This document shows, in pieces, positions 1-64,000 of a stretch of 64,000 nucleotides of DNA. The notes beneath the pieces were generated by a model. That model ran no database searches. It was not told the DNA's origin and saw only the letters and a program-made list of their open reading frames with translations. Within the stretch, counting starts at the first letter, position 1; each line of letters begins with the position of its first letter. Made by a program: the position numbers and the translations under genes. This stretch comes from Candidatus Pantoea soli (GTDB lineage Bacteria; Pseudomonadota; Gammaproteobacteria; Enterobacterales; Enterobacteriaceae). The stretch spans positions 3,224,001 through 3,288,000 of the forward strand of contig NZ_CP032702.1 of assembly GCF_007833795.1 (NCBI RefSeq), read 5' to 3'.

Positions 1-796
1 TCGACAGCGCCTGGCGAAACAGCAGGCTGCCCAGCACCAGATCGGCTTTTTTACCGGCCATATCCAGCAGGTGCGCCCGCACAAAGCGCGTCACCGCTTC
101 AAAAATCATGGCGATGGTGACGCCAATCGCCAGCGACCAGAGCGTCACAAACGCCTGATTTGGCACGACGCGGTCGTACACGTTCATGGTAAAAAAGATG
201 CTGGAGAGCGCCAGGATGTTGATCAGCACGGCGGCAATCGCCGCGCTGCGGTAGTAGCGGCGATAGCGCCACAGCGTGGTAAACAGCCAGTGGCCGTTCA
301 CTTCCGGCAGCATTTCACTGGCGCGCTCATCCACCACGGCGGTGGGTTTGGCCATCACGGCGAAACCGGCGTAAATGGCGTTGAGATCGGTAAGGCTCAT
401 CTCAACCGGTGCCTCGCTGACTTCCGGCATAATCAGCTGGAAGCGCAGCTCGCGCTGATTCTCTTCGTTTGTATGGATGCGGCGTGACAGCACAATGCAG
501 CCACCGCCTTCGTTACGCAGCAGGATCATTGGCATCAGCTGCTGCGGCAGATCCTGCAGTCGGCGCTCTACCATCCCGCCGGTGATGCCCGCATTTTCCA
601 GGGCTGTCATGGCCTGCGATGGCGAAAGCAGCGTGGCTTTTGGCAATCCGGCCACCAGCGCTTCTTCGCTTTTTTCACGTTTATAGTGTTTGCAGATCCA
701 TGCCACGCTTTTCAGCAGCGTGTCATCTACCGTAGTTTCAATACGAGCAACAGAACGCGCATCCTGCTCCACTGCATTCTGCTTCTGGTCGACCAT
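1..796 (-). CDS. Type I secretion ABC transporter, LapB/LssB family, 5' part
   Basis: This is the first ~265 residues of a type I secretion permease/ATPase that runs off the left edge of the window. The start is the ATG at 796, preceded by AGGAG. Residues ~15-130 form a C39-peptidase-like domain. I see no Q-x-x-x-x-x-C-G catalytic motif there, so it is probably a non-cleaving docking domain, as in transporters of RTX adhesins. The first membrane segments begin after the YRRYYRSAAIAAVLINILAL region, followed by SSIFFTMNVYDRVVPN, which is typical of the LapB/LssB group. The ATPase domain lies outside the window. The substrate is not visible; in related operons it is a large RTX adhesin with adjacent lapC/lapE-like genes. 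The family call is good, the substrate is unknown. Confidence 0.85.
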   Translation of the reverse strand, partial: MVDQKQNAVEQDARSVARIETTVDDTLLKSVAWICKHYKREKSEEALVAGLPKATLLSPSQAMTALENAGITGGMVERRLQDLPQQLMPMILLRNEGGGCIVLSRRIHTNEENQRELRFQLIMPEVSEAPVEMSLTDLNAIYAGFAVMAKPTAVVDERASEMLPEVNGHWLFTTLWRYRRYYRSAAIAAVLINILALSSIFFTMNVYDRVVPNQAFVTLWSLAIGVTIAMIFEAVTRFVRAHLLDMAGKKADLVLGSLLFRQALS

Positions 797-1061
797 TTCC
801 CGACTCCTGTACACCTGACAAAAAGCGGCGGGCTCATCGCCCACCGCAGACTTTTAGAATTGGGAAAATTCTGACAGAAGCCGGGATTGAGGCCGTTCAA
901 GACTTGTCTCAAACGCTGACGATTATTTATGAATAATCATGACAAAAGGCGTCAGAACGGGCGCTGCCAGCCGGTTCAGCCTGAGCGAAAAGCGAGGCTG
1001 TCGGGGCCGTACGGCGCGTGATATCTTACCTGTTCGCTTTACTGCAACCGGATAATAAGCA

Positions 1062-2156
1062 ATGGCAAAACAGCGTGTAGGAATTGTGTTTGGTGGCAAA
1101 TCAGCCGAGCACGAAGTGTCGTTACAGTCAGCAAAAAACATCCTTGAAGCCATCGATCGGACCAAATACGAGGTCACGCTGCTGGGGATTGATAAACAGG
1201 GTGAATGGCATCTGAATGATGCCTCCGGTTTTCTGCTCAATGCGGAAAACCCGGCAATGATTGCCCTGAACCGCTCTGGTGAAAACGTGGCGCTGGTGCC
1301 GGGCAGCGCATCACAGCAGCTGATCAGCCGCCAGCAGGCTCAGCCGCTGTCGCAGCTGGATGTCATTTTCCCGATAGTGCACGGTACGCTGGGCGAAGAT
1401 GGCTCGCTGCAGGGGCTGCTGCGCATGGCGAACCTGCCGTTTGTCGGTTCCGATGTGCTGGGCTCGGCCGTCAGCATGGATAAAGATGTGACCAAGCGCC
1501 TGCTGCGCGATGCCGGCCTGAAGGTGGCACCGTGGCTGAGCATTACACAGGCGCAGCGTGCCAGCCTGGATGCGCAGGCGCTGGTGACGCGCTTCGGTCT
1601 GCCGCTGTTTGTTAAACCGGCTAATCAGGGTTCTTCAGTGGGCGTGAGCAAGGTGGACAAGCTGGCAGACCTGGAGGCCGCGCTCGATCTGGCCTTTACC
1701 TTTGACCGCAAAGTACTGATTGAGCAGGGCATTAAAGGCCGTGAAATCGAGTGCGCGGTATTGGGCAATGATGAACCGGAAGCCAGTCCGTGCGGTGAAG
1801 TTGTGGTGCACGATGCCTTCTACTCGTATGACACCAAATACATCAGCGAAAGCGGTGCGGAGGTGGTGGTGCCGGCAGCAATCGACGCCCAGGCCAGCGA
1901 GGCGATTCGCGCCGTGGCCATTAAGGCATTCAAGGCGCTGGAGTGCTTTGGCATGGCGCGTGTTGATGTGTTTCTCACTGAAAACGGCGAGATTATTGTT
2001 AATGAAGTCAACACGCTGCCGGGCTTTACCAACATCAGCATGTATCCCAAGCTGTGGCAGGCCGCCGGTCTCAGCTACAGTGCGTTAATCACCCGACTGA
2101 TTGAGCTGGCACAGCAGCGTCACCAGCAAAATCGTCAGCTGAAAAGCAGCGTATAA
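1062..2156 (+). CDS. ddlA: D-alanine--D-alanine ligase A
   Basis: This ATP-grasp ligase joins two D-alanines to make the dipeptide for the peptidoglycan precursor in the cytoplasm. It has 364 residues, the same length as E. coli DdlA. The N-terminal [18 protein letters not shown] stretch, the ATP-grasp segment [16 protein letters not shown], and the C-terminal [19 protein letters not shown] (metal and D-Ala site) are all present. The spacing matches DdlA better than the shorter DdlB. The ATG at 1062 follows a weak GGATAA ribosome site. It stands alone, divergent from the secretion gene and convergent with the diguanylate cyclase. Confidence 0.97.
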
Positions 2157-2173
2157 CCGGCGCGCGGAGGGGT

Positions 2174-3634
2174 TCAGGCCACGTCCGTCAGCGTGCTGCG
2201 CGCCTCCAGCGCCGGGGCGGTCTGATTACGGCCATTGCGTTTGGCAGCATACAGATGTTTGTCGGCGGCTGACACCAGCCGGTTAATCACCGCCGGCCAT
2301 TCGCGCTCATGCGCCGCGGGGCTGCCGCGCGCCAGCCCGAGACTGGCGGTGACCGTTACAGTGTTGCCCTGAATCCAGAATTTCTCTTTCACCATCGCCT
2401 GACGAATCGACTCTGCCAGCTGATACAGCGACGCCGGGTCACAGTCGAAAACCACCACCACAAACTCTTCTCCGCCAAAGCGACACACCAGGCCGCGCGA
2501 CTGCACCACCTGGCGGATGCGACGCGCAATCTCCTCCAGCACGCCGTCACCGGCATCATGGCCAAAATTGTCATTAATAGCTTTAAAGTAGTCGACATCC
2601 AGCATCATCACGCCGGCTTCGCGCTGCAGCGAAAAGGGCGTTTGCCTCAGGTGTTCATATAACCCGGAGCGCGACAGCAGCTGGGTCAGAAAATCGAAGT
2701 TGGCGCGTAACGCCAGACGATGATTGAGCTGGCGAATGGCGTCCATGCTGACAGCCACCAGCAGCGGGCTGAGCGCCACCGTCGCCACGCCCAGCCGCGC
2801 CGATGTCAGGTGGCCAATCGGCAACAGCGAATCGTCACCCTGAATATTCATTACGCCGTGCGAAACCAGCACGATCTCGGTAATGCCGGTCAGCAGGATC
2901 ATCAGACTGGTCACCGGCATGGGCAGCACGATGGCGCACCAGATCAGCGCCGGCACCGGGAATGTCAGGCTGCCTGCCCCGCCGATCAGCGCGCCCCCCA
3001 GCAGCGAAAGCAGCACAGCCAGCAGCGGCAGTAACTGGCCGGCTCGCAGCAGCGTCCGCAGCGGCACGCTGCGCAGCGGGCGCGTCAGCATTACCGGCAA
3101 CAGCATCAGCGCGGTTGAAAACTGCTCGCTGAACCAGTCAGCCCACGCCACCACGAAACGGGCGTTGAAATCGATGTCCTGCGCCCAGGCACCCCAGGTG
3201 GCGCAGGTGGCCGCCCCCAGCAGACAGGCTGGAAAAATGCGCATGGCGTTAAATACCTGACTGTTGGCAGAGGGGGACTGCAGCGGCTTGATCAGCATAC
3301 TGACCGCCACCAGCGTAAACAGGATATTGGCCACGTTGAGGGTGACCGCAGGCAGTGCCCAGCCGGAAAAGACCGTGTCGTTGAACACCATCGCGGCAAA
3401 GCACACCAGATAGCTGGAGGCTTTATGCAGCCAGGGATTGCGTACCATTAACCCGGCGATCAGCGCATTTACCGGCCAGAACAGCGACAATTCTTCCGGA
3501 AAGCGCAGGTGGCTGCCCATAAAGCAGAAAAATAACGTGATGAGGAACAGCGAAAGAGTATTTTTTTTGAGACTCTGCTCTTCGAACAGCTTAACGCGCA
3601 TACGTCTGAACCCTGTACCTGAAATCGCTGCCAT
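2174..3634 (-). CDS. Membrane diguanylate cyclase with MASE1-like sensor
   Basis: This predicted inner-membrane enzyme makes cyclic di-GMP from two GTP. Residues ~20-310 hold about eight hydrophobic segments resembling a MASE1 sensor. Residues ~325-470 are a GGDEF domain with the active-site signature RFGGEEF, so it should be catalytically competent. The position where the inhibitory RxxD site normally lies, five residues before the signature, reads QSRG, so product inhibition through that site is probably absent. The ATG at 3601 (MRVKLF) is an alternative start to the ATG at 3634. It is monocistronic and convergent with ddlA. The signal sensed is unknown. Confidence 0.88.
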   Translation of the reverse strand: MAAISGTGFRRMRVKLFEEQSLKKNTLSLFLITLFFCFMGSHLRFPEELSLFWPVNALIAGLMVRNPWLHKASSYLVCFAAMVFNDTVFSGWALPAVTLNVANILFTLVAVSMLIKPLQSPSANSQVFNAMRIFPACLLGAATCATWGAWAQDIDFNARFVVAWADWFSEQFSTALMLLPVMLTRPLRSVPLRTLLRAGQLLPLLAVLLSLLGGALIGGAGSLTFPVPALIWCAIVLPMPVTSLMILLTGITEIVLVSHGVMNIQGDDSLLPIGHLTSARLGVATVALSPLLVAVSMDAIRQLNHRLALRANFDFLTQLLSRSGLYEHLRQTPFSLQREAGVMMLDVDYFKAINDNFGHDAGDGVLEEIARRIRQVVQSRGLVCRFGGEEFVVVVFDCDPASLYQLAESIRQAMVKEKFWIQGNTVTVTASLGLARGSPAAHEREWPAVINRLVSAADKHLYAAKRNGRNQTAPALEARSTLTDVA

Positions 3635-3793
3635 CCGCTCCGGGCATCAGCAACCATTAAACCTGAAATAACCGTGCCATGATTCGGTAATTAAGCATCC
3701 GTTCTTTATTCTGTTCTGCGCCTGAACGGTGCGAGCGGTCGCCAGCGCAGCGTCTGGCAGAAAAGCATCACCGTGATTATGCCCTGCAAATAA

Positions 3794-3824
3794 AAAAATC
3801 GGATATCCGGGATATCCGATTTTT
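3794..3824. terminator. Perfect 15-bp inverted repeat, probable terminator
   Basis: The arms at 3794-3808 and 3810-3824 are perfect reverse complements, rich in ATCGGATATCC and flanked by A and T runs. It lies 26 bp beyond the SulP stop codon, so it most likely ends that minus-strand operon. The T run on both strands would also let it act in the other direction. Confidence 0.8.
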
Positions 3825-3849
3825 GAGCAGCAGCGGTAACGCGGCGGGG

Positions 3850-5319
3850 TTATTTCACGGCCACCGGCCACTGACTGAGGCGAATGCCGCGTTCCGGCGC
3901 GCTTTCGCCAAAATCCTGCAGCACCGCTTTGATATCGGGGTCGAGGTATTCCGCATTATCGTGGTCAACGATTACCACGCTGTTTTCCGGGATCTCAGCC
4001 AGCAGACCCTGCAGTGCCGGGTTATGCATAAACGTCAGGTTTTGCTGAAACCGCAGAACGTAGTGATCGTCGTAACGCGTCAGCTGCAGCGCATTGCGAT
4101 GGCTCTTATACAGGCTGCACGCAATCTGCGTGGCGATGCCGATACCAATGCCCGCCAGCATCCCGAACACGATGATGCCGCCGATGGTGGCCAGAAACGG
4201 AATAAACTGTTGTGCGCCCATGCGAAACTGTTCCACAAACAGACGTGGCGTCGCCAGCTTATAACCGGTGTACAGCAGCACCGCCGCCAGGCTGGCCAGC
4301 GGGATGGTGTTCAGCAGCGCACTGAACCACAGCCCGCAGATCAGCAGCAGCACGCCGTGGATCAGAATCGACAGTTTGGTTTGCGCCCCGGTGCTGACAT
4401 TCACCGAACTGCGCACGATGACCGCCGTAATTGGCATCGCGCCCAGAAAGCCGGCAGTGAGATTGCCAATGCCCTGTGCAAACATCTCTTTATCGGGTGA
4501 CGGTGCCGGGTGCTGCGGCCGCAGTTTTTTCAGCGCCTCCTGACTGAGCAGCGTTTCCAGACTGGCCACCAGCGCCAGCGTTATGGCTACCACCCAGACG
4601 GACGGGTTTTGCCATGCCAGCCAGTCCGGCGTCTCCAGCCCGGCGACCAGGGCCGACAGGCTGTCAAATGCCGGCAGCGTAATACGCGGCAGCTCTCCGC
4701 CCGGCAGCAGGCGATCGCCCCAGAGCGTGGCTGCACAGCCAAACAGCACCGCCACCAGCGGGCCGGGGATCCAGCCCAGCCCTTTCATCGCTTTCACCTT
4801 TGGCGTGGTCCACAGCCACAAAATCAGCAGGCCGCTGACGGCAACCAGCATGGCGCTGGCCGAGAAGCGGAACGCCCCGTTTATCAGCGCGCTCCAGGGC
4901 GTATCGCCTGTCGTGCCCAGTGCTACCGGGATCTGCTGCATAATCAGCAGCAGTCCGATGGCCGCCAGCATGCCTTTGATCACACTGCCCGGAACCAGTG
5001 AGATAAAGCGTCCGGCGCGCAGCAGTCCGAGCAGGCACTGCAGCAGCCCCGCCAGAACCAGCGCGGTCAGAAAAGCAGAAAAACTGCCGAGCGTCTGAAT
5101 GGATGCCACGACAATCGTCACCAGGCCCGCCGCCGGGCCGCTGACCGCAAACCGCGACGGGCTCAGTGACGTGACCAGCAGGCCACCAATCACGCCGGTA
5201 AGCAGACCGGCAAAAGGTGGCAGCCCGCTGGCCTGAGCAATACCCAGACACAGCGGCAGCGCCACCAGAAAAACCACCAGACCCGCCGGAATATCCTGGC
5301 GCAGCGTATTCAGATTCAT
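3850..5319 (-). CDS. SulP family anion (probably bicarbonate) transporter
   Basis: This 489-residue inner-membrane SLC26/SulP carrier starts with the typical RQDIPAGLVVFLVALPLCLGIA segment and has about ten to twelve membrane spans up to residue ~410. A short STAS-like tail (~415-485) contains SVVIVDHDNAEYLDPD. Its start overlaps the stop of the upstream carbonic anhydrase gene by 4 bases (ATGA), which indicates translational coupling. SulP proteins paired with carbonic anhydrase are generally assigned to bicarbonate or CO2-linked anion uptake. The substrate assignment here rests on that pairing. Sulfate or a dicarboxylate remains possible. Confidence 0.9.
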   Translation of the reverse strand: MNLNTLRQDIPAGLVVFLVALPLCLGIAQASGLPPFAGLLTGVIGGLLVTSLSPSRFAVSGPAAGLVTIVVASIQTLGSFSAFLTALVLAGLLQCLLGLLRAGRFISLVPGSVIKGMLAAIGLLLIMQQIPVALGTTGDTPWSALINGAFRFSASAMLVAVSGLLILWLWTTPKVKAMKGLGWIPGPLVAVLFGCAATLWGDRLLPGGELPRITLPAFDSLSALVAGLETPDWLAWQNPSVWVVAITLALVASLETLLSQEALKKLRPQHPAPSPDKEMFAQGIGNLTAGFLGAMPITAVIVRSSVNVSTGAQTKLSILIHGVLLLICGLWFSALLNTIPLASLAAVLLYTGYKLATPRLFVEQFRMGAQQFIPFLATIGGIIVFGMLAGIGIGIATQIACSLYKSHRNALQLTRYDDHYVLRFQQNLTFMHNPALQGLLAEIPENSVVIVDHDNAEYLDPDIKAVLQDFGESAPERGIRLSQWPVAVK

Positions 5320-5945
5320 GGCTTTACTTCCTCTGCTGATTGCTGAATTAACTCTTTCAGATGGCCTGACTGCAGATCATACACGCAGCCGAAGACATCC
5401 AGTCCCTGCCCGGCCTGCCACGCCTGGCGCACTGGTTCACTGGCCACCAGCCCGGCAAATTGCGCGATAACGTTCGCTTCCACGAGGCGATTAAGGCGAC
5501 TGCTCTCATCTTCCTGCGCGTTTTGGCTGGCGGTCAGAGCCGGATGCAGCGCGCTGCGCAGCGCGGCGATGCGTCTGGCGAGCGCAGACTCTTCCCGCGC
5601 CAGCGGGCTGGCGGGTAACCCCAGCGCCGCCTGCACGCCACCGCAGCCATAGTGACCGCACAGCACAACGCGCTGCACATTGAGGTAAAAAATGGCGTAC
5701 TGCAGCACGCTCATCAGGTTGTCGTCATCCGGCACCACCATGTTGGCGATATTGCGATGCACAAACAGCTCGCCCGGGTGAGAACCGGTCAGCACTTCCG
5801 CCGGGACACGGCTGTCTGAACAGCCGATCCACAATGAATGCGGTTTTTGCTGATGCAGATAGCGGGCAAAGTAATCCGGATTACGCGCGCGGCGCTGTAA
5901 GGCCCAGCTGCGATTTTTCGCTAATAAGGGTTTAAGGGTCGTCAC
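5316..5945 (-). CDS. Beta-carbonic anhydrase
   Basis: This is a zinc enzyme that interconverts CO2 and bicarbonate in the cytoplasm. The beta-class ligands are visible: Cys and Asp in CSDSRVPAE, then His and Cys in CGHYGCGGVQAA. I chose the GTG at 5945 (VTTLKPLLAKNRSW), preceded by AGAGAGAAGAG, because it gives 210 residues, close to E. coli Can (220). An ATG at 6068 in the same frame would add a sequence unlike the family. The gene is coupled to the SulP transporter through an ATGA overlap. It may be a paralogue of can rather than its orthologue, so I give no symbol. Confidence 0.92.
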   Translation of the reverse strand: MTTLKPLLAKNRSWALQRRARNPDYFARYLHQQKPHSLWIGCSDSRVPAEVLTGSHPGELFVHRNIANMVVPDDDNLMSVLQYAIFYLNVQRVVLCGHYGCGGVQAALGLPASPLAREESALARRIAALRSALHPALTASQNAQEDESSRLNRLVEANVIAQFAGLVASEPVRQAWQAGQGLDVFGCVYDLQSGHLKELIQQSAEEVKP

Positions 5946-6490
5946 AATACTCTTCTCTCTGTATCCGTAATTCCTGCAGGCGGGCGGGTTGCCGCCGGGT
6001 GAAAATGGCTGCGAACCTGTCAGAGGCGGGGAAAGCAGAGCTTCCTCACAGAAATTGTTTATAGACACTTAAGCTTGCGGATGCACCTGAAATATTCCGG
6101 CGGGTTGAAACAGGCTTGTTGTGTAAAATTAACTTCAGATAATGTCAATAAAATGCAAGGTTATGTCAGTCGGGAAATAAAAGATAATTCATAATTTAAT
6201 AATTAAAATCAATAAATTAAATATGTAACTTTGCTTCTCACACTTGTCTTAAAAAGATAACTCTACGTTTCATTGATAAAATTTCGGGGCATTATGAAAT
6301 ATACCCCTGGCTTAACGGTGAGAATAATCTTAATTATAATATTTATGAATAGCGTTATTCACTGGCTGTATCGGCCAGTTACGCGATATTCCGCTAAAAG
6401 TCTGCCTGCTATTAAGTGAGAGATCAGGAAATTAATAAGGAGAGTAATAGTTACGCAGAAACGTAAATATCGCTGGACCTGAAGTAGAAA
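5946..6490. other. AT-rich intergenic region upstream of the carbonic anhydrase operon
   Basis: About 545 bases without a convincing gene. The stretch 6120-6440 is strongly AT-rich compared with its neighbours and probably holds the promoter of the minus-strand carbonic anhydrase-SulP operon. I see no tRNA, repeat or conserved small RNA that I can name. Confidence 0.5.
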
Positions 6491-6520
6491 AAATAGCGCC
6501 GGCCAGCGCAGGCGCTATTT
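6491..6520 (-). terminator. Rho-independent terminator of the e(P4) phosphatase gene
   Basis: A perfect 10-bp stem (AAATAGCGCC at 6491-6500 with GGCGCTATTT at 6511-6520) is followed by a T run when read on the minus strand. It sits 11 bases past the stop of the phosphatase gene. Confidence 0.85.
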
Positions 6521-6531
6521 CGCTTGACGAA

Positions 6532-7341
6532 TTATTTACCGTTCCACGCTTTAATATGCGCTTCCCGCACCTGCAGCTGTTGCTCCGGCGTCAGTTTATT
6601 GTAATTTTCCGCCATGCCGCTCTCCCAGTCACCATAGAGCGGATTAGGCAGAACGATGAACTGCGTGCCAAAACGCTGATGGTTAAGGCTGACAAACTGC
6701 TGGCGCTGCGCGTTGCCCTGATGCCAGGTCGCGCCGCCAAAATCATTCAGATTATCGCCGACATACAGCACCACGTTATAACCGGCGTTTTTAATGGCAT
6801 CGAAACGCGCCTGTTTATTGGAATTGCCGGTGCTGAGGCGTACGGTTTTCTCACTGACGCCGGTGAAACCCAGCTGGTTGAGATTATCCACCGTTGCGGC
6901 GTAATCTTTCTGGTCACGGTTGGAGACATAAAACAGGGTACCGCCGTGGCTGTTGACGTAGCGGGCAAACTCCACCGCGCCCGGCACGGCAGTGGCCTGA
7001 CGTGCCTGCGTCCACGCTGACCAGGTTTTCGCAGAAAAAGGCTGGTTGTGTTTTGCCTGCCAGGCGCTGTAGGCACTGTTATCGATCATGGTTTCATCCA
7101 GATCGACAATCACCGCTTTGGGTTTGCCGGTTAACGAAGGCGCCTGATCGAATGCCATACGCGCGGTGTTGAAAGCCTGCCAGCTCAGCGCCTGATACTC
7201 ACCGGATTGCTGAAACCAGTTCAGTGCCAGTACCGATTGCTGGCTAAGCTGCTGCTGCGCCTGCGGGTGCGGTGTCCGGGCACAGCCAGTAAGTGTCAGC
7301 GCAATCAGGCCAGAGGCGGCCAGCCAGGTGGTGTTTTTCAT
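6532..7341 (-). CDS. Lipoprotein acid phosphatase, e(P4)/class C 5'-nucleotidase family
   Basis: This 269-residue HAD-superfamily phosphatase is anchored to the membrane as a lipoprotein. The start is the ATG at 7341, preceded by GAGGATAACAGG, and it yields a signal peptide ending in the lipobox LTGC with Cys20. The DLDET motif (Asp80 and Asp82) supplies the nucleophile and acid/base, followed by FYVSNRD and YVGDNLNDFG. Haemophilus e(P4) dephosphorylates nucleotides and NMN for cofactor uptake. That role is inferred here from the family. An upstream in-frame ATG at 7419 would place the signal peptide internally and is less likely. Confidence 0.92.
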   Translation of the reverse strand: MKNTTWLAASGLIALTLTGCARTPHPQAQQQLSQQSVLALNWFQQSGEYQALSWQAFNTARMAFDQAPSLTGKPKAVIVDLDETMIDNSAYSAWQAKHNQPFSAKTWSAWTQARQATAVPGAVEFARYVNSHGGTLFYVSNRDQKDYAATVDNLNQLGFTGVSEKTVRLSTGNSNKQARFDAIKNAGYNVVLYVGDNLNDFGGATWHQGNAQRQQFVSLNHQRFGTQFIVLPNPLYGDWESGMAENYNKLTPEQQLQVREAHIKAWNGK

Positions 7342-7449
7342 CCTGTTATCCTCAAGGGTTAGCGTCAGTTTTTGTAAAGCTTTAAAAATGTAGCAGTTAA
7401 CGTAAGCTGTGGGCAGCACCAGGCGCCCTTCCGTTCACAGGAGAGACTT

Positions 7450-8169
7450 ATGGACACTTATCTGCCACGCGGGCCGCGCTCAGCACTGCTGGATACGCTG
7501 ACATGGCTGGATTATGCGTTTCAGCCTGCCGGACAACCCGCCCCTGCGGAGACGGCGTACGGCCAGCAGCGCCACAGCGCCCGCGTGGTGCCGGCGCGGC
7601 AAAACCGGCCACCCAAGAGCTGTGAGTCTGACGGCGTGATCGCTGATGATACTCAGCCGGTTGCGGTCTACACCGCTGACTGCCTGCCGGTGCTGTTTGC
7701 CGATCCGCTGACCCGGCAGGTCGCGGCAGTGCATGCGGGACTGCAGGGCACGCTGGCCGGGGTGCTGAACAGCGCAACCGAAGGTCTGCTGACGCGCGGT
7801 GCCCGGGCTGACGGACTTTTTGTGGCAATCGGTCCGGCTATTGGCCCGTGCTGCTATGAGCTGGGCCATGACCGGGTGCAGCAGATGGCAGCGCGTGCGG
7901 ATTTGCCGCCGCTGCGCTGGTCAGCGGAACAGCCGCACAACCCCCTGGCGGTCCGGCCGCAGGCGCAGGCGCATCATCAGGGCGTGTGGTTTGATTTAGC
8001 GCATCTGGCGCGGTCATTACTGTTACAGTGCGGGATCCCGGACCGGCAGATCGAGGTGCTGAATGTCTGTACCTATTGTATGGCGGAGGCGGGATCGAGC
8101 TATCGCTACAACACCCATTTTGCCAGCGGCTATCAGTCGCGGTTTTCATGGATTCGCCGCCGGGCATGA
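7450..8169 (+). CDS. YfiH/PgeF-like (DUF152) purine nucleoside phosphorylase-laccase domain protein
   Basis: This 239-residue protein belongs to the Cu/Zn YfiH family, whose members act on purine nucleosides or edit peptidoglycan. The metal and active-site motifs TADCLPVLF, AAVHAG and IGPAIGPCCYELG are present. It differs from a standard YfiH: HAGLQG replaces HAGWRG, and the early motif reads QRHSARV where QVHG is usual. The normal yfiH sits next to rluD in enterics, so this lone copy is probably a diverged paralogue. It is divergent from the phosphatase gene, and AGGAGAG precedes the ATG. Confidence 0.82.
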   Translation: MDTYLPRGPRSALLDTLTWLDYAFQPAGQPAPAETAYGQQRHSARVVPARQNRPPKSCESDGVIADDTQPVAVYTADCLPVLFADPLTRQVAAVHAGLQGTLAGVLNSATEGLLTRGARADGLFVAIGPAIGPCCYELGHDRVQQMAARADLPPLRWSAEQPHNPLAVRPQAQAHHQGVWFDLAHLARSLLLQCGIPDRQIEVLNVCTYCMAEAGSSYRYNTHFASGYQSRFSWIRRRA

Positions 8170-8202
8170 CACTGGCTTCACTTCCCTGTGAAGCCTGCGC
8201 CC

Positions 8203-9522
8203 TCAATGAATGATTGCGTTGAGGATCAGCACACCGCCGAGACCGAGGATCGAGATCAGTGTTTCCATCACCGTCCAGGTTTTCAGGGTTTCCGTCACGC
8301 TGAGGTTGAAATAGCCCTTGAACAGCCAGAAGCCCGGATCGTTAACGTGTGAGGCGATGACGCTGCCAGCGCCTACTGCAAGCACCATCAGTGCCGGATC
8401 GGCATGCGTGGCGGCGATGATCGGCGTGACGATCCCGGCGGTGGTGATTGCCGCCACAGTGGCTGACCCCAGCGCAATACGCAACATTGCAGCTACCGTC
8501 CAGCACATCAGCAGCGGTGACAACGACGAGCCCTTCATCATATCCGCGATGTAATTGCCCACGCCGCTATCAACCAGCACCTGTTTGAATGCACCGCCAC
8601 CGGCAATGATGAAGATAATCATGGCGATCGCGGCAATCGATTCGCCGCACATCTCCATCACCTCTTCCATTTTACGTCCGTTGCGCAGGCCAAGCGTGAA
8701 CACCGCAATCACCACCGCAATGAACAGCGCCACCGCCGGATTGCCAATAAATTCGAAAAACTGACGCAGCGGATTCTCTTTGGGCGTGGTGAGTTCGAAT
8801 ACCGCCGCAATCGCCATCAGCACCACCGGAATCACCGCTGCAAAAATGCTGAGGCCAAAGCCGGGCATCTCCGCGTCGGAGAAGATTTTAGGGTTGTAGA
8901 GCCCTTCCGGCGGCGTCTTTTCAAAGCTTTTAAGGAATCGGGAAAACAGCGGCCCGGCAACGATAACCACCGGAACGGTAATGATCATGCCGTACAGCAG
9001 CGTGGTGCCCAGGTTCGCGCCAAAAATGGTGGCAATGGCGGTCGGACCGGGATGCGGTGGCAGAAAGCAGTGCGTTACCGAAAGCGCCGCGACCATGGGT
9101 ACGCCGACATACAGCAGCGGCAGACCGGCGGCAGCCACGATGGTAAACACCAGCGGCAGCAGCAGCACAAAGCCCACTTCGTAGAACATCGCCAGGCCTA
9201 CGACCAGCCCGGTCACCACCAGCGCCCACTGCAGACGCTGTTTGCCAAAGGCGGCGATCAGCGTGGTCGCTACGCGCTGCGCGGCGCCGGTATCGGATAC
9301 CAGCCGCCCGAGCATGGCGCCAAAGCCGAGAATCATCGCTAAACTGCCCAGCGTCGCGCCGATACCTTTCTGAATCGAAGCCATGACGTTCAGCGGTGTC
9401 ATGCCTTCGGCAATACCGACCACCGCCGAGACAAACACCAGGGCGATGAAGCCGTTAACCTTGAACACAATCATCAGGACCAGCAGCAGTATCACGCCCA
9501 GCACAATGATGGTTATTGGCAT
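8203..9522 (-). CDS. idnT: L-idonate/gluconate:H+ symporter, GntP family
   Basis: This 439-residue inner-membrane carrier of the GntP family is very similar to E. coli IdnT. It has MPITIIVLGVILLLVLMI at the start, FYEVGFVLLLPLVFTI, the LPPHPGPTAIATIFGANLG motif, and HVNDPGFWLFKGYFNLSV near the end. I use the ATG at 9522, preceded by AAGGA; the longer frame to 9645 adds a sequence unlike the family. It is the last gene of idnD-idnO-idnT, so it probably imports L-idonate or 5-ketogluconate. A general gluconate transporter cannot be excluded. Confidence 0.9.
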   Translation of the reverse strand: MPITIIVLGVILLLVLMIVFKVNGFIALVFVSAVVGIAEGMTPLNVMASIQKGIGATLGSLAMILGFGAMLGRLVSDTGAAQRVATTLIAAFGKQRLQWALVVTGLVVGLAMFYEVGFVLLLPLVFTIVAAAGLPLLYVGVPMVAALSVTHCFLPPHPGPTAIATIFGANLGTTLLYGMIITVPVVIVAGPLFSRFLKSFEKTPPEGLYNPKIFSDAEMPGFGLSIFAAVIPVVLMAIAAVFELTTPKENPLRQFFEFIGNPAVALFIAVVIAVFTLGLRNGRKMEEVMEMCGESIAAIAMIIFIIAGGGAFKQVLVDSGVGNYIADMMKGSSLSPLLMCWTVAAMLRIALGSATVAAITTAGIVTPIIAATHADPALMVLAVGAGSVIASHVNDPGFWLFKGYFNLSVTETLKTWTVMETLISILGLGGVLILNAIIH

Positions 9523-9598
9523 TTTTATTATCCTTAGGAAGACAGAGGGGTGATTAAGGTGTAGGCGCGGCCGACGTTTTACGCCAGCCACGCCAGCG

Positions 9599-10363
9599 TT
9601 ACACGGCGACGCGCATGCCGCCATCGACAAACAGCAGATGACCATTCACGAAATCGGATGCGCCCGAAGCAAGGAACACCGCCGCGCCAATCAGCTCTTC
9701 CGGTTTACCCCAGCGCGCTGCGGGGGTGCGTTTGGTCAGCCAGCTGGTGAAGGCCGCATCGTCTGCCAGCGCCTGCGTCATCTCGGTAACGAAATAACCA
9801 GGTGCAATGGCGTTCACCTGGATATTGTGCCGCGCCAGCTCCACGCACATGCCGCGCGTCAGCATGGTGACCGCCCCTTTGGATGCCGCATAAGGCGTGA
9901 TGGTGTCGCGACCCAGCTCGCTTTGCATGGAGCCGATGTTGATAATTTTGCCGCGCTGACGCGTCACCATGTTGCGCGCCACGGTCTGCGACACCAGGAA
10001 CACCGCCGTCTGGTTTACGGCAATCACGTCATGCCAGTCCTGTTCCGGGAACTCGAGAAACGGGCGGCGGCGCTGAATGCCGGCGTTGTTCACCAGAATA
10101 TCAATCGGCCCCCATTCGGCTTCAATCTCCTCAACGGCCTGCTGTACCTGCTGCGATTGCGTGACATCAAACGCTTTTGCGCGCGCGTTGATTCCCTGCG
10201 CGCGCAGTTTTTCGGCGCTTTGCGCCGCCCCCTCCTGCGTGGTGGCATTGATAATCACCTCCGCCCCGGCTTCACCCAGCCCGCGCGCCAGCAGAAAGCC
10301 GATGCCGCGTGCCGAACCGGTTAGCAGAACCCGCTTCCCGGTCAGAGAAAATAACTGACTCAT
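9599..10363 (-). CDS. idnO: 5-keto-D-gluconate 5-reductase
   Basis: This short-chain dehydrogenase of 254 residues reduces 5-ketogluconate to D-gluconate with NAD(P)H, the second step of L-idonate breakdown. The nucleotide site TGSARGIG and the catalytic YAASKGA (Tyr-x-x-x-Lys) are present, with NNAGIQRR typical of IdnO/GnO. The ATG at 10363 is preceded by AAGGAG; a GTG one codon earlier is less well spaced. It lies 9 bases downstream of idnD. Confidence 0.93.
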   Translation of the reverse strand: MSQLFSLTGKRVLLTGSARGIGFLLARGLGEAGAEVIINATTQEGAAQSAEKLRAQGINARAKAFDVTQSQQVQQAVEEIEAEWGPIDILVNNAGIQRRRPFLEFPEQDWHDVIAVNQTAVFLVSQTVARNMVTRQRGKIINIGSMQSELGRDTITPYAASKGAVTMLTRGMCVELARHNIQVNAIAPGYFVTEMTQALADDAAFTSWLTKRTPAARWGKPEELIGAAVFLASGASDFVNGHLLFVDGGMRVAV

Positions 10364-10372
10364 CACTGCTCC

Positions 10373-11404
10373 TTAAAACGTTAACTGAACCTTCGCCGCG
10401 CGGGTTTTGTCACTGGCAAACTGCAGTGCGGCATCAATCTCACGCAGATCGTATTCGCCACTGAACAGCGGCAGCGGATTGACCACGCCACCGGCCAGCC
10501 ACTCAACGGCGGTATTGAATTCGTGCGTAAAACGGAAAGACCCCACAAGGTTTATCTCTTTGGCAATCAGCGCCATGATGGGAAAATCCGGGATGGCCCC
10601 GCCCATGCCCACCTGAACCAGCGTGCCGCGGGCGCAGACGACGTCCAGGCAGCGCTGCAGTGAGGCGGGATGACCGGCGGCTTCAAAGGCAACGTCAAAG
10701 TAACCTTTGTCCGCCAGATAAGGGGCGAAATCGCCGTCGGCGGCATGAAGGGTTGCTGTCGCGCCCATCTGCTGCGCCATACGCAGCGAACGTTCGCTGA
10801 TGTCACTGCAGACAACCGATGCGGCGCCGCGTGCTTTGGCGGCAGCAGCAATCAGACAGCCAATCGGCCCCACGCCGGAAATGAAAACGTGTTTACCGTG
10901 CAGATCGCCCGCCTGATGCGTGGCATGAATGCAGACAGCCAGCGGTTCCGCAAACACCATGACCTTTTCATCCGCCTCCTGAGGAAAGGGCACGCACTGC
11001 GCGCTGTCGACCACTTTGTATTGCGTAAAGCCGCCGTCAACATGCGGCAGGTACATTGCACTGCCAAAAAAGCGCATGCTGGTGCACTGGTTCTGCTGGT
11101 TGCGCTGGCAATATTTGCAGCTGCCGCACGGTTTTGACGGATTAACGGCCACTTTCTGGCCCGGTTTGAGATCGGGATGATCGCTTTCAGCCACATAGCC
11201 AATCACTTCATGACCGAGGATCATCGGCATTTTGACGGCGAAATTGCCGACTTTGCCCTCCTGGTAATAGTGCAGATCGGAGCCGCAGATGCCGCCGCGC
11301 GTAATGCGCACCAGCGTGCCTTTGCCGTCCCACTCCACCTGCTGCTGCGTGACGCTGACCTGTTGTTTGCCCGTGATAACGCAGGATTGCGTTTCGATAT
11401 TCAT
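10373..11404 (-). CDS. idnD: L-idonate 5-dehydrogenase
   Basis: This zinc-dependent medium-chain dehydrogenase oxidises L-idonate to 5-ketogluconate, the first step of the pathway. It has 343 residues, equal to E. coli IdnD, counting from the ATG at 11404 (MNIETQSC). Catalytic zinc ligands lie in GGICGSDLHYYQ and the GHEV motif. The structural zinc site is the four-cysteine CGSCKYCQRNQQNQC. The Rossmann motif is SGVGPIGCL. The gene heads the idnDOT operon, with a CRP-like site and a GntR-type operator upstream. Neither idnR nor idnK is adjacent, unlike in E. coli. Confidence 0.94.
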   Translation of the reverse strand: MNIETQSCVITGKQQVSVTQQQVEWDGKGTLVRITRGGICGSDLHYYQEGKVGNFAVKMPMILGHEVIGYVAESDHPDLKPGQKVAVNPSKPCGSCKYCQRNQQNQCTSMRFFGSAMYLPHVDGGFTQYKVVDSAQCVPFPQEADEKVMVFAEPLAVCIHATHQAGDLHGKHVFISGVGPIGCLIAAAAKARGAASVVCSDISERSLRMAQQMGATATLHAADGDFAPYLADKGYFDVAFEAAGHPASLQRCLDVVCARGTLVQVGMGGAIPDFPIMALIAKEINLVGSFRFTHEFNTAVEWLAGGVVNPLPLFSGEYDLREIDAALQFASDKTRAAKVQLTF

Positions 11405-11465
11405 AACGTCCCCATTCAGTACGGTTGCGATGGGGGCTATCACAGCGGGATTGCGGCGGTAAAAC

Positions 11466-11481
11466 TGTGATGAACATCACT
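11466..11481. promoter_or_regulatory. CRP-like site upstream of idnD
   Basis: TGTGATGAACATCACT matches the CRP consensus TGTGA-N6-TCACA at nine of ten informative bases. It lies 61 bp upstream of the idnD start, a sensible place for activation of a sugar-acid operon. Confidence 0.7.
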
Positions 11482-11502
11482 CTAAAGCGTGTTACGAAAA
11501 GG

Positions 11503-11518
11503 CTGTTACGGGGAACGT
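11503..11518. promoter_or_regulatory. Candidate GntR/IdnR operator upstream of idnD
   Basis: CTGTTACGGGGAACGT fits the GntR/IdnR palindrome ATGTTACCGGTAACAT at 12 of 16 positions. It lies upstream of the CRP-like site with respect to idnD. A second TGTTAC half-site occurs at 11489-11494. The matching regulator is not in the window. Confidence 0.45.
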
Positions 11519-11609
11519 GAAGCCGGAGAGGTACTGCGCTGTCGCCAGCCTTATGCAGGACGCCAGCGAACAAACCCGCGTAAGACCGGATATGGCCTTA
11601 CGCCGTGTT

Positions 11610-12311
11610 TCAATTGCCCGACATTAAATCATGGCTGTATTTAAACAATTCAGAATCAGAACGCAGACCGAGTTTTTTCAGCGCTGACTGTTTTTGTCCG
11701 CTGACTGTTTTGCGGCTGCGTTTAAATTTGACGGCAATTTGTGACACGCTCAGCCCATCAAGGAAACAGCGCACCACTTCCACTTCACGCGGGCTCAGGG
11801 TTTTCACCTTTTCATACATATTGCCTTTGCTGCTGAAATCCAGATTCTCCGTAATGGCGTCTTCGCTCATGACATAGAGATTTTCCACTTCATAGGCCAC
11901 TTCCTGCGACAGGAACAGACGCCCCTGCGCCACCTGACGAATGGCATGCACAATTTCCTGCATATTATGGCTTTTACCAATAAAGCCTTTTACGCCCGCG
12001 CTCAGTACCATTTTGACAATCGCCGGACTCTCCATGGATGAGGAGATCAAAATCTTTTGCTGCGGATAGTGGTTACGCAACTGCTTGACCAGCGCCAGTC
12101 CGTCGAGCTCCCGCTCGCCCAGCAGAAAATCCAGCACCAGCACATCCACAGTGGTGTTACGTAGCTGATTGAATAATTCATTGCTTGAAGACCAGGTTCC
12201 CACCAGATGAATATCGGGCTCGTGTTTCAGACACAATTCAAAGACGGTACGAACCATCGGGTGATCATCAAGGACAGCGACACGCACCTGTTTATTATGT
12301 GCATAGATCAT
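11610..12311 (-). CDS. RcsB-like response regulator (NarL/FixJ family)
   Basis: This 233-residue regulator has a receiver domain (residues ~9-125) with acidic pair Asp15/Asp16, phosphoacceptor Asp61 and the conserved Lys in GFIGKSH. A LuxR-type helix-turn-helix follows at ~165-225 (LSPREVEVVRCFLDGLSVSQIA). The recognition helix SRKTVSGQKQSALKKLGL closely resembles RcsB (SIKTISSQKKSAMMKLG), so it probably recognises a related site. It is transcribed divergently from the hybrid kinase gene across a 488-bp AT-rich region and is probably one output of that kinase. The chromosomal rcsB sits beside rcsC/rcsD in enterics, so this is a paralogue. Confidence 0.87.
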   Translation of the reverse strand: MIYAHNKQVRVAVLDDHPMVRTVFELCLKHEPDIHLVGTWSSSNELFNQLRNTTVDVLVLDFLLGERELDGLALVKQLRNHYPQQKILISSSMESPAIVKMVLSAGVKGFIGKSHNMQEIVHAIRQVAQGRLFLSQEVAYEVENLYVMSEDAITENLDFSSKGNMYEKVKTLSPREVEVVRCFLDGLSVSQIAVKFKRSRKTVSGQKQSALKKLGLRSDSELFKYSHDLMSGN

Positions 12312-12799
12312 TTAAAACATTCCCTTATTGCAATCTTAATGTTGTCCAGTACTGATAACCACACCAGTTAAAAAGACCTGATGACATTCTTCGGTAACCG
12401 GCAGTGATATCGAAAGCCGCGCAGTGCCTTAAAATTTAAAAAATACGTAAAATATTTACTTAATTGCCGTGCTGTTTTCCGCTTCTCTTTTTATTCAGGA
12501 CATCATTAAATTCATCCTGTTCGCTCCAGAAAACTGAGAAAATTCTGACGTAACTTGATGAAGTGACCACATAAGAATCGTCTTGAAAGGCAACCTTAAA
12601 GGCAGGTCAATGAATAAAAACAAAGAGATAGACAATTTTCGGTAAGAAATGGCGCAAAAACAGTCCATAATGCGCTAATAACTTGAGAATGGTCGCAAAA
12701 TAACAGCAGGGATTAAATAGATCAAGCGCACAAAGTAAATCGTCATATACTCACCTTCCGTTATGCCGACTAATACCTTTAACGTTTCGGAAAAATATT
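12312..12799. promoter_or_regulatory. AT-rich divergent control region between regulator and kinase genes
   Basis: 488 bases without an ORF, clearly more AT-rich than the flanking DNA. It must contain both divergent promoters. It includes the palindrome-like GTAAAATATTTAC near 12449 and an RcsB-box-like sequence, listed separately. The base composition would also suit silencing by H-NS, which is inference. Confidence 0.6.
12572..12585. promoter_or_regulatory. RcsB-box-like site
   Basis: TAAGAATCGTCTTG matches the RcsB-type palindrome TAAGAATATTCTTA at 11 of 14 positions. It lies between the RcsB-like regulator gene and the kinase gene, as an autoregulatory site would. Confidence 0.4.
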
Positions 12800-15700
12800 G
12801 TGTTTAATCCTGTTCTGTTTTCCCAAATTGCAGGATTCCTTATTTTCCTGTTATTTTCGGCAGGCGTAGCCGCCACGCCGAAACCATTACAGCTGCTGGC
12901 GCGTTACGATACTGCACAACCCACGCTGCAGTTAGCGGAGCCTGTTGCCTCAGACTTTCGTCATAAAGTCATTAAAGTCGCTGTCGGCGGCAAACCGCAG
13001 CCGCCGCTGTATATGGATACTGACAAGCGACGCTTTGAGGGTTTGAGTGCGGATTATCTCTCTCTGCTGCAGAGCATGCTGGAATCGACCGTTGAGGTGT
13101 ATCATTTTCCCAGCTATCAGCTGGCACAGCAGGCGGTGCTGCGCGGTGAAATGCATATGCTGGCTATCTTTGTCCCTGCGCCGTCAGTGCGACCGGCGCT
13201 GCTGCTGGCCAGCGACCCCTGGATGCTGGACTACAGCGTGGTCGGCGATAAAAATCCGCGTAATGTTTTCCTGTCAGCGGAGTTACCGCCGCGTATGGCC
13301 TGGGCCGGGCCGCCGTCACTGCGCCCGCATCTGGAAGAAACCTATGAAAACGCCCAGCTGATGCGCTTCCCTTCCGCCTATGACGCCGTGGCGGCCACGG
13401 TGTTTGGTCAGGCCAGCCGTGTGTGGGGCAGCGCAACAACGCTTAATTATCTCAATCGCTATGTTTTTGCCAGTGCGCTGACGCTCAGGCCGGATCAGCA
13501 TTCAATTCCGCTGAACGTGAGCTTTGGCATCAGCCCGCGTTATCCGCGCCTTACTGATGCGGTGAATCAGGCCCTGACACAGGTTCCGCTGTCCGTGCGT
13601 TTGCAGATTGCTAAACGCTGGCAGCTCGATCCCCGTCATGTCCTGCAGCGTAACCCGCTGGCGCTGACCGCTGATGAAGAGCTGTGGCTGCAGTCACATA
13701 CCCGTATTGCAACGCAGCTTCCGCTGGCTCAGGCTCCGCTGAGCAGCCGCACCCCCTCTGGTGAACAGCGCGGTATGGCCCAGGATGTGCTGGAGCTGAT
13801 CGCCAGCCAGACCGGGCTGCACTTTATTACCCACCGACCCCCGAAAGAGCCGGATGCGCCCGACAGCGAAGCCCTGCCGCATTTGTCGCCGCTGGCGATG
13901 CTGGAGCAGGCGGATGAAGCACAGCCGCAGCAGGTCACGCGCCCCTGGCTGGTTTCGCACTGGGTCATCATACGCAACCGGCCACCGCAGACGCTTATTG
14001 CCCGTGATACCTTTCCTTTTGGCTCCGCCATCATGATGAAAAGTCCGCGGATGAAAAGCTGGCTGCAGCAGCACTATCCGCACCTGTCGGTGAGCGAAAG
14101 CCAAAGTCCGCTGGATGCGCTGCGCCAGCTGCGGGCGCATAAAACCGATGCGGTGGTGCTGCCTAAAATTTTCGCCGACTACCACCTGCGCGATCCATGG
14201 AGTGAAGGACTGGTCATAGAGGGAACGCTGGGGGCGGAACCGGCACGTTTTGTGATGCGCACCACGCCGGGTAATGAAACGCTGATCGATATTCTGGATA
14301 AAGCCCTGCTGGCTATCCCGCCGGAAACGCTGTTCAAACTTCAGGCGCAGTGGCGTCAGGCCGAAGGCCCTTTTTTACGTGCCTCATGGCAGAACTATAA
14401 ACAAACCATTCTGCTGATCGTGATTGTCTCCGCCGGGCTGATTCTGCTGACGCTGCTGTGGAATTACCATCTGCGAAAAGTGATTCAGCAGCGCATTCAG
14501 GCGGAGAACGCGCTGAAAAACCAGCTTAATTTCACCCACACGCTGTTCAATGACTCACCTGTTGCGATGTACATTCGCGATAAGCAGACCCGGCTGGTGG
14601 ATTGCAATAATGCCTATCTGCGATTTATGCACTTTACGCGTGAAGCGGTGATCGGCAAACGTTTGTCGGATGTGTTTGCCGACAACAATGACAGCGTGCA
14701 CAGTATTGAGGATGGCTATCAGCAAACGCTGCTCAATGGTGAAGCGGTGATGCGCGATATCCAGTTGGAGTTTGGTCAGCGCTCCTATCACCTTTACCAC
14801 TGGACGCTGCCCTTTCGCGACCGGCTGGGCGACGTAGCCGGTGTGATCGGAGGCTGGCTGGACGTTACCGAACGCAACGCGCTGCTGGAGGAGCTGCAGC
14901 TGGCCAAAGATACCGCCGATAAGGCCAGCCGCTCGAAAAGCGAGTTCCTTGCCAGCATGAGCCATGAAATTCGCACGCCGCTGCACGCCATTATTGGTCT
15001 GCTGGAACTGGAAACGCGTTCGCAGCCGGAGGAGACGTTATCCGAGAACATTCGCGTTGCGTACAGTTCAGCGCGCGCGCTGTTATCGCTGATTGGCGAC
15101 ATCCTGGATTTGTCGAAGATCGAATCCGGGTTGTATCAGCCCACGCCGGAGAATGTCTATCTGCCGGATGTGATCGATCAGGCCGTCACGCTGTTTCGCA
15201 ATAAGACAGAGAGCAAGGGCCTTGCGCTACGCGTCGAGATGGACATTGCCGCTTACTGGGTGAGAACCGATCCGCTGATGATCAATCAGATCCTTTCTAA
15301 CCTGCTGAGCAATGCCATTAAATTTACCGATCGCGGCACCGTCACGGTGGTGCTGATGCAGGGTATTGCGCAGGACGAAGAGGGATGCGAATTTGTCATT
15401 GAAGTCAGTGATGAAGGCTGCGGCATGAGCGAAGAGCAGCAGCAGGCCATCTTTGAACCCTTTGTACAGGTCGGTGAGCGGCATCAGCAACAGATCGGCA
15501 CCGGCCTTGGCCTGAGCATTTGCCGCAATCTGGCGCAGTTGCTGGATGGCGAGCTGATCGTGGAGAGCACGCCGGGCGAAGGCTCCGTCTTCTCGTTCTA
15601 TTTCCGCGCGCCGCCGGGCGAGCCGCGCGATCAGACCCAGCCGCATCTTTCTCAGCCACCGCTGAATGATAAGCTGGCGGTGCTGGTGATTGACGATCAT

Positions 15701-16456
15701 GCGCCGAATCGGCTGCTGCTGGGTAAACAGCTGGAGCTGGCGGGGCATCAGGTGGTGGTCACCGAAAGTGCAGCAGAAGCGCTTTCACTGTGGCAGCAGG
15801 ATCCGCTGCGCTTTGATTTGATCATCACCGATTGCAACATGCCGGGCATGAACGGTTTTCAGTTCGCCGAAGCGCTCAGGCGCTATGAGCGCGAGCATCA
15901 GCTGCCGCCCGTCAGACTGTACGGCCTGACGGCATCAGCCGAGCAGCACATTATGCAGCGCTGTCTGCAGGCCGGCATGGATGACTGCCTGTTTAAGCCG
16001 CTGAATCTTGATACGCTGCTGGCGCAGATCACCTATTGTCCGCGACGCAGCGCAGAAGCGGCATCGGCGGCGGCGTCAGAAGCGGCAACAGAGCGGCCGG
16101 TGCCCGACAGCGCACTACCGGTATTTTCTCCGCTGCTGATGCAGCTGGCACAACACGATCCCGCCAGCTGCCGCGTTTTGCTCGACAGCATCCGCGAAAG
16201 TCATGAGCAGTTGCTCGCCGCACTGGAACACACCACCGATGCGGAAACGCTTGCACAGCTGGGCCATAAAATCAAAGGCGGCGCGGCCATGCTCAACGCT
16301 ACGCAGCTTGTCACGCTGGGCCGCAGGCTGGAGCTGCATCGTCAGGATCCCTGCGATCCCGGCGAGTTAATTACCGCAATTAAAGAAGAAATAAATCAAC
16401 TAAACAGAACACTTATATTATTCGCACAGAACCGGCTTAATATTCCGCCGCTGTAA
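12800..16456 (+). CDS. EvgS/BvgS-type tripartite hybrid sensor histidine kinase
   Basis: This 1218-residue inner-membrane phosphorelay kinase begins at a GTG (12800) that leads straight into a signal sequence; no strong ribosome site is visible. The periplasmic part holds two Venus-flytrap (SBP_bac_3) domains at ~55-280 and ~295-525. A membrane span lies at ~533-555, followed by a PAS domain (~575-690). The HisKA domain has SMSHEIRTP with His722, and the HATPase domain has N, G1 and G2 boxes up to ~940. A receiver domain (~955-1075) has Asp1011, and a C-terminal HPt domain has His1156 in LGHKIKGGAAML. All four relay residues are present. It is flanked by two response regulator genes. The ligand is unknown. 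Confidence 0.93.
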   Translation: MFNPVLFSQIAGFLIFLLFSAGVAATPKPLQLLARYDTAQPTLQLAEPVASDFRHKVIKVAVGGKPQPPLYMDTDKRRFEGLSADYLSLLQSMLESTVEVYHFPSYQLAQQAVLRGEMHMLAIFVPAPSVRPALLLASDPWMLDYSVVGDKNPRNVFLSAELPPRMAWAGPPSLRPHLEETYENAQLMRFPSAYDAVAATVFGQASRVWGSATTLNYLNRYVFASALTLRPDQHSIPLNVSFGISPRYPRLTDAVNQALTQVPLSVRLQIAKRWQLDPRHVLQRNPLALTADEELWLQSHTRIATQLPLAQAPLSSRTPSGEQRGMAQDVLELIASQTGLHFITHRPPKEPDAPDSEALPHLSPLAMLEQADEAQPQQVTRPWLVSHWVIIRNRPPQTLIARDTFPFGSAIMMKSPRMKSWLQQHYPHLSVSESQSPLDALRQLRAHKTDAVVLPKIFADYHLRDPWSEGLVIEGTLGAEPARFVMRTTPGNETLIDILDKALLAIPPETLFKLQAQWRQAEGPFLRASWQNYKQTILLIVIVSAGLILLTLLWNYHLRKVIQQRIQAENALKNQLNFTHTLFNDSPVAMYIRDKQTRLVDCNNAYLRFMHFTREAVIGKRLSDVFADNNDSVHSIEDGYQQTLLNGEAVMRDIQLEFGQRSYHLYHWTLPFRDRLGDVAGVIGGWLDVTERNALLEELQLAKDTADKASRSKSEFLASMSHEIRTPLHAIIGLLELETRSQPEETLSENIRVAYSSARALLSLIGDILDLSKIESGLYQPTPENVYLPDVIDQAVTLFRNKTESKGLALRVEMDIAAYWVRTDPLMINQILSNLLSNAIKFTDRGTVTVVLMQGIAQDEEGCEFVIEVSDEGCGMSEEQQQAIFEPFVQVGERHQQQIGTGLGLSICRNLAQLLDGELIVESTPGEGSVFSFYFRAPPGEPRDQTQPHLSQPPLNDKLAVLVIDDHAPNRLLLGKQLELAGHQVVVTESAAEALSLWQQDPLRFDLIITDCNMPGMNGFQFAEALRRYEREHQLPPVRLYGLTASAEQHIMQRCLQAGMDDCLFKPLNLDTLLAQITYCPRRSAEAASAAASEAATERPVPDSALPVFSPLLMQLAQHDPASCRVLLDSIRESHEQLLAALEHTTDAETLAQLGHKIKGGAAMLNATQLVTLGRRLELHRQDPCDPGELITAIKEEINQLNRTLILFAQNRLNIPPL

Positions 16457-16558
16457 TAAAAACACAATCTTATCAAGACATTTCTCGGTTCGCTGCCCGG
16501 CCCTGCCGGACATAATGTCCGCCAGCACCCTCATTGCGGTGTCGTAAAAGGGAGAGAT

Positions 16559-17182
16559 ATGTTTAATGCAAAAATTCTCATCGTTGATGAGCATCGACTG
16601 GTTGCTGCCGGGGTGCAGGCTTTATTATTAATGAATGGCTTTAATAATGTCAGCACGGCAAACACCATTAATGATGCCATTGACGATGTTATTCACCATC
16701 ACATCGACATCCTGATATTAGACCCTGATTTCAAAGAGAAAAATGGCATTGCCTTTTTACGTGATATCGTTAAATCGAAAACCTGGATGAAGATCATTCT
16801 GCTCAGTCAGAGCAGCAATAACCCACTGCTTATTCAGTCACTGAGCCAGGGCGCGAATGGATTTGTCTCTAAGAACGATCCTATCCAGACGCTGATCGCC
16901 GCGATTGGTTGCGTATTCAATAACGTCAATTATCTGCCGGGCGATATTCTGGATCGCCGCCAGCGTTATGTCACTGAGCAGGATATGCTGTCACGCTTAA
17001 CGGAACGTGAAACATTAATTCTGCGTCAGCTGGCGCAGGGAAAATCAAATAAAATCATTGCCGGTGAACTCGGCTTAAATAATAAAACCATCAGCACGTA
17101 TAAAACGAAAATTTTTCAGAAGCTCGAATCGAAAAACCTCGTGGATATCATCGAGCTGGCACGCCGCAACGGCGCCTGCTGA
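16559..17182 (+). CDS. EvgA-like response regulator (NarL/FixJ family)
   Basis: This 207-residue regulator lies 102 bp downstream of the kinase gene on the same strand, with GGGAGAG before its ATG. Its receiver has Asp10-Glu11, phosphoacceptor Asp55 and GFVSKND with the conserved Lys. Its LuxR-type helix-turn-helix LTERETLILRQLAQGKSNKIIA is followed by NNKTISTYKTKIFQKLESKNL, which is like EvgA and BvgA. It is the expected partner of the upstream kinase. Codon use and base composition are more AT-rich than in the neighbouring metabolic genes. The target genes are unknown. Confidence 0.88.
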   Translation: MFNAKILIVDEHRLVAAGVQALLLMNGFNNVSTANTINDAIDDVIHHHIDILILDPDFKEKNGIAFLRDIVKSKTWMKIILLSQSSNNPLLIQSLSQGANGFVSKNDPIQTLIAAIGCVFNNVNYLPGDILDRRQRYVTEQDMLSRLTERETLILRQLAQGKSNKIIAGELGLNNKTISTYKTKIFQKLESKNLVDIIELARRNGAC

Positions 17183-19503
<2,321 letters not shown>

Positions 19504-19504
19504 A

Positions 19505-20623
19505 TCAGCGCAGCTTGACCGAACGCAGAACCACGAACTTGGCGTTGGAGGCAATCAGCTCGCAGTTGCCAAACAGCTTTTTCATTTTCTGGTGATACCC
19601 CAGATGGCGGTTGCCGACAATACGCAGCTCGCCACCATACTGCAGGCAGCGTTTCGCATCGCGCAGCATCTGCCAGGCAAGATGATCGGTCACCGCGTGC
19701 TGCTGATGAAACGGCGGGTTGCACAGCACCGCATGCAGGCGATCGGACGGGAATCCACTCAATACGTTATTGACGCGAAACTGGCAGCGCGCCAGATCCT
19801 GCGGACGGTTGACCGTCACGTTCAGCTGGCTGGAAGCGACCGCCATGTAAGACTCGTCATAGAACAGGACGTCCGCATGCGGGTTCTGTTCGAGTGCCAG
19901 CAGGCCAATCACCCCATTGCCGCAGCCAAGATCGAGAATTTCGCCGTCAATATCATGCGGTAAATGCTGCATAAATAATCGTGCGCCGATATCCAGCGAA
20001 GTGCGGGAAAAGACGTTGGCGTGGTTATGGATCTGGTACGGCGCATCGTCCAGCGGCCAGACGGTGGTTTCCGGCGCATCAGGCAGCGCAGGCGCGCTGT
20101 AGCTACTGTAGATCAGACGCGCTTTTTTCCACGCGAGCGAGGTTTTGCTGCTGCCCAGAATGCGCTCAAACAGTTGCAGCGTGGAGCTGTGAATGTCTTT
20201 GGCTTTGCCCGCCGCCAGAATCAGCGTCTCCGGCGTTGCCACCTTGCGCAGCGCGCGCAGCTGATGTTCCAGCAGCGCCAGCGCTTTGGGCAGTTTAATC
20301 AGTACAGCGGCCGGTGCGGCCGGCAGTGCCGCCAGGCTATCGAGGAAATGTACCCGATCTGCGTCAAAGCCGTTCAGGCGCAGATTCTGCTTCGCCGCCT
20401 GCTGGCTCAGCCAGGAGTCGCTGACGTGCCAGATTTCACGATCGTTAAGCCCGCAGGTCAGCGCGCCAAAGCTGTCATTAAAAATCAGCACCGGCCCTTC
20501 AGGCAGTGCCTGCTGCAGCAGATATTCGTCGGCGGCATCCCACGCCTGTAGCGGACTCTCTTCGCGCATCGGCGGGAAACGGTGCAGCGTCAGCGTGCGA
20601 TCGGTCAGTTCAAGTTGGCTCAT
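19505..20623 (-). CDS. rlmG: 23S rRNA (guanine-1835-N2)-methyltransferase
   Basis: This S-adenosylmethionine-dependent enzyme makes m2G1835 in 23S rRNA. It has 372 residues from the ATG at 20623 ([11 protein letters not shown]), preceded by GGAG. The C-terminal Rossmann methyltransferase has the motif [14 protein letters not shown] and the base-amine catalytic signature CNPPFHQ. The N-terminal ~190 residues are the second, degenerate methyltransferase-like fold of the RsmC/RlmG family. Its stop lies one base beyond the convergent fadH stop. Confidence 0.96.
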
Positions 20624-20704
20624 GGAATCTCCGGCGTGGTACACTTTGCGCGATTTTCGCCCTGAAAAGGGGGCGCAGTATACTGTCTTTCGCCGGGAAT
20701 CCCA

Positions 20705-21205
20705 ATGTCATTAATCTATCTGCAGGGTTATCCTGAAAACCTCCTCGAACAGGTACAAGTGCTGATCGATCAGCAGCGATTAGGTGCCTTTCTGCAGCAG
20801 CGCTATCCCGATAGCCACGCGGTGGTCAGCGACCGGGCGCTTTACGACTACACGCAGGCGCTGAAAAATCGCTTTATGCGCAGCGCGCCGCCGGTGAGTA
20901 AAGTGATCTGGGATAATAAAATCAAAGTGATGAAACATGCGCTTGGCCTGCACACCGCCATCTCCCGGGTACAGGGCGGCAACCTGAAAGCCAAAGCGGA
21001 AATTCGTATTTCCACTTTCTTTCGGGCGGCGCCGGAACCGTTTCTGCGCATGATTGTGGTGCATGAACTGGCGCACCTGAAAGAGAAAGATCACAGCAAA
21101 GCGTTTTACCAGCTGTGCTGCCACATGGAGCCCGATTATCACCAGCTGGAGTTTGACGCCCGGCTGTGGATGACCGACCAGGCGCTGCGCGGCAACGCGG
21201 CTTAA
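20705..21205 (+). CDS. ygjP: YgjP-like metallopeptidase family protein
   Basis: This 166-residue cytoplasmic protein carries a zincin-type HELAH motif within [21 protein letters not shown]. The third ligand is probably the His of KDHSKAF. It matches YgjP/DUF45 proteins, which sit next to rlmG in enterics as here. The cellular substrate is not known. The start at 20705 has no strong ribosome site but agrees with the family N-terminus. Its stop overlaps the convergent chloride-transporter stop by 4 bases. Confidence 0.88.
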
Positions 21206-22935
21206 AGAAACTCCTGCGCTTTCTGAATCAGACTGGTTTTGGTCAGCGCGCCAAGAAAGCGCCGCTCCTGCGGATTATTCAGCACCGGCAGACGCTCCAG
21301 CGTGACGCGGGCAAAGGCTTCCCAGCCTTCGCGCATGCTCTGGTTCTGGAAAATGCACGGAAAGTTGTCATCCATAACGCTGCTCACCGGTGAATCCAGC
21401 GTGATCTCCTGCGCCAGCACCTTGCGCGCGATCTCGTGTATCGAGACCACACCCAGGAACTGCCCCGCCTGATTAATCACATACACGTAGCGTTCGCGCT
21501 TGAGCGAGCTGACCGCCAGCGCCTGGCCCACCGACTCATCCGGCTGCAGCGCTGCACCGGGGATGATCAGCTGATCAACCCGCATGTTATCGAAATCATA
21601 TTTGGCTTCTGAACGGCTGAAGTGGCTGCCGACCACCGGATAAGTACTGGCTGATTGCAGGCGATACACCAGCATTGAGGCCAGTACGGAGGCGATCATC
21701 AGCGGAAACAGCAGGCTGCTGTTGAGCGTCATTTCCAGCACCATCAGCATCGCCATCAGCGGGGCCTGGCTCACCGCCGCCAGCACAGCGGCCATGCCAA
21801 CGGCGGCATAGAGTAGCGGATTGCCCACCGGCAACTGCAGCGCGCCCGCGATGTGCGCCAGCGCCGCGCCCAGCAGCGCGCCAATTAACAGGGACGGGGT
21901 AAACAGACCGCCAACCGCATTCGAGCCCACCGACAGTGTGGTGGCCAGCATCTTCAGCACCAGCAGTCCCAGCAGCCCGGCCAGCAGATAGTGTCCGCCA
22001 ATAATCCTGACAATCACTTCATAGCCATTTCCCAGAATATCAGTAGAGATCAGCGCCAGTAAGCCCACGGCGAATCCGCCCGCGCCCAGCCGCAGCGGCA
22101 GCGAGCGCACCTTGCTGAACAGCGCTTTACTGCGGGCGATAAGCGTGATCAGCAGCCATCCTGCCATGCCGGCGGCAAAGCCGATGATCACGGTCATCAA
22201 CAGGCTGCTGACATCCATGCGGAAAAGCGCGTCGGAAAGGGGATAAAGCGCACTGCGGAAACCCAGCGACCACATCGTCATCACGGCCACCGCAGACGCC
22301 ACGATCAGCGGAATCAGCCGCTGTAACGCCGAAATGCCAAAGGCAATTTCGGCCACGAAAATCGCCGAGGCCAGCGGTGCATGATAGACCGACGACAGGC
22401 CCGCCGCGGCAGCCATCGCCACGATATCGCTGTTACGCAGGTTAAGGGCGTTCGGTAACCAGCGCCCCAGCAGGCTGCCGCTCAGGGCGGAAAGCTGCAC
22501 CATGGGCCCCTCTTTCCCGATGGATGCGCCGCTGCCGATGCTGGCGATGGACGAGAGCGCGCGGAACAGCGAGGTTTTGGTCGGTACGGCATCCAGCCGG
22601 GCGTTGATCACTTCAAGGTAGTCCGTCTGGACGGTCTCCTGTTTCTCGATGGCTACCGCATAGCGTAAAAATGTACCGGCCAGCAATCCGCCGGCCCCTA
22701 CCAGCAGCGGCCAGAAAACCCATGGCCAGACGTGCATGGCAACGGTAATTTCGCCATCGCTGCCAAACAATAAATGGTTGATCAGGTCAATGACGCCGCG
22801 AAATGCCAGCGTGACCAGCGAAGCCACCAGCCCGACGGGGATGGCGATCAGCAATGTAGTCCAGTTCAGTGCGTGTTTGCTTGCGCTCACCCGGCGTCCC
22901 CGCTCGTTGGTTAATCTTCTGTGCCGCATCATCAT
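21202..22935 (-). CDS. ClC-family chloride channel/antiporter with CBS pair
   Basis: This 577-residue membrane protein resembles E. coli ClcB. Selectivity motifs are GSGASIGKEGP, with the gating glutamate typical of Cl-/H+ antiporters, and GGLFTPSLLIGALLG. About ten to twelve membrane helices are followed by two CBS repeats (~450-577) containing LKRERYVYVINQAGQFLGVV and ERLPVLN. ClcB of E. coli lacks this long CBS tail (418 residues), so this is a longer family branch. The start is uncertain: three successive ATGs near 22929-22935 lack a good ribosome site, and a GTG (VSASKHALNW) is an alternative. It is inserted between ygjP and ygjR relative to E. coli. Confidence 0.9.
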   Translation of the reverse strand: MMMRHRRLTNERGRRVSASKHALNWTTLLIAIPVGLVASLVTLAFRGVIDLINHLLFGSDGEITVAMHVWPWVFWPLLVGAGGLLAGTFLRYAVAIEKQETVQTDYLEVINARLDAVPTKTSLFRALSSIASIGSGASIGKEGPMVQLSALSGSLLGRWLPNALNLRNSDIVAMAAAAGLSSVYHAPLASAIFVAEIAFGISALQRLIPLIVASAVAVMTMWSLGFRSALYPLSDALFRMDVSSLLMTVIIGFAAGMAGWLLITLIARSKALFSKVRSLPLRLGAGGFAVGLLALISTDILGNGYEVIVRIIGGHYLLAGLLGLLVLKMLATTLSVGSNAVGGLFTPSLLIGALLGAALAHIAGALQLPVGNPLLYAAVGMAAVLAAVSQAPLMAMLMVLEMTLNSSLLFPLMIASVLASMLVYRLQSASTYPVVGSHFSRSEAKYDFDNMRVDQLIIPGAALQPDESVGQALAVSSLKRERYVYVINQAGQFLGVVSIHEIARKVLAQEITLDSPVSSVMDDNFPCIFQNQSMREGWEAFARVTLERLPVLNNPQERRFLGALTKTSLIQKAQEFL

Positions 22936-23027
22936 ATTGGAATGGGGATCGCAGGATCAAATCTCCGCTGCCGCACCGCCGGAGGGGCATGCTACTCTGC
23001 CGCTTTGTGATAACAGGAGAGCAGGCC

Positions 23028-24014
23028 GTGATACGTTTTGCCATTGTGGGAACCAACTGGATTACCCGTCAGTTTATTGATGCCGCCCACGAGAGCGGCA
23101 AAATGAAACTCAGCGCCGTTTACTCCCGCAGCCAGGCGCAGGCGGATGCCTTCACCGCTGACTACCCCTGTGATGCCACCTTTACCTCACTGGAGGCGCT
23201 GGCCGCCAGCCCCGACATTGAGGCGGTTTACCTTGCCAGCCCGAATGCCCTGCATGCGGAACAGGCAATGCTGTTTATGTCGCACGGCAAGCATGTGATA
23301 TGTGAAAAGCCGATGGCATCTAACCTGAAGGAAGCCGAAGCGATGATCGCCTGCGCCCGGGCGCATCAGGTTGTCCTGTTTGAAGCCTTTAAGACGGCCT
23401 CGCTGCCGACCTTTCTGCAGCTGCAACAAGCGCTGCCGCAGGTGGGTAAACTGCGCAAGGCCGTGTTCAGCTACTGCCAGTACTCGTCGCGCTACCAGCG
23501 CTATCTGGACGGGGAAAATCCCAATACATTTAATCCGCGCTGGTCTAACGGCTCCGTGATGGATATCGGCTTTTACTGCCTGGCGGCCGCCGTCACGCTG
23601 TGGGGCGCACCGCAGCAGGTCAGTGCCAGCGCCGCTCTGCTGGCGAGCGGCGTGGACGCGCACGGCACGGTGGTGCTGAACTATGGCGATTTTGACGTGA
23701 CGCTACTGCACTCCAAGGTCAGTGATTCGGCCATCCCCAGTGAAATTCAGGGCGAAGCCGGCTCGCTGGTTATTGAGAAAATCGCAGAATGCCAGCAGCT
23801 GCGATGGATACCGCGCAATGGCGAACCGGAGGATCTGACCCGGCCGCACCACAGCAACACCATGCGGTATGAAGCAGAAACCTTTGCCCGGCTGGTTGCC
23901 GCGCGCGCGGTCGATCATCCGGCCCTGGCGATCTCACGGGTGACCGCGCAGCTGCTGACAGAGATTCGTCGCCAGACCGGCGTGATCTTCCCGGCGGATG
24001 CGCAGGAAGTGTAA
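23028..24014 (+). CDS. ygjR: Gfo/Idh/MocA family oxidoreductase
   Basis: This 328-residue NAD(P)-dependent oxidoreductase of unknown substrate has a Rossmann domain (FAIVGTNWITRQFIDAA) and the family signature CEKPMASN. The start is the GTG at 23028, which follows an AGGAG sequence and matches the length of E. coli YgjR. The frame extends upstream to 22869 only by chance, into the divergent chloride-transporter gene. It precedes alx, as in E. coli. Confidence 0.88.
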   Translation: MIRFAIVGTNWITRQFIDAAHESGKMKLSAVYSRSQAQADAFTADYPCDATFTSLEALAASPDIEAVYLASPNALHAEQAMLFMSHGKHVICEKPMASNLKEAEAMIACARAHQVVLFEAFKTASLPTFLQLQQALPQVGKLRKAVFSYCQYSSRYQRYLDGENPNTFNPRWSNGSVMDIGFYCLAAAVTLWGAPQQVSASAALLASGVDAHGTVVLNYGDFDVTLLHSKVSDSAIPSEIQGEAGSLVIEKIAECQQLRWIPRNGEPEDLTRPHHSNTMRYEAETFARLVAARAVDHPALAISRVTAQLLTEIRRQTGVIFPADAQEV

Positions 24015-24080
24015 ATATTGCAAAATATTTCGGCGGTCCGATTGAATCCGCTGGCGATTGAACGTATGTTGACCGCTGCA

Positions 24081-24246
24081 AAGGGGAGTAACTTCTACGC
24101 TGATTGATCGTCACTACGATGCTTAACGCATCCGGTCATCAGGCAACCCGGATCTATTCTGTGTTGTAAGTGAGACCTTGCCGGAAGGCGAGATCTGCTT
24201 GCAGCGTTAAAAAGCGGCTAACGTCTTCTGACTTAGCCGTTTTTTA
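24081..24246 (+). ncRNA. yybP-ykoY (PRE) manganese riboswitch in the alx leader
   Basis: The leader begins with the conserved AAGGGGAGTAACTT and contains GGCAACCCGGATC and GTGAGACCTTGCCGGAAGG, the hallmark elements of the yybP-ykoY aptamer upstream of E. coli alx. It ends in a terminator-like hairpin with a T run. Known E. coli biology is activation of alx by alkaline pH and Mn2+ through this element. The boundaries are approximate. Confidence 0.93.
24215..24246 (+). terminator. Terminator hairpin of the alx riboswitch
   Basis: CGGCTA (24215-24220) pairs with TAGCCG (24234-24239), followed by seven T residues. It lies 20 bp before the alx ATG and forms the expression platform. Confidence 0.85.
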
Positions 24247-24265
24247 TTTTGCACAGGATACGACT

Positions 24266-25234
24266 ATGCACACTGTAGGCACACCGTTACTCTGGGTCAG
24301 CTTCGCGGTTGTCGTGCTCATCATGCTGGCGATCGATCTCCTGCTACAGGGGCGTCGCGGCGCACAAACCATGTCTTTCCGTCAGGCCGCCGTCTGGTCG
24401 CTGATTTGGGTCTCCGTTTCTTTACTGTTTGCGGCCGCTTTCTGGTGGTATCTCGACAGTACGTCCGGCCGTGAAGTCGCCACGACACAAACGCTGGCGT
24501 TCCTGACCGGCTACGTGCTGGAGAAAGCGCTGGCGGTGGATAACGTCTTTGTCTGGCTGATGCTGTTCAGCTATTTTGCCATCCCGTCCACGCTACAGCG
24601 CCGGGTCCTAATCTACGGCGTGCTGGGCGCCATTGTGCTGCGCACCATCATGATTTTTGCAGGCAGCTGGCTGGTGACGCAGTTCAGCTGGATCCTCTAT
24701 ATCTTCGGGGCTTTTCTGCTGTTCACCGGCATTAAGATGGCACTGGCCAAAGAGGACGACGGCGCGGTCGGTGATAAACCGGTGGTGCGCTGGCTGCGTA
24801 AGCACCTGCGCATGACCGATAACCTCGACGGTGAAAAATTCTTTACCCGCCAGAACGGTGTCCTGTTTGCCACACCGCTTCTGCTGGTGCTGATTATGGT
24901 GGAACTGAGCGATGTGATTTTCGCCGTCGACAGTATTCCGGCGATTTTCGCTGTCACCACCGATCCCTTTATCGTCCTGACGTCGAATCTGTTCGCGATC
25001 CTCGGCCTGCGCGCCATGTACTTCCTGCTGGCGAACGTTGCCGAGCGCTTCTCCATGCTGAAATATGGCCTGGCGATAGTGCTGGTGTTTATCGGGATTA
25101 AGATGCTGATTGTGGAGTTCTACCACATTCCGGTTGCCGTTTCGCTAACGGTGGTCGGCGTTATTCTGGGCAGTACGCTGCTGATTAATGCCTGGGTTAA
25201 CCGCAGGAATGACCAGAAAGGCATCTCACAATAA
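24266..25234 (+). CDS. alx: Alx, TerC-family membrane protein (Mn2+ export)
   Basis: This 322-residue inner-membrane TerC-family protein (E. coli Alx is 321) is linked to manganese export and alkaline response. The start is the ATG at 24266, after CAGGATACGACT. About nine membrane spans carry conserved acidic residues in [13 protein letters not shown] and [19 protein letters not shown], the expected metal path. It is controlled by the upstream PRE riboswitch and has a strong terminator after it. Confidence 0.95.
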
Positions 25235-25240
25235 TCTTCT

Positions 25241-25270
25241 GCAGGGGCGCTAATCGCCCCTGCTTTGTTT
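25241..25270 (+). terminator. Rho-independent terminator of alx
   Basis: GCAGGGGCG (25241-25249) and CGCCCCTGC (25255-25263) form a perfect 9-bp stem with a CTAAT loop, followed by TTTGTTTT. Confidence 0.9.
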
Positions 25271-25463
25271 TGCCAGTTGCAATCTTCACCTTTCATATGT
25301 CTGTCACACTTCCCATCATCAGCAGATCAAAAAACCGATCCCACGCCCACGCACAGAATTATCTCTTTTCTCGCTAACACTTTTCCTTATACTCCGCCGG
25401 GCAAACCGTCAGGCGCGCTGTATCCGCGCACCACACTCATTACCGCCATAAAAAGACCGTACT

Positions 25464-26699
25464 ATGCAAAACAACCTTTCCCGACGTCTGGGTTCTCTGC
25501 TTGCAGGCAGCCTGGTAAAACAAATCATGATTGGCCTGGTGGCTGGCGTGGCGCTGGCGTGGTTTTCGCGCGATACCGCGTTAGCCGTAGGCCTGCTGGG
25601 CGAGCTGTTCGTGCGGGCGCTGAAAGCGGTCGCACCGCTGCTGGTGCTGGTGCTGGTGATCGCCTCGATTGCCAACCATCAGCAGGGGCAGAAGACCAAT
25701 ATTCGCCCTATCATTATGCTGTATCTGCTCAGTACCTTCTTTGCCGCCGTGGTCGCGGTAATCTTCAGCCACTTATTCCCGCAGGCGCTCTCCCTGAATG
25801 CCGGCACCACGCAGATCACGCCCCCTTCCGGCATCACCGAAGTGCTGCACGGACTGCTGATGAGCATGGTGGCGAATCCGATTGATGCTTTGATGAACGC
25901 GAATTACATCGGCATTCTGGTGTGGGCGCTGGGCCTGGGCCTGGCATTCCGGCACGCCAGCCCCGGCAGCAAGGCCTTTCTCAACGATGCCTCCCATGCC
26001 GTCACCTGGGTGGTGCGCTGTGTGATTCGCTGTGCGCCGCTGGGGATCTTTGGTCTGGTGGCATCCATTCTTGCCTCCACCGGTTTCGATGCGCTGTGGG
26101 AATATGCCAGCCTGCTGGCGCTGCTGCTGGGCTGTATGCTGGTAATGGCGCTGGTGATTAACCCGATGCTGGTGTGGCAGAAGATCCGCCGCAATCCCTA
26201 TCCGCTGGTGTTCACCTGCCTGCGGGAAAGCGGCGTTACCGCCTTCTTCACCCGCAGCTCCGCGGCTAACATTCCGGTGAATATGGCGCTGGCGAAACGG
26301 CTGAATCTGGATGAGGACACCTATTCCGTCTCCATTCCGCTGGGCGCGACCATCAGTATGGCCGGCGCATCGATCACCATTACCGTGCTGACGCTGGCGG
26401 CGGTGCATACGCTGGGTATTGCGGTGGATGTGCCGACGGCGATCCTGCTGAGCCTGGTGGCCTCGCTGTGCGCCTGTGGTGCTTCCGGCGTGGCGGGCGG
26501 CTCCCTGCTGCTGATTCCGGTCGCCTGCAACATGTTCGGCATTCCGAACGATCTGGCGATGCAGGTGGTCGCGGTCGGCTTTATCATCGGGGTTCTGCAG
26601 GACTCTGCAGAAACGGCGCTGAACTCCTCCACCGACATTCTGTTTACCGCCGCGGTCTGCCAGGCGGAAGCGGAACGCGCACCGCGTACCGCCGTATAA
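25464..26699 (+). CDS. sstT: Serine/threonine:Na+ symporter
   Basis: This 411-residue member of the dicarboxylate/amino acid:cation symporter family takes up serine and threonine with sodium. Family segments include [39 protein letters not shown] and the C-terminal [20 protein letters not shown], all as in E. coli SstT (YgjU). It follows alx and precedes the convergent uxa genes, as in E. coli order. GcvB sRNA represses sstT in E. coli; I could not confirm a pairing site here. Confidence 0.95.
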
Positions 26700-26705
26700 C
26701 CTGCC

Positions 26706-26732
26706 GCAGCGGCGCGCACCATGCGCCGCTGC
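26706..26732. terminator. Hairpin between convergent sstT and uxaA
   Basis: GCAGCGGCGC (26706-26715) pairs with GCGCCGCTGC (26723-26732). No clear T run follows on either strand, so it may act only as a 3' stabiliser or weak terminator. Confidence 0.5.
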
Positions 26733-26744
26733 GTGTCACGCCGA

Positions 26745-28235
26745 TTACAGCGTGACGCCACTCTTGAAGATCGCCAGCTCACGGAAATCATTGACCTCAT
26801 TGCGCGCGGGCTCACCGTTTGCAATTGCCACGATCAGATCGACAAAATCGACCAGCAGCGCCGCCATGTCGGTTCCTTCCAGCAAACGCCCGGCATTAAA
26901 ATCGATCCAGTGCGGTTTCTTTTCTGCCAGCGGTGTATTGGTGGCGATCTTTACCGTGGGCACAAAGCCGCCGTAGGGCGTCCCGCGTCCGGTAGTAAAC
27001 AGCACCATATGGCAGCCGGCGGCGGCCAGCGCGCTGGTTGCAACCGCATCATTGCCCGGCGCACTCAGCAGATTCAGCCCCGGGGTAGTCAGCCGTTCGC
27101 CATACTTCAGCACGTCCACCACCTGGCTCTGCCCCGCTTTCTGCGTGCAGCCCAGCGACTTCTCCTCCAGCGTGGTGATGCCGCCGGCTTTATTGCCCGG
27201 TGAAGGATTCTCATAAATCGGCTGCTGGTGATCGATAAAGTAACGCTTGAAGTCGTTGATCATCGCCACGGTTTTATCGAAGGTGGTGACATCGCGACAG
27301 CGGCTCATCAGGATGCGCTCAGCGCCAAACATTTCAGGCACTTCGGTCAGCACCGTGGTGCCGCCGTTGGCGATCATCTGATCGGAGAAACAGCCCAGCA
27401 GCGGGTTGGCGGTGATGCCCGACAAGCCATCCGAACCGCCGCACTCCAGACCAAATTTCAGCTCGCTGAGCCGGCCGGCCTCGCGCCGATCCGCGCGCAT
27501 CGCCTGGTACAGCGCATGCAGGTGCACCACCCCCGCTTCCACCTCATCATCCTGTTTCTGGCACTCCATAAAGTGCACGCGCTGGCTGTCAACCTGGCCC
27601 AGCGTGGCGCGAAACTGATCGACCTGATTGTTCTCACAGCCCAGACCAATCACCAGCACGGCGCCGGCGTTGGGATGACGCACCATATTTTGCAGTATCG
27701 TGCGGGTGTTTTCATGGTCCTGCCCCAGCTGGGAACAACCAAACGGGTGGCTGAACAGGTGCACGCCATCAATGCCCTCTGCGTTGCCGCTCTCCTGCAG
27801 AAAGCGCGCCACAATCTGGCGGGCAATCCCGTTGACGCATCCCACGGTGGGCAGCACCCACAGCTCATTACGAATGCCTACTTCACCGCTGGCGCGGCGG
27901 TAAATCTGTACCGCCCGATCGGCCGCCTGCGGCGGGAGTTCGGTGAAGGCCGGCTGATAGTCGTAGTCGTCGACGTCGCTCAGATTGGTGCGCGCGTTGC
28001 TGGAGTGAAGGCATTCACCCACTGCAACCGGCTGCGTGGCGTGCGCAATCGGTAAGCCGTATTTGATCACCAGCGCATCGGTGGCCAGCGGCTGCAGCGC
28101 AAACTTATGCCCGCGTGCCACCGCCTGCTGCAGCGTAATAAGCTGATGATCAATCTCAACCCGGGCGTGCGCAGGCAGATCGCGCAACGCCACGGCGACG
28201 TTATCGCGTGAATGAATTTTTATTGCATCTTGCAT
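26745..28235 (-). CDS. uxaA: Altronate dehydratase
   Basis: This Fe2+-dependent enzyme of 496 residues converts D-altronate to 2-keto-3-deoxygluconate in galacturonate catabolism. It has the small N-terminal SAF domain (~1-95) and the large UxaA domain with GYLR-type segments, including LGLECGGSDGLSGITANPLLG. The N-terminus MQDAIKIHSRDNVAVAL matches E. coli UxaA. It is the last gene of the uxaC-uxaB-uxaA operon, 4 bases after uxaB. Confidence 0.97.
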   Translation of the reverse strand: MQDAIKIHSRDNVAVALRDLPAHARVEIDHQLITLQQAVARGHKFALQPLATDALVIKYGLPIAHATQPVAVGECLHSSNARTNLSDVDDYDYQPAFTELPPQAADRAVQIYRRASGEVGIRNELWVLPTVGCVNGIARQIVARFLQESGNAEGIDGVHLFSHPFGCSQLGQDHENTRTILQNMVRHPNAGAVLVIGLGCENNQVDQFRATLGQVDSQRVHFMECQKQDDEVEAGVVHLHALYQAMRADRREAGRLSELKFGLECGGSDGLSGITANPLLGCFSDQMIANGGTTVLTEVPEMFGAERILMSRCRDVTTFDKTVAMINDFKRYFIDHQQPIYENPSPGNKAGGITTLEEKSLGCTQKAGQSQVVDVLKYGERLTTPGLNLLSAPGNDAVATSALAAAGCHMVLFTTGRGTPYGGFVPTVKIATNTPLAEKKPHWIDFNAGRLLEGTDMAALLVDFVDLIVAIANGEPARNEVNDFRELAIFKSGVTL

Positions 28236-28239
28236 AGCG

Positions 28240-29688
28240 TTATCTCAGTTGAGTCACCGCCGCCCGCATGCCGTGGACGGTGATGGTGTGCAGGTGCTGG
28301 CTGATGGCGGCTACCAGTCCGGGCCGCTGCGTCAGATCTTCGCCCCAGTGCTGGCTGTTGCTCAGTACCCCGTGCACCAGCTGTTCCAGGGTGTTCGGGT
28401 TCTGCCTGACGGCGGGCCACTGCTGCGCAAAGTAGTGCAGCCACTGTTCATCATCCTGCAGGGGCCAGTGCCGATCGCCCTGTTCGCCCTGATAAAAAGC
28501 GAGCAGCGCCGCGAAGGCAAACGTCAGGCGCACGGGCCACTCGCCGGTTTGCTGCTGCGCTAACAGCAGCTGCGGTAGCAGACGGGTGCGGAATTTCGTC
28601 ATGCCATTGAGCGCAATCGCCAGCAGCGCATGATGAATAAAGGGATTACGGAAACGCCGCTCCACCGCCTGCGCAAAGGCGATCAGCTCCTCGCGTGGCA
28701 GGTTGAGCACAGGAATCACTTCATCCCGCAGCAGCGCCGCGATAAATCCGGCGATCGCCGGGTCATCCATCGCCTCGCCCACGCTGTCCAGCCCGGCCAG
28801 AAAGGCGACCGGCACCATCGCCGTATGCGCACCATTGAGGATCGCCACTTTCTGCGCTTTATAAGGCGTGATGTCTTTCACCCGCTTCACGGCGGGCGCC
28901 AGCCGATCCAGCTGCAGCTCACGTGCCAGATCTTCCGGCCCCTGAATCACAAATTGTGAATACACTTCAGCGGCAACCAGGTAGCGATCTTCATAGCCGA
29001 GCCGGGCAGTGATTGCTTCGGCGTCCCCGGGATAGCCCGTGACAATGCGATCCACCAGCGTGTTATAAAACACACAGCAATCGTCAACCCAGGCAGCAAA
29101 CGCCGGCGGCAGTTGCCAGTGGCTGATGTAGCGCAGCACCGCAGCGCGCAGCGCATCACCGTTATGATCGATGAGCTCGCATGGCACGATCAGCCAGCCT
29201 TTATCGGCCGCCCCGGCAAAGTGTTCAAAGCGCGCCCACAGCAGCTGCGTCAGCTTGCCGGGAAAAGTGGAAGCGGCCTGGTCAGTCAGCCGATCCTGCG
29301 CGGCAAAGGTAATGCCGGCTTCGGTGGTATTGGAAAACACAAAGCGCATCTGCGGGGCGCGTGCCAGCGCCAGGAATGCCTCAAACTGCTGTGCCGGCTG
29401 GATTTCACGATTCAGACTGCGAATCAGCCGGGTTTCGCTGACCTGCTCGCCTTTTTCGTTGAGGCCGCGAATCAGGGTGGTGTATAAACCGTCCTGCTGA
29501 TTCAGTGAGGTTGCCACCGCACGATTACGCGGCCGTACCACCACCACACCGGCATCGGTGCCGCAATGGGCATTGAGCCAGTCAAGCTGCCAGTCAACAA
29601 AGGCGCGCAGGAAATTCCCCTCACCAAACTGAATGACCCGTTCGCTGTAGTGCGCGCCCGGGAAGTTGTGCCGGTTTAGCCGCTGCAT
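28240..29688 (-). CDS. uxaB: Tagaturonate reductase (altronate oxidoreductase)
   Basis: This NADH-dependent enzyme reduces D-tagaturonate to D-altronate. It has 482 residues from the ATG at 29688 (MQRLNRHNFPGAHYSERVI), which sits 7 bases after AGGAG; a GTG at 29694 is too close to that site. Family segments VIQFGEGNFLRAFVDWQLD and KVAILNGAHTAMVPVAFLAG are conserved. In E. coli uxaB is elsewhere; here it sits between uxaC and uxaA, making a complete three-step galacturonate operon. Confidence 0.96.
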   Translation of the reverse strand: MQRLNRHNFPGAHYSERVIQFGEGNFLRAFVDWQLDWLNAHCGTDAGVVVVRPRNRAVATSLNQQDGLYTTLIRGLNEKGEQVSETRLIRSLNREIQPAQQFEAFLALARAPQMRFVFSNTTEAGITFAAQDRLTDQAASTFPGKLTQLLWARFEHFAGAADKGWLIVPCELIDHNGDALRAAVLRYISHWQLPPAFAAWVDDCCVFYNTLVDRIVTGYPGDAEAITARLGYEDRYLVAAEVYSQFVIQGPEDLARELQLDRLAPAVKRVKDITPYKAQKVAILNGAHTAMVPVAFLAGLDSVGEAMDDPAIAGFIAALLRDEVIPVLNLPREELIAFAQAVERRFRNPFIHHALLAIALNGMTKFRTRLLPQLLLAQQQTGEWPVRLTFAFAALLAFYQGEQGDRHWPLQDDEQWLHYFAQQWPAVRQNPNTLEQLVHGVLSNSQHWGEDLTQRPGLVAAISQHLHTITVHGMRAAVTQLR

Positions 29689-29690
29689 CC

Positions 29691-31106
29691 TCACACTCCT
29701 GATGCGATAGCGAAGTAATCGCGCGCATTGTTGAAACAGATGTTTTCTACCATTTGTCCCAGCAACGCTTCGTCTGCCGGCGCTTCGCCGCGCGCCACCC
29801 AGTTACCGATCATCTGGCAAAGCAGGCGGCGGAAATATTCGTGGCGGGTATAGGAGAGGAAGCTGCGGCTGTCGGTCAGCATGCCGATAAAGCGGCTCAG
29901 CAGGCCGATCTGCGCCAGCTGCGTCATCTGGCGCTGCATGCCATCCAGCTGATCGTTGAACCACCAGGCTGAGCCAAACTGCATTTTGCCCGGTTCCCCT
30001 TCTCCCTGAAAATTGCCAGCCATCGTGGCAAGCACTTCGTTATCGCGCGGGTTCAGGCAGTAAAGAATGGTTTTGGGTAACGCGTTATCCCGGTTTTGCG
30101 CATCCAGCAACCGTGCCAGCGGTATCGCCAGCGGCGCATCATTGATCGAGTCAAAGCCGACGTCGGGACCCAGCCGTTCAAACTGGCGGCGGTTGGCATT
30201 GCGCAATGCGCCAATATGGTATTGCTGCGCCCAGCCGCGCCGGGCGTATTCACTGCCCAGCCACACCAGCACCGCCGTTTTGAACTGCGCGGTTTCTTCA
30301 GGCGAGGGTGCCCTTCCCTGCAGACGTCGCGCCAGGATACCGTCCAGCGTGGCCTCATCCGCTTCGGCAAACAGCACCACGTCCAGTGCGTGATCGGCGA
30401 TTTTGCAGCCGTGTGCCGCGAAGTGATCGAGGCGCTGCATCAGCCCGCGGCGCAGATCGTCAAAGCGCTGCACGCTGATATCCGTGATCTGTTCCAGCCG
30501 CTGAATCCACGGCACAAAGGTGTCCAGTTCAATATTGAAGGCTTTATCCGGCCGCCAACTTGGCAACACCCTGACAGTAAAGCCGGGATCGCTGGCTAAC
30601 TGACGGTGATACTGCAGATCGTCCAGCGGATCGTCGGTGGTGCCGACCATCTTCACCCGCATCTGCTGCAAAATGCCGCGCGCCGTGAAGTCATCCTGCG
30701 CCAGCAGGGCATTGCACTGCTGCCAGATACGATCGGCGCTGCGTTCATCCAGCAGCACATCCTGAATGCCAAACGGACGACGCAGTTCCAGATGCGTCCA
30801 GTGGTAAAGCGGATTGCCGATGGTGTGCGGCACCGTGCGTGCCCAGGCGTCAAATTTTTCACGATCGCTGGCATTACCGGTGCAGAGCGCTTCCGGCACG
30901 CCGTTGGCACGCATTGCGCGCCACTTATAGTGATCGCCCTTCAGCCAGATGTCATACAGATTCGCAAAACGATAATTTTCAGCGATTTGCTGCGGAGGCA
31001 GATGACAGTGGTAATCAAAAATGGGCTGGTCTTTGGCGTAATCGTGGAACAGACGGCGGGCGAACTCCGTGTCGAGTAAAAAATCCTCACTCATAAAACG
31101 TAACAT
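29691..31106 (-). CDS. uxaC: Uronate isomerase
   Basis: This amidohydrolase-fold enzyme of 471 residues isomerises galacturonate to tagaturonate and glucuronate to fructuronate. The metal motif HCHLPP, and the segments [11 protein letters not shown] and QYHIGALRN, match E. coli UxaC (470). The N-terminus [18 protein letters not shown] aligns with E. coli MTPFMTEDFLL, which supports the ATG at 31106. It is the first gene of uxaCBA, divergent from exuT, with ExuR-like operators between them. Confidence 0.97.
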
Positions 31107-31148
31107 ACCTGCATCCTTATGTTAGGTGCCTGTGGGCTTCTGACCTGA

Positions 31149-31166
31149 AAGTTATCATACCAATTT
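31149..31166. promoter_or_regulatory. ExuR/UxuR-like operator, uxaC-proximal
   Basis: AAGTTATCATACCAATTT fits the ExuR/UxuR palindrome AAATTGGTATACCAATTT at 14 of 18 bases, with a perfect right half. It lies 43 bp upstream of the uxaC start. Confidence 0.65.
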
Positions 31167-31329
31167 TTAAAAACGGCAAAATTGTTTGCGATACAGCTCA
31201 CATTAATGACAGCTTTACAGCGGCTATATGGACGACTTTTCCTGTAAACCTGCATTAACCTGCTGTTTTATCCGCTTTAAAAGCAAGCGCACAGGCGATG
31301 CAGGGGTTTTGTGATGGCATTCAAATTAT

Positions 31330-31347
31330 AAAGTTGTATAACAAGTT
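31330..31347. promoter_or_regulatory. ExuR/UxuR-like operator, exuT-proximal
   Basis: AAAGTTGTATAACAAGTT matches the same palindrome at 14 of 18 positions, with both half-sites recognisable. It lies 155 bp upstream of exuT in the divergent uxaC/exuT control region (31107-31501). Confidence 0.65.
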
Positions 31348-31501
31348 AACCTCTCGCCTCATTGTTGCCAGCGGTAATGGCACAGCTAATAACAACACGC
31401 GGCTGGCCGACCTCTTAAAGAGACACTCCGCCCGCTCATGGGGACACCCCGGTGCACCCACTAATTAACTGGCAAGCAGGACGACAAACTGGAAGAGGTT
31501 A

Positions 31502-32806
31502 ATGATGCGTAAGATTAAAGGGCTACGCTGGTACATGATTGCGCTGGTGACAATCGGTACGGTGCTGGGTTACCTAACGCGTAACACCATTGCCGTAGCC
31601 GCACCCACGCTGGAAACCCAGCTGGGTATTACCACCCAGCAATACTCCTATATCGTGGCCGCCTATTCGGCGTGTTACACCGTGATGCAGCCGGTGGCCG
31701 GCTACGTGCTGGATATGCTTGGCACCAAGATTGGCTACGCCGTTTTCGCCGTGCTGTGGGCGCTGTTCTGTGCCGCGACGGCCATGGCCGGCAGCTGGGG
31801 CGGCTTTGCCCTGGCGCGTGGTGCCGTCGGTGCGGCAGAAGCCGCGATGATCCCCGCCGGTTTGAAAGCCAGCAGTGAGTGGTTCCCGGCGAAAGAGCGT
31901 TCTGTCGCCGTGGGGTACTTCAACGTCGGCTCCTCCATTGGCGCGATGCTGGCTCCGCCGCTGGTGGTGTGGGCGATTGTGGCGCACAGCTGGCAGATGG
32001 CCTTTATTATCAGCGGCGTGCTCAGCCTGGTGTGGGCGCTGTGCTGGCTGGTGTTCTATAAGCATCCGAAACAGCAAAGCAAACTCAGCGACGAGGAGCG
32101 TCACTACATTATTTCAGGCCAGGAGGTGCAGCATCAGACCGGTAACCACAGCAAGCTGTCTGCGCGTCAGATTTTGCGTAATCGCCAGTTCTGGGGCATT
32201 GCGCTGCCGCGCTTCCTTGCCGAACCCGCGTGGGGCACCTTTAACGCCTGGATCCCGCTGTTTATGTTTAAGGTGTATGGCTTCAACCTGAAAGAGATTG
32301 CGCTGTTTGCCTGGATGCCCATGCTGTTCGCCGATCTGGGCTGTATTGTGGGCGGCTATCTGCCTCCGCTGTTTCAGCGCTGGTTTGGCGTCAATCTGAT
32401 CGTTTCGCGTAAAATGGTGGTCACCCTGGGTGCTGTCCTGATGATCGGCCCGGGCACCATTGGCCTGTTCACCAGCCCGTATGTGGCGATTGGGCTGCTG
32501 TGCATTGGCGGGTTTGCCCATCAGGCGCTGTCCGGCGCGCTGATTACCCTCTCTTCCGATGTGTTTGGCCGTAATGAAGTGGCCACCGCCAACGGCTTAA
32601 CCGGCATGGCCGCCTGGACTGCCAGCACCCTGTTTGCCCTGGTGGTAGGCGCGCTGGCGGACACGCTTGGCTTTAGTCCGCTGTTTGCTGCGCTGGCGGT
32701 ATTTGATCTGCTGGGCGCCTGTGTCATCTGGACGGTGCTGAAAAATCAGCCGGTATCCGAGCTGGACCGGGCTGCGGTGGCCGAACCCGCTGCGGCTGGC
32801 AGCTAA
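31502..32806 (+). CDS. exuT: Hexuronate transporter
   Basis: This 434-residue major facilitator (ACS family) with twelve predicted spans imports galacturonate and glucuronate with protons. The start MRKIKGLRWYMIALVTIGTV and the segments EWFPAKERSVAVGYFNVGSS and FLAEPAWGTFNAWIPLFM match ExuT. An AAGAGG site precedes two successive ATGs (31502 and 31505). The C-terminal tail (RAAVAEPAAAGS) is unusual for being alanine-rich. The last ~54 codons and the trailer are repeated downstream in decayed form. Confidence 0.95.
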   Translation: MMRKIKGLRWYMIALVTIGTVLGYLTRNTIAVAAPTLETQLGITTQQYSYIVAAYSACYTVMQPVAGYVLDMLGTKIGYAVFAVLWALFCAATAMAGSWGGFALARGAVGAAEAAMIPAGLKASSEWFPAKERSVAVGYFNVGSSIGAMLAPPLVVWAIVAHSWQMAFIISGVLSLVWALCWLVFYKHPKQQSKLSDEERHYIISGQEVQHQTGNHSKLSARQILRNRQFWGIALPRFLAEPAWGTFNAWIPLFMFKVYGFNLKEIALFAWMPMLFADLGCIVGGYLPPLFQRWFGVNLIVSRKMVVTLGAVLMIGPGTIGLFTSPYVAIGLLCIGGFAHQALSGALITLSSDVFGRNEVATANGLTGMAAWTASTLFALVVGALADTLGFSPLFAALAVFDLLGACVIWTVLKNQPVSELDRAAVAEPAAAGS

Positions 32807-33282
32807 GCTCCCCGCACTGGCGGTCCGCCGTTTACTGTGCTGGTGGCAGGTAATCTGCCGGGCGCCTGTGTCATCCGGACACTGCTGAAGAATCAGTCGG
32901 TATCCGAACCGGACCGGGCTGCGGTGGCCAAACCCGCTGCGGCTGGCAGCTGAGCTCACCGCACTGGCGGACAGGCATCACTCCGTCGTTTGCTGTGCTG
33001 GTAGCAAGTAATCTGCCGGGCGCCTGTATCATCCGGACACGGCTGAAAAATCAGCCGGTATCCGAGCTGGACCGGGCTGCGGTGGCCGAACCCGCTGCGG
33101 CTGGCAGTTAAGCTCACCGCACTGGCGGACAGGCATCACTCCGCCGTTTACTGTGCTGGTGGCAGGTAATCTGCCGGGTGCCTGCATCATCCGGGCACGG
33201 CTGAAGAATCAGCCGGTATACGATCCGAACCGGACCGGGCTGCGGTGGCCGAACCCGCTGCGGCTGGCAGTTAAGCTCACCG
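32651..33282 (+). repeat. Four tandem copies of the exuT 3' end
   Basis: The first unit (32651-32813) is the end of exuT itself. Three diverged copies follow at 32814-32960, 32961-33118 and 33119-33282. Each begins with GC(A/G)CTGGCGG and ends with the segment encoding AAVAEPAAAGS plus stop. The extra copies share changes absent from exuT (for example ATCCGGACA for ATCTGGACG), so they derive from one another after a first duplication. Copies 2 and 3 keep the reading frame over their last ~40 codons. Copy 4 is shifted by a ~5-bp insertion. No start codon with a ribosome site is visible, so I do not call genes. Confidence 0.85.
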
Positions 33283-33319
33283 GGCTGGCTCAGCTCAGCC
33301 CGTATCTTCCGTCCCGCTG

Positions 33320-33335
33320 AAGTGGTATAACAACT
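33320..33335. promoter_or_regulatory. ExuR-like operator before exuR
   Basis: AAGTGGTATAACAACT matches the ExuR/UxuR core AATTGGTATACCAATT at 13 of 16 positions. It lies 29 bp upstream of the exuR ATG, consistent with autoregulation. Confidence 0.6.
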
Positions 33336-33364
33336 CAACTTTCACCACGACTGCGGAGCGCGCA

Positions 33365-34117
33365 ATGGATCTCACCGAATCCCGACGTCTCTATCAACAA
33401 CTCGCCAGCGAGCTTAAGCGCCGCATTGAGGCGGGGACCTATCGCGTGGGCGATAAACTGCCCGCCGAACGCCTGATCGCCGAAGAGCGCGAAGTGAGCC
33501 GCACGGTGGTGCGTGAAGCGATTATCATGCTGGAGGTCGAGGGCTATGTAGAAGTGCGCAAAGGATCCGGTATTCATGTGATCAGCGCCCAACCGCAGCA
33601 TCCGGCGGCGGCACCGGCGCAGCTGGAATTTGCTGCCTACGGCCCGTTTGAACTTTTACAGGCGCGCCAGCTGATTGAGAGTAACGTTGCCGAATTTGCC
33701 GCTACGCAGGTCAGCGCCCAGGATATTATGGCGCTGCTGGCCATTCAGGAAAAAGCCCGTGCGGATGACCATGCCCGCGATTCCGCCTGGGATATGGAGT
33801 TTCACGTGCGCATTGCGCAATCCACGCGCAACAGCGTGCTGGCCGAAATCGTGGAAAAAATGTGGCGTCACCGCCTGCATAACCCTTACTGGCTGAAGCT
33901 GCATGAGCACATAGACGCCCGTCATATCACCAGCTGGTGTGACGATCACGACCAGATTCTCCGTGCGCTGATGCGCAAAGATCCCGCCGCCAGCAAGCTG
34001 GCAATGTGGCAGCATCTTGAAAATACTAAACAGATGCTGTTTGACGCCACCGCCGATGACTTTGAATTCAACGTCGACCGTTACATGTTTGCGGAAAATC
34101 CGGTCATTCTGCCGTGA
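33365..34117 (+). CDS. exuR: Hexuronate operon repressor, GntR/FadR family
   Basis: This 250-residue repressor of exuT and uxaCBA is released by uronates. It has an N-terminal winged helix (~5-75) with [19 protein letters not shown] and a C-terminal FadR-type FCD effector domain (~95-235). It is near identical in layout to E. coli ExuR (258), for example [22 protein letters not shown] and [13 protein letters not shown]. The ATG at 33365 follows GCGGAGCGCGCA. It lies downstream of the exuT-derived repeats, so read-through from exuT may be altered. Confidence 0.96.
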
Positions 34118-34461
34118 GCCGACGGCGGTTTGCGGCAACCCTGCGGCACCAGCCGCGCCAAAAGTCAGTTAATCTGCAATAGTGTCAGCTCATGTAAAGC
34201 CTCTTTGGACCACTGGCGTCAAAAGGTAAAACTCCTGTGCGGCAGTGACTTTACACTGTCTGTACCCCATGATTTTTGTTACAGTTAGCGCCCTTTTCTT
34301 ACCCTTTGCGACAGGGTATTAAAAAGTTGCAGATTTAACGTTCACTTCCGGACGGAACCGGGAAATCCTGCTCAGGCGGCAAACCTTAAAATGTATAACT
34401 CTTCCTCGCCTGCGCCTGCGCCCTGTTGGGCACGTTTAACAATGATGTTCGGGAATGATTG
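34118..34461. other. Intergenic region exuR-yqjA
   Basis: 344 bases with no gene. Two direct GTAAA words at 34194-34198 and 34226-34230 are spaced 32 bp apart. They resemble CpxR half-sites but not at the usual spacing. E. coli yqjA-mzrA is activated by CpxR, so a Cpx link is plausible but unproven. Confidence 0.35.
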
Positions 34462-35136
34462 ATGGATATTTTGAAAGCATTGCTGCACGCCCTGTGGCAG
34501 CAGGATTACGAAATGCTCTCCGACCCCACCCTGGTGTGGGCCATTTACGGCATGCTGTTCATGATTCTGTTCCTTGAAAATGGCCTGCTGCCGGCCGCCT
34601 TCCTGCCGGGTGACAGCCTGCTGATTCTGGTTGGCGTACTGATCGCCAAAGGCACCCTGAGTTTCCCGATGACCCTGTTTATCCTGACCACCGGTGCCAG
34701 CCTTGGCTGCTGGGTAAGCTACATTCAGGGCCGCTGGCTGGGTAATACGCCGACAGTGCAAAAGTGGCTGTCACACTTGCCGGCGCAGTATCACCAGCGC
34801 GCCCACAGCCTGTTTCATCGCCACGGCCTCTCTGCGCTGCTGATTGGCCGTTTTATCGCTTTCGTGCGTACCCTGCTGCCTACCATCGCCGGACTTTCCG
34901 GCCTCAATAATGCGCGCTTTCAGTTTTTTAACTGGATCAGCGGCTTTCTCTGGGTAGTGATTCTGACTACCATCGGCTTCGCGCTGGGGAAAACACCGCT
35001 TTTCCGCCGCTATGAAGATGAGCTGATGTTCTGCCTGATGCTGTTGCCGCTGGTGCTGCTGGTGGTAGGACTGGTGGGTTCGCTGGTGGTATTGTGGCGC
35101 AAGCGCCAGGCCGGTCAGGATGGGAAATCACAGTAA
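34462..35136 (+). CDS. yqjA: DedA family membrane protein YqjA
   Basis: This 224-residue inner-membrane DedA protein is needed with YghB for envelope integrity, alkaline tolerance and proton-motive-force maintenance in E. coli. The conserved [18 protein letters not shown] and [20 protein letters not shown] motifs include the acidic and arginine residues essential in the family. I chose the ATG at 34462 over a TTG one codon earlier. Its stop overlaps the mzrA start by one base (TAATG), so the two are coupled. Confidence 0.96.
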
Positions 35137-35504
35137 TGAGGCGTTTTCGTGGTTTCCCCAGGCGATTTCTTCCCTGGCTGGGCGGTGGCGTGCTGCTGCT
35201 GCTGGCAGTCTGCCTTGTTCCTCGCGTCATGCAGCATGAAACGGTGGTAAAAATTCGCGTGGCGCAGAGCGGCACCAACCTGCCGGACGGCTTTTATCTC
35301 TACCAGCAGCTTTCGGCGAAGGGGGTGCACATTAAGAGCATCACAACCGCAGGCGACGCGCTGGTTATTCATTTTGAAAATGAAGAGCAAAGCCTGGCCG
35401 CGCAGAAGGTGCTGCGCCGTCTGCTGCCGCAGGGGCTGGTGGTCGCAGCGGGCCCGCAGGCTTCACAGCAGGTGATTGATCCTAACCGCCCCACTTACAG
35501 CTAA
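35136..35504 (+). CDS. mzrA: Modulator of EnvZ/OmpR
   Basis: This 122-residue inner-membrane protein has an N-terminal anchor ([19 protein letters not shown]) and a periplasmic domain. In E. coli MzrA (YqjB, 127 residues) contacts EnvZ and links the Cpx and EnvZ/OmpR systems. The ATG at 35136 shares its first base with the yqjA stop. The gene order yqjA-mzrA is the same as in E. coli. Confidence 0.9.
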
Positions 35505-35509
35505 TCCCC

Positions 35510-35534
35510 GCCGTCTGGCCACCCGCCAGACGGC
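35510..35534 (+). terminator. Hairpin after mzrA
   Basis: GCCGTCTGG (35510-35518) pairs with CCAGACGGC (35526-35534). The following sequence is only modestly T-rich, so it may be a weak terminator or a processing structure. Confidence 0.5.
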
Positions 35535-35666
35535 CGATATTCTCCGCTATCTCCGCGTGTTCTTTGAATTTTTTCGACGGCTGTCTATCCTTAAAGGTAG
35601 CGCGAGCTGGGATGCCCCTCCTGTCCGGTTTGCGACAGGTCATCAACAATGGAAGGTAAATACCTG

Positions 35667-36041
35667 ATGAAACATCAATTACTGCTGAGTGCGGTGCTGT
35701 TCTCTCTCTCCGGTTCACTGCTGGCAGCAGAGTCCCTGTGCCAGCAGAAAGAGCATGACATCCAGCGCGAAATTGAGATGGCGAAACAGCACAATAACCA
35801 GCGCCGGGTCACCGGTCTGGAACGTGCGTTAACCGAGGTTCGCGCGGGCTGCACCGATAAGAAGCTGAAATCAGCCCACGCTGAGCGCATCGAATCGCAA
35901 AAGCACAAAGTTGCCGAGCGCGAGCGCGAGCTGCAGGAAGAGCGCCAGGACGGCGATGACAAAGACAAGATCGACAAGCGCAAACGTAAGCTGGAAGAGG
36001 CGCAGCACACGCTGAAAAAGCTGCAGGCTGAGCCTTACTAA
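35667..36041 (+). CDS. yqjC: DUF1090 periplasmic protein YqjC
   Basis: This is a 124-residue exported protein. A signal peptide (MKHQLLLSAVLFSLSGSLLAAES) is followed by a highly charged, helical coiled-coil region rich in Glu, Lys and Arg, and two cysteines (residues ~27 and ~58) that could form a disulfide. I chose the ATG at 35667 because it starts the signal peptide; AAGG lies upstream. The molecular role is unknown. It opens the yqjCDEK set. Confidence 0.88.
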   Translation: MKHQLLLSAVLFSLSGSLLAAESLCQQKEHDIQREIEMAKQHNNQRRVTGLERALTEVRAGCTDKKLKSAHAERIESQKHKVAERERELQEERQDGDDKDKIDKRKRKLEEAQHTLKKLQAEPY

Positions 36042-36075
36042 TCGGACGTAATAACTTGCTGTAATGGAGAACTTC

Positions 36076-36381
36076 ATGGCTAAAGACACCACCTCTGAGC
36101 ATCTGCGCGCAGAACTGAAAAACCTTGCTGACACCCTGGAAGAAGTATTAAGCAGCTCAGCCGACAAATCAAAATCGGAGCTGGACAAGCTGCGTCATAA
36201 AGCGCGCGGCGCACTGGAAAGTTCCCGTGAACGTCTGGGCGAATCCGGCGAACGCCTTGCGCAGACCACGCGTGAAGCGGCGGAAAAAGCGGACGATTAT
36301 GTTCGTGAAAACCCGTGGCACGGCGTCGGTATCGGTGCAGCCGTGGGCGTGTTGATCGGCATTCTGATTTCACGTCGTTAA
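36076..36381 (+). CDS. yqjD: ElaB/YqjD family ribosome-associated membrane protein
   Basis: This 101-residue tail-anchored protein has a long amphipathic helix (~10-75) and a C-terminal glycine-rich membrane segment (WHGVGIGAAVGVLIGILISRR) typical of the YqjD/ElaB/YgaM family. E. coli YqjD tethers stationary-phase ribosomes to the inner membrane. The ATG at 36076 is preceded by GGAG. In E. coli the gene is RpoS-dependent. Confidence 0.93.
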   Translation: MAKDTTSEHLRAELKNLADTLEEVLSSSADKSKSELDKLRHKARGALESSRERLGESGERLAQTTREAAEKADDYVRENPWHGVGIGAAVGVLIGILISRR

Positions 36382-36382
36382 T

Positions 36383-36778
36383 ATGAGCGACGGTCAGAGC
36401 CACGGCCCAGGCAAAGGGGTCTTCAACATTGGACAGCGCGTCGTCACCACGCTGGTCAGTATGGTCGAAACCCGGGTCCGGCTGGCGGTTGCAGAGCTGG
36501 AAGAGGAAAAAGCCAACCTGATTCAGATGCTGATCATGGTGGGTCTGACCATGCTGTTTACCGCGTTCGGCTTAATGAGCCTGATGGTGCTGATCATCTG
36601 GGCAGTAGACGCGCAGTACCGGCTGATGGCGATCGCCGTCACCACCGGCGTGCTGTTTGCGCTGGCGCTGATCTTCGGCCTGTGGACGCTACGCAAATCC
36701 CGTCAGTCGACGCTGCTGCGCCATACGCGCAAAGAGCTGGATACCGATCGTAAATTGCTGGAGGAGCATCGTTCATGA
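36383..36778 (+). CDS. yqjE: Phage holin-like membrane protein YqjE
   Basis: This 131-residue inner-membrane protein has two central hydrophobic spans (LIMVGLTMLFTAFGLMSLMVL and LMAIAVTTGVLFALALIFGLW), an amphipathic N-terminal helix and a charged C-tail. It matches YqjE (DUF1469), whose role is unknown. It starts one base after the yqjD stop and overlaps yqjK by 4 bases (ATGA), so translation is coupled. Confidence 0.93.
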   Translation: MSDGQSHGPGKGVFNIGQRVVTTLVSMVETRVRLAVAELEEEKANLIQMLIMVGLTMLFTAFGLMSLMVLIIWAVDAQYRLMAIAVTTGVLFALALIFGLWTLRKSRQSTLLRHTRKELDTDRKLLEEHRS

Positions 36779-37059
36779 GTCGTCACGAACGTGAGGCCCG
36801 TATCCACGAGCTGCTTAACCAGGTACAGCAGCAGCGGCTCGATCTCAGTGCAGCGCGGCGTGACTGGCTGGCCGGGACGGCGCATTACGATCGTGGCTGG
36901 CTGACGCTGCTGAGTATGCGGCGCTATCTGGCGATTGGCAGCAGTGCGCTGGCTATCTGGTCAGTGCGCAGCCCTAATCGCATTTTGCGCTGGGCCAAGC
37001 GAGGCTTTGGCCTGTGGAGCACCTGGCGCATGATCAAATCTACCCTGGCGACCCGCTAA
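36775..37059 (+). CDS. yqjK: YqjK-like protein
   Basis: This 94-residue basic protein is predicted to associate with the membrane around ~55-75. It has the YqjK N-terminal helix (LLNQVQQQRLDLSAARRDWL). It overlaps yqjE by ATGA and closes the yqjCDEK operon before a hairpin. The function is unknown. Confidence 0.88.
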   Translation: MSRHEREARIHELLNQVQQQRLDLSAARRDWLAGTAHYDRGWLTLLSMRRYLAIGSSALAIWSVRSPNRILRWAKRGFGLWSTWRMIKSTLATR

Positions 37060-37070
37060 TCTCTTATTCA

Positions 37071-37093
37071 AACCGGATCTTATCCATCCGGTT
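37071..37093 (+). terminator. Terminator after yqjK
   Basis: AACCGGAT (37071-37078) pairs with ATCCGGTT (37086-37093), followed by a short T/C stretch. It separates yqjK from the doxX-like gene. Confidence 0.7.
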
Positions 37094-37262
37094 TCGTTCC
37101 TTCAGTATTCCTGAATAACATCGACAGTTTATCTCGCTTACAACCTGGCGACGCCCCGCTTATTATCTTTCTCCATCAGCCCGGTTAACCGCACATCGCG
37201 GTACCGCCGGACATAAAACCGCGGGCCAACAGCCTGCATCAAAAATCCTGTTGGAGTAAATG

Positions 37263-37673
37263 ATGAAAAAATTCGAAGACTCAGGCCTGCTGCTGGCACG
37301 CGTACTGATGACCATCCTGTTTATTACGGCCGGCTGGGGCAAACTGACCGGCTATGCGGGCACCGCGCAGTACATGCAATCCATGGGCGTACCGGGCTTT
37401 CTGCTGCCGCTGGTCATTCTGCTGGAACTGGGTGGCGGCCTGGCGATTCTGTTCGGTTTCCTGACGCGCTTTACCGCCCTGTTTACCGCAGGCTTCACGC
37501 TGCTGACAGCATTCCTGTTCCACAGCAACTTTGCGGAAGGTGTTAACCAGCTGATGTTCATGAAGAACCTCTCTATTGCCGGGGGCTTCCTGGTGCTGGG
37601 TCTGGTAGGTCCGGGTGCCTACAGCATTGATCGCCTGATTCGTCAGCGCGCCATGCCGGCAACCGCACGCTAA
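37263..37673 (+). CDS. yqjF: DoxX family membrane protein YqjF
   Basis: This 136-residue protein has four membrane spans (MTILFITAGWGKLTGYAGTA, PGFLLPLVILLELGGGLAILFGF and others) and matches E. coli YqjF. DoxX-type proteins are linked to redox and thiol homeostasis. The second ATG (37263) sits 6 bases after GGAG and matches E. coli MKKLED, so I prefer it to the ATG at 37260. The gene is followed by a terminator and yqjG. Confidence 0.93.
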   Translation: MKKFEDSGLLLARVLMTILFITAGWGKLTGYAGTAQYMQSMGVPGFLLPLVILLELGGGLAILFGFLTRFTALFTAGFTLLTAFLFHSNFAEGVNQLMFMKNLSIAGGFLVLGLVGPGAYSIDRLIRQRAMPATAR

Positions 37674-37707
37674 GCATACACGCGTTGCCACAGCACATAT
37701 ACTGAAT

Positions 37708-37740
37708 CAGGGGCGGGGATTTTCCTCGCCCTGTTTTTTT
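37708..37740 (+). terminator. Rho-independent terminator after yqjF
   Basis: CAGGGGCGGGGA and TCCTCGCCCTG form a stem with one bulge and one mismatch, followed by TTTTTTT. It lies 35 bases past the yqjF stop and just before the yqjG ribosome site. Confidence 0.85.
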
Positions 37741-37751
37741 ATGGAGGGCTT

Positions 37752-38726
37752 ATGGGACAGCTGATTGACGGTGTCTGGCATGACACCTGGTATGATACGA
37801 AGTCAACCGGTGGCCGCTTCAGGCGTAGTGAAGCCGTCTGGCGTAACTGGGTGACGCCGGATGGCAGCGCCGGCCCTGACGGTAAAGCCGGGTTTGCCGC
37901 AGAACGCGATCGCTATCATCTTTATGTGTCACTGGCCTGCCCGTGGGCACACCGCACGCTGCTGATGCGCAAGCTGAAAGGACTGGAGGAGATGATTTCC
38001 GTCTCCGTGGTGCATCCGCTGATGCTGGAGAACGGCTGGACCTTTGATGACACGTTTCCGGCTGCGACCGGAGATACGCTGTATCAGAATGCATTTTTAT
38101 ACCAGTTGTACCTGCATGCCGATCCACACTACACCGGACGCGTAACGGTGCCGGTGCTGTGGGACAAAGCGCAGCACACCATTGTCAGCAATGAGTCGGC
38201 CGATATCATTCGCATGTTTAACAGCGCGTTTGATGCTCAGGGCGCGCGGGCCGGTGATTACTATCCGGTGGCACTGCGGGCGCAAATCGACGAGCTGAAC
38301 GGCTGGATTTACGACACCGTGAATAACGGCGTGTATAAAAGCGGATTTGCGACGTCGCAGGCGGCCTACGATGAAGCGGTCACCGCACTGTTCCATTCGC
38401 TGGCGCGGCTGGAGCAGATTCTTGGCCAGCATCGCTATCTGACCGGCGACCAGCTGACAGAAGCGGATTTACGGCTGTGGACAACGCTGGTACGCTTTGA
38501 TCCGGTATACGTGACGCACTTTAAGTGTGACCGCCACCGCATCAGTGATTACCGCAATCTCAGCGGTTTCCTGCGCGACATCTATCAGATGCCGGGTATT
38601 GCTGAAACGGTGAATCTGCCGCACATTCGCCACCACTATTACGGCAGCCACAAAACCATCAATCCGAATGGCGTTATCTCGCTTGGCCCGGCCTTTGACT
38701 GGGATGAACCGCACGGCCGCGGATAA
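37752..38726 (+). CDS. yqjG: Glutathionyl-hydroquinone reductase
   Basis: This 324-residue Xi-class glutathione transferase reductively removes glutathione from glutathionyl-hydroquinones in the cytoplasm. The catalytic Cys63 lies in SLACPWAHRTLLMR, the CPWA motif of the class. The C-terminal helical domain contains LTEADLRLWTTLVRFDPVYVTHFKCD. Length and position after yqjF match E. coli YqjG. GGAGGG precedes the ATG. Confidence 0.96.
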   Translation: MGQLIDGVWHDTWYDTKSTGGRFRRSEAVWRNWVTPDGSAGPDGKAGFAAERDRYHLYVSLACPWAHRTLLMRKLKGLEEMISVSVVHPLMLENGWTFDDTFPAATGDTLYQNAFLYQLYLHADPHYTGRVTVPVLWDKAQHTIVSNESADIIRMFNSAFDAQGARAGDYYPVALRAQIDELNGWIYDTVNNGVYKSGFATSQAAYDEAVTALFHSLARLEQILGQHRYLTGDQLTEADLRLWTTLVRFDPVYVTHFKCDRHRISDYRNLSGFLRDIYQMPGIAETVNLPHIRHHYYGSHKTINPNGVISLGPAFDWDEPHGRG

Positions 38727-38736
38727 TACCGCTGCC

Positions 38737-38768
38737 TGGCCCTCTTCCTGCTTACGGCAAGAGGGCCA
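38737..38768. terminator. Hairpin between convergent yqjG and mdtI
   Basis: TGGCCCTCTT (38737-38746) pairs with AAGAGGGCCA (38759-38768). Its place between converging genes suggests a bidirectional terminator, although T runs are short. Confidence 0.65.
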
Positions 38769-38780
38769 GTGCCGTGCGCA

Positions 38781-39110
38781 TCAGGCAAATTTAATCAGCA
38801 CCATGCCGGCTAACAGCATCGCCACGCCGCACCATCCCCGGCGGCTCAGCCGCTGATCAAACAGAATCCACCCTGCCGCGACCGTTGCGACTAAACCGAA
38901 ACCGCCCCACAGCGCATAGGCAACCGCAAGGTCGATGCCTTTTACCGCCTGCGCCAGCGCACTAAACGCCGCCAGTACCCCGGCCAGCGACAACAGGCCG
39001 TACAGGGGCCGGCGGAAGCCGTTCGCATATTTAAGAAAGATGTTCGCCACAATCTCCAGCACCACGGCCAGCAGCAGCCAGCCCAGGTGTAACCAGTTAA
39101 AGGTTGCCAT
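38781..39110 (-). CDS. mdtI: Spermidine export protein subunit MdtI
   Basis: This 109-residue small multidrug resistance protein with four membrane helices pairs with MdtJ to export spermidine. It has the conserved Glu in [17 protein letters not shown] and the segment [17 protein letters not shown], as in E. coli MdtI (109). It overlaps mdtJ by 14 bases, so synthesis of the two subunits is coupled. Confidence 0.95.
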
Positions 39111-39447
39111 GCTTCACCTCACAACGGCTGCGGGTGCCGGTTTTAATCAGCACAATACCGGTAATCAGCGTGATTAAACCGGCAATTTTCAGCGGCGACA
39201 GAGACTCACCAAATAACATCACGCTGAACAGCGTAATAAACAAAATGCCCACGCCTTCCCACATCGCATAGGCCACGCCCAGCGCAATACGTTTAACGGC
39301 AAACGACAGAAAAATATAAGACAGCGCAATCATAAACAGCATCAGTAAATAACCGGCGCTGCCCCCGGTTACGCTGGCCCATTTCATCGATAGCGTGCCG
39401 GTTATTTCCGCCACAATTGCCAGCGCCAGTAAAATCCAGTACCGCAT
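39097..39447 (-). CDS. mdtJ: Spermidine export protein subunit MdtJ
   Basis: This 116-residue SMR protein with four helices has the membrane-embedded Glu in [18 protein letters not shown] and [18 protein letters not shown], as in MdtJ. The ATG at 39447 is preceded by AAGGAGAG. It heads the mdtJI operon. The ~190-bp leader contains a 32-codon ORF that may control expression. In E. coli the operon responds to spermidine. Confidence 0.94.
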
Positions 39448-39541
39448 TCGTTCTCTCCTTTATGAGAAATAAAAGCCATCCACGCCGGTTTACGGCATGT
39501 AAATCATCAGGAAATAAAAAATAAAAAAGGAGAGAAAGAGA

Positions 39542-39640
39542 CTACAGCGCGAAGCGCCAGTGCTGATCGCTGGTCAGGCAGAAAGAAAGGCTGAAGAAAG
39601 AAGGAACTGGAAGACGCACCCTGGCGAATTTTTTATCCAT
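39542..39640 (-). CDS. Candidate leader peptide of mdtJI (MdtU-like position)
   Basis: A 32-codon ORF begins MDKKFARVRLPVPSFF, ends in HWRFAL, and stops 94 bases upstream of mdtJ on the same strand. E. coli mdtJI is known to have a small upstream ORF (mdtU) in its leader that affects expression in response to spermidine. Position and size fit; I cannot compare the sequences from memory. The ribosome site is weak (GGATAAG). A T-rich tract and a small hairpin (CATGCCG/CGGCGTG) follow before mdtJ. Confidence 0.5.
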   Translation of the reverse strand: MDKKFARVRLPVPSFFSLSFCLTSDQHWRFAL

Positions 39641-40150
39641 ACATTTACAACTTATCCACGTTGTTGCTTTTCCCGTTGTGGATGAAAAATTGTCTCCGGT
39701 AGTTAAACACGCGCATATTCTGGCATAATGAAAGCATGTTTTTCCGGAATTTTCATTTCTTTACGCACACGGATGCCCGCATCTTTATTACATCCTGCCT
39801 GCGTAAAAAAACATCTGGCAAAAAGCCTTTCAGCACGCTTTGTGCTTTTTAATTTAACCCTCCTGATTTCAGAAAGGCATTATTCTTATCGCCAGCCGCA
39901 GCAACGCAAATAAGCATTAAGCCTGAGCCCGTCATAATCCGTGACACGACGCTTGCCCGCTTCACAGCACAGCGGCCTCAGCGTCGTGCCCGCACAAAAA
40001 CGCGCTTTTAACGGTGGCTGACGCCGGCGCACGCTTTCGGCCAGGCGACGGACGGGCCCGGCTTTTTTACCGGCCGGCTGCCGACGCGGTGTGGCTTCGG
40101 CATCCGTCATCTGAGGTGAAACGCGCGATAATGCGCAGCCCGTCAGCGGG
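39641..40150. other. Intergenic region upstream of mdtJI
   Basis: About 510 bases between the mdtJI leader and the DUF2269 gene. The part near 39660-39880 is AT-rich and probably carries the mdtJI promoter. ORFs of 61 and 74 codons exist on either strand but lack ribosome sites and recognisable features, so I do not call them. Confidence 0.45.
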
Positions 40151-40639
40151 TCAGGCGACTCCCCGCTGGAAAGGCACGAGGGTCAGCAGGTTAATCGCCA
40201 GCTGACTGTGCAGCAGCATGACCAGCAGAATGGCCGCGGTGCAGATCATCTGCGCCACCACAGCTTTATGCAGGCGCGCCACCTGTGTACGCCAGTCCGC
40301 ATCGCCAGGGCGCAGCGTGGCAAGTGCGGCACTGGCCGGGTCACGCAGTCGCTTCTCTGCCAGCGAATCGATCACGAAAATCGCCACGCTCAGCAGAAAC
40401 CAGATCTGAAAAAGACGGTGCCAGTCGTACAGCCAGAACATGGCGATGCCGCTCAGCATCAATGCCCAGCCAGCGATGTTGTAATAGCGGTCTGTGACCG
40501 CCAGCCCCTGCAGCAGCAGCGCGGCCCCCTCCGGCTGACAGCGCTTAAGCCGCGCCGAAAGCCAGGGTGCAAAGAGCAGCGGGCCGGTCGCGGCGACTGC
40601 TGCCAGGGCGTGAAACAGTTTAATAACGTCGTAACTCAC
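40151..40639 (-). CDS. DUF2269 family integral membrane protein
   Basis: This is a 162-residue protein with four predicted spans. The N-terminus MSYDVIKLFHALAAVAATGPLL, with a histidine in the first helix, is typical of DUF2269, and the segment YNIAGWALMLSGIAMFWLYDW also fits. The function is unknown. It is probably monocistronic and downstream of the AraC gene on the same strand. Confidence 0.75.
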   Translation of the reverse strand: MSYDVIKLFHALAAVAATGPLLFAPWLSARLKRCQPEGAALLLQGLAVTDRYYNIAGWALMLSGIAMFWLYDWHRLFQIWFLLSVAIFVIDSLAEKRLRDPASAALATLRPGDADWRTQVARLHKAVVAQMICTAAILLVMLLHSQLAINLLTLVPFQRGVA

Positions 40640-40750
40640 TGCACTTTTCTCCGGTTATTTCAGGTACAGAAGTTACTTTACCGGAGGTGAAGGACGCTAA
40701 AAATGTTCACAAAACACATCTTATCGAACCAGACGGACAAGTGTGTCCGG

Positions 40751-41533
40751 TTACGTCAGGGTACTCGCCCGCTGGTCCTGCAGATACCTGCGTATCTGGC
40801 CAGGCCTGCTATCCGCCACGCGCCGGAACCAGTGTCCGAATGAGTCGCCGGAAGAGAAGCCCAGCATCATCGACAGCTGCTCGTTGGAAGCGCCCTCTGC
40901 CAGTCCCTGCCAGGCGACTGCCAGCAGCAGGCGGTTATGCCATTCGGTGAAACGCAGCCCGGTTTCTTTGCGGAACAGGCGCGCCAGAGTGCGCTCGGTG
41001 GCCCCCACGCGATGTCCCCACTCCGCCAGGCTCAGGCGCTGTGCCGGATCGGCAATCAGGCTGTCGGTGACTTTTTTCAACCGCCCATCCTGCGGCAGCA
41101 GCAGGGTAAGGTTGCTGGCGGGCTTCTCTTCGATCTCTTCAAACAGCAGCTGCAGCATCGTGTTGCGGCGCGTGTCCGACAGCGGAGCGCGGGTATCGGC
41201 CAGCCGCTCGCACAGCGCAGAAATCAAAAATGACGTATCAATCAGCTTCACCCGGGAAGTTAAGCCGTGGCAGAGCGTCGGGGCGATATAGAGTACCGTC
41301 AGATCGACACGGCTATAGGCTTTGCCCCAGTGAACGGTGTCAGGCGGGATCCACACCGCCATCCCCGGCTTCATCAGCCAGTGCTGCTCTGGCGTATGGC
41401 CATGCAGTACGCCATGTTTAACCAGCACAAACTGGCCCAGGGGATGGCGATGAGGGGCATTCTCCCTCGTCGCGATTTGCTCCAGCACACGCTCAATAAT
41501 CAGCGCATCATTGTTTAACGTCACGGTATCCAT
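40751..41533 (-). CDS. AraC family transcriptional regulator with cupin sensor
   Basis: This is a 260-residue regulator. The N-terminal cupin (~20-100) contains HRHPLGQFVLVKHG and WIPPDTVHWG. The two C-terminal helix-turn-helix motifs (~160-255) contain LSLAEWGHRVGATERTLARLFRKETG and the closing signature SMMLGFSSGDSFGHWFRR. This layout matches regulators such as YdeC/NimR that control an adjacent efflux gene. Its start lies 26 bases inside the end of the MFS gene, so the pair is one operon. Confidence 0.9.
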   Translation of the reverse strand: MDTVTLNNDALIIERVLEQIATRENAPHRHPLGQFVLVKHGVLHGHTPEQHWLMKPGMAVWIPPDTVHWGKAYSRVDLTVLYIAPTLCHGLTSRVKLIDTSFLISALCERLADTRAPLSDTRRNTMLQLLFEEIEEKPASNLTLLLPQDGRLKKVTDSLIADPAQRLSLAEWGHRVGATERTLARLFRKETGLRFTEWHNRLLLAVAWQGLAEGASNEQLSMMLGFSSGDSFGHWFRRVADSRPGQIRRYLQDQRASTLT

Positions 41534-42914
41534 CTGTTCGGTTTTCTGGCTTTTTCGCCGGGTAAGCGCGGGGCAGCGACAGGGTAAAGATCAATCCTGC
41601 CAGCATACTGACGCCCAGAATAATAAAACAGATTGGGAAAGCGCGGATGCCGCTCAGATGCAGCTGCACCGTCGCCAGAATATTGACGCCCAGCGCCGCG
41701 CCGAGGTTACGTAAAAACTGCACCGTCGCGGTCCAGGCGCCGAGGCGCTCTGGCGGCGCGGCGTTCTGCGCCAGCACCAGCGTCGTGGTCGCGGTAAAGC
41801 CCATACCCAGACCGATCAGCAGCAGCGCTGTCGCCATCAGCCACGGCTGCTGCTGCGCGATGGCCCAGGCCATCAGCAGGCCACCCGCGGCCAGTTGCAG
41901 CATGCCACCGGCGGCCATGCGTCGGTAACCCGCCGCCGCCAGCTTCGCACCGCAGACTGCCGCGCCCGCCACCCAGCCCAGCGCCGCCAGCATCACCAGC
42001 AGCCCGGTCGGGACGCCGATCGTCTGCTGGCTCAGCGCCAGTGGCAGCAGCGTGACGGCAGCATACAGCCCGGCGCTGGAAAGCAGCACCAGCACAAGAA
42101 TCGGAAACAGCCTGCGCTGCTGAAAAAGCGGCAGCGGGATCGGGCTGCTTTCCGGCTGACGCCGCACGCGGGCGATCAGCACCAGCAGTCCCAGCAACAG
42201 GCCCGTTGTCAGTATGCCGATCGGGCCGGGGCCCCTTTCCGGCAGCGCGGTCAGCAGCAGCAGGCAGCAGGCGGCCACGATCAGCGCCCCCTGCCCCGGC
42301 ACGTCCAGACGCGCCTTACCCGACCGTTTGCTGACCGCCGGGGCGACAAACAGCAGCGCCATGGCCAGCAGGCCCGTCGGAATATTCAGCCAGAAGATCG
42401 CCCGCCAGCCGAACGCCGCTGACAGCGCGCTGCCGAGCAGCGGGCCCGCGATGGCAGAGAGCCCCCAGACGCCGCTGAGCATTCCCTGCATCCTGCCGCG
42501 CCGCTCAGCGTCGAACAGCTCTGCCAGCAGCGAATAGGAAAGCACAATAATCCCGCCGGCACCGATGCCCTGTAACGCCCGCGCCAGAATTAGCATCGGC
42601 ATGGTGGCGCTGACCGCCGCCAGCACCGAAGCCGCAAGAAAAATCAGCAGGCATGCTTTCAGCATGGCGGAGACGCCAAACCGGTCACCGCACGCACCGG
42701 CCAGCGGTGCCACCAGCGCGACCGGCAGTAAAAAGGCGGACATGACCCAGGGCCAGAGCGCCGGATGGCCCAGCTGCTGGCTGATGGTCGGCAGCACCGT
42801 ACTGACGATGGTGCTGTCCACCGCAGCGAGAAACAGGGCAACCACCACGGCCAGTACGCCGGGATGGTTTTTTCCGGGCTGCGCCGGTGAAAGACGCGCA
42901 TTAAGCAGATTCAT
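41508..42914 (-). CDS. MFS drug exporter, DHA2 (14-spanner) type
   Basis: This 468-residue major facilitator has about fourteen hydrophobic spans. It has the DHA2 motif A region GDRFGVSAMLKAC and motif C-like GVWGLSAIAGPLLGSALS, similar to MdtD/EmrB-type exporters. The ATG at 42914 overlaps the end of a small upstream ORF and follows TCAGGTTGCAGC. It shares an operon with the AraC regulator downstream. The substrate is unknown. Confidence 0.88.
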   Translation of the reverse strand: MNLLNARLSPAQPGKNHPGVLAVVVALFLAAVDSTIVSTVLPTISQQLGHPALWPWVMSAFLLPVALVAPLAGACGDRFGVSAMLKACLLIFLAASVLAAVSATMPMLILARALQGIGAGGIIVLSYSLLAELFDAERRGRMQGMLSGVWGLSAIAGPLLGSALSAAFGWRAIFWLNIPTGLLAMALLFVAPAVSKRSGKARLDVPGQGALIVAACCLLLLTALPERGPGPIGILTTGLLLGLLVLIARVRRQPESSPIPLPLFQQRRLFPILVLVLLSSAGLYAAVTLLPLALSQQTIGVPTGLLVMLAALGWVAGAAVCGAKLAAAGYRRMAAGGMLQLAAGGLLMAWAIAQQQPWLMATALLLIGLGMGFTATTTLVLAQNAAPPERLGAWTATVQFLRNLGAALGVNILATVQLHLSGIRAFPICFIILGVSMLAGLIFTLSLPRAYPAKKPENRTDGYRDVKQ

Positions 42915-43179
42915 GCTGCAACCTGAACGGCGCGGGTAATGGGCTGCCGCTGCGGGAAAACCTGACGGCCAAAGAAGTGTTTAACGAGATAGTCGCGCTG
43001 TGCAGGTAAAATAACCCTCCACTGCGGCACCCGATTGGCGCAGCGTCAGGGGTATCCATCGCCAGCAAATCAATTGTAACCCCCTGCACCTGATGGCACG
43101 CCATTGCAGGCGGCTGTTCACCCTCCATCCCGGTCGAAAAAGTCGCTCTGTGCGGCTGTATTGTTAAAAAATCACGCAT
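42901..43179 (-). CDS. Small ORF coupled to the MFS gene, possibly frameshifted
   Basis: A strong site (AGGAG 9 bases before the ATG at 43179) starts a 92-codon ORF, MRDFLTIQPHRATFSTGMEG, that ends 14 bases inside the MFS gene. I do not recognise the product. From ~43045 a different frame, read on the same strand, encodes RVPQWRVILPAQRDYLVKHF and ends exactly at an ATGA overlap with the MFS start. That frame looks more protein-like, so the original gene may have suffered a frameshift near 43035. It could be a small regulator or leader for the exporter operon. Confidence 0.4.
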   Translation of the reverse strand: MRDFLTIQPHRATFSTGMEGEQPPAMACHQVQGVTIDLLAMDTPDAAPIGCRSGGLFYLHSATISLNTSLAVRFSRSGSPLPAPFRLQHESA

Positions 43180-43340
43180 TCTCGTTTTCTCCTGTTGGGT
43201 AATAACCGTGAGGCAGGATAAATAGTCTTTCGCCGTCACAACATGTTCAGCTGTGACACATTTTCGAATGAAACAGACAACAGGCGCAGACGGTGAATAA
43301 GCGAGGTGAACTGCCGGGCCGACAACTCTTTTCTGCCGCA

Positions 43341-44057
43341 CAACGTAAAACGCCCGCAGATCTTCACCTGCGGGCGTCTTTTAATGAGTCGAAACTGACC
43401 GATAAGCCGCGTTCTTTTATAAAGAGCGTCGTGGACAGTCGCCCCTGGCGCAGAACGTAAAACGCCCACAGATCTTCACCTGCGGGCATCTTTTAAGGCG
43501 TCGACGCTGACCGGTAAGCCGCGTTCTTTTATAAAAAGCGTCGTGGACAGTCGCCCTGGCGCAGAACGTAAAACGCCCGCCGATCTTCACCTGCGGGCGT
43601 CTTTTAAGGCGTCGACGCTGACCGGTAAGCCGCGTTCTTTTATAAAGAGCGTCGTGGACAGTCGCCCTAGCGCAGAACGTAAAACGCCCGCAGATCTTCA
43701 CCTGCGGGCGTCTTTTAAAAAGTCGAAACTGACCGATAAGCTGCGTTCTTTTATAAAGAGCGTCGTGGACAGTCGCCCCTGGCGCAGAACGTAAAACGCC
43801 CGCAGATCTTCACCGGCGGGCGTCTTTTAAGGCGTCGACGCTGACCGGTAAGCCGCGTTCTTTTATAAAGAGCGTCGTGGACAGTCGCTCCTGGCGCAGA
43901 ACGTAAAACGCCCGCAGATCTTCACCTGCGGGCGTCTTTTAAGGCGTCGACGCTGACCGGTAAGCCGCGTTCTTTTATAAAAAGCGTCGTGGACAGTCGC
44001 CCTGGCGCAGAACGTAAAACGCCCGCAGATCTTCACCTGCGGGCGTCTTTTAAAAAG

Positions 44058-44060
<3 letters not shown>
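43341..44060. repeat. Seven ~112-bp tandem units downstream of rnpB
   Basis: The marker AACGTAAAAC recurs at 43342, 43454, 43565, 43676, 43788, 43900 and 44011, a period of 111-112 bp. Each unit carries a copy of the rnpB 3' end (CTGTCCACGAC...CTTATCGGTCAG on the minus strand) and a strong hairpin. The hairpin reads ACGCCCGCAG...CTGCGGGCGT with a T run, as a terminator of minus-strand transcripts. E. coli rnpB is followed by about 3.5 copies of a 113-bp repeat of this kind, so the array is known in type but longer here. The distal unit at 43341 is partly degenerate. Confidence 0.93.
44015..44054 (-). terminator. First rnpB terminator
   Basis: Reading the minus strand, AAAAGACGCCCGCAGG pairs with CTGCGGGCGTTTT immediately after the RNase P RNA 3' end. 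It is the rnpB-proximal copy of the terminator found in each repeat unit. Confidence 0.85.
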
Positions 44061-44432
<372 letters not shown>

Positions 44433-44440
44433 GGCGCGGG

Positions 44441-44469
44441 ATAATAGGCGATTCGCCGCCATTTGTCAC
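44441..44469 (-). promoter_or_regulatory. rnpB promoter
   Basis: On the minus strand GTGACA (44464-44469) and TATTAT (44441-44446) are separated by 17 bp, and the RNA starts 9 bases later. The -35 element overlaps the end of rsmI. Confidence 0.85.
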
Positions 44470-45329
44470 GCCTCTTGCTGCTCCAGCGCATACTTGTACA
44501 GGGCGTTTTTCTTAACCCCATGAATTTCTGCCGTCAGCGCCGCCGCCTTTTTCAGCGGCAGTTCGCTCTGCAGCAGCGCCAGCGTGCGCAGCGCATCCGC
44601 TGGCAGCGTTTCTTCATTCGCTTTATGGCCCTCCACAATCAGCACCATCTCGCCTTTACGGCGATTTTCATCTTCCTGCACCCACGCCAGCAAATCTGCC
44701 ACCGGCGCACCGTGTAGCGATTCCCAGGTTTTGGTCAGCTCGCGGGCCAGCACCACGTAGCGTTCGGCGCCCCAGACGCTGACCATATCCTGCAGCGTGT
44801 CCAGCACGCGGTGGGTGGATTCATAGAAAATCAGCGTGCGCGGCTCTTCGCCCAGCGCGCGCAGCGTATCGCAGCGCCCTTTGCTTTTCGCCGGCAGAAA
44901 CCCTTCGTAACAGAAACGATCGGACGGTAACCCCGCCGCGCTTAATGCTGTGATGGCCGCGCAGGCCCCTGGCAACGGCACGACGCGCACCCCTGCTTCA
45001 CGGCAGCGACGCACCAGATGATAGCCCGGATCGTTGATTAACGGCGTGCCCGCATCTGAGACCAGCGCAATGCTCTGGCCCTCCTGCAGCTTCGCTAACA
45101 GCACCTCGGCTTTCTGCTGTTCGTTATGGTCGTGAAGTGCGAACAGTCGCGCATTGATGGCGAAATGTTGTAGCAACAGCCCGGTATGACGTGTATCTTC
45201 CGCTGCGACCAGATCGACGCTGGCAAGCACCGTCAGCGCACGCTGCGTGATATCACCCAGGTTACCGATCGGGGTAGGAACGATATAGAGCGTGCTGGCA
45301 GAAATCTCTGCCCGATCGAGTTGTTTCAT
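44466..45329 (-). CDS. rsmI: 16S rRNA (cytidine-1402-2'-O)-methyltransferase
   Basis: This 287-residue enzyme of the tetrapyrrole-methylase fold makes the 2'-O-methyl of m4Cm1402 in 16S rRNA. The signature [19 protein letters not shown], the SAM-binding [18 protein letters not shown] and the C-terminal helical tail match RsmI (YraL). It is divergent from lpoA across a 62-bp gap and precedes rnpB, whose promoter lies in its last codons. Confidence 0.97.
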
Positions 45330-45391
45330 TGTTTCATCCGAATTGCCGATTTAATATTGAGCATCTTGAAAAAAACATCACTGGATACAGT

Positions 45392-47422
45392 ATGCTTCCT
45401 TCAAAAGTCGTACGTCATAAAGCAGGACGCTTTGTACCTGTTCTTCTCGCTGGACTGATTTTAGCCGCCTGTAGTGGTCAGGGACCGCAGCAAACGTCAA
45501 ACGTCAATATTCAGGGCCCTGCTACTGGCCAGTCTGACTATTATCTGCAACAGGCGCAGCAAAGCAGCGATGATAGCAAGACCGACTGGCAATTACTTGC
45601 CATCCGTGCCCTGCTGAAGGAAGGAAAGTATCCTCAGGCGCAGACGCAACTGAGCCAGCTGCCGCAGCAGTTGTCTGATACGCAACAGCAGGAGCTGCTG
45701 TTACTGCGCGCGCAGATGCAGATTGCCCTGCAGGATTTCAGCGGCGCGCAGCAGCAGCTTACCCAGGTGAAACCGGCTGCGCTGTCGCAGGATCAGCAGG
45801 TGCGCTTCTATGCCCTGCAGATCGCCGCCGCGCAAAATCGTCCTTCGCTGGCGCTGCTGCGCGCCTATATTGCTCAGGAGCCGCTGCTGCAGGGCACCGA
45901 TCACCAGAGCAATATCGACGCCACCTGGCAGGCGCTGACGCAGCTGACGCAGGATCAGCTCAACAGCCTGGTGATTAACGCCGACGAAAATACGCTGCAG
46001 GGCTGGCTCGATCTGCTCAATACCTGGCACGCCAATAGTCAGGATCCGCAAATGCTGAAAGCGGCGATTGCCGACTGGCAGACGCGCTATCCGCAAAACC
46101 CGGGCGCGAAAACGCTGCCTACCCAGCTCAGTCAGGTGAAGAATTTCACGGCCGCGTCAACCAGCACTATCGCCCTGCTGCTGCCGCTGAACGGTCAGGC
46201 CCAGGTGTTTGCCAGCGCCATTCAGAAAGGCTTCAACGACGCGAAAAACGGTGTGCTGAACGCCCCGGCAGCGCAGCCTGCCGCGCCTGCCGCCGACACC
46301 GCAGCCGCGCAGACGCCGGCGACCGCCTCCGGCACTGCGGCCAGCCCGGCTGCCAGCACGACGACGCCAGCCCAGCCGGCGCAGCCGACACAAACCGCGC
46401 AGCCTGCTTCAGCAACGCCGCCGGCCACCGCCCAAGCCAGCAGCAGTGCACAGGTCAAGGTCTACGACACCAGCAACCAGCCCATCGCTCGGGTGATGCA
46501 GCAGGCGCAGCAGGACGGCGCGACGCTGGTCGTCGGCCCGCTGCTGAAAAGCAACGTGGAAGCGGTGGCGAACAGCCAGACAACGCTGAACGTGCTGGCG
46601 CTGAATGAGCCGGAGCAGATCCAGAACCATCCGAATATTTGCTATTTTGCGCTTTCTCCTGAAGACGAGGCGCGCGATGCCGCGCACCATATCCATGAAC
46701 AGGGCAAAAGCCAGCCGCTGCTGCTGATTCCGCGCAGCAACTACGGTGACCGTATCGGTAAAGCCTTTGCGCAGGAGTGGCAGAAGCTGGGCGGCGGTAC
46801 CGTGCTGCAGCAGCGCTTTGGTGGCGTTGCCGAGCTGAAACAGGGTATCAACAGCGGTGCGGGCATTACGCTGAGCGGCACCCCGCTGACGGTGCAGCCG
46901 GACGCCGCGCAGAGTGTGGCGGCGGCAGGCCTGAACATACCGGCACCGCAGACCAGCACGCCGGCGGCGGACGCCAGCAGCGGCAGCCCGGACGCGGTGT
47001 ACATCGTTGCCAGCCAGGATGAGCTGCAGCTGATTAAACCGATGATTGCTATGCGCACCAGCAGCCGCAATAACATCGCCCTGTACGCCAGCTCGCGCAG
47101 CGCGCAGGCCGGTGCCGGCCCGGACTTCCGTCTGGAGATGGACGGCCTGCAGTTCAGCGACATTCCGCTGCTGTCCGGCGCTAATCCGGGGCTGATGCAG
47201 CAGGCGGCGCGCAGCTTTAATAACGATTATTCGCTGGTGCGCCTCTATGCGATGGGCATTGATGCCTGGACGCTGGCGAATCAGTTTAATCAGATGCGTC
47301 AGGTGCCTGGCTTCGCCATTGATGGCAATACCGGTAAGCTGAGCGCCGACACGGATTGTGTGATCAACAGGAAGCTGGCATGGAACCAGTACCGTCAGGG
47401 ACAAATCGTTCCGGTGCAGTAA
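45392..47422 (+). CDS. lpoA: Outer-membrane lipoprotein activator of PBP1a
   Basis: This 676-residue lipoprotein stimulates PBP1a peptidoglycan synthesis from the outer membrane. The ATG at 45392 gives a signal peptide ending in ILAAC. The N-terminal TPR-like domain (~25-250) is followed by a C-terminal periplasmic-binding-like fold with [19 protein letters not shown] and [20 protein letters not shown] low-complexity Ala/Pro/Thr/Gln insert (about residues 290-350) interrupts the latter, similar in place to the E. coli insert. The gene overlaps yraN by 43 bases. Confidence 0.96.
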
Positions 47423-47775
47423 ACCGCCAGCGCATTGGCGCTGAGCAGGAGCAGCTGGCGCGCGGCTATCTTGAGCGCGCTGGCCTGCAGTGGATTGCCA
47501 GTAACGTGCGCAGCCGCAGTGGTGAAATTGACCTCATCATGCGTGATGCTGATTGCTGGGTATTTGTTGAAGTGCGCTACCGCCGCAATGCGCGCTATGG
47601 CGGCGCGGCAGCCAGCGTGACGCGCCAGAAACAACACAAGCTGCTGCGCGCGGCCGCCCTGTGGTTGCTGGCGCGCGGCGGCAGTTTTGATACGGTGAAT
47701 TGCCGTTTTGACATCATTGCCATTACCGGGTGCGAGCTGGAGTGGCTGCCCGATGCCTTTAATGCCGATGGATAG
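47380..47775 (+). CDS. yraN: UPF0102 endonuclease-fold protein YraN
   Basis: This 131-residue protein with a restriction-endonuclease-like (PD-(D/E)xK) core has GEIDLIMRD and [17 protein letters not shown] carrying the acidic and lysine/arginine positions. The start is the ATG at 47380, inside the end of lpoA, matching the E. coli length. Its biochemical role is not established. The order lpoA-yraN-diaA is as in E. coli. Confidence 0.95.
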
Positions 47776-47789
47776 AACCAGGTGGTCTT

Positions 47790-48377
47790 GTGCAGGACAG
47801 AATTAAAGCGTGTTTTACCGAAAGTATTCAGACGCAAATCGCCGCAGCCGAAGCGCTGCCCGATGCCATTTCCCGCGCCGCGATGACGCTGGTGCAGTCG
47901 CTGCTGAACGGTAACAAAATTCTCAGCTGCGGCAACGGTGCTTCCGCAGCCAACGCGCAGCACTTTGCCGCCAGCATGATTAACCGGTTTGAAACCGAGC
48001 GCCCCAGCCTGCCCGCACTGGCGCTGAGCGCAGATAACGTGATGCTGACGGCGATTGGTAACGATCGTCTGCACGATGAAATTTATGCCAAGCAGGTTCG
48101 TGCGCTTGGTCAGGCTGGCGATGTGCTGCTGGCTATCTCCACCCGTGGCAACACCCGTGACATCGTCAAAGCGGTGGAAGCTGCGGTTACCCGCGATATG
48201 ACCATTGTTGCGCTGACCGGCCATGATGGCGGTGAGCTGGCGGGCCTGCTTGGCCCGCACGATGTGGAAATTCGCATTCCGTCACATCGCAGCGCGCGCA
48301 TTCAGGAAATGCATATGCTGACGCTGAACTGCCTGTGCGATTTGATTGATAACACTTTGTTCCCACACCAGGAATGA
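47790..48377 (+). CDS. diaA: DnaA initiator-associating protein
   Basis: This 195-residue SIS-domain protein forms a tetramer that binds DnaA and promotes initiation at oriC. The start is a GTG at 47790 preceded by AGGTGG; E. coli diaA also uses GTG. SIS motifs [20 protein letters not shown] and [17 protein letters not shown] are intact. It overlaps the region just upstream of dolP in the same operon. Confidence 0.96.
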
Positions 48378-48391
48378 CTGAAGGAGCTCAA

Positions 48392-48964
48392 ATGAAAGCA
48401 TTGAACGCTATCGCCATTCTGCTAACGGCCCTGCTGCTGCAGGGCTGCGTTGCGGTGGTGGCTGGCGGCGCGGCAGTCGCCACCAAGACCGCCACCGATC
48501 CCCGTACCGTCGGTACGCAGGTGGATGATGGTACGCTGGAGCTGCGTGTCTCCAACGCGCTGGCAAAAGATGACCAGATTAAAAACCAGGCGCGCGTGGT
48601 CGTGACCGCCTATCAGGGCAAAGTGCTGCTGACCGGACAAGCGCCGTCGGCTGACCTGGCCAGCCGTGCGAAGCAGATCGCCATGGGCGTGGATGGCGCG
48701 ACCGAAGTGTACAACGAGATTCGTATCGGGCAGAAAGTGAGCCTCGGCACCTCGTCATCGGATACCTGGATCACCACCAAAATCCGTTCGCAGTTGCTGG
48801 GCAGCGATCAGGTGAAATCCTCAAACGTCAAAGTGACCACCGAGAATGGCGAGGTATTCCTGCTGGGCCTGGTGACTCAGGAAGAAGCGACCGCGGCGGC
48901 AGATATTGCCAGCCGGGTGAGCGGCGTCAAACATGTGACCACGGCGTTTACGATTCTGAAGTAA
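48392..48964 (+). CDS. dolP: Outer-membrane BON-domain lipoprotein DolP
   Basis: This 190-residue lipoprotein (E. coli YraP/DolP is 191) supports outer-membrane integrity and BAM function at division sites. The ATG at 48392 follows AAGGAG. The signal ends in LLLQGC, and two BON domains follow (~45-115 and ~120-190; VVVTAYQGKVLLTGQAP and VKVTTENGEVFLLGLV). In E. coli it is in the sigma-E regulon. It is the last gene before a terminator. Confidence 0.96.
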   Translation: MKALNAIAILLTALLLQGCVAVVAGGAAVATKTATDPRTVGTQVDDGTLELRVSNALAKDDQIKNQARVVVTAYQGKVLLTGQAPSADLASRAKQIAMGVDGATEVYNEIRIGQKVSLGTSSSDTWITTKIRSQLLGSDQVKSSNVKVTTENGEVFLLGLVTQEEATAAADIASRVSGVKHVTTAFTILK

Positions 48965-48983
48965 ACTGCAGCAAAACAGCGAC

Positions 48984-49007
48984 GGCGGCCTGCGGGCCGC
49001 CTTTTTT
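48984..49007. terminator. Terminator after dolP
   Basis: GGCGGCC, loop TGCG, GGCCGCC (48984-49001) is followed by six T residues. It lies between convergent dolP and yhaK. Confidence 0.9.
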
Positions 49008-49707
49008 ATACCGGAATATCAATCACCAGCGCGCGCAGCGGCGTGCTGGCCTGCAGGGTAATCTGCGGCTCATCACTGACAAAAGCGCCATCGCCGCAGC
49101 CGAGCTGCGCCTCGCTGGCGCTGCCAGCCTGAACATTCATGGCGCCGTGAATCGATTGCAGATAGGCGCGCGGACCGTGCAGCGGCACCGTACGGCTGAC
49201 GCCCGGCTGCAGCGTGATCTGATGCACCCACACCTGCTGGCGCAGCTGCAAACTTCCCTCCGCGCCCTCCGGCGACGCCAGCAGCAGGTGCGTCTGCGCC
49301 GGCAGCGTCATTTTCTGCAGCAGCGGGTTTTCCCGCTCCGGACAGGCAGCGAGCCACAGCTGCATCCGCGTCAGCGGGCGATCTTTACTGATGTTGATTT
49401 CGCTGTAGGTCACGCCGGGACGGGTGGACAGCAGCATCGCTTCACCGGCGCGGGCGATCAGGTGGTTGCCTTCGCTGTCACGGTATTCGGCTTCGCCCTG
49501 CAGGACCAGATTCAGCACATCCACCTGCGGATAGGTGCGCGGCTGAAATGCCGCGCCGGGCGCCAGCACTTCCTGATTCAGGACGCGCAGCGAGGCGTAT
49601 CCCATCAGCTGCGGGTCAAAATAGTGGCCAAACGAAAAGCTGTAACGCGCCTGCAACCAACCGAAATCGGCCTGGCCACATGCGGACGCGCAGCGGGTTG
49701 TCATCAT
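49006..49707 (-). CDS. yhaK: Pirin-family bicupin YhaK
   Basis: This 233-residue bicupin matches E. coli YhaK through its length (for example GWLQARYSFSFGHYFDPQLMGYASLRVLN split over the first strands, and LHGPRAYLQSIHGAMN). YhaK is reported as a redox-sensitive pirin-like protein lacking one set of metal ligands. GGAGG precedes two ATGs (49707 and 49704). It is divergent from the LysR gene yhaJ, its probable regulator. Confidence 0.93.
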   Translation of the reverse strand: MMTTRCASACGQADFGWLQARYSFSFGHYFDPQLMGYASLRVLNQEVLAPGAAFQPRTYPQVDVLNLVLQGEAEYRDSEGNHLIARAGEAMLLSTRPGVTYSEINISKDRPLTRMQLWLAACPERENPLLQKMTLPAQTHLLLASPEGAEGSLQLRQQVWVHQITLQPGVSRTVPLHGPRAYLQSIHGAMNVQAGSASEAQLGCGDGAFVSDEPQITLQASTPLRALVIDIPV

Positions 49708-49836
49708 GATTTACCTCCGACGCACCGTGGTCAGAATCGACCACAGGCTTTATGGGTCAATGGTAAAAGGCTGGACGCCGGATTGTTAGCCAGTTAATCT
49801 GCCTGGCATATTCAAATTTACTGACAGAGAATCGGT

Positions 49837-50736
49837 ATGGCTAAAGAGCGCGCGCTAACGTTAGAAGCTTTACGTGTGATGGATGCTATTGACCGGCGCG
49901 GCAGCTTTGCCGCCGCGGCTGATGAACTGGGCCGCGTTCCCTCCGCCCTCAGCTACACCATGCAGAAGCTGGAAGAGGAGCTGGACGTGGTGCTGTTTGA
50001 CCGCTCCGGCCACCGCACGAAATTTACCAACGTTGGACGCATGCTGCTGGAGCGCGGTCGCGTGCTGCTGGAAGCGGCCGATAAACTCACCACCGATGCC
50101 GAAGCGCTGGCTCGCGGCTGGGAAACGCACCTGACCATCGTTGCCGAAGCGCTGATTCCCACTGAACTGCTGTTCCCGCTGGTGGAGAAGCTGTCCGAAA
50201 AAGCCAATACGCAGATTTCCCTGATCACCGAAGTGCTGGCCGGCGCCTGGGAGCGGCTGGAACAGGGACGCGCAGATATTGTGATTGCGCCGGATATGCA
50301 CTTCCGCGCCTCAACCGAGATCAACACACGCAAGCTGTACAGCATCATGAGCGTGTATGTCGCCAGCCCCGATCACCCGATTCATCAGGAAGCGGAGCCG
50401 CTTTCAGAAGTCACGCGCGTCAAGTACCGCGGCATTGCCGTGGCGGACACCGCGCGCGAGCGCCCGGTGCTGACGGTACAGCTGCTGGATAAACAGCAGC
50501 GCCTGACGGTCAGCAGTATGGATGACAAACGCCGTGCGCTGCTGGCCGGACTGGGCGTGGCCACCATGCCCTATCCGCTGGTGGAGAAAGATATCGCTGA
50601 AGGTCGCCTGCGCGTGGTGAGCGCCGAATATACCCGCGAAGTGGATATCATCATGGCATGGCGCCGGGACAGCATGGGCGAGGCCAAAGCCTGGTGCCTG
50701 CGCGAAATTCCGCGGCTGCTGACGAAGCGCGGATAA
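49837..50736 (+). CDS. yhaJ: LysR family regulator YhaJ
   Basis: This 299-residue LysR-type regulator is almost identical to E. coli YhaJ in its first 110 residues. The helix-turn-helix GSFAAAADELGRVPSALSYT is followed by the substrate-binding domain (~90-295). YhaJ activates yhaK and yqjF and responds to aromatic nitro-compound breakdown products in E. coli. The divergent yhaK promoter (49708-49836) is the likely target. An upstream yqjF is also in this window. Confidence 0.96.
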   Translation: MAKERALTLEALRVMDAIDRRGSFAAAADELGRVPSALSYTMQKLEEELDVVLFDRSGHRTKFTNVGRMLLERGRVLLEAADKLTTDAEALARGWETHLTIVAEALIPTELLFPLVEKLSEKANTQISLITEVLAGAWERLEQGRADIVIAPDMHFRASTEINTRKLYSIMSVYVASPDHPIHQEAEPLSEVTRVKYRGIAVADTARERPVLTVQLLDKQQRLTVSSMDDKRRALLAGLGVATMPYPLVEKDIAEGRLRVVSAEYTREVDIIMAWRRDSMGEAKAWCLREIPRLLTKRG

Positions 50737-50758
50737 GCCGCCGGCCCCGCGACGCGGC

Positions 50759-52669
50759 TTACAGCCGGCTGAGGCAATCCATCGCCACGGCCTTGAAACT
50801 GGCGAAATCCCGGCAGTTGCGCAGACGCGATGTGGCGCGTTCGCGCAGAAAGGTGACGAACAGATCGTAAATCGCCATTGCCTCTTCATATTCGCGTTTG
50901 CTGATTGCCAGCAGAAAAATCACCGTGGCGGTCTCATCACCCCAGCTGACACCGTGCGGGGCCAGCACGGTATAGACCACGCTTTTTTTTGCCAGCAGCC
51001 CCAGCGCGTGCGGCAGCGCAATGCCCTCTCCGAGCAGCGTGCTGACAATCGCTTCACGCTCCACCACCGAGGGGCAGAAATCGCTATCCACATACCCTTC
51101 CGCCTCCAGCTGTGCGCACAGCTGCTGAAACAGCGCTGACTGATCGACCGGCTGGTCCAGCACCATAAAGTGCTGCGCATCAAAGTATTTCTCCAGCATA
51201 TAAGGTCGGGTGCGATCCACCAGCACCAGTTTACCCAGCTGTTCCAGCTGAAATTCCGTGGGGAACGGGGCCATGACCACCACCGGCTTGTTTTTCTCAC
51301 TCAGGCGCACGGTGGAAATCACAAAATCCTCTTCCACCTGGTCACGCCTCTCGTAGTCGCGCTGCGACAGGCGCGCCGTCACCACCAGCTGCGGATATTT
51401 ACGCAACAGCAGCGCTTCAATCATGCGCAGCGTGGAGTTGCCGCTGTCGCACACCAGCAGCACCTGCGGATGCCGCTGATAGCCGACATCGTAATGGCGC
51501 TCCAGCCCGACGCCGATATGCAGCACCAGGAAGCCAATTTCGTTTTCACTGATGGTATAGGGCGTGTATTTACCCCAGCTGGTCACGGCAGCCAGCGTCA
51601 CATCATAAGCCATTGGATAGTGCTGCTTGATGTTGCTGAGCAGCGGGTTCGGAATGTGAATCTGATAGCGCACCCGGGTAATCATGGTTTTGATATGGGT
51701 AAGCAGATCGGCGCGCAGCTGTTCGTCCTGCTGCAGCCGGTAGTTGTAATGGGTATTGATATAGCTCAGCAGGTAATCAACCAGCGCATCCGCGTCATCG
51801 GCGTTGATGGTGCTGGGGGCCTGCGCCTGGATCTGCCGCGCGGCAATGTTGACCCGCAGCCAGTTCTCCTCAGCCTGCGAGACCGGTTTGCCCACCAGCG
51901 GACGCAGCAGAGTGACCAGATGGTGCGCTGCGGCGCGGACCTCTGCCCCCACCTCTTCCGCGCCGGGGTCATTAAGCGGGAAGCCTTCGCTGATGCGGCG
52001 CACCGCCACGGCACAGTAAATCAGCAGATAGCGCTCACCCTCATCGCTCAGGCGGATGGCATGGCCGGTAAAGCAGCGCTGCAGCAGCGGCTGCAGCTGC
52101 GCCAGCAGGCCAGCGTCAAGCGCTTCGACGGTCAGCAGCGGGCTGTCCGGGGTGTCCTGATCAATTTGCCACAGCAGGTCGGTCAGGCAGGTGCGGATCG
52201 CCGCCTCGCTGCCGAACAGCTTCATGCCATAGCGCGGCCGGGTTTCAATTGTCAGCAGGTAGCGTCCCAGCCACTCGCGTACATCGGCCATATCGCCCTG
52301 CAGCGTGGCGCGACTGACAAACCACTCTTCAGAGAGATCTTCCAGCTTGAGCGAATAGGTGGCGGTAAGAAAACGGCACAGCAGATAGCGTACGCGATCC
52401 TGCGCCGTGCGCGGCACCCGCAGCGGGGCGGCGCGCTCAGCCTGCAGCTGGCCGAAACGCGATGCGTCATCAATCTTCAGCTGATAACCTGCGCCACGCG
52501 CCAGCACAAACCGGGCGCCATGCTGCGCCAGCAGCGCATTCAGTGCGGTCATGTCGGTGCGCACCGTGCGCGTTGACACCGAAAAGCGCCGCGCCAGTTC
52601 ATCCTGCGGCAGCGTTTCGTTTTGCAGCGCAGCAAAAAGTTGCGCCAGGCGCTGATTAGGAAATCTCAC
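50759..52669 (-). CDS. PRD-containing transcriptional activator, MtlR/BglG type, with PTS EIIB and EIIA modules
   Basis: This is a 636-residue regulator. Residues ~10-70 form the helix-turn-helix (LPQDELARRFSVSTRTVRTD). Two PTS-regulation domains span ~180-400. An EIIB-like module (~410-500) has a Cys in VLLVCDSGNSTLRMIEALL, and an EIIA-like module (~500-636) has a His in EGIALPHALGLL. All these sites can be phosphorylated by HPr or EII proteins, so it senses PTS activity. It is the last gene of the nine-gene cluster reading leftward from 58292 and its likely regulator, probably acting at DNA as MtlR does. Confidence 0.88.
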   Translation of the reverse strand: MRFPNQRLAQLFAALQNETLPQDELARRFSVSTRTVRTDMTALNALLAQHGARFVLARGAGYQLKIDDASRFGQLQAERAAPLRVPRTAQDRVRYLLCRFLTATYSLKLEDLSEEWFVSRATLQGDMADVREWLGRYLLTIETRPRYGMKLFGSEAAIRTCLTDLLWQIDQDTPDSPLLTVEALDAGLLAQLQPLLQRCFTGHAIRLSDEGERYLLIYCAVAVRRISEGFPLNDPGAEEVGAEVRAAAHHLVTLLRPLVGKPVSQAEENWLRVNIAARQIQAQAPSTINADDADALVDYLLSYINTHYNYRLQQDEQLRADLLTHIKTMITRVRYQIHIPNPLLSNIKQHYPMAYDVTLAAVTSWGKYTPYTISENEIGFLVLHIGVGLERHYDVGYQRHPQVLLVCDSGNSTLRMIEALLLRKYPQLVVTARLSQRDYERRDQVEEDFVISTVRLSEKNKPVVVMAPFPTEFQLEQLGKLVLVDRTRPYMLEKYFDAQHFMVLDQPVDQSALFQQLCAQLEAEGYVDSDFCPSVVEREAIVSTLLGEGIALPHALGLLAKKSVVYTVLAPHGVSWGDETATVIFLLAISKREYEEAMAIYDLFVTFLRERATSRLRNCRDFASFKAVAMDCLSRL

Positions 52670-52693
52670 GGAACCTCACCTGTGGCTGAGTGA

Positions 52694-53431
52694 TTACAGC
52701 AGTTCCCTGCACGTTGCCAGAAGCTGACGCACGTCGTCAACGCGCGTCTCGCCGCTGGCGCGGTCAATGATCGCACTGTAAACGTGGGGGATCACTTTGC
52801 TCACGCCGGCCTCCAGCGCAATCCGTACGATCGCGGCAAAGTTCGTGAGATCGATACCGCCGGTAGGTTCCAGCCAGAAATCGCGTCGCGCACAGGCTTC
52901 CGCCACCGCGCGATACTCTGCAACCGCCTGCAGGCCGCCCATCGGGAAGTACTTCAGCGCGCTGCCGCCCATGTCCTGCAGCATGGCGATGGCGGTATCC
53001 ACCGGCACGATGGCATCCGCCGCCTGCGCGCTGCGCGGCCCGGTCGAGATTTTTACCTGTCCCGGCGTGCCGGTGGGTGATACCAGACCATTAACGAGAG
53101 TGTGCGGTTGGCCCAGTAACGCCCGGCTGGTCGCGACGCCGGTGAACACCTGATTAACGTGCTGCGGCTGCAGCGCCGCGGCAATTTCACTGACCATCGC
53201 GGACTGTGCCGGATCGCCGGCACCCAGCCCGATCGACAGCGCATTATCCGTCAGCGCAGCGTAGTCGCGCATATCGGCAATCGCCGCCTCGGTGGTGGTG
53301 TAGTGCTTTGACAATACGCCCACCAGCACGTGCCCTTCGGCTGCCAGCCAGATGTCCCTGGCATTCTGTTTTGAACCCGCCAGCACGTTGAGGCACAGCC
53401 GGCCCTGATAAAAATTCGGGAAAAGATTCAT
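52694..53431 (-). CDS. 2-keto-3-deoxy-6-phosphogluconate aldolase, DgaF-like
   Basis: This 245-residue class I aldolase-type TIM barrel carries the likely Schiff-base lysine in GSALKYFPMGG and phosphate-site glycines in EPTGGIDLTNF. It corresponds to the family I recall as EF_0839/AHA_3917 (TIGR03581) and to Salmonella DgaF, which splits KDGP into pyruvate and glyceraldehyde-3-phosphate. It overlaps the DgaE-like gene by 4 bases (ATGA). Confidence 0.85.
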   Translation of the reverse strand: MNLFPNFYQGRLCLNVLAGSKQNARDIWLAAEGHVLVGVLSKHYTTTEAAIADMRDYAALTDNALSIGLGAGDPAQSAMVSEIAAALQPQHVNQVFTGVATSRALLGQPHTLVNGLVSPTGTPGQVKISTGPRSAQAADAIVPVDTAIAMLQDMGGSALKYFPMGGLQAVAEYRAVAEACARRDFWLEPTGGIDLTNFAAIVRIALEAGVSKVIPHVYSAIIDRASGETRVDDVRQLLATCRELL

Positions 53432-54549
53432 GCCCGGCCTCCTTCATTCAGCAGCGCCTGAATGCGGCTGAAAATGGTATGCAGCTGTGCGGCGCTGACG
53501 CTGCGCACATCCGCCTCAATAATGCCTTCGTTGGCCTTGTAACCGCGGAAGTAGATAGCGATGTCGCCGCTTTTCAGCGCCTGCACCAGTTCGCCGGTCG
53601 GCCAGCCGGTCAGCGCTTCATCAAAAGCGATTTCAGCCCGGGCGATATCGCGCCCGGCGCTATCCCACACCACGCGCGCGGTCACGCCTGGCAGCGTATT
53701 GAGGTTATCGATAAATGGTGTCATGTGCGTGACCATCTCCGCACCGCCGGTTTTGCTTTTGAGCTGATAATTTTCAATCGCCTGCGTCAGGCCCAGAATG
53801 GCCTCTTTGGCCACTTTCATGGCGCGGCCGATGCCGTTGCTCTGGCGTTTGACCCAGGCAACCTGCTGGCTGCGGCCAATCACCAGACCGCTGCCCGGCC
53901 CCTCAATCGCCTTGGCTCCGCTGTAAATCACCAGATCCGCGCCCATGCGGTAGTAACACTGCAGATCCTCTTCTGCGGCTGCATCCACAATCAGCGGTAC
54001 GCCGTGCTGGTGCGCCACCGCCGCTGCCTGCTCAACGCTAAGGTGGCTTTTCTGCACGCAGTGATGTGATTTCACGTAGAGCAGCGCGGCGGTATTCGGT
54101 GTAATGGCTGCCGCCAGCTGCTGCGGTGAACACTCATTGCTGTAACCGGCTTCCACCAGACGTCCGCCGCCCAGCGCCACCATGGTGCCAACCGGCGCGC
54201 CGTAATTCACGTTGTGGCCTTTTGGCATCACGATGTCGTGCGGCACGCTAAGCGGTGCAGCGTGCAGGTTATCCCGCAGCCAGTCATCCTCTTTGACAAT
54301 CACCGCCGCCACGCTTTGTGCAAGGCCGGCCGAGGCACATGACACCACCACCGCGCTCTCCACCTCCAGCAGCCTGGCGATGTAAGCTCCGGTTTTATCC
54401 ACCAGATCCTGCATCTCAAAATAGTGGCTCAGGCCGTAACGCACGGTCTCTGCCACATCGTCAGACGGTGTGGAGACGCCGAGGATGGTCATGCGCCCCG
54501 AGGCGTTGATCACCTGTTTCAGACCATATTTTTCATAAATCGAAGACAT
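53428..54549 (-). CDS. PLP-dependent DgaE-like ammonia-lyase (D-glucosaminate-6-phosphate type)
   Basis: This 373-residue fold-type I PLP enzyme has the cofactor lysine in VIYSGAKAIEGPGSGLVIG and the aspartate in VPLIVDAAAEEDL. It resembles selenocysteine synthase-like proteins and Salmonella DgaE, which turns D-glucosaminate-6-phosphate into KDGP plus ammonia. I chose the ATG at 54549 (MSSIYEKYGLKQVINASGR) because GAAGGGAAAG precedes it and the longer frame lies inside the amidohydrolase gene. It is coupled to both neighbours. Confidence 0.85.
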   Translation of the reverse strand: MSSIYEKYGLKQVINASGRMTILGVSTPSDDVAETVRYGLSHYFEMQDLVDKTGAYIARLLEVESAVVVSCASAGLAQSVAAVIVKEDDWLRDNLHAAPLSVPHDIVMPKGHNVNYGAPVGTMVALGGGRLVEAGYSNECSPQQLAAAITPNTAALLYVKSHHCVQKSHLSVEQAAAVAHQHGVPLIVDAAAEEDLQCYYRMGADLVIYSGAKAIEGPGSGLVIGRSQQVAWVKRQSNGIGRAMKVAKEAILGLTQAIENYQLKSKTGGAEMVTHMTPFIDNLNTLPGVTARVVWDSAGRDIARAEIAFDEALTGWPTGELVQALKSGDIAIYFRGYKANEGIIEADVRSVSAAQLHTIFSRIQALLNEGGRA

Positions 54550-55666
54550 GATTGGCTTTCCCTTCATCGGTAAGATGCCACTGGCCCGCGATAACGACGG
54601 CCAGCGGCAGCAGCTGTTGCGCACCCGTGATCCGCTCACCCTCTGCATCCGTGAACGGCCGGGCTTCCTCTTTGACGGTAAAAATGGTCAGGTCGGCGTC
54701 GTACCCTTCAGCCAGCCGCCCTTTGCTGTGCAGGCGCAGGTTCGCCGCGGCGTGGTCAGTCACGCAGGCAATGACCTGCGGCAGCGTCATGCCAAGGCTG
54801 AGAAATTTCGACATGACGTGAGCCAGGCTGTGCACCGGCCCGTGCAGACGGTTGCGGCAGTAAATGTCCGAGCTGATGGTGTCGGGCAGCAGGCCCTGCG
54901 CAATCGCCTGCCGCGCCACCGCAAAGCTGAAACTGGCGCTGCCATGACCGATATCCAGCTTCACGCCGCGCGCAATCGCCTGTTTGACCGCCGCCTTCAG
55001 GGTGCCCTGCGGCGATAAAATGCGGTTTGGCTTGCCGTTGAAGCAGTGGGTAATAATGTCGCCTGACGTCAGCAGCGCGGCGATCTCTTCCAGCACCGGC
55101 GGGTTATTGCCAATGTGTACCATCAGCGGCAGATGGCCTGCCGCCTGCTGAATGGCTTTGGCGCGCACCAGCGGCTGAAGGCCGTTTTCGCCCACCACGC
55201 TGCTGCTCATCCGCGCCTTCAGGCCGATGATAAATTCCGGCCGGCGCTGCACCGCCTGCACCACGGCCTCACCGTCGATTTTTGCCATGTCGGCCAGCTC
55301 ATTCTGCGTCACGATGCCGGTGCGTGAGATATTGATCAGCGCGCGCACATCGGTGATGGCGGATCGGGTGAGCTGCCAGAAATCGTCGATATGGTCAGCG
55401 CCGGTGCTGCCCGCATCCACGACCGTGCTCACTCCCTGGGCCACACCGATGGCATCGGCTTCGTCGTGATAAATCGGTGAATGCGGATAGCAGTGCACAT
55501 GGCTGTCGATCCAGCCGGCGCTGACATAGTAACGCCCGCCAAGGTCGCGCTCCTGCTGCGCGGTCCCCTGCACGTCACCAACCGCCACGATTTTGCCGTG
55601 CCGGAGGGCGATGTCAGCCAGCTGTTCATCGCATAACCGCGCACGGCGCAAAATCAGGTCAAACAT
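54533..55666 (-). CDS. Amidohydrolase/deacetylase-type metallohydrolase (EF_0837-like)
   Basis: This 377-residue amidohydrolase-superfamily enzyme has metal ligands in WIDSHVHCYPH, a candidate carbamylated Lys in LKARMSSSVVG, His in LMVHIGNNPP and ITHCFNGKPN, and Asp in KLDIGHGSASF. The family (TIGR03583 as I recall) is found in this cluster type; the reaction is unproven. Hydrolysis of an N-acyl or cyclic amide feeding the DgaE step is the likely role. I prefer the ATG at 55666, 9 bases after GGAGG. Its end overlaps the DgaE-like gene by 17 bases. Confidence 0.85.
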   Translation of the reverse strand: MFDLILRRARLCDEQLADIALRHGKIVAVGDVQGTAQQERDLGGRYYVSAGWIDSHVHCYPHSPIYHDEADAIGVAQGVSTVVDAGSTGADHIDDFWQLTRSAITDVRALINISRTGIVTQNELADMAKIDGEAVVQAVQRRPEFIIGLKARMSSSVVGENGLQPLVRAKAIQQAAGHLPLMVHIGNNPPVLEEIAALLTSGDIITHCFNGKPNRILSPQGTLKAAVKQAIARGVKLDIGHGSASFSFAVARQAIAQGLLPDTISSDIYCRNRLHGPVHSLAHVMSKFLSLGMTLPQVIACVTDHAAANLRLHSKGRLAEGYDADLTIFTVKEEARPFTDAEGERITGAQQLLPLAVVIAGQWHLTDEGKANHVFDL

Positions 55667-55706
55667 AAAAGCCTCCATTGTGGGCATGCATCACCCGCCC
55701 TGTCGC

Positions 55707-56354
55707 TTACAGCGAAACCGGGAAGAAAGCGCCCAGTACCATGGCCCCCAGAATCGCGCCACCGGTAATCGGTTTATTCCACAGGTAAAACAGGAGTGCC
55801 CCGAGCAGCGATCCCAGTCCGATCGGAATCGATGCCGTTATCGCTGAGAGGATAATCAGCGGCCCGAGAAAACGGCCCGAGGCATTCCCGGCCCCCATCA
55901 TGACGTCAGCTCCGTAGGTGGAGTCGCTCTGGTTAATGGTGAACTTCCGCGCAAGGATAATGACGTAGCCAATCGCCACCCCGATGACCAGCCCGGTTGC
56001 CAGGGAGGCAGCAAAGTTAGCCACCGGAAACACAATGCCCGCCCCCAGCAGCAGCGCCGGCACGCCAAGGCCAACCCCGGTCTGAATGGCCCCGCCGATA
56101 TCCAGGATGCCCACCAGCGAGCCCTCAATGATGCGTGCGAACAGGAAGCTGGCCCCAAACGCCGCCACCGCGCCATAGACGCCGGTTTCCATACCGGATC
56201 GCAGCATGGAGACAAACGCCACTTCGTTAAACGCGCCAATGCCATACAGGTAATACATGTGCGTTCCGGCAAAGACCCCGGCTGACAGCAGGCCAACAAA
56301 GATCGGAAATGACCAGTCGGCGTACCAGAACCCTTTGTTTTCGCTTTCGTTCAT
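55707..56354 (-). CDS. DUF4310 membrane protein (EF_0833-like), putative transporter subunit
   Basis: This 215-residue protein has six or more hydrophobic spans and glycine-rich helices (AFVSMLRSGMETGVYGAVAAF, DIGGAIQTGVGLGVPALLLG, LGPLIILSAITASIPIGLGS). It matches the DUF4310 family, which occurs only with the other members of this cluster. No transport mechanism has been described that I know of. With DUF4311 it probably forms the membrane part of an importer. Confidence 0.82.
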   Translation of the reverse strand: MNESENKGFWYADWSFPIFVGLLSAGVFAGTHMYYLYGIGAFNEVAFVSMLRSGMETGVYGAVAAFGASFLFARIIEGSLVGILDIGGAIQTGVGLGVPALLLGAGIVFPVANFAASLATGLVIGVAIGYVIILARKFTINQSDSTYGADVMMGAGNASGRFLGPLIILSAITASIPIGLGSLLGALLFYLWNKPITGGAILGAMVLGAFFPVSL

Positions 56355-56366
56355 CTGCCTGCCTCC

Positions 56367-57143
56367 TTATTTGCCGCTCAGGCTGTTGTGGATCATATCG
56401 AGCCAGCCAGGGATGCCGAGCTGGAAGGATTGCAGCAGCTTCATGTCAAAGCCGCGGAAGAAGCCGCTCAGCACAAACAGCAGCACAATGGCAAACATCA
56501 TCACGCGCGTAACCCGGTTCCAGCCGCTCTCTTCCACGCCTTTGCCTATCAGAATGCCCAGCACCAGGCCCGGCACGGCGTTGCCCATGATCAGCTGCGC
56601 CAGGCCGCCGAAGATGGTGGCCCAGAAGCCGGATTTTTTGCCGGCATCAATCGCGGCCAGCCAGAAAATCACCGGCATGACGGTGTTCACCAGCAGGTTG
56701 GCAGCCGGCACCAGCACTTTTACCGCCGTCACCTGCAGCGCGGCCGGTACCGCCGATGCAGTACTGTTCAAAAAGGCCACCACGATCATGCCGATGATCC
56801 CGCAGGCAATCGCCATGCGCTTAGGGTTGTGCAGCGTTTCCGCGACGTTACGGTTTTTCACCATCAGCGCGGCTGCGCCCCAGTTCGGCAGGATGCGGTG
56901 GTCAACGTCCTGCGTGAAGGAACCGGCCGCCACTGAAGAAGCCCAGGCGTTGAAGAAAAAGCCCAGCCCAAAGGAGAAATGCGAAGCCGGATCGCCCTCG
57001 CAGGCGTTGAGCTCACCCAGCGTACGAAACGCGCCCATGCCCTGGGTGACTGGCGCGTGGAACATGCGGGCGGCACCGGCACCGACGCCCACGCCGACCA
57101 GTCCGCCGATGATCAACGACTTAAACAAAATGATTAGAAACAT
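56367..57143 (-). CDS. DUF4311 membrane protein (EF_0832-like), putative transporter subunit
   Basis: This 258-residue membrane protein has about seven hydrophobic spans. A conserved-looking polar stretch (LGELNACEGDPASHFSFGLG) precedes a membrane segment and could shape a substrate path. It belongs to the DUF4311 family, which is tied to this operon type. The start at 57143 follows AAGGG. It lies 12 bases upstream of DUF4310, so they form one translational unit. Confidence 0.82.
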   Translation of the reverse strand: MFLIILFKSLIIGGLVGVGVGAGAARMFHAPVTQGMGAFRTLGELNACEGDPASHFSFGLGFFFNAWASSVAAGSFTQDVDHRILPNWGAAALMVKNRNVAETLHNPKRMAIACGIIGMIVVAFLNSTASAVPAALQVTAVKVLVPAANLLVNTVMPVIFWLAAIDAGKKSGFWATIFGGLAQLIMGNAVPGLVLGILIGKGVEESGWNRVTRVMMFAIVLLFVLSGFFRGFDMKLLQSFQLGIPGWLDMIHNSLSGK

Positions 57144-57277
57144 GCTGTGACCCTTGTTGTCGTTATGGTTGGCCTGACGCGGCAGGCTGCAGGCGCGCGG
57201 TGCGGGTATCGCGGGCCGTTGCCGCCGGCAGCCGGTCGGTTCGCCCGCAGCCGGTGCAGCGTGCCGGCCGTCGTCAT

Positions 57278-57583
57278 TCAGGGTGCCGCCGTGAAAGCCA
57301 CCTCTTCGGTGTCGATCACGGTGACGCTGACAGTGATGTCCAGTTCGACGCTGTAGTGCCGCCGTTCACGCGCGAGGAAGAAAAACAGAAATTTCTCCGT
57401 GCGCACCCGCTCCTGCGCGCGCAGCACCCGCACATCCAGCGGTTCGATGCGCAGCAGGATCTTCTGGCTGGTCCGCAGCACCTGCTGCTGCACCTTGCTG
57501 AGCGCATCAGCGAAGGCTTTGGCTTTACTGTCGCCGCTGCCCTGCACGGTGACCTGCGTCTGATATTGCTGTTTCATACTCAA
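57278..57583 (-). CDS. DUF4312 small soluble protein (EF_0831-like)
   Basis: This 101-residue cytoplasmic alpha/beta protein without signal or membrane segments has YQTQVTVQGSGDSKAKAFADA and a basic/aromatic block ERVRTEKFLFFFLARERRHY. It matches DUF4312. The role is unknown, possibly an accessory or energy-coupling subunit of the neighbouring membrane proteins. It overlaps the SFCGS gene by 4 bases. A 134-bp GC-rich gap with no clear gene separates it from DUF4311. Confidence 0.8.
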   Translation of the reverse strand: MSMKQQYQTQVTVQGSGDSKAKAFADALSKVQQQVLRTSQKILLRIEPLDVRVLRAQERVRTEKFLFFFLARERRHYSVELDITVSVTVIDTEEVAFTAAP

Positions 57584-57936
57584 CTGCCGTGCTTCTTGTT
57601 CCAGGCCTGCACCAGGCGCTCACCCAGTTCCTCTTTATCCATAAAACCAAAGCCGAGTACGGTGGCGCCTTCGTTGATCGCGGTTACGCCCTCGTCCACC
57701 GAGCGCATGCCGTGTTTCGCTTTATAGCCATATTTGTTCTGCGCGGTGATCGCCCCAGCGCCGCCGCTGCCGCAGAAGGAGATGCCGAAGTCTGCGTTTT
57801 CCGCTTTCATCACATCCCCCAGTTTCATATCCGCCGCCACGCCCGGCACCACCACTGCCCGGCCACCCGCTTTCTCAATGCCTGCGGCCACTTTCTGGCC
57901 TTTACCCAGGCGATCGCCAATCACTACCGTTACCAT
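57580..57936 (-). CDS. Glycine-rich SFCGS-family protein (EF_0830-like)
   Basis: This 118-residue soluble protein is named for the conserved SFCGSGGAGA motif (Cys55). The motif follows a beta-strand-like segment and looks like the phosphocysteine loop of PTS EIIB proteins (C-G-x-G-x-x-x-S), although it is in mid-protein. The ATG at 57936 follows GAGGAG; an ATG at 57957 is not preceded by a site. The family (TIGR03577 as I recall) has no known function. A phosphocarrier or ligand-binding role is my inference. Confidence 0.8.
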   Translation of the reverse strand: MVTVVIGDRLGKGQKVAAGIEKAGGRAVVVPGVAADMKLGDVMKAENADFGISFCGSGGAGAITAQNKYGYKAKHGMRSVDEGVTAINEGATVLGFGFMDKEELGERLVQAWNKKHGS

Positions 57937-57953
57937 GTGCCACTCCTCTGTGA

Positions 57954-58292
57954 TCATGCTTCGTTTGATTTCGCCACTTCGATATGTACCGAAAGCAGCC
58001 AGGCTTCTTCCACCGGCAGATTGCCAAACAGATCGACCACCTCCTGCGCCAGCGCCAGCGTGGCGGGCGGGATGTCCTCAAACAGGTCGGCGTCGACGTC
58101 CGGTAGCGCTTCGCCGGTCAGAGAGCGTGCCGCCATTGCCCGCACGTGCGCAGCCAGCATCTGCTGCTGCACGGCGTTGGCTTCGATATGGTGGGCGGCA
58201 TAGATCGCCGCAATCCGGGACAGCACGTTATCTGCCAGCGCCTGAATCGCTTCCGGTGCGCCTGGTTTCAGGGGGACAGCATCACTCCTCAC
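57954..58292 (-). CDS. Stand-alone PRD protein (EF_0829-like)
   Basis: This 112-residue protein consists of a single PTS-regulation domain with histidines in AAHVRAMAARSL and WLLSVHIEVAK, the usual phosphorylation positions, and no DNA-binding part. It is the first gene of the cluster and starts at a GTG with AGGAG 9 bases upstream. It may modulate the full-length MtlR-type regulator encoded at the far end. The family (TIGR03582 as I recall) occurs in the same operon in Enterococcus and Aeromonas. Confidence 0.82.
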   Translation of the reverse strand: MRSDAVPLKPGAPEAIQALADNVLSRIAAIYAAHHIEANAVQQQMLAAHVRAMAARSLTGEALPDVDADLFEDIPPATLALAQEVVDLFGNLPVEEAWLLSVHIEVAKSNEA

Positions 58293-58554
58293 CTCGTTAC
58301 TCCTGTTACAGCGGACAATTACAGATAATTCGCGTTGAAAAGAAATTACGCTTTCCGCTAACGGGTTTGGAGACGCAACTTTTCCACCTGAAAGTGGAAA
58401 TCACGCGGGCACGGGTGCGCCAGATCGCAGGATGCACGATGCGTGCAATCACAGGCGTTCAGGCGGGCAAAGCAGAGGTTTTATCGCAGGAGAACGGCGA
58501 AGTGTGCGCCGGACAGCGCAGCAGGCAGGCCAGCCCGGCGGCTGGCCTCAGAAA
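58293..58554. promoter_or_regulatory. Promoter region of the nine-gene cluster
   Basis: 262 bases between the PRD gene and cybC contain the inverted repeat TTCCAC-CTGAAA-GTGGAA at 58382-58399, about 90 bp upstream of the first gene. It is a good candidate operator for the MtlR-type regulator. No sigma-54 promoter of the kind that drives Salmonella dga is evident. Confidence 0.55.
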
Positions 58555-58941
58555 TCAGCGGAATTTCTTATGGTTGACGTTGCGAATCTCTTCCAGTTTT
58601 TTCGCTTCGGTTTTGGCCTGATCCAGCTTGTTGGCTTTCGCCAGCTGATCGACCACATCAATCTGCGCGATCAGCGAATCAAGACCGGCATGGTAATCTT
58701 TGATTTCGGCGCTGTCGGCCGCTTTGCCTTCCAGACGGTCCGGCGTGGATTTTTTGGCATCCTGAGCCGCGGCGCGCATCTTACCGAGGGCAGTCTGCAT
58801 TTCCTGAGCATTGGTGGTCTTCTTCACCACGCTCAGCCCGTCTTTCAGCGTATCCATATCCTGCTCCAGATCGGCCGCAAAGACGCTGGCAGAGGAGAAC
58901 AGTAACGACAGAGACAACATGGCAATCAGATGCTTACGCAT
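58555..58941 (-). CDS. cybC: Soluble cytochrome b562
   Basis: This 128-residue periplasmic four-helix-bundle haem protein has a signal peptide ending in ASVFA before ADLEQDMDTLKD. Axial ligands are Met7 of the mature protein and the His in RNVNHKKFR, both conserved. Length equals E. coli CybC. It lies downstream of pmbA, as in E. coli, but has its own ribosome site (AAGGAACACGTT). Confidence 0.95.
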   Translation of the reverse strand: MRKHLIAMLSLSLLFSSASVFAADLEQDMDTLKDGLSVVKKTTNAQEMQTALGKMRAAAQDAKKSTPDRLEGKAADSAEIKDYHAGLDSLIAQIDVVDQLAKANKLDQAKTEAKKLEEIRNVNHKKFR

Positions 58942-58970
58942 AACGTGTTCCTTTTAATTATTATCGGGCG

Positions 58971-58998
58971 AAAAAAAAGCAGCCTCCCGGGCTGCTTT
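58971..58998 (-). terminator. Terminator after pmbA
   Basis: AAAGCAGCC (58976-58984) pairs with GGCTGCTTT (58990-58998), followed by eight T residues on the minus strand. It separates pmbA from cybC. Confidence 0.9.
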
Positions 58999-59012
58999 CA
59001 TCAGACGATGAC

Positions 59013-60353
59013 TTATTGTCCGGCGATCTTCATCTCCGGGAGCAGCACCGAACCGCATTGTATATTGCTGCGTGTTTCAATGTCGTTACCCACCGTTACC
59101 ATATTGCGCCACATATCGTTAAGGTTACCGGCAATTGTGATCTCGCTCACAGGATATTGAATCTCGCCGTTTTCCACCCAGAAACCGGCGGCACCGCGCG
59201 AGTAGTCACCGGTCATGGCGCTGACGCTGGAACCCATCAGCTCTGTCACGATCAGACCGCGTCCCATCTGCTTTACCAGATCGTCAAAGCTGTGGCCCTG
59301 ACCCGCGATACGCCAGTTATGAATCCCGCCGGCATGGCCGGTACTTTTCAGTCCCAGCTTGCGCGCCGAATAGCTGGTCAGCAGCCAGTTCTGCAGCACG
59401 CCGTCTTTAATGATGTCACGCGCTTCAGTGCGCACGCCTTCGCTGTCGAACGGCGTAGAGGCCAGGCCTTTCAGCAGATGCGGCTTCTCTTCAATGCTCA
59501 GCCACGACGGGAAAATCTGTTTGCCCAGCGCATCCAGCAGGAAAGTGGATTTGCGATAAACGCTGCTGCCGGCAATCATGCCCACCAAATGGCCAAACAG
59601 GCCGGTGGCCACTTCCGGCGCGAACAGCACCGGCGCTTTCATGGTCGGCAGCTTACGCGGCGACAGACGCGCCAGCACGCGGCGGGCACACTCCGCGCCC
59701 ACCCAGCCGGCGCTCTGCAGATCCGCAATGGAACGACCAATGGTGTAAGCGTAATCGCGCTCCATATCCCCGTTCTGTTCAGCAATGACCGAAGCCGACA
59801 GCGAATGGCGGCTGGAGCAGTAGCTCTGCAGCATACCGTGGCTGTTGCCGAAGACTTTAATGCCGACGTGGCTGTTGAAGCTGCCGCCCTCAGTATTGGT
59901 AATGCGCGCGTCCGCCTGCAGCGCGGCCTGCTCAGCCTGAGCCGCCAGCTCAATGGCGCGATCGGCGTCGATCTCCCACGGATGGTAGAGATCCAGATCC
60001 GGCGCTTCAAAGGCCAGCAGATCGCGGTCCGCCGGCGCGGCGTAAGGATCGGGAGAGGTGTAACGCGCGATATCGATCGCCGCCTGCACGGTGCGCTTAA
60101 TGGCATCCGGACTGAGATCGGTAGAGGAAGCACTGCCTTTGCGGTTCTGATGATAGACGGTGATACCGAGCGCACCATCGCTGTTGAATTCGACGTTTTC
60201 CACTTCGCCGTAGCGGGTACTGACACCGATGCCGGTGGTTTTCGTGACCGCCACTTCTGCTCCATCGGTGCTGGCTTTCGCCAGTTCCAGCGCCTGCGCG
60301 ACAGCCTGTTCTAACACTTTACGTTGTTCTGCAACCTGAGTAGATACGTTCAT
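59013..60353 (-). CDS. pmbA: Metalloprotease-like PmbA (TldE)
   Basis: This 446-residue partner of TldD takes part in maturation of microcin B17 and CcdA turnover. It has PmbA segments [44 protein letters not shown] and [21 protein letters not shown]. TldE subunits lack the HExxH of TldD, and none is visible here. It is divergent from darP, as in E. coli, and followed by a terminator. Confidence 0.96.
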
Positions 60354-60468
60354 CGACCTGCCGTCTAATCTTAAGTATGAATGTAGTGAGTCTATCAGAC
60401 TCAGAGAACAATTTCGCAGTCGTCCGATAAACTGGTAGGATTAGCCTCTTTTTTTTAGGAGCCAAGAT

Positions 60469-61008
60469 ATGACCAGGCAACCCGAAGACTGGCTCGACGA
60501 TGTGCCCGATAATCAGGAAGAAGATGAAGAGATTATCTGGGTCAGCAAGAGCGAAATTAAACGCGACGCTGAAGAGCTGAAACGCCTTGGTGCCGAGTTA
60601 GTAGAGCTGGGGAAAAACTCCCTGGATAAGATCCCACTCGACGAGGATCTGCGTGCCGCCATTGAACTGGCACAGCGCATTAAGATGGAAGGCCGTCGTC
60701 GCCAGCTGCAGCTGATCGGCAAGATGCTGCGTCAGCGTGATGAAGAGCCGATCCGCCAGGCGCTGGATAAGCTGAAAAACCGTCACAACCAGCAGGTTGC
60801 GCTGTTCCACAAGCTGGAGCAACTGCGCGATCGTCTGATAGAAAAAGGCGATGATGCGGTGGCGGAAGTGCTGAACCTCTATCCGCACGCCGACCGTCAG
60901 CAGCTGCGCAGTATGATCCGCAACGCGCAGAAAGAGAAAGCGGCCAGCAAGCCACCGAAATCTGCCCGGCAGATCTTCCAGTATCTGCGCGAGCTGGCCG
61001 AGGCGTAA
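60469..61008 (+). CDS. darP: Dual-action ribosomal maturation protein DarP (YjgA)
   Basis: This 179-residue helical, highly charged protein acts in late 50S subunit assembly. It has an acidic N-terminus ([20 protein letters not shown]) and the conserved [19 protein letters not shown]. The ATG follows a TTTTTTAGGAG site. It is divergent from pmbA and convergent with mpl. Confidence 0.95.
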
Positions 61009-61026
61009 CGCCGCCGCCCGCGACTG

Positions 61027-61072
61027 CCCTCACCCCGAGCGTCTCCCGCAGGCGCGCGAGACGGGATGAGGG
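61027..61072. repeat. REP-like hairpin between darP and mpl
   Basis: CCCTCACCCCGAGCGTCTCC and GAGACGGGATGAGGG can form an imperfect long stem. It resembles the CCCTCACCC/GGGTGAGGG intergenic repeats common in enterics, in degenerate form. It sits between convergent genes, where REP elements usually occur. Confidence 0.5.
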
Positions 61073-61092
61073 CCAGCGCGGCCCTTCCTTTA

Positions 61093-62445
61093 TTACGCTA
61101 ACCGATCCAGCAGCTTCTGGTGAATACCACCGAAGCCGCCGTTACTCATCACCAGAATCGAATCACCGGGCTGCGCAGCTTTCGCCACCATCTCCACCAG
61201 CGTATCAATATCTGCCGTCCAGTGGGCAGGCTGAATGCAGGCCTCGGCCACGTCAGACACCTGCCACGGAATGTGATGCGGCTGGAACAGGAACACTTCA
61301 TCGGCGCGTCCCAGCGACGGCGCGAGATCGTTTTTGCTGACGCCCATTTTCATGGTGTTTGAGCGCGGCTCCAGCACCGCTAGGATGCGCGCCCGACCGC
61401 CGACTTTACTGCGCAGCGCTGCCAGCGTGGCGTGGATCGCCGTCGGATGGTGAGCGAAGTCGTCGTAAACTTTTATGCCATTGACTTCCCCGCGCAGCTC
61501 CAGACGACGCCGTGCGTTGATAAAGCTGCTGAGCGCGTCGCCGGCATCGGCCGGGCGCACGCCAACATGCCGGGCGGCAGCCACCGCCATCAGGCCGTTG
61601 TGCATGTTGTGTTCACCGACCAGCGACCAGTTCACCTCACCCGCTTTTTCGCCATCCAGCCAGATCTCCCAGCGTGAGGCATCCGGCGTCAGCTTTTTCG
61701 CCTGCCAGCGGCCGTTATCGCCGGCGGTCTCCTGCTCGCTCCAGCAGCCCATCGCCATCACCTGTTTGAGATTGTGATCGTGCTCCGGCAGCAGGATGCG
61801 GCCCTGGCCCGGCACAATGCGGATCAGGTGATGGAACTGCTTCTGAATGGCGCGCAGATCGTCAAAGATATCGGCGTGATCGAACTCAAGGTTGTTGAGG
61901 ATCAGCGTACGCGGGCAGTAGTGCACGAACTTGGAACGCTTGTCGAAAAACGCACAGTCATACTCATCCGCTTCAATCACGAAGAATGGACTTTTTCCTA
62001 ATTTTGCCGAAACGTCGAAGTTTCCCGGTACCCCACCAATAATGAAGCCCGGTTCAAGGCCGCAGGCCTCAAGAATCCACGCTGCCATGCCGGCTGTGGT
62101 GGTTTTACCGTGGGTGCCGGCCACCGCCAGCACCCAGCGATCGCGCAGCACGAAATCGTGCAGCCATTGCGGGCCAGACAGGTAAGGAATGTTGCGTTCC
62201 AGGACCGCTTCCACACAGGGATTGCCGCGCGTCATGGCGTTACCGATAATCACCAGATCCGGCTGCGGGTCCAGCTGGGCGGCATCATAACCTTCTGTTA
62301 ATTCAATGCCTTGCTGCTCCAGCAGCGTGCTCATCGGCGGGTAAACGTTGGCATCTGAACCGGTCACTTCGTGTCCCAGCGAGCGCGCCAGCATTGCCAG
62401 TCCGCCCATGAAAGTGCCGCAAATCCCAAGGATGTGAATACGCAT
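61093..62445 (-). CDS. mpl: UDP-MurNAc:L-Ala-gamma-D-Glu-meso-DAP ligase
   Basis: This Mur-ligase-family enzyme of 450 residues attaches recycled murein tripeptide to UDP-MurNAc. It has the N-terminal MRIHILGICGTFMGGLAMLA, ATP P-loop GTHGKTTTAGM, and VYDDFAHHPTAIHATL. I use the ATG at 62445, as in E. coli Mpl, rather than one four codons earlier. It is divergent from fbp. Confidence 0.97.
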   Translation of the reverse strand: MRIHILGICGTFMGGLAMLARSLGHEVTGSDANVYPPMSTLLEQQGIELTEGYDAAQLDPQPDLVIIGNAMTRGNPCVEAVLERNIPYLSGPQWLHDFVLRDRWVLAVAGTHGKTTTAGMAAWILEACGLEPGFIIGGVPGNFDVSAKLGKSPFFVIEADEYDCAFFDKRSKFVHYCPRTLILNNLEFDHADIFDDLRAIQKQFHHLIRIVPGQGRILLPEHDHNLKQVMAMGCWSEQETAGDNGRWQAKKLTPDASRWEIWLDGEKAGEVNWSLVGEHNMHNGLMAVAAARHVGVRPADAGDALSSFINARRRLELRGEVNGIKVYDDFAHHPTAIHATLAALRSKVGGRARILAVLEPRSNTMKMGVSKNDLAPSLGRADEVFLFQPHHIPWQVSDVAEACIQPAHWTADIDTLVEMVAKAAQPGDSILVMSNGGFGGIHQKLLDRLA

Positions 62446-62613
62446 AAAGAGATCCATTACTCAAAAGTTCGGCGCACAGTGTAACGCCGAGTCAGAAGGG
62501 AAGAAACGGATTAGGACTATGGTTTTTGAAGTTCAATCGGCTAAACTGCGTACGCATACGTTGGCAGTTTGTTACAGCTGCTGCCACTCCATCGTAGATT
62601 CAGGGAATGTGTT

Positions 62614-63621
62614 ATGAAAACGTTAGGCGAATTCATCGTCGAGAAGCAACACGACTTTCCTCACGCCACAGGTGAACTGACGGCGCTGATTTCTTCCATC
62701 AAGCTGGGCGCGAAAATCATCCACCGCGATATTAACAAAGCGGGTCTGGTGGATATTCTGGGTGCCAGCGGCGTGGAAAACGTCCAGGGTGAGCAGCAGA
62801 TGAAGCTGGACCTCTTCGCTAACGAGAAACTGAAAGCCGCCCTGAAAGCGCGCGGTGTGGTTGCCGGTATTGCTTCAGAAGAAGAAGATGAATTCGTCAT
62901 CTTTGAAGGATCGGAGAATGGCAAATACGTCGTTTTAATGGATCCCCTGGACGGTTCTTCAAACATCGACGTTAACGTTTCCGTCGGTACCATCTTCTCG
63001 ATCTACCACCGTATCAGCGAGCCAGGTACGCCCATTACTGAAGCGGATTTCATGCAGCCGGGTCACAAACAGGTGGCGGCCGGTTACGTGGTATACGGTT
63101 CCTCTACCATGATGGTGTACACCACCGGCGTGGGCGTGCATGCCTTTACTTACGATCCGTCGCTGGGCGTGTTCTGCCTCAGCCATGAACGCATGACCTT
63201 CCCGGAGAAGGGCTATACCTACTCCATCAACGAAGGAAACTACATCCGCTTCCCGCAGGGCGTGAAAAAATACCTGAAGTTCTGTCAGGAAGAGGATGCG
63301 TCAACCAAACGTCCTTATACCTCCCGCTACATCGGTTCACTGGTGGCAGATTTCCACCGTAACCTGCTGAAAGGCGGCATCTATCTCTACCCAAGCACCG
63401 CCAGCCATCCAAAAGGCAAGCTGCGTCTGCTGTACGAGTGCAATCCGATGGCATTCCTTGCTGAGCAGGCCGGCGGTAAGGCCAGCGACGGTAAAAACCG
63501 TATCCTCGATATTCAGCCGGAAACGCTGCATCAGCGCTGCCCGTTCTTCTGCGGTAACGAGTCGATGGTCGATGACGTTGAGCGCTTTATTCGTGAGTAT
63601 CCGGAAGATCATCAGGCGTAA
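62614..63621 (+). CDS. fbp: Fructose-1,6-bisphosphatase class 1
   Basis: This 335-residue Mg2+-dependent gluconeogenic enzyme hydrolyses fructose-1,6-bisphosphate. Metal-site motifs EEEDE and [20 protein letters not shown] and the C-terminal [17 protein letters not shown] are present. The ATG at 62614 ([15 protein letters not shown]) follows AGGGAA and matches E. coli; the frame runs upstream to 62569 without support. A clear terminator follows. Confidence 0.98.
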
Positions 63622-63640
63622 CGCCTGCGCTTCTGCCTTC

Positions 63641-63664
63641 AGCCCGCCTCAGTGCGGGCTTTTT
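63641..63664. terminator. Terminator after fbp
   Basis: AGCCCGC, loop CTCAGT, GCGGGCT is followed by TTTT. It overlaps the 3' end of the convergent sfsB-like gene. Confidence 0.85.
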
Positions 63665-63927
63665 GTTATCTGGTTGCGGATGCGTACCTGGCGGTTAATC
63701 CGCTCGCCATTTTCCGCAAAATAGCGGCTGGGCCAGATCTCCTCCGGGGGAATTCCAATCGCCGCGGCGATCAGCATTTCTCCTTTTGGCCACGGGCGCG
63801 CCAGCGCATTCGCTAACGTGGTGGAACATAATCCTGACTGACGCGACACTGCTGCCATCGTTGTGCCCTTCTTGCGCAGCGCGGCAATAATATCCGCAGG
63901 ATGCCAGTCTTTTTTTGCATTATCCAC
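63649..63927 (-). CDS. sfsB: Ner/Nlp-like DNA-binding regulator SfsB
   Basis: This 92-residue helix-turn-helix protein is related to phage Mu Ner and E. coli SfsB (Nlp). It has DWHPADIIAALRKKGTTMAA followed by STTLANALARPWPKGEMLIA. The GTG at 63927 lies 7 bases after AGGAG and gives a normal length; the ATG at 63993 would add 22 residues unlike the family. SfsB activates maltose genes in E. coli. A 9-bp inverted repeat lies 38 bp upstream. Confidence 0.88.
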   Translation of the reverse strand: MDNAKKDWHPADIIAALRKKGTTMAAVSRQSGLCSTTLANALARPWPKGEMLIAAAIGIPPEEIWPSRYFAENGERINRQVRIRNQITKSPH

Positions 63928-63964
63928 GCGCACTCTCCTTTGTCCGCTTATCCATTCCAGTAAC

Positions 63965-63987
63965 GATACTACGTTACTCGTAGTATC
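63965..63987. promoter_or_regulatory. Perfect inverted repeat upstream of sfsB
   Basis: GATACTACG (63965-63973) and CGTAGTATC (63979-63987) are perfect reverse complements around TTACT. It is a good candidate operator for the Ner-like protein itself or for another dimeric repressor. Confidence 0.6.
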
Positions 63988-64000
63988 TGACAAGCGGTAA

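Follow-up and report, generated by a model that had tools for sequence, protein, structure and literature searches.

The window, a stretch of 64,000 nucleotides from Candidatus Pantoea soli, carries a nine-gene operon that we read, with somewhat better than even confidence, as a route for the catabolism of an N-acylated 2-amino-2-deoxy aldonic acid. The most likely substrate is N-acetyl-D-glucosaminate (GlcNAc1A) or a close relative, which would be imported by a PRD-SFCGS-DUF4312-DUF4311-DUF4310 module, possibly with PTS energy. With the evidence from transporter swap, kinase and EI-HPr, the DUF set, so far labelled 'function unknown', becomes a proposed new class of importer that can be tested directly. 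Aeromonas, in which one study reports no more than distant relatives of OngB and OngC, or none (PMC11653859), would also gain a candidate GlcNAc1A route.

Gene content of the operon

The nine ORFs occupy the minus strand between positions 50759 and 58292 and are ordered from 58292 down to 50759 (Table 1). The PRD/SFCGS and DgaE/DgaF ORFs overlap by 4 nt, as do SFCGS and DUF4312 provided that DUF4312 starts at a TTG codon; the amidohydrolase ORF overlaps the DgaE ORF and the remaining gaps measure 12-134 nt. All seven models of the TIGR03577-03583 set (EF_0829-EF_0839) were matched above their curated NCBIfam cut-offs. The DgaF protein also scored above the TIGR03581 cut-off (379.4 vs 222.4 bits), and the amidohydrolase has relatives of solved structure (PDB 8wzy and 2ics). 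The ORFs and curated profile matches bear out the original prediction of nine genes of these families, lying on one strand with overlaps or short gaps. The set beside the enzymes, which it took to have four parts, has five, since a PRD protein accompanied it in all the loci examined.

Table 1. Features of the operon and its upstream region (positions within the window).
Feature	Position	Strand	Evidence
PRD-domain protein (TIGR03582), 112 aa	57954..58292	-	113.6 bits vs cut-off 69.35
SFCGS protein (TIGR03577/PF14272)	57580..57957	-	TIGR03577 221 vs 141.1 bits
DUF4312 (TIGR03578), 99-101 aa	57278..57583	-	129.5 vs 89.65 bits
DUF4311 (TIGR03580), membrane protein, 258 aa	56367..57143	-	504.7 vs 301.1 bits; hydrophobic segments
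DUF4310 (TIGR03579), membrane protein, 215 aa	55707..56354	-	388.5 vs 215.45 bits; hydrophobic segments
Amidohydrolase/deacetylase, EF_0837 family (TIGR03583)	54533..55687	-	534.6 vs 432.15 bits
DgaE-family PLP ammonia-lyase (TIGR01437), start codon uncertain	53428..54567	-	568.2 vs 385.3 bits
DgaF, KDGP aldolase (NF047796, PF07071)	52694..53431	-	NF047796 367.9 vs 300 bits
Transcription regulator: HTH_11, Mga, two PRD stretches, PTS_EIIA_2	50759..52669	-	Domain matches
Inverted repeat TTTCCAC-N6-GTGGAAA, candidate operator	58381..58400	.	Upstream of operon

The inverted repeat is the sole exact copy in the 4.63 Mb genome of this species and did not arise in 100 shuffles of the window. An exact copy was found in 44 of 80 loci (L032-L111).

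Distribution and conservation

All nine genes were found in the same order in 78 of the 80 Enterobacterales loci, the remaining two ending at contig edges; a further 15 loci, out of 15, also contain all nine. Because 78/80 loci repeat both the genes and their order, this arrangement is not due to chance. The DUF4310/4311/4312/SFCGS set occurs in Klebsiella, Salmonella, Serratia, Pantoea, Bartonella, Enterococcus and others, and DUF4311 and DUF4310 each present a mean pairwise identity of 89% (91 loci). The Pantoea genome itself encodes a single copy each of SFCGS and DUF4311. The original prediction had named as a check the co-occurrence of the DUF families and their possible presence without the catabolic enzymes: the enzymes accompany all 93 complete DUF loci retrieved via DUF4310 or DUF4311, and one deletion-broken copy in Aeromonas caviae is without two enzymes. 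The DUF4311-DUF4310 DNA had no match in 20,395 E. coli genome records, and the 89 pattern matches in viral contigs included no relative. A lactonase gene was present in 39/80 loci, and also in Klebsiella; its N-terminus is signal-like in both proteins examined (L119 and L111).

The DUF4310, DUF4311, DUF4312 and SFCGS families are each a 'hypothetical equivalog' in the curated family library. The literature searched, mostly papers outside subscription, yielded no study of what the DUF set does; STM4446 is mentioned once in PMC11000858.

Transporters and kinases in related loci

Close relatives of the enzymes that occur without DUF genes were accompanied by a known transporter in all four loci examined: a mannose-type PTS in Lacticaseibacillus, a lactose-type PTS in C. 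difficile and Niallia, and a gluconate:H+ symporter in Priestia. A PfkB kinase gene adjoins the symporter and lactose-PTS versions. None was found beside the mannose PTS version, nor in 95 other DUF-type stretches, some of them incomplete. These DUF-less versions also contain no SFCGS gene (by annotation in Lacticaseibacillus, C. difficile and Priestia; by search in Niallia). On a Bartonella plasmid, the operon is directly followed by a gene for an EI-HPr fusion. The one relative of this fusion examined, in Caballeronia (55% identical), adjoins the ptsG IIBC gene. The Bartonella EI-HPr may serve the PRD regulator only. The evidence from transporter swap, kinase and EI-HPr is new to the account of the DUF set.

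These comparisons bear on several parts of the original prediction. The statement that the cluster lacks a PTS permease is correct for the window but not for the whole set: the E. faecalis operon combines the full DUF set with a lactose-family PTS EIIC, a MupG-type hydrolase, a kinase and a 99-aa membrane-like protein. The proposal that the DUF set is the importer gains from the transporters in the DUF-less loci and from the constant presence of the enzymes beside the complete DUF set, and is weakened by this same EIIC. Delivery of a phosphorylated substrate is favored indirectly by the missing PfkB gene, the Bartonella EI-HPr and the arginine triad of the DgaE-family enzyme, although the last of these proved non-discriminating.

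The DgaE-family enzyme

The original prediction of a DgaE-like PLP enzyme stands at the level of the family (TIGR01437), but the window protein falls below the true-DgaE equivalog NF047797 (D-glucosaminate-6-P ammonia-lyase; 369 vs 600 bits). Each of the four proteins scored against this model, from the window and from L117-L119, fell short of it (359-374 vs 600), so the exact substrate may differ. The window protein retains the equivalents of His162/163, the PLP lysine and Arg301/332/346 of the solved DGL, in which the arginines form the docked phosphate site (PMC9529869). The triad is kept in 11/12 sequences, being lost in Rhizobium (L156); His162 is likewise kept in 11/12 (Ala in Bartonella) and His163 in 12/12. 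We rejected the triad as a test of substrate phosphorylation: it is kept in Priestia together with a non-phosphorylating transporter and therefore gives no information on the timing of phosphorylation.

The SFCGS, PRD and membrane proteins

The SFCGS, DUF2620/YhfU and RpiB profiles recognized each other with scores that were weak but higher than those of reversed decoys, which supports SFCGS as a probable remote relative of RpiB/LacAB and DUF2620/YhfU, by remote homology only, rather than an orphan. SFCGS resembles the RpiB/LacAB isomerases in its C-terminal half and in a cysteine motif of the CGTG type, but the score of SFCGS against PF02502 (15.5 bits; E = 0.018) is below the gathering score of 24.7. 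With hhalign, SFCGS matched DUF2620 at E = 0.0056 and RpiB at E = 0.0063 (probability of 6% each) and DUF2620 matched RpiB at E = 0.14; among solved structures, the best RpiB had E = 0.7 in the profile search and 1.3 in the sequence search. The profiles were shallow (Neff of about 1.5-2), which limits all profile comparisons, positive or negative. The cysteine of the CGSG motif of SFCGS is invariant in 19/19 sequences, and the model of one relative (L059) shows alternating strands and helices. Wherever SFCGS was seen among the loci examined, the membrane module adjoined it. In the PRD protein, His49, Arg56 and Glu96 are invariant across 16 aligned sequences, including two from yhf operons. PRD domains are known above all for regulatory roles.

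No PTS family was recognized in DUF4310 or DUF4311 of the window at E up to 1 (Pfam and NCBIfam), nor in their L118 and L120 counterparts at E up to 10 (Pfam). A Pfam match to DUF2232, a family that we take to be linked to ECF S-components, was below the cut-off both in the window (E = 0.07) and in L120 (E = 0.011). No direct homology was found between DUF4311 and DUF4310, and their best matches to solved structures reached only E = 0.35 or worse. A relative of DUF4312 was modeled as beta-alpha-beta-beta. In the same search of solved structures, matches of DUF4312 to artificial RecA concatemers (4.5e-7) and fused hemoglobins (0.002) were discarded as artefacts of repeated chains, as no single stretch passes.

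Proposed pathway and alternative explanations

In the pathway that we propose, a probably secreted lactonase would open the lactone in many relatives, and the transporter swap suggests that the PRD-SFCGS-DUF4312-DUF4311-DUF4310 module imports the resulting acid. The substrate would be phosphorylated on entry or soon after; the amidohydrolase, judging from its family, would take off the acyl group and the DgaE-like enzyme, whose residues are conserved, would eliminate ammonia to yield KDGP. DgaF, which scores above its curated equivalog, is predicted to convert KDGP to pyruvate and glyceraldehyde-3-phosphate. The regulator, with its PRD and EIIA domains, may make expression depend on PTS phosphorylation, and the palindrome 58381-58400 is its possible site of action. 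Against this reading, no LPMO_10 was found in the search of the Pantoea genome, so that this bacterium would not be its own source of GlcNAc1A from chitin by the LPMO_10 route.

A more specific mechanism, which we advance as doubtful, is a phosphorylating PTS-like importer built from non-PTS parts. Phosphate would pass from HPr to His49 of the PRD protein (acting as EIIA) and then to the SFCGS cysteine (as EIIB), and DUF4311/4310 with DUF4312 would carry the amino-sugar acid across the membrane and phosphorylate it; YhfY, YhfU and YhfT of the yhf operon would form a second branch. Alternatively, the DUF module could be a non-phosphorylating secondary transporter, with the acid or KDG phosphorylated by a kinase encoded elsewhere and the PRD protein limited to regulation. 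We regard this as possible but on the whole unlikely: no EII domain is recognized in DUF4310/4311, Priestia pairs the same enzyme families with a symporter and a kinase, and regulation is the best-known role of PRD domains, but no PfkB gene was found beside the module in 95 stretches, although the versions with a symporter or a lactose PTS retain such a gene, and EI-HPr accompanies the Bartonella copy.

It is also unlikely that SFCGS catalyzes a step of the pathway as a true isomerase or epimerase and that the substrate is a different aminosugar acid. The similarity to RpiB/LacAB and DUF2620 with the retained CGSG/CGTG cysteine, and the missed DgaE equivalog, would fit such a role, but the DUF-less versions have no SFCGS gene and yhf keeps an SFCGS-like protein together with PRD and membrane proteins but has different enzymes. 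Less probable still is an auxiliary membrane complex (a sensor or an enzyme) formed by the DUF proteins, with uptake through another transporter. The EIIC beside the full DUF set in E. faecalis and the resemblance of SFCGS to a sugar-phosphate isomerase family are consistent with this, yet the nine-gene cluster of the window has no recognized transporter and the close DUF-less versions examined (4/4) all have one. We retain import of an N-acylated amino-sugar acid by the five-protein module as the preferred reading.

Comparison with known systems

The dga operon of Salmonella consists of the mannose-family PTS DgaABCD together with DgaE and DgaF. It shares with the window operon the DgaE-family ammonia-lyase, the DgaF aldolase and the phosphate-site residues, but has its PTS where the window has PRD-SFCGS-DUF4312-DUF4311-DUF4310; the window operon adds the amidohydrolase and its DgaE falls below the equivalog cut-off. 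A tested precedent for the chemistry, described in PMC9537276, is the ong pathway of Pseudoalteromonas (GlcNAc1A to GlcN1A to KDG to KDGP). It follows the same logic of deacetylation, ammonia elimination and KDGP, but its deacetylase is nearest to D-aminoacylases and it uses another deaminase, a sodium symporter and the KdgK kinase after deamination.

The yhf operon (yhfS-yhfZ) of E. coli, itself unexplained, would be tied to the same design. It shares with the window operon a PRD protein, the RpiB-like YhfU/DUF2620 and the polytopic YhfT, along with a PTE-family hydrolase and PLP enzymes, and YhfY matches TIGR03582 below the cut-off (E = 1.6e-6; 28 bits). However, YhfT is one protein of 434 aa, and yhf has no DUF4312 and no DgaF. 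No significant homology of YhfT to DUF4311/DUF4310 was found by BLASTP (E = 0.022 over 46 residues of DUF4311), hhalign (shallow profiles, E = 0.13 and 0.11) or HMM (E = 4-6 vs 0.15 for the best decoy), and BLASTP gave no match between SFCGS and YhfU or between the PRD protein and YhfY. Finally, the window operon belongs to the described conserved set EF_0829-EF_0839/AHA_3910-3917 (TIGR03577-03583), to which E. faecalis adds, relative to the window, genes for the EIIC, MupG, the kinase and the membrane-like protein of 99 aa.

Organization and conservation of the operon

The nine-gene cluster is a real, already described conserved set. The new part of the finding is the evidence that its DUF set (PRD, SFCGS, DUF4312, DUF4311 and DUF4310) takes the place of an importer, together with the evidence that it behaves like a phosphorylating one. 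ORF positions bear out the original placement of the nine genes, and family models agree with the names given to them, except that the PLP enzyme can be assigned to the DgaE family only (TIGR01437, but 369 bits against the 600 of the true DgaE equivalog, which it misses). The coordinates of the features are collected in the table.

Features of the operon and of related loci
Feature	Location	Observation
Nine-gene operon	window 50759-58292 (-)	
LysR-type regulator gene	window 49837-50736	converges on the cluster; PunR-like, 176 bits vs cut-off 345
20-bp inverted repeat TTTCCAC-N6-GTGGAAA	window 58381-58400	upstream of operon; candidate operator
Second exact copy of the repeat	L108 (Enterobacterales) 18569-18588	distant from operon start
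DUF4312 end	L044 (Pantoea eucrina LMG 5346) 8838-9113	out of register vs relatives; sequencing error or decay
Internal deletion	L158 (Aeromonas caviae NZ_AP026896.1) 9789-10343	breaks the cluster
DUF4310 remnant	G048:C3:34717-34809	31 positions; nothing more of DUF4310 in that genome
DUF4311 match to DUF2232	L120 3254-4030	weak, E 0.011 (window DUF4311 0.07)
Lactose-family EIIC and MupG-type hydrolase	L117 (E. faecalis) 13620-16352; L155 (C. difficile) 5316-7848; L157 (Niallia) 4227-6905	before amidohydrolase-DgaE-DgaF-kinase
99-aa membrane-like protein	L117 14959-15255	between EIIC and MupG; no Pfam/NCBIfam match
dgaF	L117 18573-19300	unannotated; match split in two pieces

The window's genome (4.63 Mb) has its closest named loci in Pantoea, with 97% identity in DUF4310. 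We detected DUF4310 in 31 of 247 genomes sampled from the order (own genome counted; one holds only the remnant, which suggests cluster loss), and in 12 of 398 sampled from the phylum, all 12 within the window's own family; all 14 control genomes lacked it. The DUF4311-DUF4310 DNA of the window had no match among 20,395 E. coli records.

The best 80 of 419 relatives in genome contigs were retained, all Enterobacterales judging by their names. The nine genes occur in identical order in 78 of them, the other two (L041 and L081) being truncated at contig ends. The complete set was also present in 15/15 additional loci, from Enterococcus, Bartonella, Klebsiella, Salmonella, a wastewater record labelled "Listeria phage" and ten others. 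The regulator is only weakly similar and placed upstream in the Enterococcus and Listeria-labelled loci, and about 3.1 kb separate dgaF from the regulator in locus L129. The putative transport apparatus, originally described as four-part, has five parts, with PRD accompanying the other four in every locus examined. No complete locus (0/93) carries the DUF set without the enzymes. Because the loci had been collected by way of DUF4310 or DUF4311, whether the enzymes occur without the DUF set required its own search.

Mean pairwise identity over 91 loci was higher for DUF4311 (89%), DUF4310 (89%) and SFCGS (85%) than for the three enzymes (68-77%), DUF4312 (63%) and PRD (63%). We infer that the slower change of the former fits a tightly packed membrane complex. 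In Aeromonas caviae, the DUF4310 match ends at residue 41 and DgaF picks up again near residue 98; the regulator, PRD, SFCGS, DUF4312 and DUF4311 are still there, and the amidohydrolase and DgaE have no match.

The inverted repeat has no second exact copy anywhere in its own genome and is the best-conserved stretch when upstream regions are aligned. Exact copies were found in 44 of the 80 Enterobacterales loci (36 have none) and in Klebsiella, Salmonella and L129. As a candidate operator, it perhaps serves the cluster's regulator.

Known transporters in loci without the DUF set

Plasmid-record searches yielded 194 records with the DgaE query, 203 with the amidohydrolase and 13 with a relative's DgaF. 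We looked at five DUF-less loci from these records, whose gene tables are incomplete; none of the five is among the six plasmid records with DUF4311. In Lacticaseibacillus, a mannose-family PTS (EIIA-B-C-D) immediately precedes dgaE-dgaF. C. difficile encodes a lactose-family PTS, a MupG-type protein, the amidohydrolase, dgaE, dgaF and a sugar kinase, and Priestia the three enzymes, a sugar kinase and a gluconate:H+ symporter. Niallia (tblastn; no annotation) has a lactose-type EIIC, a partial EIIB, MupG, the three enzymes and a PfkB kinase. Rhizobium has an ABC transporter, but its DgaE-like protein is only about 35% identical and the locus was therefore left out of the count. A known transporter thus adjoins the enzymes in 4/4 close DUF-less loci, which lends support to the proposed importer role. 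The EIIC and MupG genes shared by three Bacillota perhaps serve a disaccharide yielding the same acid.

Phosphoryl supply

We used the PfkB sequences of three loci to search 101 stretches, several of them shortened, by tblastn at 1e-5 (the sole kinase family queried). Matches were limited to E. faecalis, C. difficile, Priestia and Niallia: PfkB was found in 0/80 Enterobacterales loci, 0/14 other DUF loci (L118-L131) and nowhere in window positions 45001-64000, and was likewise absent from the mannose-PTS version. Lactose- or mannose-type EIIC was found in 0/95 DUF-type stretches in the same search; one mannose EIIB query matched L076 (26% identity) near the locus end, about 9 kb from DUF4310. 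The original statement that the cluster holds no PTS permease or kinase therefore stands for EIIC and PfkB in these 95 stretches, the window included, but fails in E. faecalis, the single DUF version with a kinase, where EIIC and MupG are present too. The E. faecalis dgaF may be interrupted, since its match falls in two pieces and is unannotated. With no PfkB found in these 95 stretches or in the mannose-PTS version, the DUF versions look, from gene content, like the phosphorylating PTS version and unlike the symporter version.

A kinase encoded elsewhere in the genome is a possible alternative. A 55.7-kb plasmid of Bartonella sp. HY406 carries the operon, and immediately behind the regulator comes an EI-HPr fusion (matches in Bartonella HY761 give an identical arrangement). 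The operon is thus accompanied by a source of PTS phosphoryl groups, but the sole user of that source could be the regulator, a protein with PRD and EIIA domains. Two of the next relatives of this fusion were opened: that of Caballeronia grimmiae (55%) adjoins ptsG IIBC and the other lacks annotation. In a solved DgaE-family enzyme, phosphate was docked near three Arg, as summarized in PMC9529869. These are kept in 11/12 sequences, Priestia among them, and the triad therefore does not discriminate. DgaE His162 is replaced by Ala in Bartonella.

SFCGS has matches below cut-off to DUF2620 (YhfU; E 0.0028) and LacAB_rpiB (0.018) in Pfam and to an RpiB model (0.0007) in NCBIfam. Profiles were scanned against 8,408 ORFs of fetched loci and reversed decoys. 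The best outside matches were DUF2620 (0.0048) and the own-genome RpiB (0.015) for SFCGS (best decoy 0.67), and PF02502 proteins (0.0078) and SFCGS (0.014) for DUF2620 (best decoy 0.091); with the RpiB profile, SFCGS (0.0052) came next after other PF02502 proteins (best decoy 0.70). Pairwise hhalign of SFCGS against DUF2620 and RpiB gave a probability of only 6%. We relate the three families because the matches agree mutually, every single value being weak. One cysteine is invariant in 19/19 SFCGS and 6/6 DUF2620 sequences. In an AlphaFold2 model of the L059 SFCGS and DUF4312 sequences joined into one chain (pLDDT 82.9, pTM 0.52), strands alternate with helices in SFCGS, and DUF4312 is predicted as beta-alpha-beta-beta. 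His49 and Arg56 of the stand-alone PRD protein are conserved in 16/16 sequences, among them E. coli YhfY and one from Cetobacterium. Nothing observed contradicts a PTS-like relay through PRD and SFCGS, a bold reading of low probability.

Candidate substrate

The EF_0837-family hydrolase is expected from Pfam and NCBIfam names to remove an acyl group; a 2013 study by Ornelas reportedly bears on this. In Klebsiella, dgaF and the regulator are separated by the gene of a beta-propeller lactonase, which was detected in 39/80 loci. The two N-termini read (L119, Klebsiella, and L111) resemble signal peptides, which suggests that a lactone may be opened before uptake. Together, the lactonase, the hydrolase family and DgaE/DgaF suggest as substrate an N-acylated 2-amino aldonic acid, with N-acetyl-D-glucosaminate the best candidate. 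Degradation of this acid by way of KDG and KDGP has a tested parallel in the ong pathway, as outlined in PMC9537276; for two Aeromonas strains, the matches described in an excerpt of PMC11653859 are distant or none for OngB and OngC. TIGR model names include Aeromonas members (AHA_39xx); the sole named Aeromonas copy seen is the broken one. LPMO_10 was not found in the window genome. According to an excerpt of PMC2912369, the promoter of ef_0839 or ef_2975 ("strictly identical genes") was recovered in a screen for urine-active promoters.

Comparison with the yhf cluster

Homology of YhfT to DUF4311 or DUF4310 was not demonstrable by sequence or profile comparison. The weak DUF2232 match of DUF4311 may hint at an ECF-like fold. 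The E. coli yhf cluster and its Cetobacterium relative encode a PRD protein, the RpiB-like DUF2620, the membrane protein YhfT, a PTE-family hydrolase and PLP enzymes. They have in common with the window a core of PRD, RpiB-like and membrane proteins, whereas the catabolic enzymes are different. Since the core is shared while the enzymes differ, it would belong with transport or regulation rather than with one reaction.
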